The position numbers and the translations under genes are program-made. Under the pieces are notes generated by a model. It made no database searches. It saw only the letters and a list, made by a program, of their open reading frames with translations, and was not told the DNA's origin. Of a stretch of 64,000 nucleotides of DNA, positions 1 to 64,000 are shown one piece after another. Within the stretch, counting starts at the first letter, position 1, and every line of letters begins with the position of its first letter. The DNA is taken from positions 1,057,436-1,121,435 of the forward strand of contig NC_008701.1 in the NCBI RefSeq assembly GCF_000015205.1, given 5' to 3'. This stretch comes from Pyrobaculum islandicum DSM 4184. Its GTDB lineage: Archaea; Thermoproteota; Thermoprotei; Thermoproteales; Thermoproteaceae.

Positions 1-185
1 GCTTTCCAAGCCTGCCACGCCTTGCCTGCGGCGTTTCTCATAAGGCCCTGCTCTAGAAATCTAACGGCGAGCTCCGCCTCTAACACGGCCTCTTCTGTTC
101 TCAGCTTGGCGTATTGTTTAGCACCGCGCCACGCATTGGAGGCGGCCAGGCGTCGAATGCCACGAGATAGCCCGCGGTAATGTAT
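1..185 (-). pseudogene. PaREP1-like protein, partial, no visible start codon
   Basis: The minus strand stays open from an in-frame TAA at 186-188 to the window edge. It encodes a helical segment containing EEAVLEAELAVRFLEQG and later GKAWQAWKA. This pattern (acidic helix, RFLE.G, then a K.W..W helix) resembles the PaREP1 family, dispersed helical proteins of unknown function described in Pyrobaculum aerophilum. No ATG, GTG or TTG lies in frame between the TAA and the conserved part, so the 5' end is decayed, frameshifted or starts unusually. The 3' end lies outside the window. Family assignment is by eye from a short stretch. Confidence 0.45.
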
Positions 186-266
186 TTATGTCTTGTCGTA
201 GCCGTTTCGCAGACGGCGGCGCCGGGCTTGGCCGCGTTGGTTTTTTAATGGTTTGTCATTTGTCTT

Positions 267-1676
267 GTGGAAAAGCCTCTGCGGTTTATTAGGATGGCCA
301 GTGGGGTTCACGTAGTTGCCGTGATGACGCATCCCTTTCCCTGCCCGGGGAGGTGTAGCTTTTGCCCCTCTGCGGCTGGGGTTCCCAAGTCGTATATGCC
401 GGATAGTCCGGTGGTTTTGAGGGCTGGGCGTAGTGGTTTTGACCCCTACCGGCAGGTGGTGGGGCGGGTGAAGGTGTATCTCGACAACGGCCACATGCCC
501 TCTAAGGTGGAGGTGGTGGTTATGGGCGGGACCTTCTCGGCTTTGCCTAGGTGGTATAGGGAGTGGTTTATTGGCAACGTGTTTAAGGCTCTCAACGACT
601 ACCCCAGCTGGGCGGCTGGGGCCGACCCTTCGCCTGACCTCGAGCTTGAGCAGCGGCGTAACGAGGGGGCGCGGATCCGGCTGGTGGCTTTGACTGTGGA
701 GACGCGCCCCGACTACGTCGACGTGGGAGAGGTGGACTTCCTCCTTAGGCTTGGGGTGACGCGGGTAGAGCTGGGAGTCCAGTCTATCTACGACGACGTG
801 TTGGCCCGGGTCGATAGAGGCCACGGCGTTGCCGAGGTGGTGAGAGCCACGGCGCTTCTGAAGGACTCGGCGTATAAGGTGTGTTACCACCTAATGCCGG
901 GGCTCCCCGGAAGCGACCCGGACCGCGACCTGGAGATGTTTAGGGAGGTTTTTTCAAATCCAGACTTCATGCCGGACTGCGTCAAGATATATCCCACGTA
1001 CGTCGTCCCCGGGACGAGGCTGTATGAGGAGTGGAGGCGGGGCGGCTATAGGAGCTACGGCGAGGATACGTGGCTCGATCTGTTGGCGAAAATCTACGCC
1101 TCTGTGCCGAGGTGGGCCAGGGTTATGAGGCTGGGGAGGGATATACCTCTGCACCATGTCGTCGACGGCCCGAGGTGGGGCAATATGAGACAGGTGGTGC
1201 TTAAGCGGATGGAGCAGCTAGGTCTTAAATGTGTCGAAATAAGGTGTAGAGAGGTTGGCATAAAGCTTGCCAACGGCGTTTACGTAGAGCCGGGGCCTGT
1301 GGAAATAAAGAGACATATCTATGAAGCTTCTCGCGGCGTGGAGGTCTTTTTAGAGGCTGTGGGGCCGGACGACACTCTATATGGCATACTTAGGCTGAGG
1401 ATGCCGTATAAGCCGCATAGGCCGGAGCTCGTTGGGCAGACGGCGTTGGTGAGAGAAATACATGTATATGGCCCAGAGGTGCCGGTGGGGGAGGAGGGGG
1501 TCTGGTGGCAGCACGTGGGCATAGGCAGATCTCTCATGGAGAGGGCTGAGGAAATTGCCGCGTTGGAGTTCTCAGCAAAGAAAGTCGCTGTGATAAGCGG
1601 CGTGGGGGCCAGGCCCTACTTCAGGAAGCTCGGCTATGAGAGATGTGGCCCCTACATGTGTAAAGAGCTTAGATAA
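267..1676 (+). CDS. elp3: Elp3-like tRNA uridine-34 carboxymethylation enzyme
   Basis: This is a radical-SAM plus GNAT fusion of the Elp3 family, which builds the cm5 side chain on wobble uridine of tRNA using acetyl-CoA and S-adenosylmethionine. Near residue 26 the cysteines in PCPGRCSFCP bind the 4Fe-4S cluster. Downstream the radical-SAM barrel shows VVVMGGTFSALP and VELGVQS. The last 100 residues carry the acetyltransferase part (VGIGRSLMERAEE, GARPYFRKLGY). The protein begins almost at the conserved ASGVHVVAVMT segment, so it lacks the longer N-terminal region of many Elp3 proteins. The GTG start sits about 25 bp after the T-rich box TTTTTTAATGG (241-251), which fits a leaderless mRNA. 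Confidence 0.92.
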   Translation: MEKPLRFIRMASGVHVVAVMTHPFPCPGRCSFCPSAAGVPKSYMPDSPVVLRAGRSGFDPYRQVVGRVKVYLDNGHMPSKVEVVVMGGTFSALPRWYREWFIGNVFKALNDYPSWAAGADPSPDLELEQRRNEGARIRLVALTVETRPDYVDVGEVDFLLRLGVTRVELGVQSIYDDVLARVDRGHGVAEVVRATALLKDSAYKVCYHLMPGLPGSDPDRDLEMFREVFSNPDFMPDCVKIYPTYVVPGTRLYEEWRRGGYRSYGEDTWLDLLAKIYASVPRWARVMRLGRDIPLHHVVDGPRWGNMRQVVLKRMEQLGLKCVEIRCREVGIKLANGVYVEPGPVEIKRHIYEASRGVEVFLEAVGPDDTLYGILRLRMPYKPHRPELVGQTALVREIHVYGPEVPVGEEGVWWQHVGIGRSLMERAEEIAALEFSAKKVAVISGVGARPYFRKLGYERCGPYMCKELR

Positions 1677-1731
1677 GACGCCGGCGGCTTTGTCGTCTGC
1701 TGTTGTTTAATTTTGTAAATTTGTGTATCTC

Positions 1732-2697
1732 ATGCTTCCCCCTCCTGCCGGCGTGCTTAAGCTAGATCAAAACGAGGTGCCTATTCAACCGCCTGATTAT
1801 GTAGTAGAGGCGGCGTCTTATATGTCGCGTTTTGTCAATTGGTATCCGCCTAGAGAGCTTTATGACGAGGTGAAGACGCTTTATGCAGAATATGCGGGAG
1901 TAAAGCCTGAATATGTCGTGTTGTTTCCAGGGGTAGACGGCTTTTTCGAGCTATTTCTCCGCGGCGTAAAAAAGCTTGTAGCCCCCGCGCCTTGTTTCTA
2001 TAAGTTTGAAGAATATGCGAGGTCTCTGGGGGTTGAAATCCTCGGCGCCTCTATCGCCGGGAGGTTTAGGCTTGAGCTTTCCGAGTTTTTAGATCTAGCT
2101 AAGAGGGCAGATGCCATATATATAGACAGCCCCAATGACCCAAGCGGCCAGTTGTTAATCTCGCCGAGAGATCTAGAGGAGGTACTCGCCTTGGGGAAGC
2201 CGACGGTGGTAGACGAGGCGTTTTTTGAATTTTCTGGCGTGTCTATAGTAGACCTCGTCGAGAGTTGGCCTAACCTCGCAGTAGTGAGAACAATGTCGAA
2301 AGCGTTTCTACTGGCGGGCTTTAGAATAACGCCTGTGGTCTTTGGAAGACAGTTTAAATTACATGACGGCCTCTGGATTTCCCTCCCATCTCTAGCCGCC
2401 GCCAGAGCAGCCCTCTATAAGAGGGATTATGTCGACGACGTAGTTAAAACTGTCAAGGGCGAGGCGCAGTTTCTCTTCGGCGAGCTCCAGAGGCTTGGCT
2501 TTGACGTGTTGCCTACCTACGCCAATTTTATTCTGGCGAAGGGGCCTCCGGGCTTGGCGAGGGGGTTGAGGAAATTCGGCGTGTGGGTTAGGGACGAGGA
2601 GGAGAGGCTTGGGCCTGGCTATGTACGTATTACTGTAGGCACTAGGGGGATGAATCTACAGCTTGTCAGAACGTTGGCCTTGCTTATTAATTCATAA
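1732..2697 (+). CDS. HisC-like PLP-dependent aminotransferase
   Basis: Fold type I aminotransferase of the histidinol-phosphate aminotransferase family. It begins with the family motif KLDQNEVP. It has the PLP-contacting SPNDPSGQ and VVDEAFFEF segments, and the Schiff-base lysine in RTMSKAFLLAGFR. ATG 1732 is preferred over GTG 1723 because the TATA-like TTTAATTTT (1705-1713) lies about 25 bp before it. A second family member sits inside the his cluster at 40810-41817 and is the better candidate for histidine synthesis. This one may act on another amino acid or be a paralogue; the substrate cannot be read from sequence. Part of its 5' end is duplicated at 3823-3885. Confidence 0.8.
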   Translation: MLPPPAGVLKLDQNEVPIQPPDYVVEAASYMSRFVNWYPPRELYDEVKTLYAEYAGVKPEYVVLFPGVDGFFELFLRGVKKLVAPAPCFYKFEEYARSLGVEILGASIAGRFRLELSEFLDLAKRADAIYIDSPNDPSGQLLISPRDLEEVLALGKPTVVDEAFFEFSGVSIVDLVESWPNLAVVRTMSKAFLLAGFRITPVVFGRQFKLHDGLWISLPSLAAARAALYKRDYVDDVVKTVKGEAQFLFGELQRLGFDVLPTYANFILAKGPPGLARGLRKFGVWVRDEEERLGPGYVRITVGTRGMNLQLVRTLALLINS

Positions 2698-2709
2698 CGC
2701 AGTTTTACC

Positions 2710-3822
2710 ATGGACTTAAACACTGCAAGGGCGCTTGGGTTAGAGCTCGCGGGTAAACTGCCGTGGCAAGAGATAGCAGATTCGCCAACTATTAGATACT
2801 ACACAGATTGGTCTAAGTTTGAGGGTTTTAAACCGTTGAGAGACGTCACGCCTCAGAAACATCCGCCCGGCCCTTGCGAAATTGTTGTTATAAACGGCCG
2901 TTTGGCCGGCTGGGGCGTTTGCAACGGCGTAGAGACGGCCTTGGCGAATGACATATTTAGGCAAGTGGAGATAAATAGCAAGATTTTAGCTCTACACGCC
3001 TCTGCGCTTTCAGAGGCTGTCTATGTGGGGGTGAAGAGCCGGGTGGAGCCTCTCGTAATTAAATTAATTGCAGATTTGCAAAGAGCCCATGTTGCCAGCC
3101 ATTTACTACTTGACGTAGACAAATCTGCGTCAGGCTCTATAGTGGTGTATGTCGAAAGTGGTGTAGATACAATGCATACGGCGGTTGTAGAGGGCGATGT
3201 GAGGGGGCCTGTTGAATATGTCCTTGTTTCTAGAGGCGGCGGCCCCCAGTATGTACACTCTACACTGTCTATTCGCTCTTCTATATATGGGAGGCCGTTT
3301 GTAGTAGGCGGAGTTATGAACGCCGTCAGAGAGGAGTATATACTTGGGGAGGAGACTTACGCCGAGGTTGTGGGGCTGGAGTTGGGGCTTGGCGAGAGTA
3401 GGATAGATCACGTGGTTTCTCTCGTCAACAACGCGCCTAGGGGCCGGAGTTTTGCAAAACTCTACGCAGTAGCCGCCGACAGATCTTTTGTCGCGCAACG
3501 CGCGGTGGGCAGAATTACCCAGAGGGGGGTCGGCAGCGAGAGCTCTGTCGACGGGGTGGCCTATATTGCAGGAGATGAGGCTGTGGTAAATACACAACCT
3601 GTGATTTTGGTGGAGACAGGCGATGTGGCAGGCGCTAGACACTCAGCGGCTGACGCGGCGTTAGACGAGGAGAAGGAGTTTTTCCTAAGGGCCCGCGGGA
3701 TAAAAAAAGAGGACATCTCTAGGTTGTTGATAGCTAGCCTTATAGATCAATACCTCTCTACGCTGTCTGACAGGGCTCGAGATTTTGTAAACTCTGTGTT
3801 TAAATCCGTCGGCATGTTTTAG
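2710..3822 (+). CDS. SufB/SufD-family Fe-S cluster assembly protein
   Basis: 370-residue protein with the C-terminal signature of SufB/SufD scaffold proteins: GARHSAADAALDEEKEFFLR followed by RGI.KE...LLIASLIDQYL. SufBD complexes assemble iron-sulfur clusters and transfer them to apoproteins, driven by the ATPase SufC. The region before this is the usual beta-helix with many short strands. No sufC lies next to it here. The gene starts 12 bp after the preceding aminotransferase, so the two may be cotranscribed. It ends where a degraded aminotransferase fragment and a GC-rich repeat begin. SufB versus SufD cannot be decided. Confidence 0.8.
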   Translation: MDLNTARALGLELAGKLPWQEIADSPTIRYYTDWSKFEGFKPLRDVTPQKHPPGPCEIVVINGRLAGWGVCNGVETALANDIFRQVEINSKILALHASALSEAVYVGVKSRVEPLVIKLIADLQRAHVASHLLLDVDKSASGSIVVYVESGVDTMHTAVVEGDVRGPVEYVLVSRGGGPQYVHSTLSIRSSIYGRPFVVGGVMNAVREEYILGEETYAEVVGLELGLGESRIDHVVSLVNNAPRGRSFAKLYAVAADRSFVAQRAVGRITQRGVGSESSVDGVAYIAGDEAVVNTQPVILVETGDVAGARHSAADAALDEEKEFFLRARGIKKEDISRLLIASLIDQYLSTLSDRARDFVNSVFKSVGMF

Positions 3823-3885
3823 CTAGATCTAAACGAGGTGCTTAACCGCCTGAAGTAGAGACGGCGTCTTATATGCTGCGTTTAT
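3823..3885 (+). pseudogene. duplicated fragment of the upstream aminotransferase gene
   Basis: Directly after the SufB/D stop codon, about 60 bases repeat the start of the aminotransferase gene (about 1765-1831) with small gaps and substitutions. Shared blocks include AGCTAGATC, AAACGAGGTGC, AACCGCCTGA and CGGCGTCTTATATG. It has no reading frame of its own. It ends at the leader of a GC-rich repeat element. Confidence 0.75.
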
Positions 3886-3887
3886 CC

Positions 3888-4055
3888 TACTTTCTCGTAA
3901 ATTATCTCTCCTATGAGCCGCTACCCTGGCTCTGGGGCTTGGCGACTAGGGGGCGCCGCCAGCCCCAACGACCCTACTTGCCCGGGGTTGCCCAAGCGAC
4001 TCGGGGCGGGCCCCGCGCCCTCCCGGGGAGGACCGGCGTCGCAGAGGGGGCTGTT
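3888..4055 (+). repeat. GC-rich structured repeat, type II, solo copy
   Basis: It begins with the family leader (TCTCGTAAATTATCTCTCC, then TATGAGCC) and passes into a GC-rich core. It ends with the type II right end CCGGGGAGGACCGGCGTCGC followed by AGAGGGGGCT. The same leader and right end occur at 13553-13715, 35668-35846 and 50672-50860. It fills the gap between the convergent SufB/D and tiaS genes and abuts the tiaS stop codon. No protein is predicted from it. It could be a mobile miniature element, a structured RNA gene or both. Confidence 0.65.
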
Positions 4056-5303
4056 TTAGCGAATCCACTCTACGCCCTCTGGCGTGAAGAAATTTGGAAT
4101 TGTGGGGTCTATCTCCGGCGGTTTTAAGAGATGGCGCCACTCGCCTGGCCGCGGCAGTAGTATATCTTGCGGCGATATATCGTATAGCCACTTTGTCGCT
4201 ACGTGGTAAAAAATAGTTCCACACCCTCTACATCTCCACCCCTTGCCCCTCCCCAGACTCTCAAGCGACCCTCCGCAGTATGGACATCGTCCTTTCTCGG
4301 CGAGGTATCTGCCCAATATATAGGCCCTCTCTACATATAGATATAGGGACTCCCCCCTGGGTTTTACCCCGCCGTAGAGTACGACGTCACAGCCTATACA
4401 TCTTTCCAATCTTGCGGCTAGTTTTCCCAAGTGTCTATACACAACAAATTCAATGCCGTTGTCTAATCTGCCGGCTAAATGTCTGCCACTAATCCTCCTA
4501 GTCTCTACAATAATCCCTCTTGTTCTATAGAATGAGTAGGGGTATGGGTCTTGGAAGAAGACGCCGAGTTCTATATGTGCGTCTGTTGCTTGGTTTGTCC
4601 TGTATATTACCCACCCCACCGGCTTATAGCCCCATTTCTCTAAGAGGGCCAATGCATATCTAAGGTGTTGTGGCGTAAGTCCACGTATGCCGTAATATAC
4701 AGGGTCAGGCCCCCTGGGCTCTATCAACACACGTCTTTTGTCTAAGTTGTGGAAAGTGTAGGGGTATGTAAACAATTCCATGGCTTGTACAAGCTCAGGC
4801 GCTACTGGGGCTCTCTCCCCCTCTCTATATGCTATTAGTTCAAAAGTGGATTTTGGAAACGCCGCGCCTACTGCCGCAACGGCGCCGACTCTCCCTCTGC
4901 CGCCCCATGTGCGAACGCCGACTCTATCTGCCGCACTTGCGCTCACCACTTGTGTTAGGGCCATGCGGTATAAGAGACGGGCCCGCTCTGGTATTTCGCC
5001 AACTGCCACAGCCACCCCCGGGTCTGTCTTTCCCTCGCGTCTGGCATATATGTTTACTATGTCAATTACGAGTTTCCAAAGCTCTTCTATATCGCCTTCT
5101 GGGATATCTAAGTCTAATGCCACCGCAGCGTTCCCTCTGGTTTTAAATGGGATATTTGGATTTAGCCGGACGAGGTGGGGAAAGTCTCTAAACGCGCGGG
5201 GCCCCCATTTTTTCATTATCTCCTTAGCTAACACATAGCCTACATATGTCGTACATCCACCTCTGTGGCTATCTGTATCGTCTATACCTACTACAACTCT
5301 CAT
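4056..5303 (-). CDS. tiaS: tRNA(Ile2) 2-agmatinylcytidine synthetase TiaS
   Basis: 415 residues starting with the TiaS signature GIDDTDSHRGGCTTYVGYVL. TiaS joins agmatine to cytidine 34 of the isoleucine tRNA with a CAU anticodon, using ATP, so that the tRNA reads AUA codons. The middle contains the TCKD-like and OB-fold regions (RISGRHLAGRLDNG). The C-terminus has a zinc ribbon (CPYCGGSL...WRCRGCG). The start ATG overlaps the stop of the upstream BtuF-like gene by four bases, so the two form an operon on the minus strand. Archaea-specific. Confidence 0.93.
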   Translation of the reverse strand: MRVVVGIDDTDSHRGGCTTYVGYVLAKEIMKKWGPRAFRDFPHLVRLNPNIPFKTRGNAAVALDLDIPEGDIEELWKLVIDIVNIYARREGKTDPGVAVAVGEIPERARLLYRMALTQVVSASAADRVGVRTWGGRGRVGAVAAVGAAFPKSTFELIAYREGERAPVAPELVQAMELFTYPYTFHNLDKRRVLIEPRGPDPVYYGIRGLTPQHLRYALALLEKWGYKPVGWVIYRTNQATDAHIELGVFFQDPYPYSFYRTRGIIVETRRISGRHLAGRLDNGIEFVVYRHLGKLAARLERCIGCDVVLYGGVKPRGESLYLYVERAYILGRYLAEKGRCPYCGGSLESLGRGKGWRCRGCGTIFYHVATKWLYDISPQDILLPRPGEWRHLLKPPEIDPTIPNFFTPEGVEWIR

Positions 5304-6109
5304 CTATATGGAGAATACCACCTGTCTCTTAGGCTCGGCCTAGAGACGCTGGAGGTTTTATCTACAAATCTCATGTCTTTTGCAACTGCGTTTAAAAGCA
5401 GTTGGAGATCTAACGGAAGCGAAGGCCCGTAGTGGGCTAACGTGTCGTTGGGAGTTACGACATACGGCTTCTCTCTAAGAAACTGAACCTCTTTTTCGTA
5501 ATACATCTTCCCCTTGGCTTCATAAACTACAAATTTTGCTCTTTCTATCAACTCGGTTGGGGGGCTTTCGTTTTGTCTAAACACACAAGGGAGGCCCCTC
5601 ATATATCTCAAGCCTATATGTGTCAACGCGTCTGCGACATAGGAGTTGCTACAAGCCACGTCGTAAACGCCTAGGTTTATAATTGCCAAGACGTCGTCAT
5701 ATAGCGGTACGCCTTTAAACAACTCTCGGTATATACCTGCGACTCTATCCCCTTCCTCGTCTTTATCAAATATTCTTGCAAAAAATCTAAAGATGGCCAC
5801 GACATGGTCTATATTTGTCGGCGTTGGAACTGCTATAACTGCCTTGGCAATTTTCGTTACTTCGTCTAATAAATGTTTTTGGACTGGGTAGTATAAAATT
5901 ACGAGATCTGGCCGAATTTTCTCTAGCACATCCATATTAACGTCTACGAAGGTTCCGACAATCGGCACTCTGAGTAATTCCGCAGGTCTATATGAAAAAG
6001 CGTCGCGGCCTGCCAAACTTATGTTAAGTATAGCCAGAAACTCGTTTACAGAGGGGTTTAAACTAACCACTTTCTCTGGCACGCCGTCTAACGCCCCTCT
6101 AAAAATCAC
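5300..6109 (-). CDS. BtuF/FecB-like substrate-binding-fold protein without signal peptide
   Basis: 269 residues resembling the helical-backbone class of ABC-transporter binding proteins for cobalamin or iron complexes. It begins EKVVSLNPSVNEFLAIL, has VPIVGTFVDVNMDVLEKIRPDLVI, and later a second lobe with a long helix. It has no signal peptide or membrane anchor, and no permease or ATPase lies nearby, so it may be a cytoplasmic metal or cofactor binder. Transcription probably starts at the TATA-like TTTTTATA (6130-6137), which is also the T-run ending rnpB. Translational overlap with tiaS suggests coexpression only. Confidence 0.65.
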   Translation of the reverse strand: MIFRGALDGVPEKVVSLNPSVNEFLAILNISLAGRDAFSYRPAELLRVPIVGTFVDVNMDVLEKIRPDLVILYYPVQKHLLDEVTKIAKAVIAVPTPTNIDHVVAIFRFFARIFDKDEEGDRVAGIYRELFKGVPLYDDVLAIINLGVYDVACSNSYVADALTHIGLRYMRGLPCVFRQNESPPTELIERAKFVVYEAKGKMYYEKEVQFLREKPYVVTPNDTLAHYGPSLPLDLQLLLNAVAKDMRFVDKTSSVSRPSLRDRWYSPYR

Positions 6110-6137
6110 ATATGGTGATCAATAGCGCTATAAAAAG

Positions 6138-6349
6138 ATGGGGGTGCCGCATACCCCCGCTTCTGTTGGGGTATCAATCTAACCCCCTACCCGGGCCTCG
6201 CCGCGGCCTCATAGGCCCTGCTTGGGGGCCGTGGCGCCGGCTGGTTTTTACCCCCGCCTTGCGGCGGCCCGCCGGCACCCTCCGCGGACGGTGCGGGAGG
6301 TTCCAGAGGGGGCCCGTCTCCGGGCGCCCCCCGTCCCCTCGGCACCCCC
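6138..6349 (-). ncRNA. rnpB: RNase P RNA, minimal type T
   Basis: The minus strand carries the conserved RNase P RNA blocks in order. At the 5' end, after GGGGGTGCCG, comes the CR-I-like GAGGGGACGGGGGGC. In the middle is CAAGCAGGGCCTATGAGG, matching the conserved GCAAGGCCAAATAGG region, then CCCGGGTAGG. The 3' part has AGATTGATACCCC and AACAGAAGC, matching the AGNNNNAU and ACAGAA motifs of CR-IV and CR-V. Ends GGGGGTGCCG and CGGCACCCCC pair as helix P1. At about 210 nt it has no room for the specificity domain, as described for Pyrobaculum. A TATA-like ATAAAT (6371-6377) lies about 25 bp upstream, and a T-run follows. Confidence 0.88.
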
Positions 6350-6377
6350 AGTTATTTTCTCCTAAGCAGTATTTATG

Positions 6378-6659
6378 TTATCCACGCCACAAACCTAGGG
6401 CCAGCCCTAGGAGGAAGGCTATAGATGAGTAGGGGATTGTGTCTTTTATTTTCATGGCGTAGTATATTGCGTCTTTTGTTGCATAGCCGAGCTGTTGTAA
6501 CACTGCAGTTATTTGTTGTGGCGAGATATAGCCCAATGCCGCTAATACTAGAACCAGCGCAGTAAGTATGAGGGCGGCTGACAAAATTCTTTTGGCTAAG
6601 GCGCCGACTAAAAACCCCACTATAAATGGGCCGACGAGCGCCAGTAGTTGATCTAGCAT
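6378..6659 (-). CDS. small membrane protein, FUN14-like
   Basis: 93 residues with three predicted membrane segments: FIVGFLVGALAKRILSAA, LILTALVLVLAALGYI and YSSIAFLLGLALGLW. The first segment with its G..xG...K pattern followed by a second helix and GYI resembles FUN14-type proteins, but the similarity is short. A TATA-like CTTAAAAACA lies about 25 bp before the ATG on the minus strand. It is followed by rnpB, whose promoter overlaps the gene's end. Function unknown. Confidence 0.6.
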   Translation of the reverse strand: MLDQLLALVGPFIVGFLVGALAKRILSAALILTALVLVLAALGYISPQQITAVLQQLGYATKDAIYYAMKIKDTIPYSSIAFLLGLALGLWRG

Positions 6660-6730
6660 ATAATTAGCGGCGTGGATGTTTTTAAGACTTTCTAGAATAG
6701 TTTATAAAGTATGTACGATGGAGAGCCACT

Positions 6731-7366
6731 GTGACTTTCCACTGCCAGCCGGACTGCGCCTTATGTTGTAGAGCAAGTCCCGTCACAGTGTTGCCCCACG
6801 AAGTTTATGTATTGCAGAGGTTAGCCAAGGAGCTTGGCGTCGCGGTTGTTTTTACGCCTGCATATAGAGTTGCAGATTTGAAATCTGGGCTGAGAATTGC
6901 GTTGAGCTACCTAATGCATTTAAATGAAGAGGGGAAGTGTCCCTTCCTAGAGGGCACTAAGTGTAAAATCCACGACCTCTATAAGCCGCTGACTTGCCGC
7001 TCTTTTCCCTATTTGCCAAAGGTTATTAAATACAGCGTCGACCCAATAGCCCGTGAAATACATATAGAGGTGAGATTTGTCATGTCTACGTTATGCCCTG
7101 TGATCCGCCGCGATCTCACGCCGAAAGATGTAGTCAAGATGTCGAATATAAATATCGCGGTTAAATACGCACCAAGAGAGACCGAAGTGGCTTTAAAAAC
7201 GCTGGAGGAGAGGTACTTCTATGCAAAGGTTTTGTCAGAGCTGTGGAAAAGGGGGCTGGTCGAACTGGCGGAGGAGGATAAATACCCGTTTTTCCCAGTG
7301 GTAAACGGCTTTGCGTTTATTAGGCGTTTTTACCCAGAGCTAACGCTAGAAAAGTTGTTACGCTAG
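6731..7366 (+). CDS. YkgJ-family cysteine-cluster protein
   Basis: 211 residues with the YkgJ pattern of clustered cysteines. CQPDCALCC lies at the N-terminus, then CPFLEGTKCKIHDLYKPLTCRSFPYLP, then a later CP in STLCPVI. These proteins are thought to bind zinc or an Fe-S cluster; the biochemical role is unknown. GTG 6731 is chosen because the TATA-like TTTATAAA (6700-6707) lies about 26 bp upstream, and the nearby ATG 6718 is out of frame. Its end overlaps the convergent oxidoreductase beta gene by four bases. Confidence 0.75.
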   Translation: MTFHCQPDCALCCRASPVTVLPHEVYVLQRLAKELGVAVVFTPAYRVADLKSGLRIALSYLMHLNEEGKCPFLEGTKCKIHDLYKPLTCRSFPYLPKVIKYSVDPIAREIHIEVRFVMSTLCPVIRRDLTPKDVVKMSNINIAVKYAPRETEVALKTLEERYFYAKVLSELWKRGLVELAEEDKYPFFPVVNGFAFIRRFYPELTLEKLLR

Positions 7367-8304
7367 AGCAATCTATCGGCTACAAGTTTTTCAAAATCGA
7401 CCACAGGCTTGCCATCTATCTCTATTGGCTGGAGCGCAGGAGGCATCTTGCGGTAGTTGGGGTCGTATATGCTTTCATATCTCTCCTCAAAGGTGGGGAC
7501 AAGCTCGTTTTTGTAGAATATACCTAGCGGCAGTCTGTCCCGTTCCACGATTTTATCTAGGGCTTTGCGTATTTTTACATCAACTTCTTTTTCGTCATGT
7601 ACAACGGGGTCCCACGTTGGATCTGCTTCGTCAAGTTTATATATTCTCTTTTCGTACCACTCTCTCGTCATTACGTTGTTATAGGTGACGCATGGACTAT
7701 ATATCTGTACAAAGGCAGACCCCTTGTGTCTTATAGCCTCGACAATAAGTCTCGTCGTGTATTTTATATCGTAGGCATACCCCCTTGCTATAAATGTAAA
7801 CCCTGCTGTTAGAGCCAGGAGTAGCGGATTTATCTCGCTCTGTGGGTTGGCCTTTGGTATAGCTTTAACTTTAATGCCAGCCGGGAGAGTGGGCCCAGCC
7901 TGTCCTCTCGTGAGTCCATATACAGAATTGTCCATTAAAATTACTGTCATATCTACATTACGTCTGCCTAAGTGAAGGAGGTGGTTCCCTCCTATGGCCA
8001 TCAAGTCCCCATCGCCGCCGACTACAATCACTTCGAGAGACGGATTGGCCAGCTTTATCCCAAGGGCGTAGGGAATTGCTCTGCCATGGATTGCGTGGAC
8101 ACTTGTGGTACGTACAAAATGGGGTAGGCGGGAGGAACACCCAATCCCCGAGACTAACACTAAGTTTGCTGGGTCGAGATTTAGCTCTGCAAAGGCGTTA
8201 TACAAGGCTTGTAATACGCCAAAGTGGCCACAGCCGGGACACCACTCAGGAGTCCTAACCCATCTGTAGTCGGCGACTGTTCTTTTAACTGTCTGCATAG
8301 TCAT
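7363..8304 (-). CDS. 2-oxoacid:ferredoxin oxidoreductase, beta subunit
   Basis: 313 residues, thiamine-diphosphate subunit of a two-subunit 2-oxoacid:ferredoxin oxidoreductase. EWCPGCGHFG and GIGCSSR supply cluster cysteines. VVGGDGDLMAIGGNH followed by DNSVYGLTRGQ is the ThDP/Mg motif. The enzyme decarboxylates 2-oxoacids to acyl-CoA and reduces ferredoxin. The ATG overlaps the stop of the alpha gene upstream by four bases, so alpha-beta is an operon. The residue pattern fits the Sulfolobus-type enzyme with broad 2-oxoacid range; the preferred substrate is not deducible here. Confidence 0.93.
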   Translation of the reverse strand: MTMQTVKRTVADYRWVRTPEWCPGCGHFGVLQALYNAFAELNLDPANLVLVSGIGCSSRLPHFVRTTSVHAIHGRAIPYALGIKLANPSLEVIVVGGDGDLMAIGGNHLLHLGRRNVDMTVILMDNSVYGLTRGQAGPTLPAGIKVKAIPKANPQSEINPLLLALTAGFTFIARGYAYDIKYTTRLIVEAIRHKGSAFVQIYSPCVTYNNVMTREWYEKRIYKLDEADPTWDPVVHDEKEVDVKIRKALDKIVERDRLPLGIFYKNELVPTFEERYESIYDPNYRKMPPALQPIEIDGKPVVDFEKLVADRLL

Positions 8305-10202
8305 AAGTCTGTCTCTATTTTAATAGTCTTTTGACCTTCTACAAATTTTCTGTATGCGTAGATGACATCATCTGTTGTTATAGGTCTCCCGTTGAACTTC
8401 ACAGCCACAGCTGTCGGCTCTATTCCGGCAAACATCTGGGTAATCATGGCGAGTTGGCCTAGGTAATTATTTTCTATGAAGAGCGTCTCCCTACCCTGTA
8501 GATATTTCTTAACGAGTTCTACTGGATATGGGTAAAGCATTTTAACATAGAGAAAGCCGACGTCTTTTAATTCCTCAAGCGCTGTGAGAACCGCGGGTTT
8601 TACAGACCCCCACCCCACTATCACCCTCTTGGCGTCTTGAGGCCCAAAATACAACACCTTCTCCTCTGGTGAAATCTCGCTTTCAATAAGCTTTAGCTTT
8701 GCCATTCTTCTTTCAAACATCTTGGTTACAACCACGGGATCTTCTTCTGGATCGCCCTCCGGATCGTGTTCTAAGCTGTTTAAGTGGAAAATTGCGTTTG
8801 AGATGCCTGGTAGTAACTTAGGCGGTAGTATTTCTTCAAGTGGATATGCTTCTGCGTCTTTTGTCTGTGGGAAGACGACTGGTTTTTCAGTTTGTATCTT
8901 TACTTTTGCAGGATCTGGAAGCGGCATTACTGCGAATGTGTTAGACAGATTTTTGTCGACGAGGTGTATCACTGGAACGCGGTAGCGTTCTGCCCAATTT
9001 GCAACTCTAATATTGTCAAGAAACACCTCCTCTAAGTCTCCACTGGCATATACGATTTTTGGATACTCGCCATGGCCTATGAAGAGGGAGAATAGAAGGT
9101 CTTGTTGAGCTTGTCTAGTGGCTTGGCCTGTACTTGGCCCTGCGCGCATCCATACAGTGACCACCACCCCAACCTCCATCATTCCAGCCATTGAGAGCGC
9201 CTCCGCCATTAGACTAAAGCCAGGGCCGGACGTGACTGTAGCAGCTCTTGCCCCTGCAATCGCGCCGCCGGTAGCTATAGCTATAGCTGATAGTTCATCT
9301 TCAGCTTGAAACGCCATTGCGCCGATTTTCTCAAACTTTGCCAACTCACCTGCGTTTCTATCCACTGGAAATGGTATAAGTCTTTCAAATGTCATTGCGT
9401 CGTCTGTGGCAGGCGTTATCGGGTAATATGCAACAAATCTTATCCCACCAACTACCTTACCGTAGCCAGACGCCTCATTGCCGTTCCAAAATATCCGCTT
9501 AACGCCAGGGTTGCGGGGCTTAAGTGTAGTTATCCGCTTATCAACGAGTTTTATGGCCTCGGCAGCGATTTTTTTATTTTGCTCTATCACCTCTGCCTTT
9601 CTGCCAAGGGCAAAACCGACGCCTCTAGCTACATACTCCTCGTCAAGACCTAGAAGAGCCGCGCCGAGAGCTACGACAAAGGTGTTAACAAATCTAGCCA
9701 ACATAACCGGCGATGTAACACCAATTTTTCTTCCTATTTCGCTTATATGTTTATTATAGGGGAGCCCTAATACTTCAACGCCGTTTTGTCTTAGATATTC
9801 TACAAAACCCTTTACCGTCGGTTCAAACCCATGTTCTTTAGCGAATTTTTTGAGTCTCTCCGCAAGGGGTTTTGCGAGCATTTGATAACTATCTGGAGTC
9901 TTGGGGTCTTCTTCTGTATTATATACGAGGAAGCTGCCTTTCTTTAGATGATGGATATGTTCTAATACGGCATGTCCGTCGAATGTCAACGCCAACTCTA
10001 CGCTGTTTCCAGGCGCTGGGGCGGGCCAGTTTTCGGAGATTGTACCAACTACATAGCTATGGCGACCTCCCGCTATATTACTCCAAAACTCTCGTCGCGC
10101 GTATACATAATATCCCGCAGCGCCTACGCCATATATGAACATAAAAGAAGCAGTCTCTACTCCTCTGCCTTGTGGACCCCCTATTAAGAAACTTATTTTC
10201 AT
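8301..10202 (-). CDS. 2-oxoacid:ferredoxin oxidoreductase, fused gamma-alpha subunit
   Basis: 633 residues from the preferred ATG at 10202. The first 180 are the gamma domain (FLIGGPQGRGVETAS), fused to the alpha domain with the YPITP motif in YYPITPATDDAMTFE and ARAATVTSGPGFSLM. The fused gamma-alpha plus beta layout is the archaeal two-subunit type. A longer ORF begins at 10253, but those residues lie over an AT-rich promoter with a TATA-like TATAAATATG, so the internal start is better. A separate four-subunit enzyme is encoded at 56960-59908, so the organism has at least two such systems. Confidence 0.92.
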   Translation of the reverse strand: MKISFLIGGPQGRGVETASFMFIYGVGAAGYYVYARREFWSNIAGGRHSYVVGTISENWPAPAPGNSVELALTFDGHAVLEHIHHLKKGSFLVYNTEEDPKTPDSYQMLAKPLAERLKKFAKEHGFEPTVKGFVEYLRQNGVEVLGLPYNKHISEIGRKIGVTSPVMLARFVNTFVVALGAALLGLDEEYVARGVGFALGRKAEVIEQNKKIAAEAIKLVDKRITTLKPRNPGVKRIFWNGNEASGYGKVVGGIRFVAYYPITPATDDAMTFERLIPFPVDRNAGELAKFEKIGAMAFQAEDELSAIAIATGGAIAGARAATVTSGPGFSLMAEALSMAGMMEVGVVVTVWMRAGPSTGQATRQAQQDLLFSLFIGHGEYPKIVYASGDLEEVFLDNIRVANWAERYRVPVIHLVDKNLSNTFAVMPLPDPAKVKIQTEKPVVFPQTKDAEAYPLEEILPPKLLPGISNAIFHLNSLEHDPEGDPEEDPVVVTKMFERRMAKLKLIESEISPEEKVLYFGPQDAKRVIVGWGSVKPAVLTALEELKDVGFLYVKMLYPYPVELVKKYLQGRETLFIENNYLGQLAMITQMFAGIEPTAVAVKFNGRPITTDDVIYAYRKFVEGQKTIKIETDL

Positions 10203-10351
10203 TAGAACAAGAATAATATACATATTTATATTTTTTATCAAGATTGTTGCCACGCCATCACTCTATAAAACGTGTATGCTGTATGTTGTCATAAAAATTT
10301 ATATCTTATAGTTTCTACGTTTGACGTAGTTAATTTTTTCAAAAGTCTAAT

Positions 10352-11251
10352 TTAGTCTTCTCTTTTGTTCCGCTCGATTATTTCTCTAGCGATATGCGCC
10401 ACAATGCCCCTTATCTTCCTAAACCGCTTAGACGCGAGATAACGTGCTCTGTCTTCGAGACGTCTCCTTCTGACGGGATCCGCCTCCCTAGCGGCTTTTC
10501 CGTCAAGACGGCTTATCTCCTCGTGGAGTCTCCTCAGTTCTCTTACCGCGCTCTCGTCGGGAAGTCTCAACGTCTGTCTCAGTTTTCCGTCCACGAGGAG
10601 ACCCGCCGTGACGCCGTTGTCGAGACGGTTCACGTCAACGACAACAACGGCCCTGGGCTCCACTGGCGTTACCTCCCTAGCGAAGATGAGAACAACATAT
10701 AGCTTTCCGTAGGTCGGTTCCTTCTTGCCCTTCCGCTTTTCTATGTTCAAGAACGCCAACTTCAACTTAGCATCCTCTTTTAACCGTTTTCTGATCCAAG
10801 AGATGTCGCCCTTTTTCAACTTAATGACAAAAGGCGGTATGCCGAGCTTACGCACTCTGACTACGCCGCTCTTTAGGTCGACGAAAACCGCCCTGCCCAC
10901 GTCTCTCTCGTTCTCAACTCTAAGTTGGGCGTTGAGCGGAACCGCCCTGTAGAACGCAATATCACGCCAAAACACCCTGGCTTGCTTTACGAAGTACCTC
11001 CCCAACCCGTACTTGGGAAACACCTCCTCGATAATCCGGTGCGCCAGCTCCCGCCTGTCTGGCGTGAGGAGACGGTCAAGCTCCTCCGGCGCGAGTCTGG
11101 GCTCTCCCTTTCCCGTCAACTCCTTCAACAGCCTTCTGACGTACTCCTCCGCCGCTAGGCGCATCCTCGTCACTAGGTCAAGGACGTCGGGGCGTTCCTC
11201 CACTAGTTTCCAGGGGATTTTGATCTTTAGTACTCTGTATGCTTGGTTCAT
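10352..11251 (-). pseudogene. TnpB-like protein, truncated before RuvC-II and zinc ribbon
   Basis: About 300 residues starting MNQAYRVLKIKIPWKLVEER, nearly identical in pattern to the complete copies at 12295 and 54320. It has the N-terminal helical region, the beta-barrel segment and RuvC-I (VVVVDVNRLDNGV). It stops after REIIERNKRED, before the RuvC-II strand, zinc ribbon and RuvC-III, so it cannot be an active nuclease. The ATG follows a left-end sequence ACTAGTTTTTCTTC shared with the 12295 copy. A longer frame starts at 11266 but breaks the family start. Confidence 0.85.
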
Positions 11252-11303
11252 GTGCATGCTTGGCATGGGGAAGAAAAACTAGTGTAAGGGAGTAGGGAAA
11301 AAA

Positions 11304-11384
11304 CTATTGTTTTACCCTCTGGAGGAGTTCCCAATAACGCTTTTCGGCCCACGCCGTGGGCACGTCGTCTCTGTCCGCCGCAAA
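11304..11384 (-). pseudogene. C-terminal remnant of another tnpB-like gene
   Basis: On the minus strand this short frame reads DRDDVPTAWAEKRYWELLQ then RVKQ and a stop. It matches the RuvC-III end (HRDNVPVIWAE.RYWELLQKTK) of the complete TnpB-like copies. Only about 27 codons remain. It lies just upstream of the truncated copy at 10352-11251, so at least two insertions have decayed here. Confidence 0.8.
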
Positions 11385-11404
11385 GTTGCAAGAGAGACTG
11401 GTGT

Positions 11405-11644
11405 GTGGAGGAGAACTGCGACGAGTGGGACGACGGCAGTTGCCGGCGCGCTTGCGGAGAACACGTGAGACGCGTCATGGAGCCCATACTCCAAGACCTA
11501 AAGCGGAGGAAGACGGCAGAGGCCATAGAGTTGGCGAAAAAGGCGGGGCTCCTCCCACAAGACTTCGACATAGAACAGTACAGGAAGATAGCCGCGAAAT
11601 ACGCCAAGCCGGCCGAGACCGGCGCCCCCGAAGCGCCACAGTAG
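11405..11644 (+). CDS. small unknown protein of accessory island
   Basis: 79 residues from a GTG. The N-terminus is acidic with three cysteines (ENCDEWDDGSCRRACGEH). The rest is a helical stretch (EPILQDLKRRKTAEAIELAK) and a proline-rich tail. I do not recognise it. It sits between tnpB remnants and two further small ORFs on the same strand, a layout typical of a decayed plasmid or virus insertion. There is no clear TATA box or ribosome binding site, and it may not be expressed. Confidence 0.4.
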   Translation: MEENCDEWDDGSCRRACGEHVRRVMEPILQDLKRRKTAEAIELAKKAGLLPQDFDIEQYRKIAAKYAKPAETGAPEAPQ

Positions 11645-11698
11645 GCCACGCTGCCGACGCCAAAGTTCTCCCTTTTCTCCCGGCCCCCAGATGTGCAT

Positions 11699-11965
11699 AT
11701 GAGCCAAACCCAACTCCCTATAGAAAAAAAGCTAATTGAAAACGCTATCCGCGAATTGGGAGGAGCTCTGGTCAGCATGGGGTCATGCGGCGACGTGGCA
11801 TACATAGAAACAACTGAAGACAGTGGGTGTTTTGCCCTAACGCCAGATCCATTCGCCTCGGAATACCCGATACCCGTCTCGTGCCAAGAGTATTGTCCAT
11901 CTAAGAAAGAAGAGTATGAAGACGAAGAGGAGGAGTTGTGGGAAGAGTTCGAGGAGGAGTGGTAG
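11699..11965 (+). CDS. small acidic-tailed unknown protein of accessory island
   Basis: 88 residues from ATG 11699 (an in-frame GTG lies at 11693). The first half is mixed helix and strand (IENAIRELGGALVSMGSCGD) with cysteines at CGD, SGCF, SCQ and EYC. The last 20 residues are almost entirely Glu, Asp and aromatic (EEYEDEEEELWEEFEEEW), suggesting nucleic-acid mimicry or a disordered tail. The family is not recognised. The T-rich CCTTTTCTCC upstream resembles one before the next ORF. Confidence 0.4.
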   Translation: MSQTQLPIEKKLIENAIRELGGALVSMGSCGDVAYIETTEDSGCFALTPDPFASEYPIPVSCQEYCPSKKEEYEDEEEELWEEFEEEW

Positions 11966-12025
11966 GATCAACCCCCTTTTTCTCCGTCTCTCTGCTTGCT
12001 TTTCTCCCGCCTGTGTAGTCATGGC

Positions 12026-12193
12026 ATGCGGATTCTAGACGTGTTTCTGGCGGCGATGGCCGTCGCCACAGTCGCGGTGTGGGGCGTCGCCTACGCCATC
12101 ACACGCCCTGAGAGAGTCCTCTGGGCGTTTGTGGCGGTGTCGGCGCTCTCCGCCGCGACCCTCGGCACACTCTGGGCCCTCCGCCGGAGTTGA
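12026..12193 (+). CDS. small two-helix membrane protein of accessory island
   Basis: 55 residues from ATG 12026: MRILDVFLAAMAVATVAVWG, a short loop with RPER, a second hydrophobic helix (FVAVSALSAATLGTLWAL) and a basic RRS end. This is a typical tiny helical hairpin of archaeal plasmids and viruses, but not an identifiable one. It is followed at once by an inverted repeat (12199-12233) that is also found at 55894-55926. Confidence 0.4.
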   Translation: MRILDVFLAAMAVATVAVWGVAYAITRPERVLWAFVAVSALSAATLGTLWALRRS

Positions 12194-12198
12194 AACGT

Positions 12199-12233
12199 TC
12201 ACCTGCCTCACGGCGTCGCTGTCAGGCAGGTGA
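12199..12233. repeat. 10-bp inverted repeat, shared with second tnpB locus
   Basis: TCACCTGCCT and AGGCAGGTGA form a perfect 10-bp stem around a 15-base loop. It lies between the small membrane-protein ORF and the complete tnpB. A near-identical stem occurs at 55894-55926 in the other tnpB locus. It could be a transcription terminator or a replication or recombination site of the parent element. Confidence 0.6.
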
Positions 12234-12294
12234 GTCGAAAGAGTAGAAAGAGAGTCTCTTCAACTAGTTTTTCTTCTCCGCGCCGGGCACATAT

Positions 12295-13545
12295 ATGAAC
12301 CAAGTCTATAGGGTGCTAAAGATCAAAATCCCTTGGAAGCTCGTCGAGGAGCGGCCGGACGTCCTAGACCTCGCCGTAAGGATGCGCCTTGCGGTTGAGG
12401 AGTACGCCAAAACATTGCTCAAAGAAATCACGGGACAAGAGGAGCCGAGACTCACGGCGGAGGAGTTGGACAGACTCCTCACGCCAGACAGGCGTGAGTT
12501 GGCGCGCCGGATTATCGAGGAGGTGTTTCCCAAGTACGGACTTAAGAGATATATCGCAGAGTGGGCTAAGTTCTTCTGGCGCGACGTAGTGTTCCACCGG
12601 GCGGTTCCGCTCAACGCCCAACTTAGAGTTGGGAACGAAAGAGACATGAGTATGGCGGTCTTTGTCGACCTAAAGAGCTGTATTGTTAGAGTAAGAAAAC
12701 TCGGCATACCGCCTTTCGCCATCGAGTTGAAGAAGGGCAACGTCGCTTGGATAAGGGAGAGACTAGAAGAGGGCGCCAAATTGAAGTTGGCGTTCCTCGG
12801 CGTAGAGAGGCGGAAGGGCAAGGAACTGACCTACGGCAAGCTATACATCGCCCTAGTATTCGCCCGCGAGGTGGCGTCTGTGGAGTCAAAGGCCATTGTT
12901 GCCGTTGATGTGAACAGATTGGATCATGGAGTCATGATGGGTCTCCTCGTGGACGGAAAACTGAGACAGACACTAAAACTCCCCGACAGACGAACAATTA
13001 AGGAGTTGAGGAAACTCCACGAGGAGATAAGTAGCCTTGAAAGACGGGTTGCAAGAGAGACGGATTCCGCCAGAAGGATGCTCCTTGAGGAGAGAGTTAA
13101 CCGACTCAAATCAAAACGTTACGGAAAGATACGTAGCGTTGTGATACAGATCGTAAAAGAAATCATCGAACTCGCCAGACAGAACAACGCCGTCATCGTA
13201 GTGGATACGATGGACGACGAGACGTACCAAGGGTTGAAGGAGGGCAACTGGAGCGGGGAGAAGAAGCACTACTTGGACGGCCTAGGACAGTTGAGGAGGA
13301 GGTTGAAGGAGCTCGCCGAGTGGTATGGGCTGCCATATCTCGAGGAGCGGTTGTATTCAACCATCTGTCCCCGTTGTGGGGCCAAGATGGCGGAGGAGAA
13401 AAACCGCATAATGCGTTGCACCGTTTGCGGTTACTCCGACCACAGAGATAGAGTTCCGTTGCTATGGGCAAAAAAGCGATATTGGGAAATCCTTCGGAAA
13501 AAACAACCAGTTTTTCCTCAATTTCGGCGACCATCTTACTTTTAA
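12295..13545 (+). CDS. tnpB: complete TnpB-like RuvC-fold protein
   Basis: 416 residues. The N-terminal 200 are the helical/beta region of TnpB. RuvC-I is IVAVDVNRLDHGV. At the RuvC-II strand the motif reads VIVVDTMDDETY, with Asp where TnpB and Cas12 normally have Glu. The zinc ribbon is CPRCGAK...CTVCGY, and RuvC-III is DHRDRVPLLWA. TnpB proteins are RNA-guided DNA nucleases of IS200/IS605 and IS607 elements. Here no TnpA is adjacent. The start ATGAACCAAG follows the left-end sequence ACTAGTTTTTCTTC. The 3' end runs into a conserved leader and the type II GC-rich element, the position where TnpB guide RNAs usually lie. Confidence 0.88.
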   Translation: MNQVYRVLKIKIPWKLVEERPDVLDLAVRMRLAVEEYAKTLLKEITGQEEPRLTAEELDRLLTPDRRELARRIIEEVFPKYGLKRYIAEWAKFFWRDVVFHRAVPLNAQLRVGNERDMSMAVFVDLKSCIVRVRKLGIPPFAIELKKGNVAWIRERLEEGAKLKLAFLGVERRKGKELTYGKLYIALVFAREVASVESKAIVAVDVNRLDHGVMMGLLVDGKLRQTLKLPDRRTIKELRKLHEEISSLERRVARETDSARRMLLEERVNRLKSKRYGKIRSVVIQIVKEIIELARQNNAVIVVDTMDDETYQGLKEGNWSGEKKHYLDGLGQLRRRLKELAEWYGLPYLEERLYSTICPRCGAKMAEEKNRIMRCTVCGYSDHRDRVPLLWAKKRYWEILRKKQPVFPQFRRPSYF

Positions 13546-13715
13546 CCTCGTAAATCTTCTTCACTTATGAACCACATCCCCGGCTCTAGGGACGCGACCG
13601 AAACGCCGAGCCCGTGCGCACGGGCACGGTCGCGTCCCTCTCGCCCTGGGGTTGCCTCGCGCGACTCCGGGGCGGGCTCGGAGCCCCCAGAGAGGGCCGG
13701 GCGCCGCTAAGGGGG
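13530..13715 (+). repeat. GC-rich structured repeat, type II, 3' of tnpB
   Basis: It begins in the tnpB 3' region with CTTTTAACCTCGTAAATC, whose TTTTAA resembles a TATA box about 25 bp before TATGAACC. The GC-rich core contains GACGCGACCG...CGGTCGCGTCCC, able to form a long hairpin closed by CCGTGCGCACGG. It ends GGGCTCGGAGCCCCC then AGAGGGCCGGGCGCCGC and AGGGGGC. It occupies the gap between tnpB and the convergent marC gene. I interpret it as a candidate TnpB-associated structured RNA or an element end. Confidence 0.65.
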
Positions 13716-13728
13716 CATTTCAGAGAGA

Positions 13729-14325
13729 TTATCTGCTACATAGGCTTTGTGTATAGTTCCTAATGCCCGTCAGTATCATTTCTGTTGCGACTGAGGCTAT
13801 TATAAGCGACATGAATCTACCGACTAGTCTCAGAGGGGTGGCGCCGATGTATTTTACAGCTCTGATGCCTACTATCAACGTTATTGCGACAGCTGTTGAG
13901 GCAGTAAGCGCAATGAATAGAGTTATTAAGGGGCCGTAGATAGATGACATAACTATCAGCGCTGTTATAGTGCCTGGGCCTACAATAAGCGGTGTTGCTA
14001 GCGGTACAACGGCATGTTCCTCTGTTATCTCAATTCTGCCTACATAAGAGCCAGAGAGTAGGGTAGTAACTGAGATAGTCATTAATACAATGCCGCCTGC
14101 TATTCTAAAACTATTGATGCTGACGCCAAATGCGGACAATATAAATCCCCCGCTTACTGCAAAAATTGCGGCGAGTATGTATACAACGGCTATTACAACT
14201 GTGGTGATTTTTCTTACATATGCAGGCCTTTCAACAGCCAGAGGCCCCACTACTGCGAGCTTACCGATTGGGTTCATAATGGCGTAAAGCTGTCCTACAA
14301 GCCCTAAAAACTCCAAAGGAGTCAC
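13729..14325 (-). CDS. MarC-family integral membrane protein
   Basis: 198 residues with six predicted membrane helices and the MarC family pattern: an N-terminal LYAIMNPIGKLAVVGPLA, a central IVLMTISVTTLLSGS, and PLATPLIVGPGTITALIVM. Members are inner-membrane proteins of uncertain function, once linked to antibiotic resistance. The gene stands alone between a GC-rich element and fbp. The start ATG follows TTTTAAAACTGACC, about 25 bp upstream on the minus strand. Confidence 0.85.
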   Translation of the reverse strand: MTPLEFLGLVGQLYAIMNPIGKLAVVGPLAVERPAYVRKITTVVIAVVYILAAIFAVSGGFILSAFGVSINSFRIAGGIVLMTISVTTLLSGSYVGRIEITEEHAVVPLATPLIVGPGTITALIVMSSIYGPLITLFIALTASTAVAITLIVGIRAVKYIGATPLRLVGRFMSLIIASVATEMILTGIRNYTQSLCSR

Positions 14326-14406
14326 GTTGTTAAGCTAAAATGGTCAGTTTTAAAAACCTCTTCACAAATCCGGCCTCACGCGCTACATCATCCGAAGTGG
14401 GAAAAT

Positions 14407-15606
14407 TTAGTCGTGTTGTGTCTCTTCTGCTTTCACACCTTTTACAACGGCTTCTATGTATTTTTTCCTCTCTTTTTCGAACTGATCAGCTGGATAAGAT
14501 TTGACTTTTGCCAATATCTTTGGTAGCGCTGTATATTCCATTTCTTCGGGCGGTAGCCTATGTGGTTGGAATGGCCCCATGCGGCGGATGTAATCTGCTA
14601 TCTGCGCCGCGGTCTGTCTCACATAGTCAAAGGCAGGGTCGTCAAAGAGGTCGACGCCGCCTTCTAAATACCCGTCGTGTAACTGAAAGCCCAAAGCGCC
14701 GACTTTTGGAGGGCCGTCAAATCTAGTCATTTTCGGGCCCAGCGCGATCCTTCTCTCTGGGTCTATTGAGACAAAGCGCGCTGGCATGAGAGGACCTGCG
14801 TGACTTCCGCGCATCCACCCGTGGACTAGGTGGGGATGTGCGAAGGCTTCTAGTATTTCGCCGATGGCGGGGAGGCCTGATTGAGCTCTTACGATCATGA
14901 CTGGGTCGTCTTTGCCGACGTATCTGCCGGCTATGAGGGATAGTCTCTCTACGCTGTTTGCAGCGGCGGGAATTCCATCTGATCGTCTAAACACTTTTCT
15001 GATTATATACCTACCAGTGGTGCCTATTAAGCCGAGTAGAGAATAAGAGTCTTCTGGAGTCTTCAGTAGATATACCTTGTGCTCTATTACGTCTAAGACC
15101 TCAAAGATAAAGCCTTCGTGCATCGAGGGGTCTATGACAAGACCTGCGGTGGTGAAGGGGTCTGCAAACATTTTGTAAAGCGGGAGGTTGAAGGCGCCAG
15201 GTTCTGTCTTGTCTGCGGCAAATACAACTATAGGCTCGCTGGGCCTCTCTTCAATTTCCATTTCTGCGACCTGGGGCCCTAACCCCCTTATGTTACCAGA
15301 GAAGGCCTCCTTTAGTAGATCTTGACCAGCGCCATATAGTTTATATCTCTTGGCTACCTGCTCAGTTACCTCCTTAAAGGTCTCCCATGCCAGTCCATGT
15401 ATTTCCGGGTTATCTTCGCCCTTTGTGTGTGTCATTAGTAAAGAGATGTCGTCGCCGACGTTGTAGACAAAATAGTCAATTATCACTCCTTTTCTCTGCG
15501 CCTCTTTTAGTTTTGCTGCGGCATATTCAAGCATCTTGGGATGTACATAGGCGTGGCCTGGAAAACCTCCGACGTCAGCTTTTATTATAGAAACTGTTAC
15601 CTTCAT
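14407..15606 (-). CDS. fbp: fructose-1,6-bisphosphate aldolase/phosphatase
   Basis: 399 residues of the archaeal type V FBP aldolase/phosphatase. This bifunctional enzyme condenses triose phosphates to FBP and hydrolyses it to fructose 6-phosphate in gluconeogenesis. It begins with the signature VSIIKADVGGFPGHAYVHP, whose Asp and His bind Mg. It continues with DYFVYNVGDDISLLMTHTKG and FAADKTEPGAFNLPLYKMFADP. The divergent GNAT gene starts 35 bp away. The TATA-like TTTAAATAAAA (minus strand, 15622-15632) is well placed for this gene. It makes a functional pair with the glycolytic GAPOR at 52242. Confidence 0.95.
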   Translation of the reverse strand: MKVTVSIIKADVGGFPGHAYVHPKMLEYAAAKLKEAQRKGVIIDYFVYNVGDDISLLMTHTKGEDNPEIHGLAWETFKEVTEQVAKRYKLYGAGQDLLKEAFSGNIRGLGPQVAEMEIEERPSEPIVVFAADKTEPGAFNLPLYKMFADPFTTAGLVIDPSMHEGFIFEVLDVIEHKVYLLKTPEDSYSLLGLIGTTGRYIIRKVFRRSDGIPAAANSVERLSLIAGRYVGKDDPVMIVRAQSGLPAIGEILEAFAHPHLVHGWMRGSHAGPLMPARFVSIDPERRIALGPKMTRFDGPPKVGALGFQLHDGYLEGGVDLFDDPAFDYVRQTAAQIADYIRRMGPFQPHRLPPEEMEYTALPKILAKVKSYPADQFEKERKKYIEAVVKGVKAEETQHD

Positions 15607-15641
15607 GCAAGCAGAGCGGAGTTTTATTTAAAAATGTTCTC

Positions 15642-16118
15642 ATGCCTGTGGTAAGCTTTGATTATGTAGAATCGACGGGATGGCTTTCTAAAATCCAAGA
15701 TGTTTATAGAAGAGCCTCGCTTAATAGTGTAGTATTTAGATTTTTACACCCTGTTGCCGATGTTACTTATATATATAAATACCTTTGGAGCCGTGGTTGT
15801 ACGACTTTTCTTATATACTATGAAAATAAACCCATAGGCGTAATAGACCTAACTCCTTGTGGCGAAGGCGTAGAGGTAGCTATTTTGATTATCGACGCTT
15901 TCCAAGGGAAGGGTTTGGGAACCGCCGTAGTTTTTGACTTTGCAAATAGAATTAGAAAGATGGGTTTTAAATACGCCCTAGCTTATGTATTGCCAGATAA
16001 TTACAGAGCACTGGCAATTGCTAGAAAGATAGGCGCCGAAGTTAAGTGTAGAGATCTCTGCATGATTAGGTACAAATTTTCAGAGACACAAGAGGGGTCT
16101 ATAGGAAGGTGTGGCTAG
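15642..16118 (+). CDS. GNAT-family N-acetyltransferase
   Basis: 158 residues with the acetyl-CoA binding signature IIDAFQGKGLGTAVVFDFA (Q..G.G). After it comes the beta-5/alpha-4 part, ALAYVLPDNYRALAIARKIG. The substrate cannot be predicted. The gene is divergent from fbp, with only 35 bp between start codons. The AT-rich box in that gap is close to this ATG, so the mRNA may start at or just inside the coding region; GTG 15648 is an alternative. Confidence 0.82.
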   Translation: MPVVSFDYVESTGWLSKIQDVYRRASLNSVVFRFLHPVADVTYIYKYLWSRGCTTFLIYYENKPIGVIDLTPCGEGVEVAILIIDAFQGKGLGTAVVFDFANRIRKMGFKYALAYVLPDNYRALAIARKIGAEVKCRDLCMIRYKFSETQEGSIGRCG

Positions 16119-16169
16119 ATAAAGTTTATATAACCGTCTAATTTGGCTATTGATGTCTAAGGGGCGAAT

Positions 16170-17231
16170 ATCAAGGCCTATCTCGTTCTTGAAGATGGTT
16201 CAGTCTTTGTAGGCAAGCAGATCGGCGTCGAGAAGACGGTGGTTGGAGAGGTCGTCTTTACAACCTCTGTAGTTGGCTACCCACAAGTGTTGACAGACCC
16301 GAGCTACAAGGGGCAAATAATTACTTTTACAATGCCTCTCATTGGGAACTATGGCGTTTCTGAAGACCAGCTTGAGTCAGACGGCATAAAGGCTGAGGGT
16401 GTTGTGGTTTTTGAAGCAACGGTGCCGAGCCATTACAAATCGGTGATGTCCTTAGACGAGTGGTTAAAGGCCGAGGGGATTCCTGGCGTTGCCAGGGTAG
16501 ACACAAGGGCGCTTGCTATCAAGCTTAGGGAATACGGCGTTATGATGGGGGCGCTGGGGCCTGAGGAGCCCGAGGAGCTTTTAAAGCGGCTGAGGTCGTC
16601 TCCACGCTACGACGAGGTGAACTACGTCGACCTCGTGTCGGTTAAAGAGCCGCGTGAGTTGGGAAATGGAAAGCTTTGCATCGGCGTGGTGGACTGCGGC
16701 GTAAAGAAATCTATAGTCATGGAATTTCTAAAGAGGGGGGTAAGGATTAAGCTCGTGCCTTGTCGTTCTCCAGAGCTGGCGTTTGACTGCGATGGCCTCT
16801 TTTTGAGCAACGGGCCGGGTAACCCCAAGTTACTGGGTTCGCTTGTGGAGAAGGTGAGGGAGTACGCCGAGTACAAAAAGCCCCTCACCGGCATATGCCT
16901 GGGCCACCAGGTGATCGCCCTTGCCATGGGCGCCAGCGTGTACAAGCTCAAGTTTGGACATAGGGCTAGCAACAAGCCCGTGCGGGACCTCCGCTTCACA
17001 GGGAAGACCTATATTACAGTCCACAACCACGGCTACGCCGTGGATCCAAAAGACAGCGGGCTGAGGGTCTGGGCTGTTCAGCCAGACGACGGCACCGTGG
17101 AGGGTCTCTACCACGAGTCTCTCCCCATCTTGACGACGCAGTTCCACCCCGAGGCCTCCCCAGGGCCGCAGGACACAAGGTGGATCTTCGACATGTTCGT
17201 CAAGCTTGTCCAGCGCCATGCCGAACATTAG
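16170..17231 (+). CDS. carA: carbamoyl-phosphate synthase, small (glutaminase) subunit
   Basis: Glutamine amidotransferase subunit that releases ammonia for carbamoyl phosphate (pyrimidines and arginine). The conserved N-terminus KAYLVLEDGSVFVGKQIGVE is present upstream of the first standard in-frame start (GTG 16239). It is preceded only by AAT ATC and an in-frame TAA (16158-16160). The nearest ATG (16153) is in another frame. The start is therefore unusual: ATC at 16170, or a frameshift or base error near 16160. The class I GATase triad is intact: Cys in TGICLGHQV, His and Glu in TTQFHPEAS. The end overlaps carB by 14 bases. Confidence 0.9.
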   Translation: MKAYLVLEDGSVFVGKQIGVEKTVVGEVVFTTSVVGYPQVLTDPSYKGQIITFTMPLIGNYGVSEDQLESDGIKAEGVVVFEATVPSHYKSVMSLDEWLKAEGIPGVARVDTRALAIKLREYGVMMGALGPEEPEELLKRLRSSPRYDEVNYVDLVSVKEPRELGNGKLCIGVVDCGVKKSIVMEFLKRGVRIKLVPCRSPELAFDCDGLFLSNGPGNPKLLGSLVEKVREYAEYKKPLTGICLGHQVIALAMGASVYKLKFGHRASNKPVRDLRFTGKTYITVHNHGYAVDPKDSGLRVWAVQPDDGTVEGLYHESLPILTTQFHPEASPGPQDTRWIFDMFVKLVQRHAEH

Positions 17232-20200
17232 GAAAATCTTGGTGATAGGGTCCGGCGCTATTAAAATTGCTGAAGCGGCGGAGTTTGACTACTCGGGCTC
17301 GCAGGCCCTGAAGGCGTTTAGGGAGGAGGGGATAGAGACGGTGCTTGTCAACCCCAACATAGCCACTATACAGACGTCGAAGTTTCTGGCGGATAGGGTC
17401 TACTTCGTGCCTATACAGAGGCAGTTCTTGGCGGAGGTCATAGAGAGGGAGAGGCCTGACGCAATTGCGTGTGGCTTTGGCGGACAGACGGCGCTGTCGG
17501 CCTGCGTAGATCTACACGACTCCGGTGTCTTGGATAAATACGGCGTTAAGGTTGTGGGAACGCCGATACGGGGAATAAAGAGGGCACTATCGAGGGATTT
17601 ATTTCAAAAGGCCATGAGGGAGGTCGGCATACCGATCCCGCCCAGTAGCCCCGCGAGATCGCCCGAGGAGGCGCTGAAGGTCGCGCGGGAGATAGGCTAT
17701 CCGGTGGTGGTGAGAGTGAGCTTCAACCTAGGCGGGGCGGGCGCCTTCGTTGCCAGGAGTGAGGAGGACCTAAGGGCCAGGGTGTATAAGGCCTTCGCCC
17801 AATCTGCAATTGGGGAAGTCCTTGTGGAGAAGTACTTGGAGGGGTGGAAGGAGATAGAGTTTGAGGTTGTGCGCGACGCCTACGACAACGTCGCCGCAGT
17901 GGTCTGTATGGAGAACGTGGACCCCATGGGCGTACACACGGGGGACTCCATAGTGGTGGCCCCCTGTCTCACTTTGACAGATGAGGAGTACCAGAAGGCT
18001 AGGAATATCTCCATCGGCGTGGCGCGCGCCATCGAGCTAGTGGGCGAGGGCAACGTCCAAGTGGCGGTCAACTACGCTGGACCTGAGCAGTACGCCATAG
18101 AGACAAACCCACGTATGTCCCGCTCTAGCGCCCTTGCCTCCAAGGCCTCGGGCTATCCGCTTGCCTTCATCGCAGCTAAGTTGGCCTTGGGCTACCGTCT
18201 GGACGAGGTTTTGAACCAGGTGACGAGGCGGACGGTGGCGGCGTTTGAGCCCGCGCTTGACTACATAGTGGTCAAACACCCGAGGTGGGAGAACGACAGA
18301 TTCGGCGTATCCGAGGGCCTGGGGCCAGAGATGATGTCTATCGGCGAGGCCATGGCGGTGGGGAGGACGCTGGAGGAGGCTTGGCAGAAGGCGGTTAGGA
18401 TGATCGACATAGGCGAGCCCGGCCTAGTGGGCGGGCCTATGTTTAAAGAACTGACGCTTGAGGAGGCGAGACGGTGTCTAGAGGGGTATAAGCCCTACTG
18501 GCCGATATGCGCCGCCAAGGCCATGTACCTAGGCCTATCCATAGACGAGGTGTACAGCTACGTGAAGGTGGATAGGTTCTTCCTAAGGGCTATACAACGC
18601 GTCGTAGAGGCCTACAAGGCGCTTGAGCAAGGCCGGTACGACCTGGAGGAGCTGAAGGTGTTGGGCTTCTCAGACAGTCAGATAGCCAAGGCGCTGGGGG
18701 TTGAGGAGGAGGAGGTGAGACGGGCGAGGAGGCGGCCAGTGGTGAAGAGGATAGATACGCTTGCCGGGGAGTGGCCAGCCGAGACGAACTACCTCTACCT
18801 CACCTATGGCGGCGTATACGACGATGACGTGCCACCGGCGGACTACTTGGTGGTGGGCGCCGGCGTCTTTAGAATAGGCGTAAGCGTGGAGTTCGACTGG
18901 TCTACCGTAAACCTGGCGCAGGAGCTGAGAAACAGGGGATTCAAAGTGGCTATCTTGAACTACAACCCCGAGACGGTATCGACGGACTGGGACATAGTGG
19001 ATAAGCTCTACTTCGACGAGATCTCCTATGAAAGGATACTAGACATAGTGGAGAAGGAGGGCAGCGGCATTACGGTTGTCCTCTATGCGGGCGGCCAGAT
19101 AGGCCAGAGATTGTATAAGCGTCTTGAGGCGGCGGGAGTAAAGATCGGGGGGACCCGCGCCGCGTCTATAGATGTGGCAGAGGACCGGAGTAAGTTTTCG
19201 GAGCTCCTAGAGAAACTCGGTATAAAACAACCGCCGTGGTTCGCCGCTAGATCCCTAGAAGAGGCGGCTAAACTCGCCGAGGCGCTGGGCTATCCCGTGT
19301 TGGTGAGGCCCAGCTACGTCTTAGGCGGCACCTACATGGCCGTGGCTTACGACAGAGAGGGGCTCCTGAGCTTTCTTACAAAGGCGGCTAAAGTGAGCGG
19401 GGAGTACCCGGTGGTCGTGTCCAAGTTCATACCTCGCGGCATTGAGGCAGAGGTAGACGCCGTGTCTGACGGAGTTCGGCTCGTCGCCACTCCCATCGAG
19501 CATGTGGAGCCGCCTGGCGTACACTCTGGCGACTCCACCATGGTGCTCCCGCCGAGGAGGCTGGAGGAGGGGGCCGTTAAAAAGATGGTCGAAGCAACGC
19601 AGAGGATCGCTAGCGAACTCGGGGTCAAGGGTCCTCTCAACGTCCAGTTTATAGTCTACGATGACGTGTACGTAATAGAGGCGAACCTCAGGGTAAGCCG
19701 CTCTATGCCCTTTGTAAGCAAGGCCACGGGGGTGAACTACATGTCTCTGACAGCAGATGTGTTGGTGAATGGCCGTCTCGCCGTAGATGAGGAGACTGTG
19801 GTGCTTAAGCCGACTAAGTGGTGGGTGAAGTCTCCACAGTTCTCTTGGTCTAGGCTGAGGGGGGCATACCCGCGGCTGGGGCCTGTTATGTATAGCACGG
19901 GGGAGGTGGCCTCAAACGGGGCCACCTATGAGGAGGCATTGCTTAAGAGTTGGCTATCTGCAACGCCTAATAAAATACCGGAGAGATCTGCCCTAGTATA
20001 TACATACGATAAGCATAGCGAAGAAACTATTTTACAAGTTGCGTCTCTACTCTCCACAAGGCTTGAAGTATATACGCCGGAGCAATTAGGCGAGAAGATC
20101 GTGGATATGTTAAAATGGAAGAAGATAGATATTGTGATGACGGCAGGTGTAACGCCAGAGAGAGACTTCTTAATTAGGAGGACTGCTGCAGATACCAATA

Positions 20201-20295
20201 CCCCTCTTGTATTAGACGCCACACTAGCTCTAGAGCTCACTAAGGCGTTTATCTGGTATTATAAAAACGGGAAGTTTGAAATATCGCCGTGGTAG
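17218..20295 (+). CDS. carB: carbamoyl-phosphate synthase, large subunit
   Basis: 1025 residues from MPNIRKILVIGSGAIKIAEA. There are two homologous ATP-grasp halves. The first has GFGGQTALSACVDL and IEFEVVRDAYDN; the second begins near residue 540 (LVVGAGVFRIGVSVEFDWST). A C-terminal MGS-like allosteric domain follows (NKIPERSALVYTYDKHSE, LVLDATLALELTKAF). It makes carbamoyl phosphate from bicarbonate, ammonia and two ATP. A longer frame starts at 17206, but ATG 17218 gives the family N-terminus. The last 350 bases or so are clearly more AT-rich than the rest. Confidence 0.95.
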   Translation: MPNIRKILVIGSGAIKIAEAAEFDYSGSQALKAFREEGIETVLVNPNIATIQTSKFLADRVYFVPIQRQFLAEVIERERPDAIACGFGGQTALSACVDLHDSGVLDKYGVKVVGTPIRGIKRALSRDLFQKAMREVGIPIPPSSPARSPEEALKVAREIGYPVVVRVSFNLGGAGAFVARSEEDLRARVYKAFAQSAIGEVLVEKYLEGWKEIEFEVVRDAYDNVAAVVCMENVDPMGVHTGDSIVVAPCLTLTDEEYQKARNISIGVARAIELVGEGNVQVAVNYAGPEQYAIETNPRMSRSSALASKASGYPLAFIAAKLALGYRLDEVLNQVTRRTVAAFEPALDYIVVKHPRWENDRFGVSEGLGPEMMSIGEAMAVGRTLEEAWQKAVRMIDIGEPGLVGGPMFKELTLEEARRCLEGYKPYWPICAAKAMYLGLSIDEVYSYVKVDRFFLRAIQRVVEAYKALEQGRYDLEELKVLGFSDSQIAKALGVEEEEVRRARRRPVVKRIDTLAGEWPAETNYLYLTYGGVYDDDVPPADYLVVGAGVFRIGVSVEFDWSTVNLAQELRNRGFKVAILNYNPETVSTDWDIVDKLYFDEISYERILDIVEKEGSGITVVLYAGGQIGQRLYKRLEAAGVKIGGTRAASIDVAEDRSKFSELLEKLGIKQPPWFAARSLEEAAKLAEALGYPVLVRPSYVLGGTYMAVAYDREGLLSFLTKAAKVSGEYPVVVSKFIPRGIEAEVDAVSDGVRLVATPIEHVEPPGVHSGDSTMVLPPRRLEEGAVKKMVEATQRIASELGVKGPLNVQFIVYDDVYVIEANLRVSRSMPFVSKATGVNYMSLTADVLVNGRLAVDEETVVLKPTKWWVKSPQFSWSRLRGAYPRLGPVMYSTGEVASNGATYEEALLKSWLSATPNKIPERSALVYTYDKHSEETILQVASLLSTRLEVYTPEQLGEKIVDMLKWKKIDIVMTAGVTPERDFLIRRTAADTNTPLVLDATLALELTKAFIWYYKNGKFEISPW

Positions 20296-21086
20296 CTATA
20301 GTATACGACGTAATTAGAGAGGAAGAGAAAATGCTTATTAAAGCCGCTGAGAGAATGGGAATACAGTTGAGATTTGTAAAAGTGGGTGAAGCTATGGATA
20401 TAAACGGCTGGGAGCCCGATGTCTACCTCATACGTACGTTGAGCCATAACAAGGGGATTATAGCGGCGGCGGTTGTTGAAGGTAACGGCGGAATATCTGT
20501 TAACTCTTCTGTGGCGATTGCGACAAGTTGGAATAAAGCGGTATCTCTTGCAAAATTAAAGAGGGCAGGTTTGCCCATACCTAAGACAACAGTTTTATTT
20601 GGCGAGACAGATATAGAGATCAGAAAGAGATCTATTGTAAAGACCGTGAGCGGTAGTTGGGGTAGAAAAGTCGCACTTGTGTCAACGCCAGAGGAGCTCA
20701 AGCTATTACTTAGATCGGCGGAGGGCGAAGTGTTGATGCTCCAGGAGATGATAGGCACTGGTGAGGATATTAGAATTTTTGTTGTAGGAGATAGAGCGGT
20801 TGCAGCCATGAGGAGGATACCGCCTGAGGGCGATTGGAGGAGTAACGCAGCGCGCGGAGGCAAAACACTTCCGCAAGACATAGACGGCGAGTTAGAAGAG
20901 CTTGCTATAAAAGCGGCTAAGGCCGTCGGCGCGTTTTATGCAGGCGTGGATATTTTAATCGGCGATAGGTTATACGTCAACGAGGTTAATGGGATACCGG
21001 AGTTTAAAGCTTTGACAAAGACAACCGGGGTAGATATAGCAAGTCATATAGTACAAATGTTGCTAGAACTTAAGAAAAGAGGCTGA
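20289..21086 (+). CDS. RimK/LysX-like ATP-grasp ligase
   Basis: 265 residues of the RimK-type ATP-grasp family, which joins an amino group to a carboxylate. Visible are NSSVAIATSWNKAVSLAKLK, the phosphate-binding loop region IVKTVSGSWGRKVALV, EMIGTGEDIRIFVVGDRAVA, and the Mg-binding end DILIGDRLYVNEVNGIPEF. Layout and length match LysX/ArgX, which add glutamate to alpha-aminoadipate or the LysW carrier in lysine and arginine synthesis. No lysW or other lys genes are nearby, so the substrate is open. The GTG start overlaps carB by seven bases. Confidence 0.75.
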   Translation: MVAIVYDVIREEEKMLIKAAERMGIQLRFVKVGEAMDINGWEPDVYLIRTLSHNKGIIAAAVVEGNGGISVNSSVAIATSWNKAVSLAKLKRAGLPIPKTTVLFGETDIEIRKRSIVKTVSGSWGRKVALVSTPEELKLLLRSAEGEVLMLQEMIGTGEDIRIFVVGDRAVAAMRRIPPEGDWRSNAARGGKTLPQDIDGELEELAIKAAKAVGAFYAGVDILIGDRLYVNEVNGIPEFKALTKTTGVDIASHIVQMLLELKKRG

Positions 21087-21134
21087 ATAGCCTATCTCTT
21101 ACATATGGCTCTTTGTAAAGTCTATCTCCAATTT

Positions 21135-22049
21135 TCACAAGGAAGTTGCCACGGGGGTCACCCTACCGATTTGTGAATATGGGATGCCGAGTTTCTTAAG
21201 TCTTTCCTCGGCCTCTTGTACAGAGTCGGGCGGCAATGTGGCTAATAAAACGCCGGAGCTTAAAGTCTCCAAGGGATCTATCCCAAAGGCAGAACACAAC
21301 TCTTCAACCTCCCTGTACACAATTACTTTACTGGGATCCACCTCTATAGATACCCCAGAAGCATATGCAATTTCGGCTAGTCCGTTGGCAATTCCGCCCT
21401 CAGTCGGGTCGTGCATAGATGTAGCTAAATCCGCAAGGGCGAGAGCCTCCCTCAACACAGAAACAGCTTTTGCCAACTCTTTAGCTCTGTCTAACACCTC
21501 CTTATTTATCCCCTTTTTGAGGGCCTCGTTTTCAAAATCTGTGGCGAGTATAGACGCGGTTTCTTGACCGGCGGATTTCGTCATGAATACAACGTCGCCG
21601 GGCTTAGCTCCGGAGGTAGAGATATAACGCCTTCCTACGCCTATTGCTGTTGCTATAGCCACCGGTCTACCAACTGCGGATGTAACCTCAGTGTGACCTC
21701 CAACTATAGCCACATTGACCTCTCTAGCGGCTAGATCTATTTGTTTTGTCACTTCGTCAAGGAGGGTCTCGTCAGTTTCTGGAGGGAAGAGGAGAGCTAT
21801 AGAAAGCCACATCGGGGGGATTCCCCTTACAGCTATGTCATTAGTAGGCACATACACCGCGAGATAGCCGAGCAGTTTTATAGAGCCAGATATGGGGTCT
21901 GTGTGAATTGCCAAATAGTAACCTCCTAAGTCGATTATCGCCGCGTCTTCGCCTATAGCTGGGCCCACCAGCACCTCCCGCCTAGGCGCCCCCCTTCTGT
22001 TAAAAACAAGGCGCTCAAGCACATCGGGCGGGATTTTGCCAATTTTCAT
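21135..22049 (-). CDS. AIR synthase-related (HypE/PurM-like) protein
   Basis: 304 residues with the PurM superfamily pattern. A GEDAAIIDLGGYYLAIHTDPI loop binds ATP and metal, VAIVGGHTEVTSAVG follows, and the C-terminal domain has MHDPTEGGIANGLAEIAY. This is the HypE-like branch (AIR synthase-related). No HypE-type C-terminal cysteine tail is seen, as it ends VTPVATSL, so it is unlikely to be a true hydrogenase maturation HypE. The exact reaction is unknown. The 48 bp between it and the convergent RimK-like gene hold nothing else recognisable. Confidence 0.75.
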   Translation of the reverse strand: MKIGKIPPDVLERLVFNRRGAPRREVLVGPAIGEDAAIIDLGGYYLAIHTDPISGSIKLLGYLAVYVPTNDIAVRGIPPMWLSIALLFPPETDETLLDEVTKQIDLAAREVNVAIVGGHTEVTSAVGRPVAIATAIGVGRRYISTSGAKPGDVVFMTKSAGQETASILATDFENEALKKGINKEVLDRAKELAKAVSVLREALALADLATSMHDPTEGGIANGLAEIAYASGVSIEVDPSKVIVYREVEELCSAFGIDPLETLSSGVLLATLPPDSVQEAEERLKKLGIPYSQIGRVTPVATSL

Positions 22050-22094
22050 AAGATAGGAGAGTTAATGGTATTAATACAATAGTCTCTACTTTTT

Positions 22095-22748
22095 GTGCAG
22101 AACGGAGATATGTCGCATTGGACTTCGTTAGTGCAGCCAAGGAGAGATACCCGCGTACTTCTCCCACGTCTTTTACAGAAGAACTTCAAGGTTGTAGCTA
22201 TAGCGGAGAGCTTTAGTCTTGAAGACGGTTACTCAATATACGCGGGAGTTCTAGCGCGTAGAGATGGCGTAGTAGAAGAAGTGGCGTTTGACATAGCAAC
22301 TCTAGGAGGCACAGACGGCACAGAGTCTGTCTCTAGGATTCTAAAGGCTGTGCTTAGGCCCGACGTCGGCTTAGTCATGTTAGACGGCTGTGTAGTCTCT
22401 TTCTACAACTGGATAGACGGTGAGGAGCTGTGGAAGAGATTTAGAAAGCCTGTAGCTTGTTACGTCTTCGAAGAACCCGAGGGGAGGGTGGAGGAGGCTG
22501 TGAGAAAGCTTTTTACAGACTGGGAGAAGAGAGTGGAGGCATACAGAAGATTAGGCCCGCCGGTGCCTTATTATATGCGAAGCGGCTATAAGATATATGT
22601 GAGGGCTTGGGGGATAGACCCAATAGATGCCGGAAGGGCGGCCGAGCTGTGTACAAAATTCGGCAAGATGCCAGAACCGCTCCGCATAGCTAAGATAGTA
22701 GCTAGCGGGGCTAGACAATTCTTAAAAACCATCCGTATGAAGATATGA
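22095..22748 (+). CDS. DUF99-family protein
   Basis: 217 residues with the DUF99 layout: [20 protein letters not shown], a central [15 protein letters not shown] (the DG.D.T motif), [19 protein letters not shown], and the [13 protein letters not shown] strand. DUF99 proteins are archaeal and fold like an endonuclease V-type enzyme, but their function is not established. GTG 22095 lies about 25 bp after the TATA-like GTATTAATAC, and ATG 22110 is an alternative. It overlaps the next gene by four bases. Confidence 0.8.
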
Positions 22749-23890
22749 CAATGGTAACTAGGAGGAGGTTTCTCGTCGGCGTAGTTGCCGCTACTGTTAT
22801 AGTTGCTGTAGGAGGCAGCCTTCTGTTTTTCACGCGTAGACAAGAGACGCCGCCGGTTACAACAAAGGCGCCGCGCGGTGGACACTTAGCTGTCTATAAC
22901 TACTCTTATTACATAGATAAAGATCTGCTTGTCGAGTTTGAGAAAGAGACCGGCATCAAGGTGATATACCAAGAGTTTGAAAGCGGGGAGGAGGCCTACG
23001 CCGCTCTCCTCAGAGGTGGGGGTGGATACGATCTTATTGTAGTGCCAGACACGTACCTAAAGGACGTGATTAAGAGGGGCTACGTGAGGAAGATAGACCA
23101 CGGCAGACTTACAAACATTGGCAATATTGATCTAGCGTTTTTCGAAAACCCAAATGACCCTGGCCTTCAACACTCTGTTCCCTACGCCTTTGGTACTACG
23201 GGCTTTGCTGTCAATTACTACTCCATGGCTGTAGACGTTGGCAGAAGGCTTGACAGTTGGAGCGACCTCTTTGACTTCGACCTATTAGAGAAGATGAAGA
23301 ACAGAGTAGCCATGCTAGAGGAGTTTATAGAGCCTGTCATGGCGGCTAAATACGCCCTCGGGATAGATCCCAACGACTGGAGCCAGGAGGCGGTGGATAA
23401 GGTGACGGATCTTCTAAAGAGACAGAAAGGCTACATCAGGGGGTACATGGGGATAAGCCAGATCGTGCCGGCTATAGCCGCCGGCGAGCTGTGGGTTTCG
23501 CAAATCTGGAGCGGAGACGCTGCCACAGCCCGCGACGAGTTTATTAAACACGCCGGCGAGAAAAACGCCGATAAGTTCGAGTACGTACTGCCAAAGCCCA
23601 TGACGCACAGATGGGTCGACTTTATGGTCATCCCCCGCGACGCGAAAAACATCGACGCGGCATACGCCTTCATAGACTTCCTGCTTAGACCCGAGAACTC
23701 AGCCAGGATCACCAAGGCCTCCTACTACCCAACTGCGTTGAAGAGACAGCTAATAGAGAAATACCTCGATCCAGACATACTCCAAGATCCCGCAGTCTTT
23801 CCGCCTGAGGGGGCTAAGCTGATTTACCTAAACTACACGGAGGAGATGATTAAGGCGGTGGAGAAGATAAGCTACGCTGTTAAAGGCTAA
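22745..23890 (+). CDS. PotD-like extracellular polyamine-binding protein with Tat signal
   Basis: 381 residues of the spermidine/putrescine-binding family of ABC transporters. The N-terminus has a twin-arginine motif ([14 protein letters not shown]) followed by a hydrophobic helix, with no lipobox cysteine. The mature part starts [20 protein letters not shown]. It continues with [20 protein letters not shown], and the hinge region has [14 protein letters not shown]. No potA/B/C genes follow; the next 900 bp are insertion-element remnants. The transporter genes may be elsewhere or lost. Confidence 0.85.
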
Positions 23891-23922
23891 ACCAACCGTA
23901 TTTAAACGGTTCACTGAACCGC

Positions 23923-23946
23923 CGCCCTAGAGGGCGGAGGCTTTCT
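23923..23946 (+). repeat. IS200/IS605-type end hairpin remnant (possible)
   Basis: CCGCCCT and AGGGCGG form a 7-bp hairpin with a 2-base loop, followed by AGGCTTTC. Similar hairpins followed by a purine-rich stretch and TTTC are often found at the 3' ends of archaeal IS200/IS605 elements. It lies between the potD-like gene and a GC-rich element carrying a tnpB remnant. Assignment rests on general resemblance only. Confidence 0.35.
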
Positions 23947-23993
23947 GTTTGTAATATCCATTACAGTCATTACGGCTTATAAAGTCGTCCCCT

Positions 23994-24185
23994 TGTCTTT
24001 TTCTTGGCCCCTCTCCGGGGGCTCAGGGGCCCGCCTCGGGTGCGCCGGGGCGAGGGGGCGGGTCATACGGGGGCTGGCCGCTGATTGTTTATATTGCATC
24101 TGTCTCCGTGCCCCCGTCTGCCGCCCCAGGGGCCAAGTAGACGCCGTTCATGTGAAGAGTGTAGTTACGAGGTTATAAAGTTTGA
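23994..24185 (-). repeat. GC-rich structured repeat, type I, 3' of tnpB remnant
   Basis: Read on the minus strand it starts with the leader (TTATAACCTCGTAACTACAC, then CATGAACGGCGTC). The core is bounded by GGCCCC and GGGGCC. Inside, GGCAGACGGGGGC pairs with the later GCCCCCGTATGACCC region. It ends GGGGCCAAGAAAAAGACAAG. The same unit is found at 32588-32770, 51565-51755 and 54108-54300. The loop between the inner stems differs among copies while the stems are kept. Confidence 0.7.
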
Positions 24186-24414
24186 TAGTTCGGAGTGGAA
24201 AAATGGGTTGTTTTGTCTTTTCTATCAACTCTTGGTATCTCTTCTCTGCCCATGTCATGGGCACGTTGTCTCTGTGCGCTCTGAGACCACAAGAGGGACA
24301 ACGTATGAAACGGCCGATCTCCACAGCCATCTTCGCGCCACACTTTAGACAGATGGCCGAATACAACCTTTCTTCCAGATACGGAAGACCGTGCCACTGA
24401 GCCAGCTTCTTCAA
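24148..24414 (-). pseudogene. C-terminal fragment of tnpB-like gene, stop codon lost
   Basis: It encodes only the last 75 residues or so of the TnpB-like family: LAQWHGLPYLEERLYSA, the zinc ribbon CLKCGAK...CPSCGL, and RuvC-III AHRDNVPMTWAEKRYQEL. The stop that ends the 54320 copy after QKTK is CAA here. The frame therefore reads on through the conserved 3' leader (PIFPLRTIKLYNLVTT) toward the GC-rich element. No N-terminal part is found upstream. Confidence 0.85.
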
Positions 24415-24770
24415 CTTTCTTCTCTCTTGACCCCTCGCTCCCCCTGCCCCCTCTGGCGTATATGCCTAAAGACCGCGATATATATGGCAGTGGGCTTGGA
24501 GCTTAAAGACGCCGAAAGAGACCTCAAGAGCCTTGTTGTTAGAGTCTGGCAGAGTTGCCATATCAAAATTTCCAAGGTAGATGGGGTAGCGAGTATGCCA
24601 AGGCTTTGTCAAAATAGGAATTGACTTCTGTTTGAGGCTTGATCTGGGGAACTAGCCTTGCCAAGAGCCGGCTTTGAAACTCGTTGACTCCATACTGTTG
24701 ACGCTTGATATTGATAGAGAGGCGGAGAGGATGGTTGGATATGTTTAAAACCCATGAGGTTACATAAGCT
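24415..24770 (+). other. intergenic remnant region with one weak small ORF
   Basis: These 356 bases hold no gene I can recognise. The best frame is ATG 24484 to the stop at 24624, about 46 codons, with helical KDAERDLKSLVVRVWQS at its start. It may be a leftover of a PaREP-type or insertion-derived gene. The moaB promoter lies at the right end (TATGTTTAAAACCC near 24739-24752). Confidence 0.3.
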
Positions 24771-25292
24771 ATGGCTCACGAGGAGCATAGGGCTAAGGGG
24801 CAACGCGTCGCAAGGTTCTATATTGTGACTGTGAGTACCTCTAGATACCGGGAGAAGGCAGAGGGGCGTACCCCTGTGGACGAGTCTGGAGACCTGGCGG
24901 AGAAGATGGCTAGAGAGGCCGGACATCAGGTCGTCGGCAGAGACTTAATTCCAGACGACCTCTACCTAATAAGGCGTAAAACCTTGGAGCTTATCTCGCG
25001 GGAGGACGTAGACATAGTGGTGTTCACTGGCGGCACCGGCCTTACTAAGACCGACGTCACTATAGAGGCCGTGAGACCGCTGTTTGAAAAAGAGATAGAG
25101 GGCTTTGGCGATGTGTTTAGATATTACAGTATACAAGAGGTGGGGACTGCCGCCTTTTTAACAAGGGCGACTGGGGGCATAGTCGGCGGCAAGGCCATCT
25201 TCCTACTGCCGGGTTCCCCCAACGCGGTGAAAGTCGGCATGAGGATAATCTTGGCCGAGGTCTCCCACATCCTCTACCTAATCAAGCAATGA
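24771..25292 (+). CDS. moaB: molybdopterin adenylyltransferase-type protein MoaB
   Basis: 173 residues of the MoaB/MogA family, which adenylates molybdopterin for Mo/W insertion. The motif VDIVVFTGGTGLTKTDVTIE is the family signature, followed by PLFEKEIEGFGDVFRYYS and LPGSPNAVKVGM. It fits the tungsten- and molybdenum-dependent metabolism implied by the GAPOR gene at 52242. The ATG lies about 25 bp after TTTAAAACCC. The stop overlaps the next gene by four bases. Confidence 0.93.
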   Translation: MAHEEHRAKGQRVARFYIVTVSTSRYREKAEGRTPVDESGDLAEKMAREAGHQVVGRDLIPDDLYLIRRKTLELISREDVDIVVFTGGTGLTKTDVTIEAVRPLFEKEIEGFGDVFRYYSIQEVGTAAFLTRATGGIVGGKAIFLLPGSPNAVKVGMRIILAEVSHILYLIKQ

Positions 25293-25819
25293 GACAGATC
25301 GCAGTTGCAGTACATAGTGACTACATCCCTGGCCTGAGGGAGAGGGCCAGGCTTTTTGTACATGCTTTAGCGGACAGATGTCCAGACGCCGTTTTGCTGG
25401 TGGGCGGCTATTGGGGTCACATGAGAGATGTCGTCGACAGTGCGCTTGAAAGAGGTATGAAGGTTGTGATTTTTCTGCCAATTGAAAAAGAGGGGGTACA
25501 ACTGCCGGAGCGGGTTGTAGTTATAAAAACGGGTTGTGAGTTTAGATGTCGGTCTGTTATAATGGTGCGTTCTGCAGATGTGGTAGCTGTCCTCGGGGGT
25601 GGCGTGGGGACGATGATCGAGGCGTTCATGGCTTATGCCATGGGCAAGCCTCTGTATGTGTTAATAGACACGGGGGCTTCAAGCGACAGACTTTCTCAAA
25701 CATATCCCGAGTATTTTGACGATAGGAGAGTACTAAAGGTGGTTTATGTAAGCGACCCAGTAGCTTTAGCCGAGGGTGTCTGCGGCGCCGGTCCCGGCGT
25801 TTTAACTAGCTTTGGATAA
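25289..25819 (+). CDS. LOG/SLOG-family Rossmann protein
   Basis: 176 residues with VAVLGGGVGTMIEAFMAYAM, the GGG.GT..E motif of LOG-like nucleotide-binding proteins (lysine decarboxylase-like, TIGR00725-type). Some bacterial and plant members are cytokinin-activating phosphoribohydrolases; the archaeal role is unknown. It is cotranslated with moaB by a four-base overlap, which may reflect only operon packing. The 3' end overlaps the convergent CPBP gene by 18 bases. Confidence 0.7.
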   Translation: MRQIAVAVHSDYIPGLRERARLFVHALADRCPDAVLLVGGYWGHMRDVVDSALERGMKVVIFLPIEKEGVQLPERVVVIKTGCEFRCRSVIMVRSADVVAVLGGGVGTMIEAFMAYAMGKPLYVLIDTGASSDRLSQTYPEYFDDRRVLKVVYVSDPVALAEGVCGAGPGVLTSFG

Positions 25820-26398
25820 CCATAGCGCGGCGGCGTTTTGTATAAAATGTAGTAAAACAGAGGCGGGTAGTCCATATCTGTTATAAGCAAAGGCAAGGGC
25901 TAGGGCTATAATAAAAATGGGCACGGCGCCGAGACCTGGTTTATGTAAAAACGCGAAGAGAATAGACGATAGTAAATAAGCCGCAGTTGTACCCAGCCTA
26001 CCTTTTACTTCTTCAAAAACAATTCCTCTAAACACTACCTCCTCTACCAACGGGGCTAGCGCCAAAGCTTGGATCACAGCCAGAATTTTGCCGAGGGGAC
26101 ATGCCAAGACTTCTACAAAGAACTTCTCTTGTGATCTACTCAACTCTATATATTCAGCACGTATGGGGGGCACAGCTATGACTACCGCCCCTGCTGCAAG
26201 TAGAGAAAGGAAGTAGACCACAAAAGCCAGAGGAAACCTCTTGCTTAGCCTCCATTTAACTAATAGCCCAGCTGGGATAAACGCCGTGTATATCGCCGTA
26301 CCAGCATATAGAGTTATACAGATAGGTGGCTTTAATAATATCAACACCATCGCTATGGCGATAAACGCTACGGCGACTGCCACCTTCAGAAGGCCCAT
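25802..26398 (-). CDS. CPBP-family intramembrane metalloprotease
   Basis: About 198 residues from MGLLKVAVAV, with up to eight membrane helices and the three CPBP motifs. These are LVEEVVFRGIVFEEV (EE...R), SSILFAFLHKPG (F...H), and LHFIQNAAALW (H...N). These resemble CaaX prenyl protease 2 and bacteriocin-related Abi proteins. The frame is open from ATG 26437, but the first 13 residues are polar and the internal ATG gives a cleaner membrane protein. The substrate is unknown. Confidence 0.8.
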   Translation of the reverse strand: MGLLKVAVAVAFIAIAMVLILLKPPICITLYAGTAIYTAFIPAGLLVKWRLSKRFPLAFVVYFLSLLAAGAVVIAVPPIRAEYIELSRSQEKFFVEVLACPLGKILAVIQALALAPLVEEVVFRGIVFEEVKGRLGTTAAYLLSSILFAFLHKPGLGAVPIFIIALALAFAYNRYGLPASVLLHFIQNAAALWLSKAS

Positions 26399-26529
26399 GT
26401 CCCATCTGGCAGAGTAGGCTCTCGGACATTGGCTCATGGCCTATCTAATGGAGTAGGTAAAAACGATTGCCGCCGTTACTCTGTCTTTTGTTTTCTCATT
26501 TCTTGTCCTCTCTGACTAGTTTTGACTTA

Positions 26530-26690
26530 CAAACTCCTCTATTTCACGAACGGCTTACCTGGCCCCCAGAGGGCGGTAGCGAGGGCGCCGATTAGCGATA
26601 AAACCAACGCTCTGTCTCCCAGATGGGCCGCTCTCACCCGGCGCACCCAGGACGGGCCCCCAAGCCCCTGGGCCAGGAAAAAGATTGGTA
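26530..26690 (+). repeat. diverged GC-rich structured repeat, type I, solo copy
   Basis: The leader is recognisable (ACAAACTCCTCTATTTCACG then AACGGC). The core is bounded by CCTGGCCCCCAG at the left and CCCCTGGGCCAGG at the right, followed by AAAAAGAT as in the other type I copies. The two ends are inverted repeats of each other (CCTGGCCC/GGGCCAGG). The inner part differs from other copies. It lies between divergent CPBP and GINS genes without tnpB remnants. Confidence 0.6.
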
Positions 26691-26758
26691 GATAATATAT
26701 AGTTTCTGAATCACATGTGAAGAGAGATCTTTATAATTGACATCTTGTAGATCATTAT

Positions 26759-27256
26759 GTGAGTTTTGGCGGTATAACAAACTGGCGTCCCGTTAGAGTT
26801 GTGTTTAAGAGAGACGTAGATCTACCTCTGTTGGGGATTTCGCATAAAGCTGGCACTGAGACCGAAGTGCCTCTATATCTTGCGTTAAGACTAGATGAGA
26901 TGGGGGCTGTAGAAATAGACGAGAGTAACGCTGTCCAGCCTAGAGATGTTGCGTCTCTGAAATATTTAGAGCAGAGAGAGAGCTACCCGGTTAAATTACC
27001 TGAGGATTTTTATCCAAGAGTTAGACTTACCATCTATCTGCTTAACAAAAAGGGTGATGTAAAAACTCTACGGACGGTAGTACAGGATGTAAGAGAGTTA
27101 GTTATTGAACGTATTAAGAAAATCTCTGTCCTCGTGGCCACAAAGCCTGACATAGTAAATGACCAAGACTTTGTAAGCCGGCTTACGCCTGAGGAAAAAG
27201 CGCTATTGTTGTCTATTCACGCAGCTATTACCTCCTTTATATTTTCTATAGTTTAA
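26759..27256 (+). CDS. GINS-complex subunit, Gins23-like
   Basis: 165 residues. An N-terminal beta-rich domain (RVVFKRDVDLPLLGISHKAG through LRLDEMGAVEID) is followed by an all-helical C-terminal domain. This B-then-A order is that of Psf2/Psf3-type GINS subunits (archaeal Gins23), which couple MCM helicase to replication proteins. Sequence conservation of GINS is low, so the call relies on layout and the short beta motif. GTG 26759 lies about 25 bp after the TATA-like CTTTATAATTG. The 3' end overlaps the convergent tmk gene by 54 bases. Confidence 0.6.
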   Translation: MSFGGITNWRPVRVVFKRDVDLPLLGISHKAGTETEVPLYLALRLDEMGAVEIDESNAVQPRDVASLKYLEQRESYPVKLPEDFYPRVRLTIYLLNKKGDVKTLRTVVQDVRELVIERIKKISVLVATKPDIVNDQDFVSRLTPEEKALLLSIHAAITSFIFSIV

Positions 27257-27820
27257 CATCTGTGTAATAATTTCAGCGACGTCTTTAGCAACGACGTTGG
27301 GCGGCCTTGACGCGTCTACAACCGGGTATCCCTCCTCTCTTGCCCTCTGGAGATAGATTTCGCGTACCCGTTTTAAAAAGGCGCTGTGTTCGTACTTTTC
27401 TGAGTCCCCCCTCTGTTTTATACGAGCTATAGCTATCTCTGGGTCTACGTCAAGTATTATTGTGATGTCTGCCTTGGGAACTGCGGAATTTATAATCTTT
27501 ATAAAGTCTATAGGGACGCCGGCTGCGCCTTGGTATGCTATTGAAGATTCTATATATCGTTCGCTGATTACTATATATCCTTCTCTAACCTTTGGCTCTA
27601 TCTCTCTCTTATAGTGTTCTATTCTATCTGCGGCGAAAAGTAACGCATCTACATGTGGGTCAATTGTGCCGCCTTTTAAAGCCCATTCTTTTATTAATCT
27701 TCCAATAGGCCCTCCGCTGGGCTCTCTGGTGACATAGACCTTAGGTAACATCTCTGCGAGTTGTAAAATTACAGTGCTTTTGCCCGAGCCGTCGATGCCC
27801 TCTATTGCTACAAATGCCAT
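27203..27820 (-). CDS. tmk: thymidylate kinase
   Basis: 205 residues. The P-loop is IEGIDGSGKST, then comes VTREPSGGPIGRLIK (the DRX-type substrate loop), RYIESSIAYQGA, and a LID region with RIKQRGDSEKYE. It phosphorylates dTMP to dTDP with ATP. The last 18 codons overlap the 3' end of the convergent GINS gene. That tail (YRKYKGGNSCVNRQQ) is unlikely to be conserved. The start codon follows TTAAAACAATAAC on the minus strand. Confidence 0.95.
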   Translation of the reverse strand: MAFVAIEGIDGSGKSTVILQLAEMLPKVYVTREPSGGPIGRLIKEWALKGGTIDPHVDALLFAADRIEHYKREIEPKVREGYIVISERYIESSIAYQGAAGVPIDFIKIINSAVPKADITIILDVDPEIAIARIKQRGDSEKYEHSAFLKRVREIYLQRAREEGYPVVDASRPPNVVAKDVAEIITQMLNYRKYKGGNSCVNRQQ

Positions 27821-27850
27821 AGTAATGACTTGAGTTATTGTTTTAAGCGA

Positions 27851-29290
27851 TTAGGCTCGGCCTAGGTAATTTAGAATCCCTCTTGCCGCCAACACGCCGG
27901 TGGCGGCCGCTACGTTTATTCCTCTGGAAAGGCCAGCTCCGTCTCCCGCTACAAAAAGCCCGGGCACTGTCGTCATGAGGTTTTTATCTACCACAGGCCG
28001 TAGCGAATAGTATTTAATCTCAGGGGCGTAGATAAGCGTCTGGGGGCTTGCCACGCCAGGCGCAAGTTCGTCAAGTTTCTTAAGCCCCTCTATTATGTCC
28101 TCTACAACTCTATGGGGCAACGCCAGAGATATATCGCCGGGAGTTACATCTTTTAAAGTCGGCGATATGCTAGATCTTCTGATTCTATCCCAGGTAGACC
28201 TCTGTCCACGTTCTAAATCGTAGAGACGTTGTATAAGAGGCTTGCCGCCCCCCAGCTTAGTGGCTAGCTTGGCTATAGATTTACCATATTCTATAGTATC
28301 TTCCATCGGGTCTGTAAGCCTGAGCGTAACTAAGAAGGCGAAGTTTGTATTTTCGCTTTTCCTCTCTAGATAGGTCTCTCCATTTACTCCAACAGTCCCG
28401 TCTGCATATACTTCTTTTACTACAAAACCACGGGGGTTTGTACAAAATGTTCTAACCTTGTCGTCGTATTTAGAAGTGTAGAGAATTATCTTAGGGTCGC
28501 GTATTGCGTCTGTAAGAGGCTTCATGACGTGGTAAGGCACTTCTACTCTAACTCCAATATCTATAGGGCCGAAGCTAAACGAGGCGCCTAGTTTCTTTAG
28601 TTGAGAAATAAGCCACTCGGCGCCGCCGCGGCCTGGCGCTAAAAGAACGGCTCTGGCATTTAGAACTCCTCTTGTTGTTTTTACTGTAAATAACCCATTG
28701 TCTCCTTTCTCAACTTCAAGAGCCCATGTGGCATACATTATAGCCACACCTGCTTTTTCAAGGTATTGGGTTATATTCTCTACGACAGCTCTTGACCCAT
28801 CTGTTCCAATATGTCTCTGGCGTATGGGTATTATCCTGGCGTTAACTCTAGCCGCTAGTGCAGAGAGCCTTTGTATGAGTTCCATTTGTGGCTCGTAGAC
28901 TGCTCCAGGCGCTCCAAACTCTACGAAGGTCTTGTCTATGTAATTTATCAATTCCATTGCCTTGTCCCAATCGCCAACCAGTTCGTGAAGATCTCCTCCC
29001 ACGTCTGGTCTGAGATTTATGAGACCGGAGCTCAAAGTGCCGGCTCCCCCAATTCCGTAGACAATATGACAAGGCACGCAGAAAGTACACTTCTCTAGGG
29101 GCGTTTGGAGGGGACAACGTCTCTGTGATGCTCTATACCCCCCGTCTATTAATGCAACTCTCACTCCGCCTGCCTTTGCGAGCTCAAGCGCGGCGAATAA
29201 CCCGGCGGGTCCTGCTCCTACTATTACAACGTCGTAGTCTCCGACGTATTTCTCAAGAGTTCGTAGACGGGAGAGATACTGGGTGACCAC
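27851..29290 (-). CDS. FAD-dependent dehydrogenase (COG2509-type)
   Basis: 479 residues. The N-terminal dinucleotide-binding motif is [19 protein letters not shown] cysteine-rich stretch follows ([20 protein letters not shown]) with [18 protein letters not shown]. The C-terminal FAD motif is [20 protein letters not shown]. This matches a family of uncharacterised archaeal FAD dehydrogenases. The four cysteines could hold a metal or an Fe-S cluster. It is encoded downstream of nothing obvious; 117 bp separate it from divergent purA. Confidence 0.8.
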
Positions 29291-29407
29291 CTTTGCATAG
29301 AGATGTACGCTATATATAAAGTGTTTGCAGTAAAAAATTCAATATTGTGCGATGGGTAGATATGTTAAACCTAGGCAACTTTTTATAATCTAAAGTCTTG
29401 TCAGATC

Positions 29408-30412
29408 GTGCTTTATGTAGTAGTAGATGGGTTCTTTGGCGATACTGGAAAGGGCAAGGTAGTAGCTTATTTAGCTCAAGCAGATAGCCCAGCACTGTGT
29501 GTAAGAACCGGCGCGCCAAATGCTGGACATACTGTAGTTCTAGGGGGTCAGACTGTCGTGTTGAGGTCTCTTCCAACCTGTTTTGTAAACCAACAGACAA
29601 AGTTAGCTGTGGCGCCAGGCGCGCTCATAAAATTAGATGTATTTCTTCTTGAGGTTGAAAAATTCGGCGGTGGGAGGACATATGTCGATTATCAAACAGG
29701 GGTGATAGAAGATAAACATGTCGAGATGGAGAGACAAGACGAGTACCTCATGAAGGTTGTGGGCTCTACTGGGCAAGGCGTGGGCGCGGCGATGGTTGAT
29801 AGAGTATTGAGAAGGCTGAAACTTGCGAGAGACTTCGAAATTCTTAAGCCCTTTTTGGCAGACGTACCAACTATGATATATGAAAACAGAGGTAATGGTG
29901 TGATTATTGAGGGTACTCAGGGAACTTTTCTATCTCTATATCACGGCACATATCCGTATGTCACAAGTAGAGATGTTACGGCAAGCGGAGTTTTAAGTGA
30001 GGCGGGCGTTGGGCCGAAGGCTGTAGACGAGGTCATATTGGTCTTTAAGGCATATGTCACTAGAGTAGGCGCAGGGCCTTTGCCAGGCGAGTTGCCGCCG
30101 GATGAAATAGAGAGGAGGGGCTGGGCAGAGAGGGGGGCTGTGACAGGTAGGCCGAGGAGAGCAGCTCCGTTTAATATAGAATTGGCAAAGAGAGCTGTGC
30201 TTCTCAATACGCCAACGCAAATAGCCATTACGAAGGTAGATGTGTTATTTAAAGATGCGACAAGCAAGACACGTTGGAGTGACTTGCCGCCGGAGGCGCG
30301 TAAGTGGGTTGATGAGCTAGAAGAGACGCTGAAAGTGCCAGTGACGCTTATAGGGACGGGACCCGAGCCGCGTCACATGGTTGATTTAAGGAGAGAGAAG
30401 GGGAGGTTGTGA
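29408..30412 (+). CDS. purA: adenylosuccinate synthetase
   Basis: 334 residues, the short archaeal form. P-loop GFFGDTGKGK (GDEGKGK in most species), GAPNAGHTVVLG, GTQGTFLSLYHGTYPYVTSR and ITKVDVLF are visible. It converts IMP and aspartate to adenylosuccinate with GTP, the first step to AMP. GTG 29408 lies about 25 bp after TTTTTATAATC. The stop overlaps purB by four bases, so purA-purB-hisH form an operon. Confidence 0.95.
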   Translation: MLYVVVDGFFGDTGKGKVVAYLAQADSPALCVRTGAPNAGHTVVLGGQTVVLRSLPTCFVNQQTKLAVAPGALIKLDVFLLEVEKFGGGRTYVDYQTGVIEDKHVEMERQDEYLMKVVGSTGQGVGAAMVDRVLRRLKLARDFEILKPFLADVPTMIYENRGNGVIIEGTQGTFLSLYHGTYPYVTSRDVTASGVLSEAGVGPKAVDEVILVFKAYVTRVGAGPLPGELPPDEIERRGWAERGAVTGRPRRAAPFNIELAKRAVLLNTPTQIAITKVDVLFKDATSKTRWSDLPPEARKWVDELEETLKVPVTLIGTGPEPRHMVDLRREKGRL

Positions 30413-31620
30413 TTTCGCCTTTTGACTGGCGCTACGGTAGTGAAGAAATCAGGGCTTTATTTACGCCACAATCTTTTATCGATACATACATAGAAGTGGA
30501 GAGGGCCCTTGTCTGCGTTTTGGAAGAGTTAGGCGTCGCTGAGAGAGGCTGTTGTAAATCGCTAGACGGCGTAAAAATAAGCGCTGAGGAGGTCTATAAA
30601 CTAGAGAGAGAGACGGGACACGATATTTTAAGCCTTGTCTTTCTCTTGGAGCAGAAGAGTGGTTGCCGGTTTGTGCACTACGGTGCTACATCAAATGATA
30701 TAATAGACACGGCATGGGCGTTGTTAATACGTCGCGCTCTTTCTATAGTAAAAAGGAAGCTAGATATAGCAGGTGAAGAGTTGAAACGCCTTGCTAGGAG
30801 GTATAAAAAACTTGTGATGGTGGGGCGGACTCATGGCCAGTGGGCAGAGCCAATAACTCTAGGTTTTAAATTCGCTAATTACTATTATGAGCTGTATATG
30901 GCCTGTAGATTTTTAACACAAGCTGAGGATTTCATAAGGGCTAAGATTGGGGGCGCTGTGGGAACTATGGCCGCTTGGGGAGAGCTGGGGCTTGAGATAA
31001 GGCGCCGGGTTGCAGAGAGGTTAGGCTTGCCCTACCACATAATTACGACTCAAGTAGCGCCGAGGGAGAGCTTTGCGGCTTTGGCTTCTGCGCTAGCGGT
31101 GTTAGCTACTGTTTTTGAGCGTCTAGCTACTGAAATACGTGAATTATCTAGACCTGAGATAGGCGAAGTAATAGAGAGAGGCGGAGGCTCGTCGGCAATG
31201 CCACATAAGACAAATCCTACAGTCTCAGAGAGAGTAGTGAGTCTTGCTAGATATGTTAGATCGCTTATAGACGTTGCGTTAGAAAACGTAGCTCTGTGGC
31301 ATGAACGCGATCTTACCAATTCGGCAAATGAGAGAGTGTGGATACCAGAGGTTTTTCTAGCTATTGACGAAATTTTAAACAGCGTAGCCAAGGTTCTGCG
31401 TAATATAGAGATAAACGAGGCTAGAATCGAGGAGAACTTACAGAAGGCCTTGCCGTATATACTCACAGAGTTTCATATGAATAGACTGGTTAGAGAAGGT
31501 TTTTCTAGAGCCGAGGCCTATCGTAGGGCTAGAGAAATAAAAGAAGTAACTTTCGAATACGAGAGGTGGCCGATTGAAAAACTTATCGAGGACGCCCTTT
31601 CATTGAAGTTATGCGGGTAG
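30409..31620 (+). CDS. purB: adenylosuccinate lyase
   Basis: 403 residues of the fumarase/aspartase superfamily with the signature GGGSSAMPHKTNPTVSERV and an upstream VHYGATSNDIIDTAW. It cleaves adenylosuccinate to AMP and SAICAR to AICAR. AICAR is also released by the histidine pathway, which may explain why hisH follows with a 10-base overlap. The start is GTG within the purA stop. Confidence 0.95.
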   Translation: MISPFDWRYGSEEIRALFTPQSFIDTYIEVERALVCVLEELGVAERGCCKSLDGVKISAEEVYKLERETGHDILSLVFLLEQKSGCRFVHYGATSNDIIDTAWALLIRRALSIVKRKLDIAGEELKRLARRYKKLVMVGRTHGQWAEPITLGFKFANYYYELYMACRFLTQAEDFIRAKIGGAVGTMAAWGELGLEIRRRVAERLGLPYHIITTQVAPRESFAALASALAVLATVFERLATEIRELSRPEIGEVIERGGGSSAMPHKTNPTVSERVVSLARYVRSLIDVALENVALWHERDLTNSANERVWIPEVFLAIDEILNSVAKVLRNIEINEARIEENLQKALPYILTEFHMNRLVREGFSRAEAYRRAREIKEVTFEYERWPIEKLIEDALSLKLCG

Positions 31621-32189
31621 GCGTTGTTGATTATACTGTTGGAAATATTGGTAGTGTTATAAATGCGCTAAAGAGAGCGGGGGCGGAGCCGTTGGTAATT
31701 AAAAACCCTGAGGAAACATCGTCTGTAGACGTGTTAGTACTTCCAGGAGTTGGTACATACGAAGTCGCTTATAAGATGGCACACGCATTTAGAGATTCTA
31801 TATTGCAGAAACCAACGTTAGCAATATGTCTCGGCATGCAACTCCTCTTTGAATCTAGCGAAGAGGGCGGCGGCCGCGGCCTCGCCATATTTAGGGGGTC
31901 TGTAAAAAGAATTGAAGCGAGAAAAATACCTCATATAGGGTGGAGTTATACAAAAGTAGTGAGACCACAGCCGTTTGTGGAAAGCGGCTATTACTACTAT
32001 ATGCATAGCTACGGAGTGCTCTGGGATGAAAACGACGAAAGCCATGTGGCATATGTAGAGCTCGGGAGGAGATATGTAGCGGCGGTGTTATACAAGGGGA
32101 TTCTCGGCCTTCAGTTTCACCCAGAGAGAAGTGGAAGAGGAGGGATAGAGTTAATCAGGCGGTTTTTAAAGGAAATGGCAAGACGTTGA
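31611..32189 (+). CDS. hisH: imidazole glycerol-phosphate synthase, glutaminase subunit
   Basis: 192 residues of the class I glutamine amidotransferase HisH. It opens VGVVDYTVGNIGSVINAL, has the catalytic cysteine in AICLGMQLLFES, and His-Glu in GLQFHPERSG. HisH feeds ammonia to HisF to make IGP and AICAR. Its partner hisF is about 12 kb away in the his cluster, while this gene overlaps purB. The arrangement ties the AICAR-producing step to purine genes. Confidence 0.95.
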   Translation: MRVGVVDYTVGNIGSVINALKRAGAEPLVIKNPEETSSVDVLVLPGVGTYEVAYKMAHAFRDSILQKPTLAICLGMQLLFESSEEGGGRGLAIFRGSVKRIEARKIPHIGWSYTKVVRPQPFVESGYYYYMHSYGVLWDENDESHVAYVELGRRYVAAVLYKGILGLQFHPERSGRGGIELIRRFLKEMARR

Positions 32190-32307
32190 CTTTCAACATT
32201 CTCTACGCGTTCTATAGGGCAATTCGTACCGCCGACTCAAAGAGTCTAACGGAGACGGGGCAGAAATATATGTACGAGGGATAAATACACCGACGTCTTC
32301 AATACTC

Positions 32308-32517
32308 GGGCTCCCCTTTGTATAACCGGCCTTCCCCGGGAGGGCTCGGGGCACGCGCACGAGTCGCGCTGGGCAATCCAGGGCGTAGGGGTCCCGCCGT
32401 GCCCGTGCGGACGGGCTTGGCGAATGTAGCAGTCGGCCGGATCCCTATGTCCGGGGCCACGGCTCCGGACATGTCCCGAGCTCCCCGGGGAATGCCGGCG
32501 TCACAAAAGGGGTAAAC
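32308..32517 (+). repeat. GC-rich structured repeat, type II, solo copy
   Basis: Left end GGGCTCCCCTTTGTATAACC and GGCC; right end GAGCTCCCCGGGGAATGCC then GGCGTCACAAAAGGGG. The outer CCCCTTTGT and ACAAAAGGGG are near-complementary. Inside are further strong hairpins (GCCCGTGCGGACGGGC and TCCGGGGCCACGGCTCCGGA). No coding frame is convincing. It sits between hisH and the type I element upstream of rpiA. Confidence 0.6.
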
Positions 32518-32587
32518 ATTTTGTGCGTTGAGGAGCGTTATACCCGTTTTTACTTCTCGTAATGTAGCCTGGTCTTTGACCCCATAT

Positions 32588-32770
32588 CTTTTTCTTGGCC
32601 CCTCCCTGGGGGACTTGGGGGCCCGTCTCGGGTACACCGGGGCGAGGGGGCGGGTCATACGGGGGCCGGCCGCCGGTTGTTTATATTGTAACAGCTTGGC
32701 GCCCCCGTCGGCCGCCCCAGGGGCCAGACGCCGTTCGTAAGAAGTAGTTACGAGGTTAAAAGTTCGATAG
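32588..32770 (-). repeat. GC-rich structured repeat, type I, 3' of tnpB remnant
   Basis: Minus-strand order: tnpB C-terminal remnant (32788-32850), then CTTTTAACCTCGTAACTAC, then CGAACGGCGTCTGGCCCC. Next is the core with GGCCGACGGGGGC and GCCCCCGTATGACCC. It ends GGGGCCAAGAAAAAGATATG. Apart from the apical loop it matches the copies at 23994, 51565 and 54108. Confidence 0.7.
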
Positions 32771-32787
32771 TCGCAAGGGTAGAAAAA

Positions 32788-32850
32788 GCGGGTTGTTTGT
32801 CTTCTGGAGTAGCTCCCGGTATCTCTTCTCTGCCCATATCACGGGGACGT
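32788..32850 (-). pseudogene. short C-terminal remnant of tnpB-like gene
   Basis: The minus strand encodes VPVIWAEKRYRELLQKTN with a small frame disturbance, matching the RuvC-III end of the TnpB-like family. Only about 20 codons survive. It lies just upstream of rpiA and is in-frame noise for a longer rpiA ORF on the other strand. Confidence 0.75.
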
Positions 32851-32973
32851 ACCCGATGGCTCATGGGTAGACTATCGGCAAGGATGCAGGCGAGGGAAAA
32901 ACTCTACTATTTAAGGCGGGGAAGCGGCCATACGGTCTTGATTTGTTTAAAAGATAAAAAATCTGTCTCTAAT

Positions 32974-33645
32974 GTGTTGAAAACTATACTTGCTAGAGAG
33001 GCTGTGAAATATATAGAAAGCGGTATGACTGTGGGACTCGGCTCTGGTACAACTGCGCGAGAGTTTGTTAAAGCCCTAGCGGAGTTTGGCCCTCGCGACG
33101 TCGTCCTTGTAGCTACGTCTATTGACAGTGAGTTGTTAGCCATAGAGGTGGGGTTGGGCGATAGGCTGAGGCCTCTGTGGGCTGTGGAGACTATCGACAT
33201 TGCAGTAGATGGGGCAGATGAGGCGACGCGAGATAAAGTGTTGCTAAAGGGCAGAGGCGGCGCTTTGTTAAGAGAAAAGATAGTTGACTATTTAGCCAGG
33301 CGGTTTGTTGTGTTAGTTGAGGAATATAAAGTTGTCCAGTATATCCCCACGAGAAACCCCATACCTATAGAAGTGGTGCCTTGGGCATGGCGACATGTGG
33401 CAAAGGCTATTAAAGATAGGTATGGCGGCGTAGCTAAACTTAGACAAGACGGCGGAAAGCTAGGGCCTGTGGTAACAGATAATGGCAATTATATTATCGA
33501 TTGGGAGCCGTCAGCGCCAATACAACCCTCGTTAGAAGACGAGCTAAAGCTAATCCCCGGTGTTGTAGAGACGGGAATTTTTTCAAAGAGACGTGATGCT
33601 ATTGTCATAGTAGCTAGAGAAAACAGCTCTGTATATACATTTTAG
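32974..33645 (+). CDS. rpiA: ribose-5-phosphate isomerase A
   Basis: 223 residues from GTG 32974: LKTILAREAVKYIESGMTVG, then LGSGTTAREFVKAL, the substrate loop AVDGADEATRDKVLLKGRGG and VVTDNGNYIIDW. It interconverts ribose 5-phosphate and ribulose 5-phosphate. The frame is open back to 32797, but that part is tnpB remnant. GTG 32974 lies about 25 bp after TTGTTTAAAAG and gives the normal RpiA length. The 3' end overlaps a convergent gene by four bases. Confidence 0.93.
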   Translation: MLKTILAREAVKYIESGMTVGLGSGTTAREFVKALAEFGPRDVVLVATSIDSELLAIEVGLGDRLRPLWAVETIDIAVDGADEATRDKVLLKGRGGALLREKIVDYLARRFVVLVEEYKVVQYIPTRNPIPIEVVPWAWRHVAKAIKDRYGGVAKLRQDGGKLGPVVTDNGNYIIDWEPSAPIQPSLEDELKLIPGVVETGIFSKRRDAIVIVARENSSVYTF

Positions 33646-34346
33646 TTATTGATGGATATCTCGTAATAAACATAGATATAGGGCGATGTTTCATTTACTG
33701 TTAGTGTTGCATAATGCGTAGCATAAAATCTCACAGATATGTGTCCGTCTGTACACTTCAGCTCTCTCCTATCTATAAGTACATAGTCTCCGTGTAGATA
33801 TCCCGTATATGTCCCATTACCATATAAGTAGCCATAGACAACTCCCTCTAATGTCGCACCGTTTGGCACTAGAGGTTTTAACACGTCGTAGACCGTAGAC
33901 GTAGTCAAGTCAAAAGATGTCCCCCTTATTGCATTTACTGTATTTATCAGCGCCGAGGGCCTCAACCAGTCTATAACTCCGCCAGCTCTATATCTACGAA
34001 ATGTGACATTCCACATAAAGACGTCTCCCCAGAAAGCCCAGCTGAAGTTTAGCCTCTTGAGGAGACTCCTCTCTCTTACCTTAGACATGGCTTGTTCAAA
34101 CAATGCGCCAAGCTCTAGATATTTACTTATGTTTAAAGTCCCAACGGCCTCCCTAGCTCTTGACTCAGCCGCTAGACATATGGTATAGTTTAGACGTGAA
34201 GTAAGAGAGCTCCATTGGTCTAGGGCAAATTTTGCAATTCTATAGGCCTCTAATGTGTTTGAATATGCCTCAGTTAACACCAACAAAACACCGACTGTAG
34301 ACACCAGCGCGATTACAACAATTGAGAAGTATATCAGCCACCACAC
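33642..34346 (-). CDS. membrane-anchored protein of unknown function
   Basis: 234 residues. One N-terminal membrane helix (YFSIVVIALVSTVGVLLVLT) is followed by a soluble, probably external, domain rich in aromatic residues and possible N-glycosylation sites (NYT, NIS, NFS, NVT, NGT, NET). The C-terminus is beta-rich (YLYGNGTYTGYLHGDYVLI). No family is recognised. The start GTG follows CCTTATAAAG on the minus strand. It may be a crenarchaeal envelope protein. Confidence 0.6.
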   Translation of the reverse strand: MWWLIYFSIVVIALVSTVGVLLVLTEAYSNTLEAYRIAKFALDQWSSLTSRLNYTICLAAESRAREAVGTLNISKYLELGALFEQAMSKVRERSLLKRLNFSWAFWGDVFMWNVTFRRYRAGGVIDWLRPSALINTVNAIRGTSFDLTTSTVYDVLKPLVPNGATLEGVVYGYLYGNGTYTGYLHGDYVLIDRRELKCTDGHISVRFYATHYATLTVNETSPYIYVYYEISINN

Positions 34347-34381
34347 TTATACCTGGCGCTTTATAAGGCGCTAAAGCGTTG

Positions 34382-35236
34382 TTAACTAGTGCGGAAATAC
34401 GCCCAACCTCTCCACTTCAACTCTCTACCGTCCCACCAGACAACGCCGCGGCCCTCGGCTACTTTAGCAAATGTGACATAGGGCTCTTTTACATCGCAAT
34501 CTCGCCTTATGGCAAACACTGGGAGAAACTCCTCGCCGCCGTTGAAAACTAATTCGCCAATATCTAGGCCCCTTTCTTTTGCAAAACTTAACACCTCCTC
34601 TGGTACAGGGAGAGATTCCACTATTATGTCTACGCCATTTGCCATAGTCCAAAGCACATCGGCTAAGCCATCTGACGAGTCCATACTAGCTGTAACACAT
34701 TCAGGCGGGGGGAGGGGCCACAGAGGCTCTGGCCTCTTTAACATTTCCACACCCTTAGCTACAACAGGATCATCGTCCCTCCAGTATCTATAGGCTAGAG
34801 ATGTGTAGCCAAATTTAGGTATTGTCACGAGAATATCGCCTGGCTTAGGCGTGCGGCCTATTCTGTAGGTAGCTCTGCCTATAATCGCGACGTCTACTAC
34901 CACATCGCCGCCCTGGTTTAAATCGCCTCCTACATATCTCAGAGAGAGACGCGTCGCTGCCTCCCTCGCCCCCTCTATAATCTCCGCGGCTTCCTCAAGG
35001 CGGGGGGCTGTGACTGAGACAAGCATATAGAGAGGCTCTACATATTTTACTCTTATATCGCTGTAAGCCGCGGCTACGTTTCTCCAACCGAAGTCTCTCC
35101 AAGTCTGGAACGGGAGTTTTGAAGTAGATGCCGCAGAGCCGTCGATTTTAAGCGCCCATCCGTCTATGTATACTACGTCGTTGTCCTCAAGTCCAAGAGC
35201 CGATATTAGGCCTTTTAGAAATTTCTTCTCATCCAC
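34382..35236 (-). CDS. thiL: thiamine-monophosphate kinase
   Basis: 284 residues of the PurM/ThiL superfamily. Metal and ATP-binding segments are DGWALKIDGSAASTSKLPF, GGDLNQGGDVVVDVAIIG, SMDSSDGLADVL and FNGGEEFLPVFAI. It phosphorylates thiamine phosphate to thiamine diphosphate, the cofactor of the two ferredoxin oxidoreductases in this window. The start codon touches the stop of the upstream HTH gene. A thiamine phosphate synthase-like yjbQ lies nearby on the same strand. Confidence 0.85.
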   Translation of the reverse strand: MDEKKFLKGLISALGLEDNDVVYIDGWALKIDGSAASTSKLPFQTWRDFGWRNVAAAYSDIRVKYVEPLYMLVSVTAPRLEEAAEIIEGAREAATRLSLRYVGGDLNQGGDVVVDVAIIGRATYRIGRTPKPGDILVTIPKFGYTSLAYRYWRDDDPVVAKGVEMLKRPEPLWPLPPPECVTASMDSSDGLADVLWTMANGVDIIVESLPVPEEVLSFAKERGLDIGELVFNGGEEFLPVFAIRRDCDVKEPYVTFAKVAEGRGVVWWDGRELKWRGWAYFRTS

Positions 35237-35568
35237 TATTCGGCTGTAACCTGTTCTAATAACTTCAGTGTATCAACATCTTCGTCTCTCAACTTTTGCC
35301 AAAGCGGCGAGTTTTTACACAGTACATAGCGGGTTCTAGCTCTTGTATCGTCTCTCTGCATAAGACCTGACTCCACAAGTTTTTCCAGTATGTGTTTTAC
35401 TAAGGTAAGCGCCACTGGAGCTGTTGTATCTATTCCGCCAAATTCTAATACCTTCCTCGGTGTAAATGAGACACAAGACCCCCTGGCCTCTCCTACTATT
35501 TTCCGCATCCCTGTGTAGACCGTTCTAAGGACTGTTTTGAAGTCTGATAGATTAAAGCGATGATTCAT
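35236..35568 (-). CDS. conserved winged-helix-like protein
   Basis: 110 residues with a probable winged-helix DNA-binding fold: FTPRKVLEFGGIDTTAPVAL, TLVKHILEKLVESGLMQRDD and a wing with RTRYVLCKNS. It overlaps thiL by one base, so it is cotranscribed. It may be a regulator or a crenarchaeal chromatin-type protein. I do not recognise a named family. Confidence 0.55.
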   Translation of the reverse strand: MNHRFNLSDFKTVLRTVYTGMRKIVGEARGSCVSFTPRKVLEFGGIDTTAPVALTLVKHILEKLVESGLMQRDDTRARTRYVLCKNSPLWQKLRDEDVDTLKLLEQVTAE

Positions 35569-35667
35569 GGAAATTTACTCTGTCCAAAATTTAACTCCAC
35601 CAAATATCTTTGCCCCCAGGTATTACATTCTATCCTGTATAACACCTGTATCTATGGCCATCACACT

Positions 35668-35846
35668 TTTTGTAACTATTTCGTACTCATGAGCCACATC
35701 CCCGGCCCTGGGGCCCGGCGACCAGGGGGCAAAGCCAGCCCCCAATGACCCAAGCCCCTCGCCAGCGGCCGCCGAAAGGCGTCTCCGCAGGCGGGCCCCG
35801 AGCCCCCGGGGAGGCCGGGAGCCGCAAAAAAGGGGGCTCTCTACAC
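35668..35846 (+). repeat. GC-rich structured repeat, type II, solo copy
   Basis: The leader is TTTTTGTAACTATTTCGTAC then TCATGAGCC. The core holds CCCCGGCCCTGGGGCCCGG. The right end GAGCCCCCGGGGAGGCCGGG then AGCCGCAAAAAAGGGGGCT matches other type II copies. Just after it, 35863-35877 holds GAAGAAAAACTAG. This is the reverse complement of the left-end sequence before two tnpB copies, so a trace of an opposing element may be joined here. Confidence 0.6.
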
Positions 35847-35889
35847 AAGTGTGCATGACATAGAGAAGAAAAACTAGATTCTAAATTTC

Positions 35890-36300
35890 TCACTCGCCTA
35901 CGACTATTACAACGACATTACGTCTACGGGGCCCATCCATTTCGATAAGCATAATTTCTTGCCAAGTCCCACGTCTAAGTTCGCCGTTTACCACGGGCAT
36001 TACCAAGTGGAATCCCAAGAAAATGTTAGCTAAGTGGGCGTTGGCATTGTCGTCAATTTCGTCGTGGCGATAGCCGGCGCCGCGGGGAAACAAAGCTCTC
36101 ACTTTGTTAAGAATATCTTCTTTAAGCCTGGGCTCGTTTTCATTAGCGGTTATAATCGCCGTGGCGTGAGGCACGTAAATTAACGCTATGCCGTTTTTCA
36201 CACCGCTTTTTTCTACAGCTTTTTCAACCTGCTCGCTTATGACAACGATCTCCTCTCTTGACCGAGTAGATATTTGAAACTCCTCTACATATACTTTCAC
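35890..36300 (-). CDS. YjbQ/UPF0047 family, secondary thiamine-phosphate synthase-like
   Basis: 136 residues of the YjbQ family, with VPHATAIITANENEPRLKED, RHDEIDDNANAHLANIFLG and GTWQEIMLIEMDGPR. His, Glu and Asp residues at these sites form a metal-like pocket. YjbQ has weak thiamine phosphate synthase activity in bacteria. The presence of thiL upstream on the same strand is suggestive but not proof. Confidence 0.88.
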   Translation of the reverse strand: MKVYVEEFQISTRSREEIVVISEQVEKAVEKSGVKNGIALIYVPHATAIITANENEPRLKEDILNKVRALFPRGAGYRHDEIDDNANAHLANIFLGFHLVMPVVNGELRRGTWQEIMLIEMDGPRRRNVVVIVVGE

Positions 36301-36323
36301 GACTTTCTGAGTCTCTACGTTTT

Positions 36324-37067
36324 TTAAGTTATGACGTAGAGAAAGCCAACCATCACGCCGCTCACTAAATTGACGCTCTCATTTGTTAAAAAGCCTTTCT
36401 TACGACAGCCAGTTACATAAGTTTCCAATATTTTGCCATTACAAACATACTTTATCTGGAGAGCTGCGCCTAATATACTGTCTAAGAGCTCGCCTAAATA
36501 TCCAAAAAGAGCGATTTTCCAAAACGGCTGTGGTATCCAAAGGAGGGGTGATAGAGCCGCTATAGTAAAAGCTCCTGCCACAGACGCCATAGTGCCTATA
36601 AGCGTTATGCCGCCAGAAGTCCCAGGTTCTACCCGTCTCCACGGTGCAAGAATATACCTCGGCGTTCCGCCATATGCCACGCCGACCTCGCTTGCCCATG
36701 TATCTGCAGTAGCAATGGCCACTGCCACAGCCGCCGCGCCCAAAAACTTAGCGTCGCCTGTCAAAAGATAGATAGATGCAAACATAGCAATTGGCGTGCC
36801 GACGCCCACTACCTGTCTCAGCGAGCGGCCAGAGACGTCTTTGAGACCCCTTTCCAACTTCCACTGGGCCCTGAGTTTTGTAAGGAGCGAAGATGTAACA
36901 AAGAATACCGCCATCAGTAGAAAGAGGCCCATATGAGCTATTGCGACGGCTACTCCCACGGCTATTGCAGAGAGCGTGCCTCTTGTAGTGAGAAAGCCTT
37001 TCTTTAATGCCAGAATAGCCAAAATTACAACAGAGGGCACTGTAATAATGTAGAGATCCATCGCCAC
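36324..37067 (-). CDS. DUF92-family integral membrane protein
   Basis: 247 residues with six to seven membrane helices. DUF92 motifs are seen: an early [20 protein letters not shown] loop, [20 protein letters not shown], and [16 protein letters not shown]. The related plant protein VTE6 is a phytyl-phosphate kinase, and the gene is divergent from GGPP synthase. A role with polyprenyl phosphates is a possible inference. The ATG may be 37067 or 37061. Confidence 0.82.
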
Positions 37068-37102
37068 CGCTATTACATATATATTTATTGGTTTTCTACA
37101 CT

Positions 37103-38107
37103 ATGGACATAGTAACTAAGTTACATCAGAAATACGGGGGGGCGATAGAAAGAGCTTTAGAACACTATCTCTCAATAGATGTAGCGCCAGATTTTAGAGA
37201 AGAAGTGCTGTATCAGATAAAAACCGGCGGGAAGAGACTAAGGCCTTTGTTAACATTGGCAATAGCTGAGGCAGTCTCAGGGCAGTGGGAGCCGGCTCTG
37301 CCTGCTGCAACTATAGTGGAGTTAATTCATAACTACTCTCTTATATATGACGATATTATAGACAGAGGAGATGTGAGAAGAGGCATGCCGACAGTTAGAA
37401 AAGCCTTTGGAGACAACGCCGCTATTTTAATTGGCATATGGTATAGAGAGGCTATTGAAGAGGCTGTATTAGATACGCCGAAGCCTCTTGTTTTTGCAAA
37501 AGAGGTGGCCAAGGTAATTAAGGCAATAGACGAGGGAGAGAGACTAGACATCCTTTTTGAATACGCCGGGCGAGACGACCCGTATTTTATAAAAGCTAGA
37601 AAGAGAGACGTGACGGTAGAAGACTATATACACATGGTGTCGCTTAAGACAGGCGTATTAATTGCAGCTGCTGCAAAATGGGGAGTTTTATCAGTCAGCG
37701 ACAGTAAGGAGCTCGCCGAGACAGCTTGGAACTTCGGCTTAAATGCTGGCATAGCCTTTCAAATTATCGATGACGTACTTGATATATACGGCGATCCGAA
37801 AAAATTCGGCAAAGAGATTGGCAAAGATATTAAGGAACACAAAAGGGGAAATGCGGTTGTGGCCATAGCGCTTTCAAAACTCCCGCACTCCGATAGAGAG
37901 CGTCTACTTTCAATATTATCAAAAGCAGAAGTAGGCGAGGCCGATATAAAAAACGCTGTCGCTTTACTAGACTCTGTGAAAGCTAGAGAAGAGGCTCTTT
38001 CACTTGCTGAAAAGTATAGAAGAGAGGCAGAACGCTATCTGGAGAATATCCCAAACAATGGTACGTTGAAAGAATTGTTAGATTTTATACTAGAAAGACA
38101 ATACTGA
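37103..38107 (+). CDS. geranylgeranyl diphosphate synthase-type prenyltransferase
   Basis: 334 residues with both Asp-rich motifs of trans-prenyltransferases: [14 protein letters not shown] and [24 protein letters not shown] is the isopentenyl-PP binding site. It makes C20 (or C25) prenyl diphosphate for ether lipids. ATG 37103 is chosen because TATATATTTATTGG lies about 25 bp upstream; an in-frame start at 37088 is inside that spacing. The stop overlaps the next start by one base. Confidence 0.92.
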
Positions 38108-38823
38108 TGTATATAGTCAAATTTGGCGGTTCTGCAATAACAGATAAAACAAAGCCATATACCTACGTCAAGGGGCGTATTTCATATATAGCGTCTACAC
38201 TTCGCGGTAGACCAGCTGTGCTTATACATGGCGCTGGCTCTTTTGCACATCCTCACGTTAAGACATATGGCCTAACTCCCCTAGGGATAGCGTATACAAA
38301 GGCAGCTCTCAAACGTCTTACTTCATATGTAATAGAAGAGCTGGCAGAGGCTGGGGTATACGCCATGCCGATAGAGCCTAGCGATATCTTCTGGAGAGAC
38401 ACCCCAACTAGACTTGAGCCTATTAAACACGCCCTCGAAAATGGTCTATATCCGCTTCTCCACGGCGATATAGTTCCCGCAGATGTGGGGTATGTTGTCA
38501 TAAGTGGCGACGACATAGCTCTCCAACTTACAAAAGCTCTTAAGCCAAACGCCGTGGTTTTCCTAATGGATGTAGACGGCATATATACAGCGCCGCCGGG
38601 CACGCCTGGGGCTTCTAAAATTCAGAGGATAGAAAGCGACATAGATATAGAGGGCACCGCAGGCATAGATGTAACGGGGGGTGTTAGAAAGAAGATCGCG
38701 GTGGGTCTTGCGATAGCGGCTTTGGGAATTCCAGTCTTCTATTGTTCAATTATGGATAGAGAGGCAGTAGAGAAGATATTAGAAGGCAAGACCCCGGAGA
38801 GTTGCACCATGGCTGAGCCTTAG
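38107..38823 (+). CDS. isopentenyl phosphate kinase
   Basis: 238 residues of the amino-acid kinase fold. KFGGSAITDKTKPYT begins the protein, HGAGSFAHPHVKTYGL carries the catalytic histidine of isopentenyl phosphate kinases, and SGDDIALQLTKAL and MDVDGIYT bind ATP. It converts isopentenyl phosphate to IPP in the archaeal mevalonate route. Its IPP is the substrate of the GGPP synthase directly upstream. The 3' end overlaps a convergent gene by four bases. Confidence 0.93.
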   Translation: MYIVKFGGSAITDKTKPYTYVKGRISYIASTLRGRPAVLIHGAGSFAHPHVKTYGLTPLGIAYTKAALKRLTSYVIEELAEAGVYAMPIEPSDIFWRDTPTRLEPIKHALENGLYPLLHGDIVPADVGYVVISGDDIALQLTKALKPNAVVFLMDVDGIYTAPPGTPGASKIQRIESDIDIEGTAGIDVTGGVRKKIAVGLAIAALGIPVFYCSIMDREAVEKILEGKTPESCTMAEP

Positions 38824-39386
38824 AAAAATTTTACGCTTTTTGGAAGCCCATCTGCCAGCTCCACTCTTATATAACTACCGCTTAACGTGGCATGTAATGT
38901 ATTTTCCACGCCAATAATCCACGACTGTATTTTTTCAAATTTGTCCATAGTATATGTGAGAAGAATCACGGGTTTTTTTGCATTGGTTGGCAGCGCTTCG
39001 GCAAAATCGGCGGGGTTTATCGGCGTATTGTACTCCAACACCGGCAAGACATATACAGGTCTCTCTGCGGCGTCTAGAGATATTTGTTGAGTCAACGCCT
39101 GGGGGAGCTGTATACCAGGCCTGTATAAAACTAGGTAGACATAGGCGTTATCGTATCGCGGAGGTGTTGTAACAGCTGAGACTGTGCCGTTGAAAAAGAC
39201 ATAGGCCTGGCTGACTGAGAGCACAGTAGTAAAGTCTGTGGTTGGAGAAGCGCCTCTATGGCCGATGATCATCCAGCCCAAGCCTGTGGTACCTAAGATA
39301 TATCCAGTTTCGGCAAATATAAGGGCGATGAGGGCTATGATAAATATCTTCCCGCGCCTTCTTCTCTTTTCGCTTTTAGTAACCAT
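38820..39386 (-). CDS. membrane-anchored protein of unknown function
   Basis: 188 residues with a basic N-terminus (KSEKRRRRGK) and one membrane helix (IFIIALIALIFAETGYILGT). A soluble external domain of strands and short helices follows (AYVYLVLYRPGIQ, KPVILLTYTMDKFEKIQSW). No family is recognised. A TATA-like AACTTATATAATTAG lies before the ATG on the minus strand. Confidence 0.6.
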   Translation of the reverse strand: MVTKSEKRRRRGKIFIIALIALIFAETGYILGTTGLGWMIIGHRGASPTTDFTTVLSVSQAYVFFNGTVSAVTTPPRYDNAYVYLVLYRPGIQLPQALTQQISLDAAERPVYVLPVLEYNTPINPADFAEALPTNAKKPVILLTYTMDKFEKIQSWIIGVENTLHATLSGSYIRVELADGLPKSVKFF

Positions 39387-39415
39387 GCCCTCGCTGTTGT
39401 CTAATTATATAAGTT

Positions 39416-39682
39416 TTAACAGTTGGCAAGATAGCCAGGGCTTACATAAGTTATCCACATTGTTAAGAGATAGAGCAGTGTAAATATAATACCTATAGTC
39501 TCAAGTTGTTTATACCACCGGCTGAGGAGTAAGAGTGTGCCTGCGAGAGAGCCGAGAAGAACGTAGCCCACTAGCGTTGTACATAACTGCGTATTTGGCC
39601 CAAAAATACTCCAAAATCCGCTTAAGACAAGAGAGACAAACGCTACGACAGCCAGTCCAACTACGACGTCGAACTTTTCCAT
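39416..39682 (-). CDS. small membrane protein of unknown function
   Basis: 88 residues from MEKFDVVVGL, with three membrane helices (VVVGLAVVAFVSLVLSGFW, TTLVGYVLLGSLAGTLLLL, IGIIFTLLYLLTMWITYV). The frame is open from 39700, but a TATA-like CTTAAAAAGG lies about 25 bp before ATG 39682. It is divergent from zpr1. Function unknown. Confidence 0.6.
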   Translation of the reverse strand: MEKFDVVVGLAVVAFVSLVLSGFWSIFGPNTQLCTTLVGYVLLGSLAGTLLLLSRWYKQLETIGIIFTLLYLLTMWITYVSPGYLANC

Positions 39683-39719
39683 ATGTAGCAGTAGAAACAC
39701 CTTTTTAAGTTGTCAACAA

Positions 39720-40256
39720 GTGAAGATTATGTCGATAATATATAGCGGCGAAATAACTTGTCCAGTCTGTGGAACAAAGACATTTAGATATGTGGAGATA
39801 CTATATGAGACTCCCTTTTTCGGCAACGTGTTACTTCAAAGCGGCTACTGTAGCAATTGCGGCTACCGCCTTTTTGACGTCGAATATGCAGAAGTTGGAC
39901 GGCCAATTCGCGTAATTTTTAAAGCCAAAGACGGCATAGATGTTGCAAAATCTCTTCTCATCCGTAGCAAGACTGGAGTCATATATTCGCCAGATTTAGG
40001 CTTTTCACTAGAGCCGGGGAGCCACGGAGAGCCTATGATAACTACAGTAGAGGGCTTTATGTATAAGATAATTGACTATGCGGAAAGACTAAAAGCCCTA
40101 GAGCCTGAAAATGCCGCTAAAATAGACGGATTTATAAATACCGTATATGAGAAGATAGAGAAAGGCGGTTTTACCCTAATAGTTGAGGACTCGCTAGGGA
40201 AGTCGTTTATACAGCCGTATAGGCCAGAAACAGTAACAGTAGAATACCTAGAGTAG
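39720..40256 (+). CDS. ZPR1-type zinc finger protein
   Basis: 178 residues with a single ZPR1 zinc finger: CPVCGTKTFRYVEILYETP then YCSNCGYRLFDVEY. The following ZPR1 domain has SPDLGFSLEPGSHGEPMITT and VEGFMYKIIDYAERL. Eukaryotic ZPR1 binds and chaperones elongation factor 1A; the archaeal single-domain form probably has a related role. The start may be GTG 39720 or ATG 39729. A GC-rich element begins at the base after its stop codon. Confidence 0.85.
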   Translation: MKIMSIIYSGEITCPVCGTKTFRYVEILYETPFFGNVLLQSGYCSNCGYRLFDVEYAEVGRPIRVIFKAKDGIDVAKSLLIRSKTGVIYSPDLGFSLEPGSHGEPMITTVEGFMYKIIDYAERLKALEPENAAKIDGFINTVYEKIEKGGFTLIVEDSLGKSFIQPYRPETVTVEYLE

Positions 40257-40358
40257 GCCCCCTTTGCACAACCGGCCCCCCGTCCTGGGGTTGCCGAAAA
40301 GGCGGCTCCGGGGCGGGCTCGGAGCCCCCCAGAGAGGGCCGGGAGATGCAGAGGGGGC
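40257..40358 (+). repeat. compact GC-rich structured repeat, type II, between convergent genes
   Basis: The ends are inverted repeats: GCCCCCTTTGCA (40257-40268) pairs with TGCAGAGGGGGC (40347-40358), 12 bp with one G-U. After a small internal loop, CCGGCC pairs with GGCCGG. The inner part GGGCGGGCTCGGAGCCCCCC is nearly identical to the element at 13530-13715. It has no tnpB-like leader. It occupies the gap between zpr1 and hisI almost exactly, four bases short of the hisI stop. It may work as a bidirectional terminator, a small RNA or a miniature mobile element. Confidence 0.75.
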
Positions 40359-40362
40359 GAGA

Positions 40363-40755
40363 CTATAGTCTTATCCTAAAGGAGTTGGGCGACTCAAAAC
40401 AACTGCGTGTCCCTAGGTGACACGCGACTCCTATCTGTACTACTTTTAATAAGACAGCATCTCTATCGCAATCAGTTCTAAACTCCTTTACTATCTGGAA
40501 GTGTCCGCTGGTCTCTCCCTTTAGCCATATTCTATTACGTGAAGTAGAGTAGTAGTGGGCCAAGCCTGTCGTCAACGTTAAAACGACAGCCACCGGGTCC
40601 ATATAGCCGACCATTAAGATGTCTCTGGTTTCAATATCTTGTGCCACGGCGACTACTGTACCTCCTATGTGGCGATAGTTTAGCAATCTGGCTATTTTCC
40701 ACGCCTCTTCTGGCGTTGCTAACGGCTTTGTCTCTAGATCGTCGAATACGCGCAT
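40363..40755 (-). CDS. hisI: phosphoribosyl-AMP cyclohydrolase
   Basis: 130 residues from ATG 40755. The core motifs are VGYMD, YYSTSRNRIWLKGETSGHFQ, FRTDCDRDAVLLKVVQIGVA, and the metal-binding CHLGTRSCF. It opens the purine ring of phosphoribosyl-AMP, step three of histidine synthesis. A longer open frame (to 41001) overlaps hisC antisense and is rejected. The start is about 27 bp from an AT box shared with the divergent hisC. Confidence 0.93.
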   Translation of the reverse strand: MRVFDDLETKPLATPEEAWKIARLLNYRHIGGTVVAVAQDIETRDILMVGYMDPVAVVLTLTTGLAHYYSTSRNRIWLKGETSGHFQIVKEFRTDCDRDAVLLKVVQIGVACHLGTRSCFESPNSFRIRL

Positions 40756-40773
40756 CAGTTGTCTCACAGTTGA

Positions 40774-40786
40774 AGATTTATTAGCT
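40774..40786. promoter_or_regulatory. shared divergent promoter of hisI and hisC
   Basis: The AT box AGATTTATTAGCT lies midway between the hisI start (40755, minus) and the hisC start (40810, plus), 55 bp apart. Read either way it gives a TATA-like element (TTTATTAG or CTAATAAA) about 25-28 bp before a start codon, so both mRNAs would be leaderless. No second AT-rich box is visible in the interval. Confidence 0.65.
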
Positions 40787-40809
40787 TGACACTCCCGAGG
40801 GCTGTGCAT

Positions 40810-41817
40810 ATGCCTATATTCGACTTCGCATACGAAGAACCAGACGTTGGCTATAGTAAGATTAGGCTTCATTTTAACGAAAATCTCTTTCTCCCAGAGG
40901 AGTATTATAGAGAGATCATGCCGTCTGTAGAGCCCCAAGAGCTGAGATACTACACAGATCCCAATAACAAGAGGTTGGCTGAAAAAATCGAAATTTTCCA
41001 CGGCTTACCCCAAGGATCTGTTGTCGTGACGGCCGGCGCCGATGAGGGGCTAAGGCTTGCGATGCAGCTAAGTGTACATATAGACGGCGGCTTGGCTATT
41101 GTAGAACCTACATATGGCATGGCGCATGTAATAGCTCGACAAGTTGGACTCAAGCCGACGGTGATTACATATAATAGCGACCTATCGCTAGATATAGATA
41201 GAGTAATTAAATCGGGGGTCTCTTCTGTGTATATATGTTCGCCAAACAATCCAACAGCACATTTAGTGAAAGAGGTTGAAGAACTCGTTGCAAGATTTAG
41301 TGGGCTGGTTATTCTTGACAGCGCATATGCTGAGTTTGCTGGTCTATGGACGCCTAAGTTATACGAGTATGGCAACGTGATCGAAATTAGGACGTTTTCT
41401 AAAGCCTGGGGACTTGCCGGCGCTAGAGTTGGCTATATAGTAGCTGAGAGAAAGTTAGCTCAGTCTCTTAGAGTTTTGTCGCCGCCGCATCCCATATCTT
41501 CTTTCTCTGCCAAGGTGATTGAAAATGCGCTAGAGAAGGGAAGACCCTATGTGGAACGGTCTATACAAGCCCTCAGTGTGGTACGTGAGTGGGTTTTGTC
41601 TAAGATTAAACTAGAAAAGTATTACGGCCCTGTCAACTTCGTTACTGTAAGAGTCACAAAAGCAGAGTCTATAGCGTCTAGGCTAGAGAGTGAGGGATTT
41701 GTGGTAAGAGTATTGGGGGGTAAGCCGCTTTGTTCTTCGTGTATACGTTTTACACTAGCGCCTATGGCAATAATGGAGAAATTCATATTGGCGTTTGACA
41801 AAGCATTGAAAAGTTAA
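40810..41817 (+). CDS. hisC: histidinol-phosphate aminotransferase
   Basis: 335 residues from ATG 40810. It begins with KIRLHFNENLFLPEEYY, the HisC-type NEN motif. It has VTAGADEGLRLA, CSPNNPTAHLV, DSAYAEFAG, and the PLP lysine in RTFSKAWGLAGARVGY. Its place in the his cluster, divergent from hisI and followed by hisG, supports the histidine role over the paralogue at 1732. The frame opens at 40786, but the promoter spacing favours 40810. Confidence 0.9.
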   Translation: MPIFDFAYEEPDVGYSKIRLHFNENLFLPEEYYREIMPSVEPQELRYYTDPNNKRLAEKIEIFHGLPQGSVVVTAGADEGLRLAMQLSVHIDGGLAIVEPTYGMAHVIARQVGLKPTVITYNSDLSLDIDRVIKSGVSSVYICSPNNPTAHLVKEVEELVARFSGLVILDSAYAEFAGLWTPKLYEYGNVIEIRTFSKAWGLAGARVGYIVAERKLAQSLRVLSPPHPISSFSAKVIENALEKGRPYVERSIQALSVVREWVLSKIKLEKYYGPVNFVTVRVTKAESIASRLESEGFVVRVLGGKPLCSSCIRFTLAPMAIMEKFILAFDKALKS

Positions 41818-41855
41818 AAGGTAGAGCTATTGCACTGATATGACCCCCCATCCCC

Positions 41856-42704
41856 ATGCTTCTTGCAATACCCTCTAAAGGGAGACTACAAGAGCCTACT
41901 CTGAGGTTGTTAGAGGCTGTGGGGATAAAGCCTCTTGCCTCAGATGAAAGAGCGCTTGTACTACCAACCTCATGGAATGACGTAAATATAATCAAGGCGA
42001 GACCTGAGGATATTCCATATCTAGTAGATTCTGGTAGAATATGGGCTGGAATTACAGGCCATGATTACATAATTGAGTCTGGGTCAAATGTGGTTGAAGT
42101 ACTTGACTTAGAATTCGGCAAGGGTAAGCTCGTGGTGGCTGTGCCAAAGACCAGCGGTATAAAGTCTATAGACGAACTGCCGCCAGGGGCAAGAGTTGCG
42201 ACAAAGTTTGTAAACATCGCCTACAACTACTTCGCAGAGTTGGGTAAACGGGTGAGGATAGTCAGAGTTGCAGGTTCTGTCGAGATCCTACCTCAGCTAG
42301 GTATTGCAGATGCAATTTTAGACGTTATGGCTACAGGTACAACACTTGAAATACATGGGCTAACGCCCATAGCCACAGTGTTAGAGACATCTGCCAGATT
42401 AATAGTCCACCCGAACTACGTCAACCATGAGCTGACGAAAAAACTCGTGACTTTTATAAAAGGCTATTATGCCGCCCAGGGGAGAAAAATGATTTTTCTA
42501 AATGTGCCAGCTACAAAGCTGGAGGATGTGTTATCTATTCTCCCAGCTATGGAGGCCCCCAGCGTTACAAAATTAGCGAAGGGAGACGTCTACGAGGTTT
42601 TCAGCGTAGTTCCAGAGGATATTCTACCTGACCTAGTTATGAAGTTGAAAAACGCAGGGGCAAAAGACATTGTAGTTACATCTATAGAGAAATTGATTAG
42701 TTGA
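41856..42704 (+). CDS. hisG: ATP phosphoribosyltransferase, long form
   Basis: 282 residues, the long HisG type with a C-terminal regulatory domain (VFSVVPEDILPDLVMKLKNA). It begins MLLAIPSKGRLQEPTLRLLE. The PRPP-binding region is LGIADAILDVMATGTTLE. It catalyses the first, feedback-controlled step of histidine synthesis. It follows hisC by 38 bp and converges on hisE with three bases between stops. It is visibly more AT-rich than the hisEDFBA genes. Confidence 0.95.
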   Translation: MLLAIPSKGRLQEPTLRLLEAVGIKPLASDERALVLPTSWNDVNIIKARPEDIPYLVDSGRIWAGITGHDYIIESGSNVVEVLDLEFGKGKLVVAVPKTSGIKSIDELPPGARVATKFVNIAYNYFAELGKRVRIVRVAGSVEILPQLGIADAILDVMATGTTLEIHGLTPIATVLETSARLIVHPNYVNHELTKKLVTFIKGYYAAQGRKMIFLNVPATKLEDVLSILPAMEAPSVTKLAKGDVYEVFSVVPEDILPDLVMKLKNAGAKDIVVTSIEKLIS

Positions 42705-42707
42705 GTC

Positions 42708-42992
42708 TCAGCGCATCCGTCTCTCTAACTCGGCACACACATCGCCAAGGGATAGGCCTGTGGAATTGAGGAGGACGAGGAGGTGGTATAACAGGTCTGC
42801 CGCCTCTTCAACAATACGGCTTTTGCCCTCTGCCAATGCCGCCACGGCCACCTCCACCGCCTCCTCGCCGACTTTCCTCGCCACGTTGTGGATCCCCGAG
42901 GAGTACAGGCGGTAGGTGTAACTCTCCGGGTTCTTCTCCTCGATCCTCCTCCTTATGACTTCCTCCAGCTTCCTAAGAATTTCGCAGCTCAT
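42708..42992 (-). CDS. hisE: phosphoribosyl-ATP pyrophosphatase
   Basis: 94 residues of the MazG-like HisE family: a helical protein with YSSGIHNVARKVGEEAVEVA, then EEAADLLYHLLVLL, which supplies the acidic Mg-binding residues. It removes pyrophosphate from phosphoribosyl-ATP, step two. It overlaps hisD by four bases and is last in the minus-strand block hisF-hisD-hisE. Confidence 0.95.
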   Translation of the reverse strand: MSCEILRKLEEVIRRRIEEKNPESYTYRLYSSGIHNVARKVGEEAVEVAVAALAEGKSRIVEEAADLLYHLLVLLNSTGLSLGDVCAELERRMR

Positions 42993-44098
42993 GCTAACGC
43001 TTGTCTGTGGTATCTGAAGCCTTCATACTCCGCCAACCTTCTGGCGGCCTCTAGAAGCTCTAAACGTCCCACAGCCTCCGCCACGCCGATTGGCTTCATG
43101 AAAGTGGCGGGCGTAATTATCCCACGCCACCTGGCCGAACCCCCGGTGGGCAACACGTGGCTTATGCCGGCGGCGTAGTCAAGGTAGGGGCTCGGCATAT
43201 TTACTGAGACAGCTCCCACGTTTCTCACGCGGTACGCCACCTCCCTGGCGCCCCACACCTCGAGATGCTCAGGGGCTATCGAGTCTATGAGCCTCACCGC
43301 CTCTTCTACATCGTGGACCTTTCTAACCTCGAGAGGTCCCATGGAGGAGGTTCTCTCGCGTCTGTATATCTCGGCGGCGGCCTCCAGCAGTCCGCTGTCT
43401 GTTGAGACTAGGTAGGCGAAGGAGGTGGGGCCGTGCTCTAGTTGCGCCAACGCCCCGGCCACCGCCTTCTCCGGCGGAACCCCCTCTGCATATACCACAA
43501 GCTCTGTCGGCCCCTCTATGCCGTCGATACCCACGTGTAGAGACAATACGTACTTAGCCGCTTGGACATAGAGCCCCCCGGGCCCCGCCACCATGTCTAC
43601 GCCCATGTGAAATACGGCGTAGGCGAGACCGTGTGGGCCTCCGATGGGGATCACGCCGGCAACGTCAAGCTCCTTCGCCACGGCAAGGAGCTCGCCGGTG
43701 GCGCCCTTGGGCGGGGTGACGACGTATATCTTCTCAACGCCGGCTGCCCTTGCAGGGACTGCAAGCATCACGAGAGTCGACACATATCTAGCCGGGACGT
43801 AGAGAGCCACCGACCTCACCGGTCTCCAGAAGACCGACCTGAGAACGCCGCCGTAGAAATCTACAGCCTCGGGCGGCTTGAGCTTACTGTAGAGCATCTC
43901 TAGGGATTTGGCCACCTCCAGCGCTGCAGCCACCACGTCTGGATCTCCGCCGGGCCTGGGTTCTAGGAGGGCTCTCTCTGGCACAACGCCGTCAAAACGC
44001 CTTGAGTACTCCAGGGCCGCCTGTAGCCCCCTCTCCGTTACGTCGTCTACTATCTCCTCCACAGACTTTACCACGTCGCGAGGGAGAATGCGCCTCAT
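42989..44098 (-). CDS. hisD: histidinol dehydrogenase
   Basis: 369 residues, short for HisD (often about 430). Conserved parts include VALYVPARYVSTLVMLAVPA, GGPHGLAYAVFHMGVDMVAG, GIEGPTELVVYAEG, LEHGPTSFAYLVS, APEHLEVWGAREV, and a C-terminal HVLPTGGSARWRG. It oxidises histidinol to histidine with two NAD+. It overlaps hisE and hisF by four bases each. Confidence 0.95.
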   Translation of the reverse strand: MRRILPRDVVKSVEEIVDDVTERGLQAALEYSRRFDGVVPERALLEPRPGGDPDVVAAALEVAKSLEMLYSKLKPPEAVDFYGGVLRSVFWRPVRSVALYVPARYVSTLVMLAVPARAAGVEKIYVVTPPKGATGELLAVAKELDVAGVIPIGGPHGLAYAVFHMGVDMVAGPGGLYVQAAKYVLSLHVGIDGIEGPTELVVYAEGVPPEKAVAGALAQLEHGPTSFAYLVSTDSGLLEAAAEIYRRERTSSMGPLEVRKVHDVEEAVRLIDSIAPEHLEVWGAREVAYRVRNVGAVSVNMPSPYLDYAAGISHVLPTGGSARWRGIITPATFMKPIGVAEAVGRLELLEAARRLAEYEGFRYHRQALA

Positions 44099-44853
44099 AG
44101 CCTAACCTCCACCCCAAGCCTGTTGAGGTAACGCTTGACCTCCGCCACATCTATAATCTTAAAGTGGAAGAGACTTGCTGCCAAGACCGCGTCGGCCCCC
44201 GCGGCGACGGCCTCGTAGAAGTGTTTAAGCTCGCCGGCCCCCCCGGAGGCGATCACCGGGATTTTGACGGAGTGAGCGACCCTCCTGAGGAGCTCGACGT
44301 CGTAGCCCAGCTTTGTCCCATCTCTATCTATAGAAGTCAGCAGTATCTCCCCAGCCCCCAACTCCTCTACCTTTTTCGCCCACTCCACGGCGTCTAGGCC
44401 CGTGGGGTCGCGGCCCCCTCGGACATAGACCTCATATCTATCGCCCACGAGCTTAGCGTCTATCGCCACCACCGTGGACTGGGAGCCGAACTCCCTAGCC
44501 ATCTCCGCCACCAGCTGCGGGTTTTTGACGGCGGCTGTGTTCACCGAGACCTTGTCGGCGCCGGCTTTAAACAACGCCTCTGCGTCTGACAGACTCCTCA
44601 CGCCGCCGCCGACGAGGACGGGTATCGTCACGGCGGAGGCGACCCTCCTCACAGAATCTATAAACGTGCCTCTGCCCTCCGGCGTAGCTGTTATATCTAA
44701 CACGGCGATTTCGTCGGCGCCCTCCTCCTCATATCTAACGGCCATCTCCACGGGATCTCCCACCTCCTTAATGCCCATGAAGTTGACGCCCTTTACCACC
44801 ACCCCCGCCTTTCCGTCCATGTCTAAGCAAGGTATCACTCTGACGGCCGGCAT
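44095..44853 (-). CDS. hisF: imidazole glycerol-phosphate synthase, cyclase subunit
   Basis: 252 residues, TIM barrel. The catalytic aspartates are in [12 protein letters not shown] and [10 protein letters not shown]. Phosphate loops are [13 protein letters not shown] and [15 protein letters not shown]. It works with HisH (31611-32189). ATG 44853 is chosen over the longer frame from 44871 because it lies 22 bp from the axis of the palindromic TATA box shared with hisB. Confidence 0.95.
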
Positions 44854-44865
44854 CGGCCACACATA

Positions 44866-44885
44866 ATACATTTTTAAAAATGTAT
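44866..44885. promoter_or_regulatory. palindromic bidirectional TATA box of hisF and hisB
   Basis: ATACATTTTTAAAAATGTAT is a perfect 20-bp palindrome with its axis between 44875 and 44876. The hisF start codon (44853, minus) and the hisB start codon (44898, plus) are both exactly 22 bp from the axis. No other AT-rich stretch lies in the 44 bp between the starts. One symmetric TATA element can therefore drive two leaderless transcripts. Confidence 0.85.
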
Positions 44886-44897
44886 ATCGGAGACAAT

Positions 44898-45461
44898 ATG
44901 TCCTACGTCAGAGAGACGGCGGAGACTTACGTCGCCATGTCTCTAAAAGCGGGCGAAAGGCCGCGGGTTGAGACACCGATTCCATTTCTTACACACATGC
45001 TGGAGACCTTCCTCCTATACGCCGGGTTAGGCGGGACTGTAGAGGCTAGGGAAAAGAGGAGGCTGGACGACGGCCACCACCTCATCGAAGATGTGGCCAT
45101 TGCGCTGGGCAGAGCGCTGGACCAGATGCTGGGGGATCGGGGGAGGATAGCGAGGTTCGGCTGGGCGGCGGTGCCCATGGACGACGCGTTTGCGTTGGCG
45201 GCGGTGGACCTAGGCGGCAGGGCGTACTGTGTTGTGAAAGCTAAGCTCCCCCCTGTCGATCTGGGGGGCTATCCCCTCTGGATGTTTCCACACTGGGTCT
45301 GCACACTCGCTTCGGAGGCAAGAGCCACTATACATGTGTATACACGCGGCAGAGACCCGCACCACAAGGTAGAGACGGCGCACAAGGCGCTCGGGCTGGC
45401 CTTTAGACAAGCCATGTCTCCCGGGAGTGACGTCCTATCTACAAAGGGGGTGTTGGGATGA
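44898..45461 (+). CDS. hisB: imidazoleglycerol-phosphate dehydratase
   Basis: 187 residues. Duplicated metal motifs are seen: HMLETFLLYAGLGG, RLDDGHHLIEDVAIALG, PMDDAFALAAVDLGGRAY and HHKVETAHKALGLAFRQA. It dehydrates IGP to imidazole acetol phosphate. ATG 44898 matches the palindromic promoter, and the frame opening at 44880 lies inside that promoter. It overlaps hisA by four bases. Confidence 0.94.
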   Translation: MSYVRETAETYVAMSLKAGERPRVETPIPFLTHMLETFLLYAGLGGTVEAREKRRLDDGHHLIEDVAIALGRALDQMLGDRGRIARFGWAAVPMDDAFALAAVDLGGRAYCVVKAKLPPVDLGGYPLWMFPHWVCTLASEARATIHVYTRGRDPHHKVETAHKALGLAFRQAMSPGSDVLSTKGVLG

Positions 45462-46150
45462 TCATCCCTTCCATCGATATAGAGGGCGGCAGAGCGGTAA
45501 AGAGGGTTCAGGGGAAGAGGGGGGAGTACATATTCGTGGGGGATCCCCTCGAGCTCGCGCGTAGGTTCAGCAGAGCTGACCTAGTCCACGTGGTTGACCT
45601 AGACGGCGCTGAGGCCGGCCGCCCAGTGAACACAAACGTCGTAAAGCAGGTCGCCCACGAGCTTGGCGGCCGGTGCCAGTTGGGGGGCGGACTCAGGTCG
45701 GCGGAGGCAGTGGAGTGGGCTCTATCTCTCTGTAGATACGCGGTGATTGGCTCTATGCCGTTTAAAAACCCGTCTCTGTTCGCCTCTGTTGCGGCTAAAT
45801 ACAGAAGCCGTCTTGTGGTTTCGCTGGACGTGAAAGGTGGCGTTGTTGTCACAGACGGTTGGACTAAGGCGGCCGCCACACCAGAGGAGGCAGCCGCGGC
45901 GCTCAAGCCCCACGGTCCCCTCGCTGCGTTGGTCATAACTTCCGTCGACGTGGAGGGGACAGGGGCCGGCTTTAGGCTACCGGTGGATCTAGCGAAGTTG
46001 AGAGACGTCGCGATCCGCCTCTACTACGCAGGAGGCGTAAACAACTGTGTAGATGTGAAAAAGGCGTTGGAGGCGGGCTTCGACGGCGTTATCGTCGGCT
46101 ACGCCCTCTACAAGGGAGATCTGAAAAACTGCGCCGGCTTTATCCCTTGA
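45458..46150 (+). CDS. hisA: ProFAR isomerase
   Basis: 230 residues, TIM barrel related to HisF. Catalytic aspartates are in PSIDIEGGRAVKRVQG and VVSLDVKGGVVV. Other conserved parts are VDLDGAEAGRP, LGGGLRSAEAVEWAL and YYAGGVNNCVDVKKAL. It converts ProFAR to PRFAR, the substrate of HisF-HisH. The 3' end overlaps convergent rtcB by 11 bases. Confidence 0.94.
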   Translation: MIIPSIDIEGGRAVKRVQGKRGEYIFVGDPLELARRFSRADLVHVVDLDGAEAGRPVNTNVVKQVAHELGGRCQLGGGLRSAEAVEWALSLCRYAVIGSMPFKNPSLFASVAAKYRSRLVVSLDVKGGVVVTDGWTKAAATPEEAAAALKPHGPLAALVITSVDVEGTGAGFRLPVDLAKLRDVAIRLYYAGGVNNCVDVKKALEAGFDGVIVGYALYKGDLKNCAGFIP

Positions 46151-47606
46151 CCACGCCGATGGGCCTCTGCCTAACTACCTTCTTCGCAAAGCCCACCTGG
46201 TGGGTTGACTCCACTACCCTGTCCACGTCCTTGTAGGCCCACGGCGCCTCCTCGCTTATCACCTCGGTCTCCGCGCTTCTCACAATGATACCACGCTTCG
46301 TCATCTCCTCTTGCACCTTGTGCGGCGGGTACATCCTAATGGCGGCCTCTCTGCTCAAGACGCGGCCTGCGCCATGCGGCGCCGTGCCGAAGGTGAGCTT
46401 CATAGCTTCAGGGGTGCCTACCAGTATCCAGGAAGCCGTGCCCATGCTACCCGGTATTAAAACTGGCTGGCCCACCTGTCTATATTTTGCAGGTATCTCA
46501 GGGTTTCCGGGCGGAAAGGCTCTAGTTGCTCCTTTGCGGTGTACCCACACTCTTCTCACTGTGCCTTTGTCGTCTACTATGTGTTCTTCAAGTTTTGCGA
46601 TGTTGTGCGCAACGTCGTAGATAAGCTCCAGTCCCACCTTCTCTATAGAGCCAAACACCTTCTTAAAGGCTTCTCTAACCCAATGCATAATTATATGGCG
46701 GTTTGTCCAAGCAAAATTGGCGGCTGCGGCCATAGCCTTGATATAATCCTCGGCAACTTTATCATTGAGAGGAGCCGCTGCCAGCTCTCTGTCAGGCAGA
46801 TTTAAGCCCCACCTCCTCATATTTCTTTCCATAATCAAAAGATAATCTGTTGCCACCTGGTGTCCAAGGCCGCGGCTCCCGGTGTGTATCATCACGAGAA
46901 CTTGTCCCTCCCTCTCTATGCCAAACACTTTGGCCACTTTCTCGTCAAAAATCTTGTCTACTACCTGAATCTCTAGGAAGTGGTTCCCAGAGCCTAAGGT
47001 GCCTAACTGATCTTTGCCCCTCGCCTTGGCCTTTTCGCTGACTTTAGAGGGGTCTGCAAGCTTCCAAGACCCCCTCTCCTCTATATACTCCATATCTTCA
47101 GCCCAGCCGTACCCCTTTTGTACTGCCCACTCTACGCCTTCTGCAAGTACTCTTTCAAATTCGCCAGGCGACAGCTTGAGGTGGCCTGTGCCTCCCACTC
47201 CAGGCGGCACGAGTCTAAATATAGTGTCTACAAGCTCCTTAAGCTTCGGCCTGACCTCCTCCTCTGTGAGATTAGTCCTTAAGACGCGGACCCCACAGTT
47301 GATATCGTAACCAATGCCTCCAGGCGAAATTACACCGTTTTCTGCGTCAATTGCAGCTACGCCGCCTATGGGAAAGCCGTAACCCTGATGTCCGTCTGGG
47401 AGAATTATGCTGTATTTATAAATGCCGGGGAGACAGCCTACGTTAATGCCTTGCTCGATGGTGAGGTCGGCCTTCATTTTTTCAAGTAGTACACTATCAG
47501 CAAATATCCTGACTGGAACTTTTTGACACGGCTTTACGCCAGGTGGAATCTCCCACACATAATCATTAACTTTGTTAATAGGGAAGTTTCCCATGTAGCT
47601 ACTCAC
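46140..47606 (-). CDS. rtcB: RtcB tRNA-splicing RNA ligase
   Basis: 488 residues. LPDGHQGYGFPIGGVAAID and SPGGIGYDINCGVRVLRT form the Mn-binding region with the essential cysteine. MIHTGSRGLGHQVATDYL and FPPGNPEIPAKYRQVGQPVL follow. The GMP-accepting histidine is in APHGAGRVLSR. It joins tRNA exon halves after intron removal, important in Thermoproteales with many tRNA introns. No intein is present. The start may be 47606 or the internal ATG 47594. The 3' end is GC-rich like the his genes; the rest is not. Confidence 0.95.
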   Translation of the reverse strand: MSSYMGNFPINKVNDYVWEIPPGVKPCQKVPVRIFADSVLLEKMKADLTIEQGINVGCLPGIYKYSIILPDGHQGYGFPIGGVAAIDAENGVISPGGIGYDINCGVRVLRTNLTEEEVRPKLKELVDTIFRLVPPGVGGTGHLKLSPGEFERVLAEGVEWAVQKGYGWAEDMEYIEERGSWKLADPSKVSEKAKARGKDQLGTLGSGNHFLEIQVVDKIFDEKVAKVFGIEREGQVLVMIHTGSRGLGHQVATDYLLIMERNMRRWGLNLPDRELAAAPLNDKVAEDYIKAMAAAANFAWTNRHIIMHWVREAFKKVFGSIEKVGLELIYDVAHNIAKLEEHIVDDKGTVRRVWVHRKGATRAFPPGNPEIPAKYRQVGQPVLIPGSMGTASWILVGTPEAMKLTFGTAPHGAGRVLSREAAIRMYPPHKVQEEMTKRGIIVRSAETEVISEEAPWAYKDVDRVVESTHQVGFAKKVVRQRPIGVVKG

Positions 47607-47642
47607 GCTATGAACTTAAAAGTTTTTAGCCTCGGCGCAAAG

Positions 47643-47735
47643 TTTTTAAAAAAGTTATACATAACATACTGCCGGGACTACGCCGGATAAGAGCGGCTAT
47701 ATGCCGCGCTGTGAATCCGGCGGGGTTTTACTCTT
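47643..47735 (+). ncRNA. candidate small structured RNA with own promoter
   Basis: A TATA-like TTTTTAAAAAA (47643-47653) lies about 25 bp before a GC-rich segment starting GCCGGGACTACG at 47671. GCCGGA (47682-47687) pairs with TCCGGC (47716-47721). Inside, GCGGC (47693-47697) pairs with GCCGC (47703-47707), leaving an internal loop TAAGA opposite GCTGTGAA. That loop could form a kink-turn or an H/ACA-like guide pocket. A T-rich stretch follows. It is not a tRNA, as no T-loop is seen. The AT box could instead serve rtcB on the other strand. Confidence 0.4.
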
Positions 47736-47810
47736 ATTCGTGCTGTAAGTGGAAGACATGTGATGGCAATTATAGACACCTAGTCAAAGCGATTTCGCAT
47801 CGTTGAGTTT

Positions 47811-47960
47811 GTGAATACTCTAGAGATATGTGTAGATCAATCACTGACGGCAGGGAGAAAACCGCCATGGAAAACCCCAGCCCTTTGGAACGTAAAAGAA
47901 GTTGCTGACGGGAGCGTCATTTTGACGATGAGAATAGGTAATTTTAATCCTACGAGGTAG
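47811..47960 (+). CDS. small ORF or gene remnant upstream of pilin-like gene
   Basis: 49 codons from GTG 47811, extended backwards in frame to a TAG at 47781. It contains ALWNVKEVADGSVILTMRIG followed by NFNPTR, a strand-rich pattern as in the C-terminus of an extracellular protein. No start signal is clear, and no family is recognised. It may be the end of a decayed envelope or pilin-type gene. Confidence 0.3.
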   Translation: MNTLEICVDQSLTAGRKPPWKTPALWNVKEVADGSVILTMRIGNFNPTR

Positions 47961-47983
47961 TGCAACTTAATAATTATTAAGAA

Positions 47984-48441
47984 GTGTATAAGAGGGGCAT
48001 GAGGGGCGCTGTTGTTAGTATACAAATTGTCGTATTAATGCCTATAATCTTAGCGATTGCTATCGCTCTCGCCGCATACCTATATACAACTCTCTACTCT
48101 TCGCTACAATACACTTATATAGCTGTGACGCAAGCCTATGTTTATCCCAGAGAGGGGGCTCAGAGGTTAAAGTATGTTTTATCACAAGAGGCTCCGGAGG
48201 ATTAGAAATTACTAACGTAGAGCTTAACGGGAAGATCGCCTCCAATGTAAGAATTTATATAAACGGTTCTGTGAGAGACGTCATAAAGGCTGGGGATGTG
48301 GGATATATAAAAGCGTATTTCCCAGATGTCACTGTTGTAGCCGACCAAATGCCTGTCGGCCGTGTAGTAACATCACGAGGCTTTAGCTTTATATTTACAC
48401 CTATAGTGTCAAATTCTGAGGGGGCTTGTCCAGGGGGTTAG
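47984..48441 (+). pseudogene. archaeal type IV pilin-like gene with -1 frameshift
   Basis: The first frame (stop at 48205) encodes a class III signal, KRGMRGAVVS, and the hydrophobic pilin helix IQIVVLMPIILAIAIALAAY. A second frame, one base back, continues with GSGGLEITNVELNGKIASN through VRIYINGSVRDVIKAGDVG to a stop at 48441, the strand-rich C-terminal domain of such pilins. The two join near the run of five G at 48154-48158. A single-base deletion there would explain the break, so this is a recent pseudogene, a phase-variable gene or a sequence error. The start is GTG 47984 or ATG 47999. Confidence 0.75.
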
Positions 48442-48734
48442 ATATAGCCAAGGGCTTTTATTTTCGGCATCAGTTAATCAATAGGAAGAGGTAGATGGGT
48501 CTAGCTACCTATCTAGTCCACTTTTTGTCTGTTTTCGGCAGTATGTATTTTAACTCAGCATCTTACAGCTCTGTCTCAGAGGTAGTGGAATCGCCATGGG
48601 TGGGCAGGCAGGAGAGAGATCCCACACCCGAGGTGTCTTGGATACCGATGAAGACGTGGGCGAGGAGAAAGTCCCTAGGCAACACCTAGGGACAAGCGAA
48701 AACTTTAAGGAGATCTCAAATCTCGTTTGACAAT
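48442..48734 (+). other. intergenic region with 9-bp hairpin and possible element remnant
   Basis: These 293 bases hold no gene I trust. A 64-codon frame (48495-48689) is not convincing. A perfect hairpin, GTCCCTAGG and CCTAGGGAC around CAACA (48671-48693), stands just before the gatD promoter (AAACTTTAAGG). The composition of 48590-48690 (GGGTGGGCAGGCAGGAGAG) resembles insertion-element ends, but I could not match it to another copy in the window. Confidence 0.35.
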
Positions 48735-49988
48735 ATGTATAGGAGAGTAAGAGTGGTGTTGGAAAATGGCGATGTTTTTGAAGGCGTTTTAATACCGCCT
48801 ACACAATTTAGTGACCCAGATATTGTGGTGTTAAAGTTGAGAAATGGTTATAACGTTGGTTTTAAAAAGAGTCGTATACGCGAAATTGTAGACTTAGGCG
48901 AAGTTGTCAGTGGCGAGCCGGCTCCGCCACGTGTGCCAGAGTTAAAGGGTGAGAAAGTTTGGCTACTAGCCACTGGGGGGACTATTCTCTCACGGGTTGA
49001 TTATGTAACTGGCGGCGTATACCCGACGCTTAGTGTTGAATATCTCTTTGAAGTTTTAGGCGGCTTGGAAGCCTCTGTTGAAGCTGAACAAGTGGCGGCG
49101 AAATTTAGCGAAGACATGACTCCTGCCATGTGGTCTTACATAGCGGCCAGAGTTGGCGACGCATTTAAGAGGGGGGCTAGAGGTGTTGTGGTGCTCCACG
49201 GAACAGACACTATGCACTATACGGCAGCGGCGCTGGCTTTTGCTTTTAAAAGCGCGCCCGGGCCTATAGCGCTCGTGGGGGCGCAGAGGTCAAGCGACAG
49301 GCCTTCTACAGATGCGGTCCTTAATCTAAAGGCCGCCATGGCAGTTGCCACAAGAGCGCCATTTGCGGAGTCTGTAGTAGTTATGCATAAAGCCAGTAGC
49401 GACAGTATAATTGCCGTACATAGGGGGACAAGGGTTAGAAAAATGCATACGTCTAGGCGTGATGCTTTCCAGTCGATAAACACAACGCCCCTGGCTGAAT
49501 ATTATGTTGAAAAAGATCTTTTACAGATACTCGCCGAGGAGTACAAAGAGAGGGGGGCTTTAGAGTATACAGATAGATTTGAGGAGGCGGTTGCACTTGT
49601 GAAATTTTTCCCAGGGATGCACCCCAGGATGTTAGACGTGTTGCTAGAGATAGGGACCAAGGGCGTTGTTATTGAGGGCACGGGCTTTGGCCACGTTGGA
49701 GAGTATTTACTCCCCTCCGTAAAGCGGTTGGTAGATGCCGGGGTGATTGTAGCTATGACCAGCCAGACTATCTACGGCAGGGTAAATCTCTACGTCTACC
49801 GGAGGGGGAGAGAGCTCCTTTCCCTAGGCGTAGTGCCTCTAGAAGACATGCTTCCTGAGGTGGCGTATGTCAAAATGTCGTGGGCTTTGGCAAACTTTAG
49901 GCGAGAGGAGGTGCCGCAAGTTCTCAAAACGCCTTTTGCATATGAGATAAGTCCAAGATCCGACCCTACAGCATTTGGCGCCCTATGA
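48735..49988 (+). CDS. gatD: Glu-tRNA(Gln) amidotransferase subunit D
   Basis: 417 residues. An N-terminal Tudor/AnsA-like domain (VRVVLENGDVFEGVLIPP) is followed by an L-asparaginase fold with VWLLATGGTILSRVDYVTGG and VVLHGTDTMHYTAAALAFAF, the two catalytic Thr/Asp motifs. GatD supplies ammonia to GatE, which converts Glu-tRNA(Gln) to Gln-tRNA(Gln) in archaea. gatE is not in the window. It overlaps the HD gene by four bases. Confidence 0.95.
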   Translation: MYRRVRVVLENGDVFEGVLIPPTQFSDPDIVVLKLRNGYNVGFKKSRIREIVDLGEVVSGEPAPPRVPELKGEKVWLLATGGTILSRVDYVTGGVYPTLSVEYLFEVLGGLEASVEAEQVAAKFSEDMTPAMWSYIAARVGDAFKRGARGVVVLHGTDTMHYTAAALAFAFKSAPGPIALVGAQRSSDRPSTDAVLNLKAAMAVATRAPFAESVVVMHKASSDSIIAVHRGTRVRKMHTSRRDAFQSINTTPLAEYYVEKDLLQILAEEYKERGALEYTDRFEEAVALVKFFPGMHPRMLDVLLEIGTKGVVIEGTGFGHVGEYLLPSVKRLVDAGVIVAMTSQTIYGRVNLYVYRRGRELLSLGVVPLEDMLPEVAYVKMSWALANFRREEVPQVLKTPFAYEISPRSDPTAFGAL

Positions 49989-50512
49989 CCGACATACTAA
50001 CTGTGGTAGATACGCTTTGTAAAACGCCGCGGGTCGGCTGGCTTCAAAGAGGGGTTACAGACGCCGAGACTGTATGTGCCCACTCTCTGCTTGTCACACT
50101 TTTAGCAGGCGAAATAGCGGCGAGATTAAACACCGAGGGAGTCGATATAAACATGGCAGAGGTTCTGGCGGTAGCCGCCGTTCATGACCTGGCGGAGGCC
50201 GTGTTGGGCCACCCCGGGCGCGAGGTACGTGACAGACTCCGTTGGGAGGAGCTCGAAGAGGAGGTCTTCAAGAGAGAGTTTCCACACCTGGCCGAGTTTT
50301 TTAGATGGTATAGATATGAGACAAATACTGTAGGTAGAATAGTGGCGTTTGCAGATAAGTTAGCCACTCTCATAAGAGCTTGTCGCTATAGCCAGTTGGG
50401 CTATCCGACAGAGGATTTGGCGAGGTCTTTGTACAAAAAATTAATGGCTTACGACGATTTTGCACATATTTTAGACTACTACGTCAGTAAATACTGCCGA
50501 GGGTTGAGCTAA
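49985..50512 (+). CDS. HD-domain nucleotide phosphohydrolase, YfbR-like
   Basis: 175 residues with the HD metal motif: H in VCAHSLLVTLLAGEIA, HD in VAAVHDLAEAVLGHPG, and D in IVAFADKLATLIRA. The layout matches 5'-deoxynucleotidase YfbR and related HD hydrolases. It probably cleaves nucleoside monophosphates. It is cotranslated with gatD. Confidence 0.82.
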   Translation: MTDILTVVDTLCKTPRVGWLQRGVTDAETVCAHSLLVTLLAGEIAARLNTEGVDINMAEVLAVAAVHDLAEAVLGHPGREVRDRLRWEELEEEVFKREFPHLAEFFRWYRYETNTVGRIVAFADKLATLIRACRYSQLGYPTEDLARSLYKKLMAYDDFAHILDYYVSKYCRGLS

Positions 50513-50671
50513 TACTTTTTTCTTCTAGTTCGCAAAAGTCTGTAGCACATTGTACAATCGGGTCTATATCTCCCCGTTTGTACTCGTCGGGTGGCGTGTC
50601 TGCTCTGTCGAGCATAGCGTTTCAGAGGCGGCTCTTCAGCTGTTTTAAGCTGTAGAGAAGTCCTACAGTCT
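50513..50671 (+). other. intergenic stretch between HD gene and GC-rich repeat
   Basis: No gene is visible. It contains short inverted repeats (CAGCTG..TTTTAAGCTG near 50638-50651) but no clear promoter, terminator or coding frame. Confidence 0.4.
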
Positions 50672-50860
50672 AAACTCGTAAAACTCTCTCACCTATGAAC
50701 CAACCGGCCTTGGAGACCGGCCGGCTATTGCGGTCTGACGCGCCCGTCCGCGCGGGCACGGCCGGCCCCCACGCCCGCGGCCGCCAAAAGGCGTACCCAC
50801 GGGCGCGTCCCGAGCCCTCCCGAAGAAGGCCTGCGTCATAAAGGAGGGGCTCTAGTCCCG
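50672..50860 (+). repeat. GC-rich structured repeat, type II, solo copy
   Basis: The leader is AAACTCGTAAAACTCTCTCA then CCTATGAACC. The core has CCGGCC(TTGGAGA)CCGGCCGG and CGCCCGTCCGCGCGGGCACG, both hairpins. The right end is GGGCGCGTCCCGAGCCCTCC followed by GCGTCATAAAGGAGGGGCT. It lies directly before a tnpB remnant but on its 5' side, so it is not that copy's 3' element. Confidence 0.65.
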
Positions 50861-50929
50861 GGTATGGTTCATGGAGATTTACGAGTTTTTAAACTAGACC
50901 CCCATCTTGAAGGGCTGAGCTTTCGGTTG

Positions 50930-51582
50930 ATAAACACAATAAGCCTCACGCCAGACAAGCGGGAGTTGACGCACCGGATTATCGAGGAGGTGTTCCCTAA
51001 GTACGGGCTTAAAAAGTATTTCATAGATAAAGCCAAGGTGTTTTGGCGCGACGTAGTGTTCTACAGGGCAGTTCCGTTAAACGTCCAACTGAAGATCGAG
51101 GACGAGAAAGGCGTGGGAACGTCTGTCTTCGTCGACTTAAAGAAGGGCGTAGTCTAATCCGAGACATCGTGGTAGACGCGGCGCGTGAAATCATAAAGTT
51201 GGCCAGAGAGCACCAAGCCGCCGTCGTAGTTGACGCAGTGGAGGACGAGAGCTACAGAGAGCTGAAGGAGGACAATGGTAGTGGAGAGAAGAAGCACTTC
51301 CTAGACGGGCTTGGGCAGTTGAGGAAGATGTTGAAGGAGTTATCCCAGTGGTATGGCATTCCGTACTTGGAGGAGCGATTGTATTCGATCGTTCGCCCCC
51401 GTTGCGGGGCTAAGATGGCGGTGGAGAACAGCCGTTTCATGCACTGTCCCGCCTGCGGCTTCAGAGCGCACCGCGACAACGTGCCCGTGATTTGGGCAGA
51501 GAAGAGGTACTGGGAGCTACTCCAGAAGACAAAACAACCCACTTTCCCCACTCCGGCGACTACTACATTTTTAATCTCGTAA
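50930..51582 (+). pseudogene. tnpB-like pseudogene with internal deletion
   Basis: The first frame encodes LTPDKRELTHRIIEEVFPKY and on to VFVDLKKGVV, residues about 60-130 of the family. At about 51155 the sequence jumps in another frame to RDIVVDAAREIIKLAREHQ and the C-terminal third. Some 140 codons, including RuvC-I, are missing. The first zinc cysteine is Arg (VRPRCGAK). The RuvC-II position again has Asp (VVVDAVEDESY). The N-terminus is also lost. The gene is dead but its 3' region and GC-rich element are preserved. Confidence 0.88.
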
Positions 51583-51755
51583 CTCTCTCTATTTCATGAA
51601 CGACGCATGGCCCCTGGGGCGGCAGACGGGGGCGCGCAAATGGCGAGAATTAATGACTTGGCGCCACGTCCCCCGTATGACCCGCCCCCTCGCCCCGGCA
51701 CACCCGAGGCGGGCCCCCGAGTCCCCCAGGGAGGGGCCAAGAAAGAGATAGGGGG
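51565..51755 (+). repeat. GC-rich structured repeat, type I, 3' of tnpB pseudogene
   Basis: TTTTTAATC (TATA-like, about 51568-51576) lies about 25 bp before CATGAACGACGC. GGCCCC (51609-51614) pairs with GGGGCC (51733-51738). GGGGCGG (51616-51622) pairs with CCGCCCC (51682-51688), and ACGGGGG (51626-51632) with CCCCCGT (51670-51676). This gives a closed multi-helix fold. In bases 51661-51720, 49 of 60 are G or C. It fills the gap to the convergent CBS gene. The copies at 23994, 32588 and 54108 keep these stems and vary in the loop. Confidence 0.72.
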
Positions 51756-51761
51756 ACGATT

Positions 51762-52145
51762 TCAGGGAAATGCCTCTGTTGTTAACAACGCCCGTAGCAC
51801 ATCTCTTATGCTTATAACGCCTATGATCTTACCTTGGTCTACTACAGGCATGTGGCGTATGTTGTGTTCTATCATTTTTACAGCGGCGGAAATTATGGAG
51901 TCTTCCACTGATGCGGTGATCAAAGTCTTACGTGCGACTTTCTCTAGCGGGGTTTTTAAATCGATTTCTTGAGCTAAAAATCTGACTATGTCCCGCTCAG
52001 TAACTATTCCGACAGGGTTACCAGATCTATCTAGCACCACAACGCTTCCGACATTTGCAGCATACATCTTAGCAATGGCACACTCAATGGGTTCGTCAAT
52101 ATAGCAAGAGATTACAGAATTTTTCACGAGATCTTTTACCTTCAT
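51762..52145 (-). CDS. two-CBS-domain protein
   Basis: 127 residues consisting of two CBS domains: CYIDEPIECAIAKMYAANVG with VGIVTERDIVRFLAQ, and TLITASVEDSIISAAVKM with IGVISIRDVLRALL. CBS pairs bind adenine nucleotides and often act as energy sensors. No catalytic domain is attached, and it may act on a partner protein. It is divergent from GAPOR by about 100 bp of AT-rich sequence, where both promoters must lie. Confidence 0.85.
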   Translation of the reverse strand: MKVKDLVKNSVISCYIDEPIECAIAKMYAANVGSVVVLDRSGNPVGIVTERDIVRFLAQEIDLKTPLEKVARKTLITASVEDSIISAAVKMIEHNIRHMPVVDQGKIIGVISIRDVLRALLTTEAFP

Positions 52146-52241
52146 AGTAATATTATAATTCAGAATTTAAAAGTATTACTAAGTTAAACGAGTAGACCTA
52201 GGAATAACAAAAGACTTAATAAGAAAGCCGAGCATATTTCC

Positions 52242-54101
52242 ATGTTATTATTAACAATAGACGTTGGAAGTCAGAAGGTAGGTAAAAAAGAGCTTAATGT
52301 CTCCGGTATTCTTGAAATAGCGTTAACAGTACATAAAGAGGCAGAGTCATGGCGCTTAGACCCCCTATCTCCTGAAGCCCCCGTGGTATTCGGCTTCGGC
52401 CCTTTCGTAGGCGGAAGACTATACGGAGTACACAGACTTGTGTTTGTATTTAAAAGCCCGCAGACAAAGACTCTTCATATATCTGCTATAGGCGGCGTTG
52501 CATATAAAGCGATGGGCATGGGCGCTCAAGCCGTTTCTATTGTCGGAAAGGCGGAGAGGCCGATCGCTTTGTTTATTGCAAACGGCGATGTGAAATTTAT
52601 AGAGGTAAACCCAAGCGATGCATATGAAACAGCTAGACAATTATACGAGCGCTATATAGACTTTTTTAAACAATATGATGCGAGAGCGCTTGTCGTAGGA
52701 CCTGCGGCATATACCACATACAACGGCGCTGTTATATCTATAGATATAGACGTTAAAAAAGGTGAGTTTAAACTAGGCGCGGAAGACTTTGCCGCGCGAG
52801 GCGGCCCAGGCACGGCGCTTGCCCAAGGGCACAACGTTGCAGCAATTGTGTTGGGGGGCTTTAAAAAGCCGTTGTATGAAAAAATATCAGATCCAGAGGC
52901 TATAGACAAGATATTTCTCTATAAGTTTGGAAAACGTTATATCGATGTTGTACAAGAGAAGACTATTAAATATAGATTCGACCCGAAGCTAGGGACGGGA
53001 GGCACCTTTGGCGTAAATTATCTACACTACCGCGACCTTCTCCCCCTTTTCGGCTATAAATCCATATATATGTCTAAGGAGGAGAGAATAAAACATGCGG
53101 ACTTGATAGTAGAGCTGTTCTGGAGGCCCTTCCAGAGAGAGGTATTTGAAAAATCAAAAAGTTGGTATAACTGCGGAGAGCCCTGTCCAGTCGTCTGTAA
53201 AAAAGTGTGGCGCGGCAAGAAGGTCGACTATGAGTCATTCCACGCCGCCGGGCCCTTCATAGGCAACTACCTATTTGAAGAGGCTGTTCCTCTCGTCGAT
53301 AAGATAGATAGACTCGGTCTAGACGCCATAGAGACTGGACATATAGTTGCCTGGCTCTTTGACGCCGTATATGTAGGCCTTTTAAAGCCAGAAGAGGTGG
53401 GCATAGACGAAATTCCAGCATTTGACCCACAGAGTTTTAACCCGGTGGAGGACTCTAGAAAAAACGCCCGGCTTGCGATAAAGCTTGTGGAAAATTTTGT
53501 AAATAACACTACCGAGGTGTTGTCGCTTGTTGCAAAGTACGGAATTAGGAAGGCCGCGCGGGAGTTAGAAAGAAAATTTCACGACAGAGTAGTAACTACT
53601 GGCCATAGGTTTAGAGACCTTGCAGTATATGCGGCATATGGTACCGAGGGGTATATGACGCCTAACTTCTACTGGGCGCCCGGCCTAGTGGCGCCGATGT
53701 ATATACAAGGCCGCTACTGGACAAACTACAACCCCACCTTCATGGCGCCTGAGGACTTCGCAAAGTCATCTTACGAGAGGGCGGTGGCCGAGGCCTATAT
53801 AGACAACGCAGGGATATGTAGATTCCACCGCGGATGGGCAGAGCCCGTGTTGAAAGAGCTATACACACTCGTGGGTCTCGACCCCCCGACCCCTGAGATC
53901 TACAGAGGGTTTGCCCAGTATGCGAAGTTAGCAGGGGCAGAGCCCATGCCCTGGGAGAGCAAAAGGGCGAGAGACCTCGTCTCCACGCTGGCGAGGGAGC
54001 TAGGCTCAAAAGAGTGGCAGTTCCAAGACTATGACGACTACTACGAGTGGTGGATTAGGTTCAAGGACGCGCTTGACAAGCTCATCAGTGGGGGTGCCTA
54101 G
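52242..54101 (+). CDS. tungsten glyceraldehyde-3-phosphate:ferredoxin oxidoreductase (GAPOR)-like
   Basis: 619 residues of the AOR family. The N-terminal part, VVFGFGPFVGGRLYGVHRLV and SAIGGVAYKAMGMGAQAVSI, resembles GAPOR more than AOR or FOR. Cluster ligands are seen in NCGEPCPVVCKK, and GLDAIETGHIVAWLFDA is in domain 3. GAPOR oxidises glyceraldehyde 3-phosphate to 3-phosphoglycerate, reduces ferredoxin and replaces GAPDH in glycolysis; it is known in Pyrobaculum aerophilum. It uses a tungstopterin (or molybdopterin) cofactor. The subtype is inferred from sequence pattern only. Confidence 0.85.
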   Translation: MLLLTIDVGSQKVGKKELNVSGILEIALTVHKEAESWRLDPLSPEAPVVFGFGPFVGGRLYGVHRLVFVFKSPQTKTLHISAIGGVAYKAMGMGAQAVSIVGKAERPIALFIANGDVKFIEVNPSDAYETARQLYERYIDFFKQYDARALVVGPAAYTTYNGAVISIDIDVKKGEFKLGAEDFAARGGPGTALAQGHNVAAIVLGGFKKPLYEKISDPEAIDKIFLYKFGKRYIDVVQEKTIKYRFDPKLGTGGTFGVNYLHYRDLLPLFGYKSIYMSKEERIKHADLIVELFWRPFQREVFEKSKSWYNCGEPCPVVCKKVWRGKKVDYESFHAAGPFIGNYLFEEAVPLVDKIDRLGLDAIETGHIVAWLFDAVYVGLLKPEEVGIDEIPAFDPQSFNPVEDSRKNARLAIKLVENFVNNTTEVLSLVAKYGIRKAARELERKFHDRVVTTGHRFRDLAVYAAYGTEGYMTPNFYWAPGLVAPMYIQGRYWTNYNPTFMAPEDFAKSSYERAVAEAYIDNAGICRFHRGWAEPVLKELYTLVGLDPPTPEIYRGFAQYAKLAGAEPMPWESKRARDLVSTLARELGSKEWQFQDYDDYYEWWIRFKDALDKLISGGA

Positions 54102-54107
54102 TGTCCC

Positions 54108-54300
54108 CCTACCTCTCTCTTGGCCCCTCCCCGGGGGACTCGGGGGCCCGCCCCGGGTACACCGGGGCGAGGGGGCGGGTCATACGGGGGTCGGCCACGA
54201 GTCGCTTGTTTTTACAACAGTTTGGCGTCCCCGTCTGCCGCTCCAGGGGCCGTGCGTCGTTCATGAAATAGAGAGAGTTACGAGGTTAAAAGTGTGATGG
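54108..54300 (-). repeat. GC-rich structured repeat, type I, 3' of complete tnpB
   Basis: Minus-strand order after the tnpB stop: CTTTTAACCTCGTAACTCTC, then TTTCATGAACGACGC, then GGCCCC and the core with ACGGGGACG/GGGGGT stems. It ends at GGGGCCAAGAGAGAGG. Of bases 54121-54180, 51 of 60 are G or C. It separates tnpB from convergent GAPOR. This copy follows an intact tnpB and so is the best candidate for a functional TnpB-associated RNA. Confidence 0.72.
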
Positions 54301-54319
54301 TTCGGAGTGGAAAAATGGG

Positions 54320-55543
54320 TTATTTTGTCTTCTGGAGTAGTTCCCAATACCTCCTCTCAGCCCATATCACCGGCACGTTGTCGCGGTGTGCTCTGAAGCC
54401 GCAGGCGGGGCAACGCATGAAGCGGCCGTTCTCAACCGCCATCTTGGCTCCACAGCGGGGACACACTGTGCTGTAGAGTCTCTCCTCTAGATACGGCAAT
54501 CCATACCATTGTGCGAGCGCCTGTAGGCGCTTCCTTAGTTGTCCCAAACCGTCTAGGAGGTGTTTCCTCACGCCGTTTCCGCCCCTCTCCTTCAACTCCC
54601 GGTAGCTCTCGTCTTCCATTGTGTCGACGACTATGGCGGCTTGGTGCTCTCTTGCCAACTTTATGATCTCGCGGGCGGCGTTTATAACAACGTCGAGGAT
54701 TACGCCGTAGCGCTTTGTCTCAAGCTTCCACAGCTGTCTCTGGAGATCCAACGCTCTACGCGGGTCTCTGTCCTCGTCCACACGCGCGAGAGCTCTGCTT
54801 AATTGACTTATGTGGGCGTGGATCTTCTCAAGCTTCCGTATCCGCTCTTTCCTAGGAAACTTCAGTAGCTTTACGACTCTGCCGTCGGCCACGAGACCAA
54901 CCTTTATGTAGTGGTCAAGGCGGTTGACATCGACGACGACAAGCGCCCTGGGCTCTATCTGCGTCACCTCTCTAGCGAATACGAGAGCGACATATAAACC
55001 ACAGTATGTCTGCTCCTCCTTATCGTCTCTCTTCTCAATGCCCAAATATCCCAACTTGAGTCTGGCGCCTTCTTCCAACCGCTTTTTAATCCAAGCGACG
55101 TCGCTTTTCTTCAGCTCGATGGCGAAAGGCGGTATGCCCAACCTCCGCACTCTGAGGACACCGCTCTTTAGGTCAACGAAGACCGCTCTACTCATATCTT
55201 TCTCGTTTTCAACCCTAAGTTGCGCATTCAGCGGAATTGCCTTGTGGAACACCACGTCGCGCCAGAAGAACTTAGCTTTATGTACCAAGTACCTCCCCAA
55301 CCCGTACTTGGGAAACACCTCATCTATTATCTTGACAGCCAGCTCCCGCCTGTCTGGCGTGAGGAGTCTGTCCAACTCCTCCGCCGTGAGTCTCGGCTCC
55401 TCTTGCCCCGTGATTTCTTTGAGCAATGTTTTGGCGTACTCCTCTGCCGCTAGATGCATACGCGTCACTAGGTCTAGGACGTCTGGCCGCTCCTCGACGA
55501 GACGCCAAGGTATTTCAACCTTCAGCGTTCTATATGCGTACAT
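54320..55543 (-). CDS. tnpB: complete TnpB-like RuvC-fold protein
   Basis: 407 residues. RuvC-I is LVVVDVNRLDHYIK and the RuvC-II strand IVVDTMEDESYRELK carries Asp instead of the usual Glu. The zinc ribbon is CPRCGAKMAVE...CPACGF, and RuvC-III is AHRDNVPVIWAERRYWELLQ. It is intact and the stop follows QKTK. Unlike the 12295 copy, its upstream sequence lacks ACTAGTTTTTCTTC. The downstream element is type I, while the 12295 copy has type II. No TnpA is nearby, so mobility would need a transposase in trans. Confidence 0.88.
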   Translation of the reverse strand: MYAYRTLKVEIPWRLVEERPDVLDLVTRMHLAAEEYAKTLLKEITGQEEPRLTAEELDRLLTPDRRELAVKIIDEVFPKYGLGRYLVHKAKFFWRDVVFHKAIPLNAQLRVENEKDMSRAVFVDLKSGVLRVRRLGIPPFAIELKKSDVAWIKKRLEEGARLKLGYLGIEKRDDKEEQTYCGLYVALVFAREVTQIEPRALVVVDVNRLDHYIKVGLVADGRVVKLLKFPRKERIRKLEKIHAHISQLSRALARVDEDRDPRRALDLQRQLWKLETKRYGVILDVVINAAREIIKLAREHQAAIVVDTMEDESYRELKERGGNGVRKHLLDGLGQLRKRLQALAQWYGLPYLEERLYSTVCPRCGAKMAVENGRFMRCPACGFRAHRDNVPVIWAERRYWELLQKTK

Positions 55544-55578
55544 GGCCTTGTATGTGGCGGAGACTGGAATATCTGTTG

Positions 55579-55893
55579 GTTATAGAAGGCGCATGGGGGC
55601 AGGCCAAAAGTTTCACAAGACAAACCCACAGCGCCGACGTGAAGGCGGCGTCGAGAGACACTTGTCGGCCATGTTGTTGACCTTCGCCGCCACAAGAACA
55701 ACCGTCGTCGTAAGCAACGTGTTGACACCCGCCGGCGTCATACGCCGCCGTTGCCGCCCCTCGCGTTGTTCATACCAGTGCCGATAGTCGCGGCGTTGGC
55801 GACACTCACGACGATAACCGCCGTAAACCCGTTTCTTAACCCACCCACACCTCTAAACAACGCAACCACACACCACTTTCTACTACCTCGGTT
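55579..55893 (+). pseudogene. decayed small ORFs of accessory island
   Basis: Two overlapping frames look like pieces of former genes. ATG 55591 gives about 64 codons (KFHKTNPQRRREGGVERHLS then MLLTFAATRTTVVVSNVLT). A second frame from about 55751 has a hydrophobic helix (ALFIPVPIVAALATLTTITA). Neither has a promoter or a recognisable family. A frameshift between them could reconstruct one membrane protein. The layout mirrors the 11.4-12.2 kb island beside the other complete tnpB. Confidence 0.35.
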
Positions 55894-55926
55894 CACCTGC
55901 CTGACAGCGGCGACGTCAGGCAGGTG
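55894..55926. repeat. 12-bp inverted repeat, shared with first tnpB locus
   Basis: CACCTGCCTGAC and GTCAGGCAGGTG form a perfect 12-bp stem with a 9-base loop (AGCGGCGAC). The same stem with a slightly changed base pattern lies at 12199-12233. Both follow a small hydrophobic ORF. It is probably a terminator or a site belonging to the element that carried these ORFs. Confidence 0.65.
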
Positions 55927-55979
55927 TGTGGGGGAGTTGAAAGGGCGCTTCTGGCTTTTCTCCTCCTCGCCACGTGTAG

Positions 55980-56231
55980 GGCCGAACCGCCGAAGAGACG
56001 GCGCCCTCGGAGCAGGCCCTCACGCTTAGGCAGATCGCCAAGCTGATCGAGACTCTGCGGAAGGAGGGGCTCCCAGACAGTGCTCTTGTAGTATTCCGAG
56101 AGCTGTATATAGTCCACGGAAAGGGCGGCGTGTATGACTATTATACCGTCGTGGGCGGCAACGTCGAAATAGACTCTCTCGCCGTTGAAGACGGAACATT
56201 CGACGACGTTCAGTCCGACGAATACCGGTGA
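55980..56231 (+). pseudogene. unknown small protein frame without start codon
   Basis: The frame runs 83 codons from a TAG (55977-55979) to TGA 56231. It contains a believable protein: TLRQIAKLIETLRKEGLPDS, ALVVFRELYIVHGKGGVYDY and an acidic end (GTFDDVQSDEYR). No ATG, GTG or TTG precedes the conserved-looking part. The only GTG upstream (55974) is followed at once by TAG. It is either a gene killed by a nonsense mutation at codon two or one with an unusual start. Confidence 0.45.
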
Positions 56232-56375
56232 GACGCCGACCGAGACGAGTGGGTTTTTGTGCCCAAACGCCGGTAACACCCCCTTTTCCTCCCAACTTTC
56301 GCTTTTCTCTCTCTAATTGTTTTTGGCGTATGAACTTGAGAACGACGACAATGGGGTTGGGTTTTTGCAGAGACT

Positions 56376-56771
56376 TTATTTACCGCTGTCTTGTAGTTTC
56401 GTTGAGGTGAACTTGCTTTCACCAACGTGCCTAGGCTCGTGGACTAGCTCGAGTGGAAATTCTTTCAGTTCGCCTCTTTTTAATTTTTCCAATGCCTCAA
56501 CTACGGTGGCGCCTTCTGCAAGATATATCTTGACTCCCCTTGCCTTGAAGGCATAGTAGGCGGGCCTCCCAATTTCCCTAGTGATCACTACATCGGGCTT
56601 GAGCCTGAGGATCTCCTCCCACCTGTGCCCGCGCCCAGTGATCACTTCGTCGTTTTTATAACTCTCAACTCTATCGCCATCTACTACCAAGAAATACGGC
56701 GCTTCTCCAAACTCGTCAGAGATCGGGGAATTGAGGCCTTTAAGTTCGTTTACCGGAATCAGTATACGCAT
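56376..56771 (-). CDS. NifX/NifB-type cofactor-binding domain protein
   Basis: 131 residues of the dinitrogenase Fe-Mo cofactor biosynthesis superfamily (RNase H-like fold). It opens RILIPVNELKGLNSPISDEF then GEAPYFLVVDGD, and has PDVVITREIGRPAYYAFKAR and GVKIYLAEGATVVEALEKL. Archaeal members without nitrogenase may carry metal or Fe-S clusters. The last 15 residues (KFTSTKLQDSGK) look extended into accessory sequence. It is divergent from the por operon. Confidence 0.8.
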   Translation of the reverse strand: MRILIPVNELKGLNSPISDEFGEAPYFLVVDGDRVESYKNDEVITGRGHRWEEILRLKPDVVITREIGRPAYYAFKARGVKIYLAEGATVVEALEKLKRGELKEFPLELVHEPRHVGESKFTSTKLQDSGK

Positions 56772-56959
56772 GACAAAAATATTCGTTTCCCATTTTTAAC
56801 AATATCCAGTGAATAACAACTATATACTCTATATATTATTAAAAATGTATATAAAAATCGTTTTGTACCATGTATATTTAACTTTATAATAACTTAGCGT
56901 ATTAATTTGCAACAAGTGCGAAATAGATAAAGTTAAATAGTGATAGTTATTCACATCCT
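56772..56959. promoter_or_regulatory. AT-rich divergent promoter region of nifX-like gene and por operon
   Basis: The interval is strongly AT-rich, with several TATA-like boxes (TATATATTATTAAAAATG near 56831-56848; AAGTTAAATAG 56931-56941 before porG; and GTTAAAAATGGG on the minus strand before the nifX-like gene). AAGTTAAATAG is about 25 bp from the porG ATG. The other boxes may give extra control, but no repeat suited to a known regulator is evident. Confidence 0.5.
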
Positions 56960-57481
56960 ATGTTAGAGTTTCGTTTTCACGGCCGCGGCGGCCAGGGTAT
57001 GGTTACCGCAGCACAAGTTCTTGCGACAGCGGCAATACTAGAGGGTAAATACGCACAAGCATTTCCTGAGTTTGGCCCAGAACGTAGAGGGGCTCCTGTA
57101 AAATCCTACCTCCGTATCTCCGACAATCCGATATACTTGCGTGAGCCTGTCTTAAACCCAGATGTTATTGTAGTGGCGGACCACTCACTCTTTGTTGCCG
57201 AAAATCCTCTTGATGGGGCGAAGCCCACGACTATTCTAGTTGTAAACGGCGTATATAAGACATCTTTAAAGACTTATTACATAGATGCAACTTCCCTCTC
57301 TATGAAAATCTTAGGGAGGCCTATTGTAAACACGGCTTTGATAGGCGCGGTTATTAAGGCAACAAGTGTGGTTTCGTTAAGCTCGGTAATTGAAGCATTG
57401 AGAAAATACTTCTCAGGCAAGCTATACGATCTAAATGTAAAACTAATAGAGACGGCATACCAGGAGACAAAAGAGCTATGA
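56960..57481 (+). CDS. porG: pyruvate/2-oxoacid:ferredoxin oxidoreductase, gamma subunit
   Basis: 173 residues. The signature is FHGRGGQGMVTAAQVLATAA, followed by AFPEFGPERRGAPVKSYLRI. It is the first of four genes (gamma, delta, alpha, beta) with four-base overlaps, the archaeal four-subunit layout. The complex makes acetyl-CoA (or a branched acyl-CoA) and reduced ferredoxin. Pyruvate versus isovalerate specificity cannot be told. Confidence 0.93.
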   Translation: MLEFRFHGRGGQGMVTAAQVLATAAILEGKYAQAFPEFGPERRGAPVKSYLRISDNPIYLREPVLNPDVIVVADHSLFVAENPLDGAKPTTILVVNGVYKTSLKTYYIDATSLSMKILGRPIVNTALIGAVIKATSVVSLSSVIEALRKYFSGKLYDLNVKLIETAYQETKEL

Positions 57482-57789
57482 CACTTCCTAAGGCAACTCA
57501 GTTGCCTATAGGGGCGGTAATACCTGAGCCTGGCTCTACTAGGAAAAACATTACAGCCGGTTGGAGGACTTTGAGACCTGTGATAAACGACGAAAGATGT
57601 ATAAGATGCCAGCTCTGTTGGCTCTACTGCCCCGAGGGTACTATAGTAGAAAAGAGGGGCGTGTTTAAAGTTGGAAATAGAACCTACGATGTAAAGTATG
57701 AAATAAATTATGACTATTGCAAAGGTTGTGGTATTTGTGCAAACGAATGTCCTACCAAGGCAATAGAGATGGTTCCAGAGACGACATGA
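57478..57789 (+). CDS. porD: pyruvate/2-oxoacid:ferredoxin oxidoreductase, delta (ferredoxin) subunit
   Basis: 103 residues with two 4Fe-4S motifs: CIRCQLCWLYCPEG and CKGCGICANECPTKAIEM. It carries electrons from the thiamine site to external ferredoxin. The N-terminal 40 residues (GAVIPEPGSTRKNITAGWRT) are typical of PorD. It overlaps both neighbours by four bases. Confidence 0.95.
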   Translation: MTLPKATQLPIGAVIPEPGSTRKNITAGWRTLRPVINDERCIRCQLCWLYCPEGTIVEKRGVFKVGNRTYDVKYEINYDYCKGCGICANECPTKAIEMVPETT

Positions 57790-58967
57790 TGCAGATACAG
57801 GAGGTAAAACATAAAGAAGCGTTGACTAGCAACTACGCCGTTGCATATGCGGTAAAAGCTGCAGATGTAGACGTCATTGCTGTATATCCAATCACGCCGC
57901 AGACCACAATAGTTGAGAAACTAGCTGAATTTGTAGCCAACGGCGAGTTAAACGCAGAGCTTATACATGTGGAGTCTGAACACTCAGCTCTCTCGGCTGT
58001 AGTAGGCGCGTCGGCGACAGGCGCTAGAGTTTTTACAGCGACGTCAAGCCAGGGGTTGGAATATGCACACGAGATACTCCATATTGCAAGCGCCTTGAGA
58101 CTCCCCATAGTCATGGCCGTTCCCGCAAGGGCGCTTTCTGCGCCAATTAGTATACACGGCGATTATAGTGATGTCATGAACGCAAGAGATACCGGTTGGG
58201 TCATTTATATTGTCGCATCTGCCCAAGAGGCTTACGACACTATTATACAAGCGTATAGGCTAGCCGAGTCTGTATATTTACCAGTCATGGTGGCGTACGA
58301 CGGCTTCTTAATGAGCCATACGGTAGAGCCTGTAGAACTTAACGATGAGAGTGAAGTCAGAAAATTCCTCCCACGCCAAATAAGGCCATATACGCTTAAC
58401 CCCAAACGCCCAGTTACCATGGGTCCTCTTGCATCTCCAGATTGGTATTACGAGTTCAAGTACCAACAAGTGTTGGCGCTTAGAGAGGCTTATAAAGTCG
58501 CAAAAGAGGTAGATGTCGCATATGGCTCAAAATTTGGCCGTAGCTACGGCGTAGTTGAAACATATAAGATTGAAGACGCCGACTATGCATTAGTTACATA
58601 CGGCGGCGCGGCTTACGGCAATGCGAGAATAGCCGCAGATAGAGCAAGAGAGAAAGGTATTGCAGCTGGAGTTATAAGAGTGAGGTTATACAGGCCGTTT
58701 CCCACTTTGGAGATTCTAAAGGCGTTAGAAGGGGTCAAGGCCTTTGCAGTAGTCGACCGGGCGATAATGTTTGGCAGTCCCGCCGAGGGACCGTTATATA
58801 AAGACATAGCAACGGCTATGTATATGAACGGCATAGATAAACCGGCGATAAATATAATCCACGGCATAGGGCAGCGCACGATATATGTCGAAGATTTATA
58901 CAAGGTGTATACAATGCTAAAAGATAGGCCGGGTAAAGAAGTCGTATTTATGGGCGTGAGGATATGA
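57786..58967 (+). CDS. porA: pyruvate/2-oxoacid:ferredoxin oxidoreductase, alpha subunit
   Basis: 393 residues from ATG 57786 (the longer frame from 57717 lies inside porD). VIAVYPITPQTTIVEKLAEF holds the 2-oxoacid-binding YPITP motif. ARVFTATSSQGLEYAHEIL and MAVPARALSAPISIHGDYSD follow. It pairs with the beta subunit downstream. ATG 57789 is an equally possible start. Confidence 0.94.
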   Translation: MMQIQEVKHKEALTSNYAVAYAVKAADVDVIAVYPITPQTTIVEKLAEFVANGELNAELIHVESEHSALSAVVGASATGARVFTATSSQGLEYAHEILHIASALRLPIVMAVPARALSAPISIHGDYSDVMNARDTGWVIYIVASAQEAYDTIIQAYRLAESVYLPVMVAYDGFLMSHTVEPVELNDESEVRKFLPRQIRPYTLNPKRPVTMGPLASPDWYYEFKYQQVLALREAYKVAKEVDVAYGSKFGRSYGVVETYKIEDADYALVTYGGAAYGNARIAADRAREKGIAAGVIRVRLYRPFPTLEILKALEGVKAFAVVDRAIMFGSPAEGPLYKDIATAMYMNGIDKPAINIIHGIGQRTIYVEDLYKVYTMLKDRPGKEVVFMGVRI

Positions 58968-59908
58968 AGCTCTACTATAGGACTCTAAGAGATTTACCAC
59001 GTGAGGAGCTCTTTGCCCCTGGCCATAGGATGTGCGCCGGTTGTGGCGCCGCAATTGCCATGAGGTGGATAACAAAAACGGTAGGTCCTAACGCAATAAT
59101 AGTCAATGCGACCGGCTGTGTTGAAGTTACAACAACGCCGTATCCAGAAACGGCGTGGATGCACCCCTATATACACGTGGCGTTTGAAAACTCTGCAGCA
59201 GTGGCATCCGGCGTGGAGGCCGCGATAAAAACTCTCAAGAGAAAGGGTATGTGGGATGCGGGGGATACAAAAGTAGTTGTGATTGCAGGAGACGGCGGGA
59301 CATACGATATAGGTTTACAGTCGCTCAGTGGGATGCTTGAACGGAGACACGGCGTTTTGTACATACTCTACGACAACGAGGCCTACATGAACACAGGCAT
59401 ACAAAGAAGCGGTTCCACGCCAAAATTTGCCTGGACAACAACAACGCCTGTGGGTACTGCAATTAGAGGGAAAATACAATGGAAAAAAGACATCATGGGC
59501 ATAGTAATGGCCCACAGAGTGCCTTATGCTGCAACAGCAAGTGTAGCGTATGTATTAGATATGGTAAATAAGATAAAGACGGCGCTTGAATATACCGCGG
59601 AGGGTCCCACATTCCTACATATCTTTACCCCCTGTGTCCCCGGTTGGCGCTATCCAGAAAATAAGACAGTTGAAGTTGCTAGACTAGCGGTAGAGACCGG
59701 CTATTTTCCACTTTACGAATGGGACCATGGCAAGTTGATACTAAATCCGCCGAGTAACAATCACATAGACAAATCGAGAAGAAAGCCGTTAAAAGAATAT
59801 TTAAAACTTCAGGGGAGATTTGCTCACCTCACCGAAGAGGAAATAACAGAGCTAGAAAAAGAACTTGATGCCTATTGGCAATATCTCGCAAAATTAGCTC
59901 AATTATAG
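58964..59908 (+). CDS. porB: pyruvate/2-oxoacid:ferredoxin oxidoreductase, beta subunit
   Basis: 314 residues. The N-terminal cluster cysteines are in HRMCAGCGAAIAMRW and NATGCVEVTT. The thiamine-diphosphate motif is VVIAGDGGTYDIGLQSLSG followed by YDNEAYMNTGIQRS. HIFTPCVPGW supplies another cysteine. It is the catalytic ThDP subunit and the last gene of the operon. Confidence 0.95.
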   Translation: MKLYYRTLRDLPREELFAPGHRMCAGCGAAIAMRWITKTVGPNAIIVNATGCVEVTTTPYPETAWMHPYIHVAFENSAAVASGVEAAIKTLKRKGMWDAGDTKVVVIAGDGGTYDIGLQSLSGMLERRHGVLYILYDNEAYMNTGIQRSGSTPKFAWTTTTPVGTAIRGKIQWKKDIMGIVMAHRVPYAATASVAYVLDMVNKIKTALEYTAEGPTFLHIFTPCVPGWRYPENKTVEVARLAVETGYFPLYEWDHGKLILNPPSNNHIDKSRRKPLKEYLKLQGRFAHLTEEEITELEKELDAYWQYLAKLAQL

Positions 59909-60172
59909 CCTTGGTCTCGGCAGGCTATATTTTCTATAACAGAATTGTGAAGAAAGACTTGACGTAATCTCTCTATTCTTCGTGGAGAGCATAGCGCCAT
60001 CCGGCTTGTGTACGATGGCTTTACGCCACGACCGGACTACTAATTATGTGAGCCCCACAGCTCAAGGCGACGGCAGTTCAACTTTAAAGGGCTTATCATA
60101 TTATCAATGTATTTCTCTTATCTGAGCGTGTTTATATGCGTAGCTCTTAAAAAATATGCGAGTGTAGTTGTC
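59909..60172 (+). other. intergenic region before surface-protein gene, with two TATA-like boxes
   Basis: It holds short pairing segments (GCCAT...ATGGC around 60008-60030; CCGG...CCGG) that could form a small hairpin, but nothing I can name. CTTTAAAGG (60080-60088) is about 25 bp before ATG 60107, and CTTAAAAAATA (60145-60155) about 25 bp before ATG 60173, giving two possible leaderless starts for the next gene. Confidence 0.4.
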
Positions 60173-62053
60173 ATGACAAGAACGATCCTGCTTACACTAG
60201 GGCTAGCCGCATTAATCCTAGCAGCGACAACTGTAGTCATACCTCCCACGGCAAAACTTGAACAAATTGCCTATAAGGTAGAGGAGACCACGCTGAAGAT
60301 ACAGGGCGCTGGCGTGGCGACACTGGCGAGACCATATGTGACACCTGGTGAGGGCTACGTATACGCGGGTATGAAGATAGAGTTTCTCGGCGCATACCCC
60401 TCCATCCAGGTGGGAGCTGACGGCCAGATAAGCAAGACCTTTGACCAAAATGGCTTCGTGTCCGCCGTATATGTCGGCCCCGACGCCTCCAAGGTCACCC
60501 TGGTAAACACAGCAAAGGACCAGGTGGAGGTGAAGGTGAGGATCACCTACACCTACGTCAAGGCGAGCTACATCCCGCTCAACGGAGACACCACCCTTGA
60601 GGTCAACGTCCCCGATGGCAAGCTTGCGCAAGGCTTCAACGCCATGGCTAGGCTCACCATCGAGCCCTACGCCTCCTACGTCGTTAAGTCCGTGGAGAGG
60701 CCCGACGGCACCCCCGCCACCGTCTATAGAGTTGAGCCTAAGGTGGTGGAGATAAACACCCCGGGCAAGTACAAGATTGTCATCGGCCAAGGCCCGGCGA
60801 TGCCCGCTGCCATGTTGGTCAAAAGCCTCTCTAAGCAGACCGCTTCCGTGGCGCCCAACGGAGAGTTCGCTGTCTCCGGCGCAGAGGTGGGCGTCCCCCA
60901 GGGCTGGAAGCTACTTGGCTACGTGGTGTTCGCCTACACCGCAGACGCCAACCTAATCGGCAAGGAGGTGACCGGCGACATGGCCATCTCCGGCGGCCTG
61001 GTGGACACGGTGACAGACGTCAACCAGAACATCATAGTTAGAAGCGTCTCGTACCTAATACCGCCCGTCTGGAACTTCAACATCAGGTACAAGATCGCGA
61101 TAGTCTATGGCGAAGGCTTCAAGATAACCTCCACCTTGCCCAGCACCGTCAATGTGATATACATACCCATCGTGTACAAGGAGGCCCAGGTCAAGTGGTT
61201 GCCCGACAGAGCTTTGGTCAACATAACAGACGTCGACGTGGCAGACGGCCAGTGGACAGCCATAGTGATGCAGTTGCCCGAGCTGGCCAGGATCGTGGCC
61301 ATCAGAACCCCCGGCAACGCCATGATATCCAACGCCACAGACGTTAAGCTGGTGTGGGGCGGCGGTCTGAGGGCGGCCTCCATATCGCCCGACGGAAGGC
61401 AGGCCTACCTAGTGGTGCAGATGGGAGACACCAAGGAGGTCGGAACCTACACCTTCATAATCAACTGGAGGCCCATGAGGATACCTGTGGTAGACACCAA
61501 GGGCCGTCCCGTGTCGCAGCTATCTGCTGTCTCTGACAAATTCGAGGCGGCTGCCTCTACCGGCTACGTCGAGGTGAAGGTCTACAAACCCGAGCCCTTC
61601 GCCCTAGACATTAGCTACAAGGGAGTCAAGGCGGTCCACGTCGAGGTGAACTCCCTGATCGCCAGTCCGCAGCCGGTGACGTTGGGCATATACACCGTCA
61701 AGATAGTGGTGGTCGGCGCCTTGAACCAGCCGATAGCGGAGGCGTCTGTGGCTATTGAGGGCTTCCCGGCCTCCGGCAAAACCGACAGCTCTGGAGCTGT
61801 GAGGTTCCCAGACGTGCTGGCCGGCACGTACAAGGTTAACGTCGACGTCGGAGGAAGGGTCAAGGTAAGCGATACAATCGACGTCAACGGAGACGTAGAG
61901 AAAGTCATAAAGACGCCTATAGTGGCCGTGGTAGGCGGCGTGCCCATAACTACGCTAGACGCCCTGGCAACCGTCGGCGGGCTCTCCGCAGCTGGGCTGT
62001 ACTTCGCCTTTGCAAGAAGAAGAGAGCCTGTTGCCGAGGTAGAACAAATATAA
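60173..62053 (+). CDS. large secreted surface protein, possible S-layer or cell-envelope component
   Basis: 626 residues. The signal peptide is MTRTILLTLGLAALILAATT. A long strand-rich external region follows (PYVTPGEGYVYAGMKIEFLG). Near residue 545 is a carboxypeptidase-regulatory-like beta sandwich (PIAEASVAIEGFPASGKTDS). The C-terminal membrane anchor is TLDALATVGGLSAAGLYFAF, then basic residues. Strong GC-rich codon bias and a single transcription unit suggest high expression, as for S-layer proteins. No named family is recognised. ATG 60107 would add 22 residues with a second hydrophobic stretch; I prefer 60173. Confidence 0.65.
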   Translation: MTRTILLTLGLAALILAATTVVIPPTAKLEQIAYKVEETTLKIQGAGVATLARPYVTPGEGYVYAGMKIEFLGAYPSIQVGADGQISKTFDQNGFVSAVYVGPDASKVTLVNTAKDQVEVKVRITYTYVKASYIPLNGDTTLEVNVPDGKLAQGFNAMARLTIEPYASYVVKSVERPDGTPATVYRVEPKVVEINTPGKYKIVIGQGPAMPAAMLVKSLSKQTASVAPNGEFAVSGAEVGVPQGWKLLGYVVFAYTADANLIGKEVTGDMAISGGLVDTVTDVNQNIIVRSVSYLIPPVWNFNIRYKIAIVYGEGFKITSTLPSTVNVIYIPIVYKEAQVKWLPDRALVNITDVDVADGQWTAIVMQLPELARIVAIRTPGNAMISNATDVKLVWGGGLRAASISPDGRQAYLVVQMGDTKEVGTYTFIINWRPMRIPVVDTKGRPVSQLSAVSDKFEAAASTGYVEVKVYKPEPFALDISYKGVKAVHVEVNSLIASPQPVTLGIYTVKIVVVGALNQPIAEASVAIEGFPASGKTDSSGAVRFPDVLAGTYKVNVDVGGRVKVSDTIDVNGDVEKVIKTPIVAVVGGVPITTLDALATVGGLSAAGLYFAFARRREPVAEVEQI

Positions 62054-62099
62054 CCCCTCTTTACCCTAAATCTTCTTTTTAAAAGGTTCTATTTTTTAT

Positions 62100-62441
62100 G
62101 TGCCCATAGTTAGAACTTACGTAGATGAAAAAGGGGAACCTAGGGCACGTATCATAGATGAGGGTGGGAGATATGTTATTTCTTTTGATGTATTTGAGCC
62201 GGTTGTAGAACCTCCTTCAGATGCCGAAGTTTTATACATTGGAGAGCGTTACAGAGTGTTTATAAGAAGGCGTAATCTGTTAAATGGTATATGTGAATTT
62301 CTCTATTTTCAATTCCACGGTGGAGTTCAATTAATAAATGTAAAATATGTCGGACCTGATGATCCAGATACAGTAATACCGGCGCTACTTAAGGCTTATG
62401 AGGAGGAGGTATCCCAACATAAAAAAGATGACAGAAATTAG
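62100..62441 (+). CDS. conserved-looking protein of unknown function
   Basis: 113 residues from GTG 62100 (the ATG two bases earlier is followed by a stop). It is strand-rich with many charged residues (RTYVDEKGEPRARIIDEGGR, LYIGERYRVFIRRRN). The end is helical (ALLKAYEEEVSQHKKDD). CTTTTTAAAAGG lies about 25 bp upstream. No family is recognised. The 3' end overlaps a small convergent membrane-protein gene. Confidence 0.55.
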   Translation: MPIVRTYVDEKGEPRARIIDEGGRYVISFDVFEPVVEPPSDAEVLYIGERYRVFIRRRNLLNGICEFLYFQFHGGVQLINVKYVGPDDPDTVIPALLKAYEEEVSQHKKDDRN

Positions 62442-62576
62442 AAGTATCACAAGGACCTCTTTTATCTTTGGTCTTCTATACTCTGGCGGCGATTTTACCA
62501 CAAACACGAGGTAGGTAATTGTGAGTACAATGGCGTACGCCATGGTGGCAACGACTAGGGCAAGTATTGGTTCCAT
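62385..62576 (-). CDS. small two-helix membrane protein
   Basis: 63 residues with two membrane helices (LALVVATMAYAIVLTITYLV and EVLVILLISVIFFMLGYLLL) joined by a basic loop, KSPPEYRRPK. A TATA-like CTTTAAAATT lies about 25 bp before the ATG on the minus strand. The 57-base overlap with the convergent gene is large. Function unknown. Confidence 0.5.
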   Translation of the reverse strand: MEPILALVVATMAYAIVLTITYLVFVVKSPPEYRRPKIKEVLVILLISVIFFMLGYLLLISLK

Positions 62577-62626
62577 ATGTCGCGAATTTTAAAGTGGTCT
62601 CTTATATATAGATTCTTTTTAACTCT

Positions 62627-64000
62627 GTGCTAGCTTTTCACCTCCACCTCTATCAGCCAGAGAGAGCCGACCCGTGGCTCGAGATTATTTTTCCTGAGCC
62701 GTCCGCATCTCCCTATAGACACTGGAATGAGCGCATATCACATGAATGTTATGAGCCAAATGCCGAGCTTGGGAACTATCAGTGGGTGAGTTTTGACGTG
62801 GGGCCGACACTACTTAATTGGCTTCGTCAAAATAAGCCGCTTGTATACATGGCGTTGTTAGAGGCAGATAGAGCGGGAGCGGAGAGGTGGGGCCATGGCA
62901 ATGCGCTTGCGCATCCATATTATCACGTCATCCTTCCGCTCCTTCCGAGGCGAGATAGAGAAGTGCTCATCTACTGGGGGATAGAGTATTTCAAGAGACA
63001 CTTTAGGAGGAGTCCTGAGGGTATGTGGCTCCCAGAGATGGCCGTCGATTACGAGACGCTGGAGGTTTTAGTTGACTACGGCATTTCCTATACAGTGTTG
63101 ACACAAAGTCAGATAAAGGACAGAAGGTCTGGGGGGCCTTATAAAGTGGTGCTTCCAAGCGGTAGGAATATTGCCGTTTTTGTCCGAAATGAGACTCTCT
63201 CTAATAATTTGGCATTTGGCGGATTTGAGAAATTTGTAGAAGCTCTAAGAGGAGTCTCTGGAGATATAGTCATAGCTCTTGATGGAGAGACTTTTGGTCA
63301 CCATATAAAAGGCGCAGAGAAAGCGTTGGCGCAATTTATTGCCAGCCGCCGTGGGGAATTGACAAACTTGGGGAAGCTTTACGAAAATGGCTATATCGGC
63401 GAGGTGGAGATTATTGAAAAAACTTCGTGGAGTTGTCCACACGGCCTCGGAAGATGGAGTAGAGACTGTGGATGCGACGGCCCCGCCCCTTGGAGAGAGG
63501 GGCTGAGGAAGCTAGTGGATTGGGTAGGCGAGGTGGTGGATAAAGTTTTTGATGAAAAATTTGGGGTGCGCGGCTGGCAGATGTTAAAAGAATATATAAA
63601 CGTGATTTTAGGCGGTGATAACTCGGCGTTTTCTCCAGAGGAGCTTAGACTTCTTGAGGCAGAGAGGGCTAAGCTTGCCGCCAATACCAGCGACGCGTGG
63701 TTTTTTGCAAAAGTTGGGATAGAGTTTGGCATCGCTGTGAAATGGGCGCTTAGAGCTGTGGAACTTCTCGGCGATTTGTCGTTACTTGAAGAATTTACGA
63801 AGAGACTTGGCGAGATTGTTTTTGACGGCAAGACGGCCCTAGCCTACTGCCCCATGATTAGAGGCCCGCTTATGGCTGCGATGATGTATATCTCGCTCCT
63901 TACCTCTGGACATACGCCAGAGAAGGTCGGGCCGTATGTAATACGGCAGGTAAACGACGAATTTGAAATTTTTGACGTTAGGACTCGAGACTCATTTCGT
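62627..64000 (+). CDS. GH57-family glycoside hydrolase, partial
   Basis: 458 codons to the window edge. LAFHLHLYQPERADPWLEII has the GH57 first motif. WNERI, MWLPEMAVDYETLEVLVDYG (with the candidate nucleophile Glu) and VIALDGETFGHHIKGAEKAL (with the acid/base) follow. GH57 enzymes act on alpha-glucans (amylase, glucanotransferase, branching). The DGETFGHH pattern fits the branch with DUF3536. GTG 62627 lies about 22 bp after CTTATATATA. The C-terminus lies outside the window. Confidence 0.85.
   Translation, partial: MLAFHLHLYQPERADPWLEIIFPEPSASPYRHWNERISHECYEPNAELGNYQWVSFDVGPTLLNWLRQNKPLVYMALLEADRAGAERWGHGNALAHPYYHVILPLLPRRDREVLIYWGIEYFKRHFRRSPEGMWLPEMAVDYETLEVLVDYGISYTVLTQSQIKDRRSGGPYKVVLPSGRNIAVFVRNETLSNNLAFGGFEKFVEALRGVSGDIVIALDGETFGHHIKGAEKALAQFIASRRGELTNLGKLYENGYIGEVEIIEKTSWSCPHGLGRWSRDCGCDGPAPWREGLRKLVDWVGEVVDKVFDEKFGVRGWQMLKEYINVILGGDNSAFSPEELRLLEAERAKLAANTSDAWFFAKVGIEFGIAVKWALRAVELLGDLSLLEEFTKRLGEIVFDGKTALAYCPMIRGPLMAAMMYISLLTSGHTPEKVGPYVIRQVNDEFEIFDVRTRDSFR

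What the first reader, a model, noticed from the sequence alone, without database searches (positions are those of the whole stretch)
51540..51755. TnpB 3' ends are joined to a conserved GC-rich fold: candidate TnpB-associated RNA family (type I)
Four loci (23994-24185 minus, 32588-32770 minus, 51565-51755 plus, 54108-54300 minus) show the same order: tnpB C-terminal codons, a short conserved spacer, then a GC-rich core with nested complementary segments. In the 51565 copy GGCCCC/GGGGCC, GGGGCGG/CCGCCCC and ACGGGGG/CCCCCGT can pair. Stems are kept while the apical loop varies. This is seen directly. In known IS200/IS605 and IS607 systems the guide RNA lies at this place. In hyperthermophiles GC-rich islands often mark structured RNA. 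The inference is an omegaRNA/reRNA-like family.
Basis: partly seen in the sequence, partly recalled or inferred. Interest (0 to 1): 0.85.

Follow-up and report, generated by a model that had tools for sequence, protein, structure and literature searches.

The report
Guide RNA family beside archaeal TnpB
Next to dozens of copies of a DNA-cutting gene (tnpB) in this heat-loving archaeon lies a conserved folded RNA of about 160 bases, almost certainly the guide that tells the TnpB enzyme where to cut; in places the RNA stands alone with its own promoter-like sequence, which suggests that guide genes can move and persist without the enzyme gene.

Summary
Confirmed and extended. The GC-rich block after tnpB is found at not four but about 40 places (type I), with about 35 places of a related type II, in one 1.83-Mb archaeal genome; relatives occur in two other Thermoproteaceae. 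It is an RNA fold, not just GC content: swap tests, RNAalifold and pair counts show compensatory changes in a long-range closing stem (P1), P2 and P3, and between the 3'-terminal tail (GGGGGAC, GGGGAGC or GGGGGC) and a hairpin loop, a pseudoknot directly before the variable flank that would be the guide. A TATA-like block at fixed distance suggests an own promoter. Nineteen full-length TnpBs are under purifying selection, with acidic RuvC positions and zinc finger kept. Best reading: a TnpB omegaRNA/reRNA family not in Rfam 15. Unusual: no Y1 and no IS607-like TnpA in the hosts; tnpB genes in divergent pairs, one truncated, sometimes with an RNA at both outer ends; four RNA-only copies with intact folds, one shown by an empty site in another species to be a ~190-bp insertion without tnpB. 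Transcription, TnpB binding and cleavage are untested. Verdict: new variant of a known kind.

The parts
51568..51582 (+). Promoter-like block TTTTTAATCTCGTAA (TATA-like), start of the type I unit
   Evidence: conserved in types I and II and in three species; TTAA lies 24-25 nt before ATGAAC in 52 of 55 copies although the sequence between varies; the promoter reading is inference
51596..51757 (+). Type I guide RNA scaffold, copy of the finding (P1, P2, P3, 3' pseudoknot)
51608..51615 (+). P1 5' arm TGGCCCCT, pairs with 51732-51739
   Evidence: compensatory C-G/T-A changes across copies
51616..51632 (+). P2 5' strand GGGGCGG..ACGGGGG, pairs with 51670-51688
   Evidence: homologous helix covaries in type II
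51691..51711 (+). P3 hairpin CGCCCCGG / CCGAGGCG
51721..51727 (+). GTCCCCC, P4 loop strand of the pseudoknot
   Evidence: pairs with tail 51751-51757; covariation
51751..51757 (+). 3' tail GGGGGAC, right end of the conserved unit
   Evidence: fixed end in nearly all copies; next base purine in 30 of 30 type I copies ending GAC/GAT
51758..51777 (+). Presumed guide (locus-specific flank; length by analogy)
   Evidence: homology to the G009 and G003 flank starts at 51758-51760; guide role inferred
51151..51534 (+). tnpB 3' remnant (aa 280-407) before the RNA
50671..50847 (+). Type II RNA copy
54103..54291 (-). Type I RNA beside full-length tnpB
54320..55543 (-). Full-length tnpB, 407 aa
   Evidence: Pfam Cas12f1-like_TNB; NCBIfam guided_TnpB below its cut-off; AlphaFold model matches Cas12f and ISFba1 TnpB
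55544..55652 (-). Leader A of tnpB
55868..55972 (.). Palindromic leader B of the lost divergent partner
54094..54101 (.). GTGCCTAG, repeated at 56427-56434; single in G009 (insertion 54102-56426)
32579..32761 (-). Type I RNA copy with short tnpB remnant
32310..32465 (-). Type II RNA copy, adjoining an inverted type II 3' part
23988..24179 (-). Type I RNA copy; tnpB remnant 24211-24450
26520..26689 (+). Decayed type I copy
13540..13715 (+). Type II RNA beside full-length tnpB 12307-13506(+)
10373..11242 (-). Truncated divergent partner tnpB (aa 3-295) of 12307-13506
35670..35836 (+). Type II RNA copy without tnpB in reach
40257..40359 (.). 103-bp palindrome bounded by inverted type II 3' ends (MITE-like)
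3894..4049 (+). Type II RNA copy

Best explanation
It is the guide RNA (omegaRNA/reRNA type) of an archaeal TnpB clade. A transcript of about 160 nt starts near ATGAACG, about 25 nt downstream of a TATA-like block behind the tnpB stop codon, and folds into a closing stem P1 (first against last part of the scaffold) that encloses P2, P3 and a hairpin P4. The last scaffold bases (GGGGGAC in type I, GGGGAGC or GGGGGC in type II) pair with the P4 loop, and transcription runs on into the chromosome, so that the locus-specific flank becomes the guide. TnpB from the same or another copy binds it and cuts chromosomes that carry the uninterrupted target, which favours keeping or regaining the element. 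Shown: position, copy number, covarying fold, fixed 3' end, promoter-like spacing, selection on TnpB, empty sites. Inferred: transcription, binding, guide length, cutting, action in trans of RNA-only copies.
For: About 40 type I and 35 type II places in one genome, the same units in G009 and G042. Tail/P4-loop pairing of 77 copies: native duplex -12.85 kcal/mol against -11.45 (sd 0.17) when partners are swapped; longest stem 6.22 against 5.74 (sd 0.07), also above within-subtype swaps (p 0.027, 0.004, 0.04), while the alternative 5' partner shows no excess. P1: 7.86 of 10 pairs against 7.24 (sd 0.10), C-G/T-A exchanges at several positions. RNAalifold on 23 type II copies finds P1, P2, P3 unaided, 9 of 21 pairs with two-sided changes; 35 two-sided cells against 12 (sd 2.6), 93.9% paired against 88.0 (sd 0.6), at most 58% when slid. 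TnpB: median dN/dS 0.18, D205/D307/D388 and four Cys invariant, fold matches Cas12f and TnpB. ISDra2 and Cas12 guide RNAs also have a pseudoknot next to the guide (PMC10097598).
Against: No expression or binding data. Energy z-scores are weak. Within type I the helices hardly vary on both sides. In ISDra2 the corresponding tail pairs with a distant 5' segment, here with the local P4 loop, so the topology differs. TnpB RuvC-II has D where ISDra2/ISFba1 have E (motif aligned by eye). No TAM could be defined.
Confidence: 0.87

Rival explanations
1. The block is only the DNA end of a transposon: a terminal inverted repeat or a single-strand DNA hairpin recognised by a transposase, with no RNA function.
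For: The conserved unit ends sharply at the element edge. Some units have inverted copies at both ends (L116 2549-3431, L117 8032-10691, L095, G009 L139 10738-12443) and there are MITE-like palindromes such as 40257-40359. Hairpins in single-stranded DNA would also covary. Short flank repeats occur at two insertions.
Against: About 160 nt with a long-range P1, inner helices and a tail-loop pairing is more than a transposon end needs; RNA-only copies begin at or just upstream of a TATA-like block at fixed distance; the unit lies on the 3' side of tnpB; no Y1 or IS607-like transposase was found in the hosts. The two roles may coexist.
Confidence: 0.08
2. Guide RNA of nuclease-dead TnpB relatives (TldR-like) that repress genes instead of cutting.
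For: RuvC-II carries D instead of E in all 12 aligned proteins (reading of the motif); many copies are fixed in the genome; RNA-only copies exist.
Against: All three RuvC positions remain acidic and invariant, the zinc finger is intact, dN/dS is low, and copies are mobile and numerous, unlike single-copy domesticated repressors.
Confidence: 0.05

Closest known systems
omegaRNA of IS200/IS605 TnpB (ISDra2; PMC8612924, PMC10097598)
   Same: Lies at the tnpB 3' end on the same strand, structured scaffold, pseudoknot next to the guide, guide taken from the flank beyond the right end
   Different: Scaffold lies wholly behind the stop codon with a promoter-like block; tail pairs with a local P4 loop; no Y1 transposase in the genome
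RAGATH-18-derived reRNA of IS607 TnpB (ISFba1; PMC11061315)
   Same: RNA independent of the coding sequence, just 3' of a ~400-aa TnpB; the TnpB model matches ISFba1 TnpB
   Different: No Rfam match, different sequence; no IS607-type TnpA found
Haloarchaeal sotRNAs (Rfam RF02656, RF02657; PMC12558985)
   Same: Archaeal RNAs at tnpB ends, now regarded as omegaRNAs
   Different: No Rfam match to them; haloarchaeal ones overlap tnpB and are thought to be processed from its RNA
Non-autonomous IS derivatives (MITEs)
   Same: Short units without the protein gene, and palindromic units
   Different: The RNA-only units keep the promoter-like block and the full scaffold rather than only two ends

Membership tests
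TnpB guide RNA (omegaRNA/reRNA) | Lies immediately 3' of tnpB, same strand | tested here: met
TnpB guide RNA (omegaRNA/reRNA) | Conserved secondary structure with compensatory changes | tested here: met
TnpB guide RNA (omegaRNA/reRNA) | Pseudoknot by the bases just before the guide | tested here: met
   tail-loop covariation; topology not the same as in ISDra2
TnpB guide RNA (omegaRNA/reRNA) | Conserved scaffold ends sharply, then locus-specific flank | tested here: met
TnpB guide RNA (omegaRNA/reRNA) | Target beside a constant TAM at the empty site | tested here: inconclusive
   two empty-site junctions resolved; no shared motif
TnpB guide RNA (omegaRNA/reRNA) | RNA is transcribed, binds TnpB and guides cleavage | not testable with these tools
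   no expression or biochemical data
TnpB nuclease | TnpB/Cas12f fold with acidic RuvC triad and zinc finger | tested here: met
   the second acidic residue is D, not E
IS200/IS605 | Y1 transposase TnpA in the element or at least in the genome | tested here: not met
   no PF01797 in G000, G009, G042
IS607 | Serine recombinase TnpA with N-terminal HTH | tested here: not met
   one serine recombinase per host, in G000 with the catalytic domain at the N-terminus and no tnpB in the same operon
Rfam families, incl. sotRNA and RAGATH RNAs | Match above or near gathering score | tested here: not met
TldR (nuclease-dead TnpB) | Loss of RuvC acidic residues | tested here: not met

The most novel reading that the evidence does not exclude
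The guide RNA gene itself is a mobile unit: ~190-bp cassettes of promoter plus scaffold insert and persist without tnpB and serve TnpBs made elsewhere in the cell. The parent element is a divergent pair of tnpB genes with a guide RNA at each outer end, which spreads without a dedicated transposase, perhaps by RNA-guided cutting followed by repair from an occupied copy.
Probability: 0.18. Interest if true: 0.85.

Novelty: new variant of a known kind. Interest (0 to 1): 0.62.

Why it matters
It adds a hyperthermophilic archaeal guide RNA family with a deducible fold and natural variation (about 75 places in one genome, 19 intact TnpBs), useful for working out what TnpB needs from its RNA and for heat-stable small nucleases. 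The lack of a recognisable TnpA, the divergent tnpB pairs and the free-standing RNA units raise a testable question: how do TnpB-only elements spread, and do guide RNAs act in trans?

Tried and rejected
Folding energy as evidence: rejected, z only -1.5 to -1.7. A first P1 swap test with wide windows was uninformative, because GGGG/CCCC runs extend the duplex; a narrower one worked. The RNAalifold pairing of the tail with the 5' CCCC of type I was rejected: no covariation there. Rfam, viral contigs, plasmids and the named genome contigs gave no relatives. A retrotransposition-like reading of the 5'-truncation ladder was considered; RNA-only copies begin upstream of the presumed transcript start and decay by deletion explains partial copies as well, so it was not adopted. 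Left ends of full elements could not be defined in general. A uniform target duplication was sought: 8 bp at one site, 5 bp within microhomology at another, so no rule.

Full report
Setting. The window is 1057436-1121435 of a single 1,826,402-base contig. Rfam finds Pyrobac-1 and the truncated RNase P; the size is that of Pyrobaculum islandicum, and the relatives G009 (1,769,823) and G042 (1,841,542) have the sizes of Thermoproteus neutrophilus and T. tenax.

The observation. The four loci are as described. The 201-nt unit at 51560-51760 has 43 matches in the genome, about 38-40 places after joining pieces. A second type, with the same leader block and architecture but different helix sequences, has 36 matches. 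In nearly all type I copies the conserved sequence stops at the same base...GGGGCCAAGAGAGAGATAGGGGGAC, and the next base is a purine in 30 of 30 copies with that end. Beyond it, sequences are locus-specific. On the 5' side copies are cut at many points: full elements, 3' remnants of tnpB, RNA-only units, and a few fragments of the RNA itself.

Is it an RNA? Folding energy hardly exceeds that of shuffles, and inside type I most pairs are invariant or change on one side. The comparison across types decides. RNAalifold on 23 type II copies from three genomes finds P1, P2 and P3 without guidance, 9 of 21 pairs with changes on both sides. For 26 named pairs 93.9% of cells pair, against 88.0 (sd 0.6) after shuffling and at most 58% after sliding by a column; 35 cells changed on both sides against 12. 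P1 changes from CTTGGCCCC/GGGGCCAAG in type I to ACCGGCCTT/AAGGCCGGT and CCCGGCCC/GGGCCGGG in type II. The last bases pair with a loop about 30 nt upstream: GTCCCCC/GGGGGAC, GCTCCCC/GGGGAGC, GCCCCC/GGGGGC; swapping partners among 77 copies weakens this clearly, also within subtypes, and the alternative 5' partner shows nothing. A more distant TnpB in G005 has a downstream region that folds in the same style: closing stem CCCCGCCGC/GCGGCGGGG, hairpin with a loop containing CCCCC, tail GGGGGC (one example, by eye).

Promoter-like block. TTTTTAACCTCGTAA stands so that TTAA lies 24-25 nt before ATGAACG in 52 of 55 copies, while the sequence between varies. This is the geometry of an archaeal TATA box and start site; transcription itself is not shown.

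The protein. There are nineteen full-length tnpB genes and 139 matching stretches in all. Pfam places them with Cas12f1-like_TNB; NCBIfam guided_TnpB matches below its cut-off; the model from 12 own sequences (mean pLDDT 70.5) matches Cas12f and ISFba1 TnpB in Foldseek. Candidates for the RuvC triad (D205, D307, D388) and the four zinc-finger cysteines are invariant; position two is D rather than E (motif reading by eye). Median pairwise dN/dS is 0.18. At E<=1e-40, close full-length relatives occur only in G009 and G042 of 45 genomes of the order; the others there are distant.

Anatomy of the element. tnpB genes have one of two leaders, A or a palindromic B. Among 37 mapped tnpB 5' ends, 16 have another 5' end upstream within 1.3 kb; all are divergent, none in the same direction; these are 8 pairs, and in each one member is truncated. 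The A-B spacing is similar in most copies, and G009 has the same order. Some units have an RNA at both outer ends (L116 2549-3431; L117 8032-10691; L095; G009 L139 10738-12443). I infer an ancestral divergent pair with a guide RNA at each end. Leader type and RNA type are not linked, so modules have been exchanged.

Mobility. No Y1 transposase in G000, G009 or G042; each has one serine recombinase gene, in G000 with its catalytic domain at the N-terminus, unlike IS607 TnpA. Other transposase classes were not searched. Window 54102-56426 is absent from G009, and GTGCCTAG, single there, stands on both sides here. The RNA-only copy L015 is an insertion of promoter block plus RNA: G042 has the uninterrupted site GCGCGCGGCC|ATCACC, and this genome GCGCGCGACCATCACA-TTTTTAACC...GGGGGACG-ATCACC. 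The element consensus also contains GACCATCACA, so the left junction lies in microhomology. The RNA-only copy L010 is shared with G009, where it is decaying, beside flank that is 98% identical over 260 bp. The four RNA-only copies keep the pairs as well as copies beside intact tnpB, copies with tnpB remnants less well (four copies only).

Mechanism. The best-supported account is an RNA-guided TnpB system: RNA and flank form the guide, TnpB cuts unoccupied chromosomes, and repair from an occupied copy keeps the element. In this genome many guides could share 19 TnpBs. Cutting, guide length, TAM and action in trans are inferences from ISDra2 and ISFba1 (PMC8612924, PMC10097598, PMC11061315).

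Novelty. A search of the held library for TnpB with Pyrobaculum gave two incidental papers; most subscription papers are missing from it. TnpB guide RNAs, also archaeal ones, are known; this family, its fold, the apparent lack of TnpA, the divergent pairs and the inserted RNA-only unit are what seems new. Hence a new variant of a known kind.

Noticed in passing
window 32174-32990, 40248-40364, 50502-51757: Relative to G009, segments 32990-40248 and 40364-50502 are exchanged/inverted, and every breakpoint falls in tnpB/RNA element remnants.
   Followed up: partly
L010 (G000 395406-395597) and L172 (G009 1512269-1512442): A shared RNA-only insertion whose right flank is 98% identical over 260 bp between two species, while other Pyrobaculum are about 76% there and the RNA itself has diverged: recent transfer or gene conversion around an old guide RNA.
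   Followed up: partly
L030, L031, L033, L034, L035, L037: A shortened class of type I units (about 25 nt shorter scaffold), similar to each other and partly decayed.
   Followed up: no
window 40257-40359; G000 891586-891715; 1644323-1644394: Short palindromes made of inverted type II 3' ends, MITE-like.
   Followed up: no
L152 (G005) downstream of a distant tnpB: GC-rich region with the same closing stem / loop / tail design beside a more distant TnpB, a possible wider RNA superfamily.
   Followed up: partly
G000 718980-719435, G009 781052-781507, G042 1586142-1586597: A single serine recombinase gene in each of the three hosts; whether it mobilises the elements is unknown.
   Followed up: no
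L023 left flank; G042 many places: The left flank of L023 resembles a repeat with about ten copies in G042, probably another mobile or CRISPR-related repeat.
   Followed up: no
window 47668-47730 (+): Pyrobac-1 RNA (Rfam RF01722).
   Followed up: no
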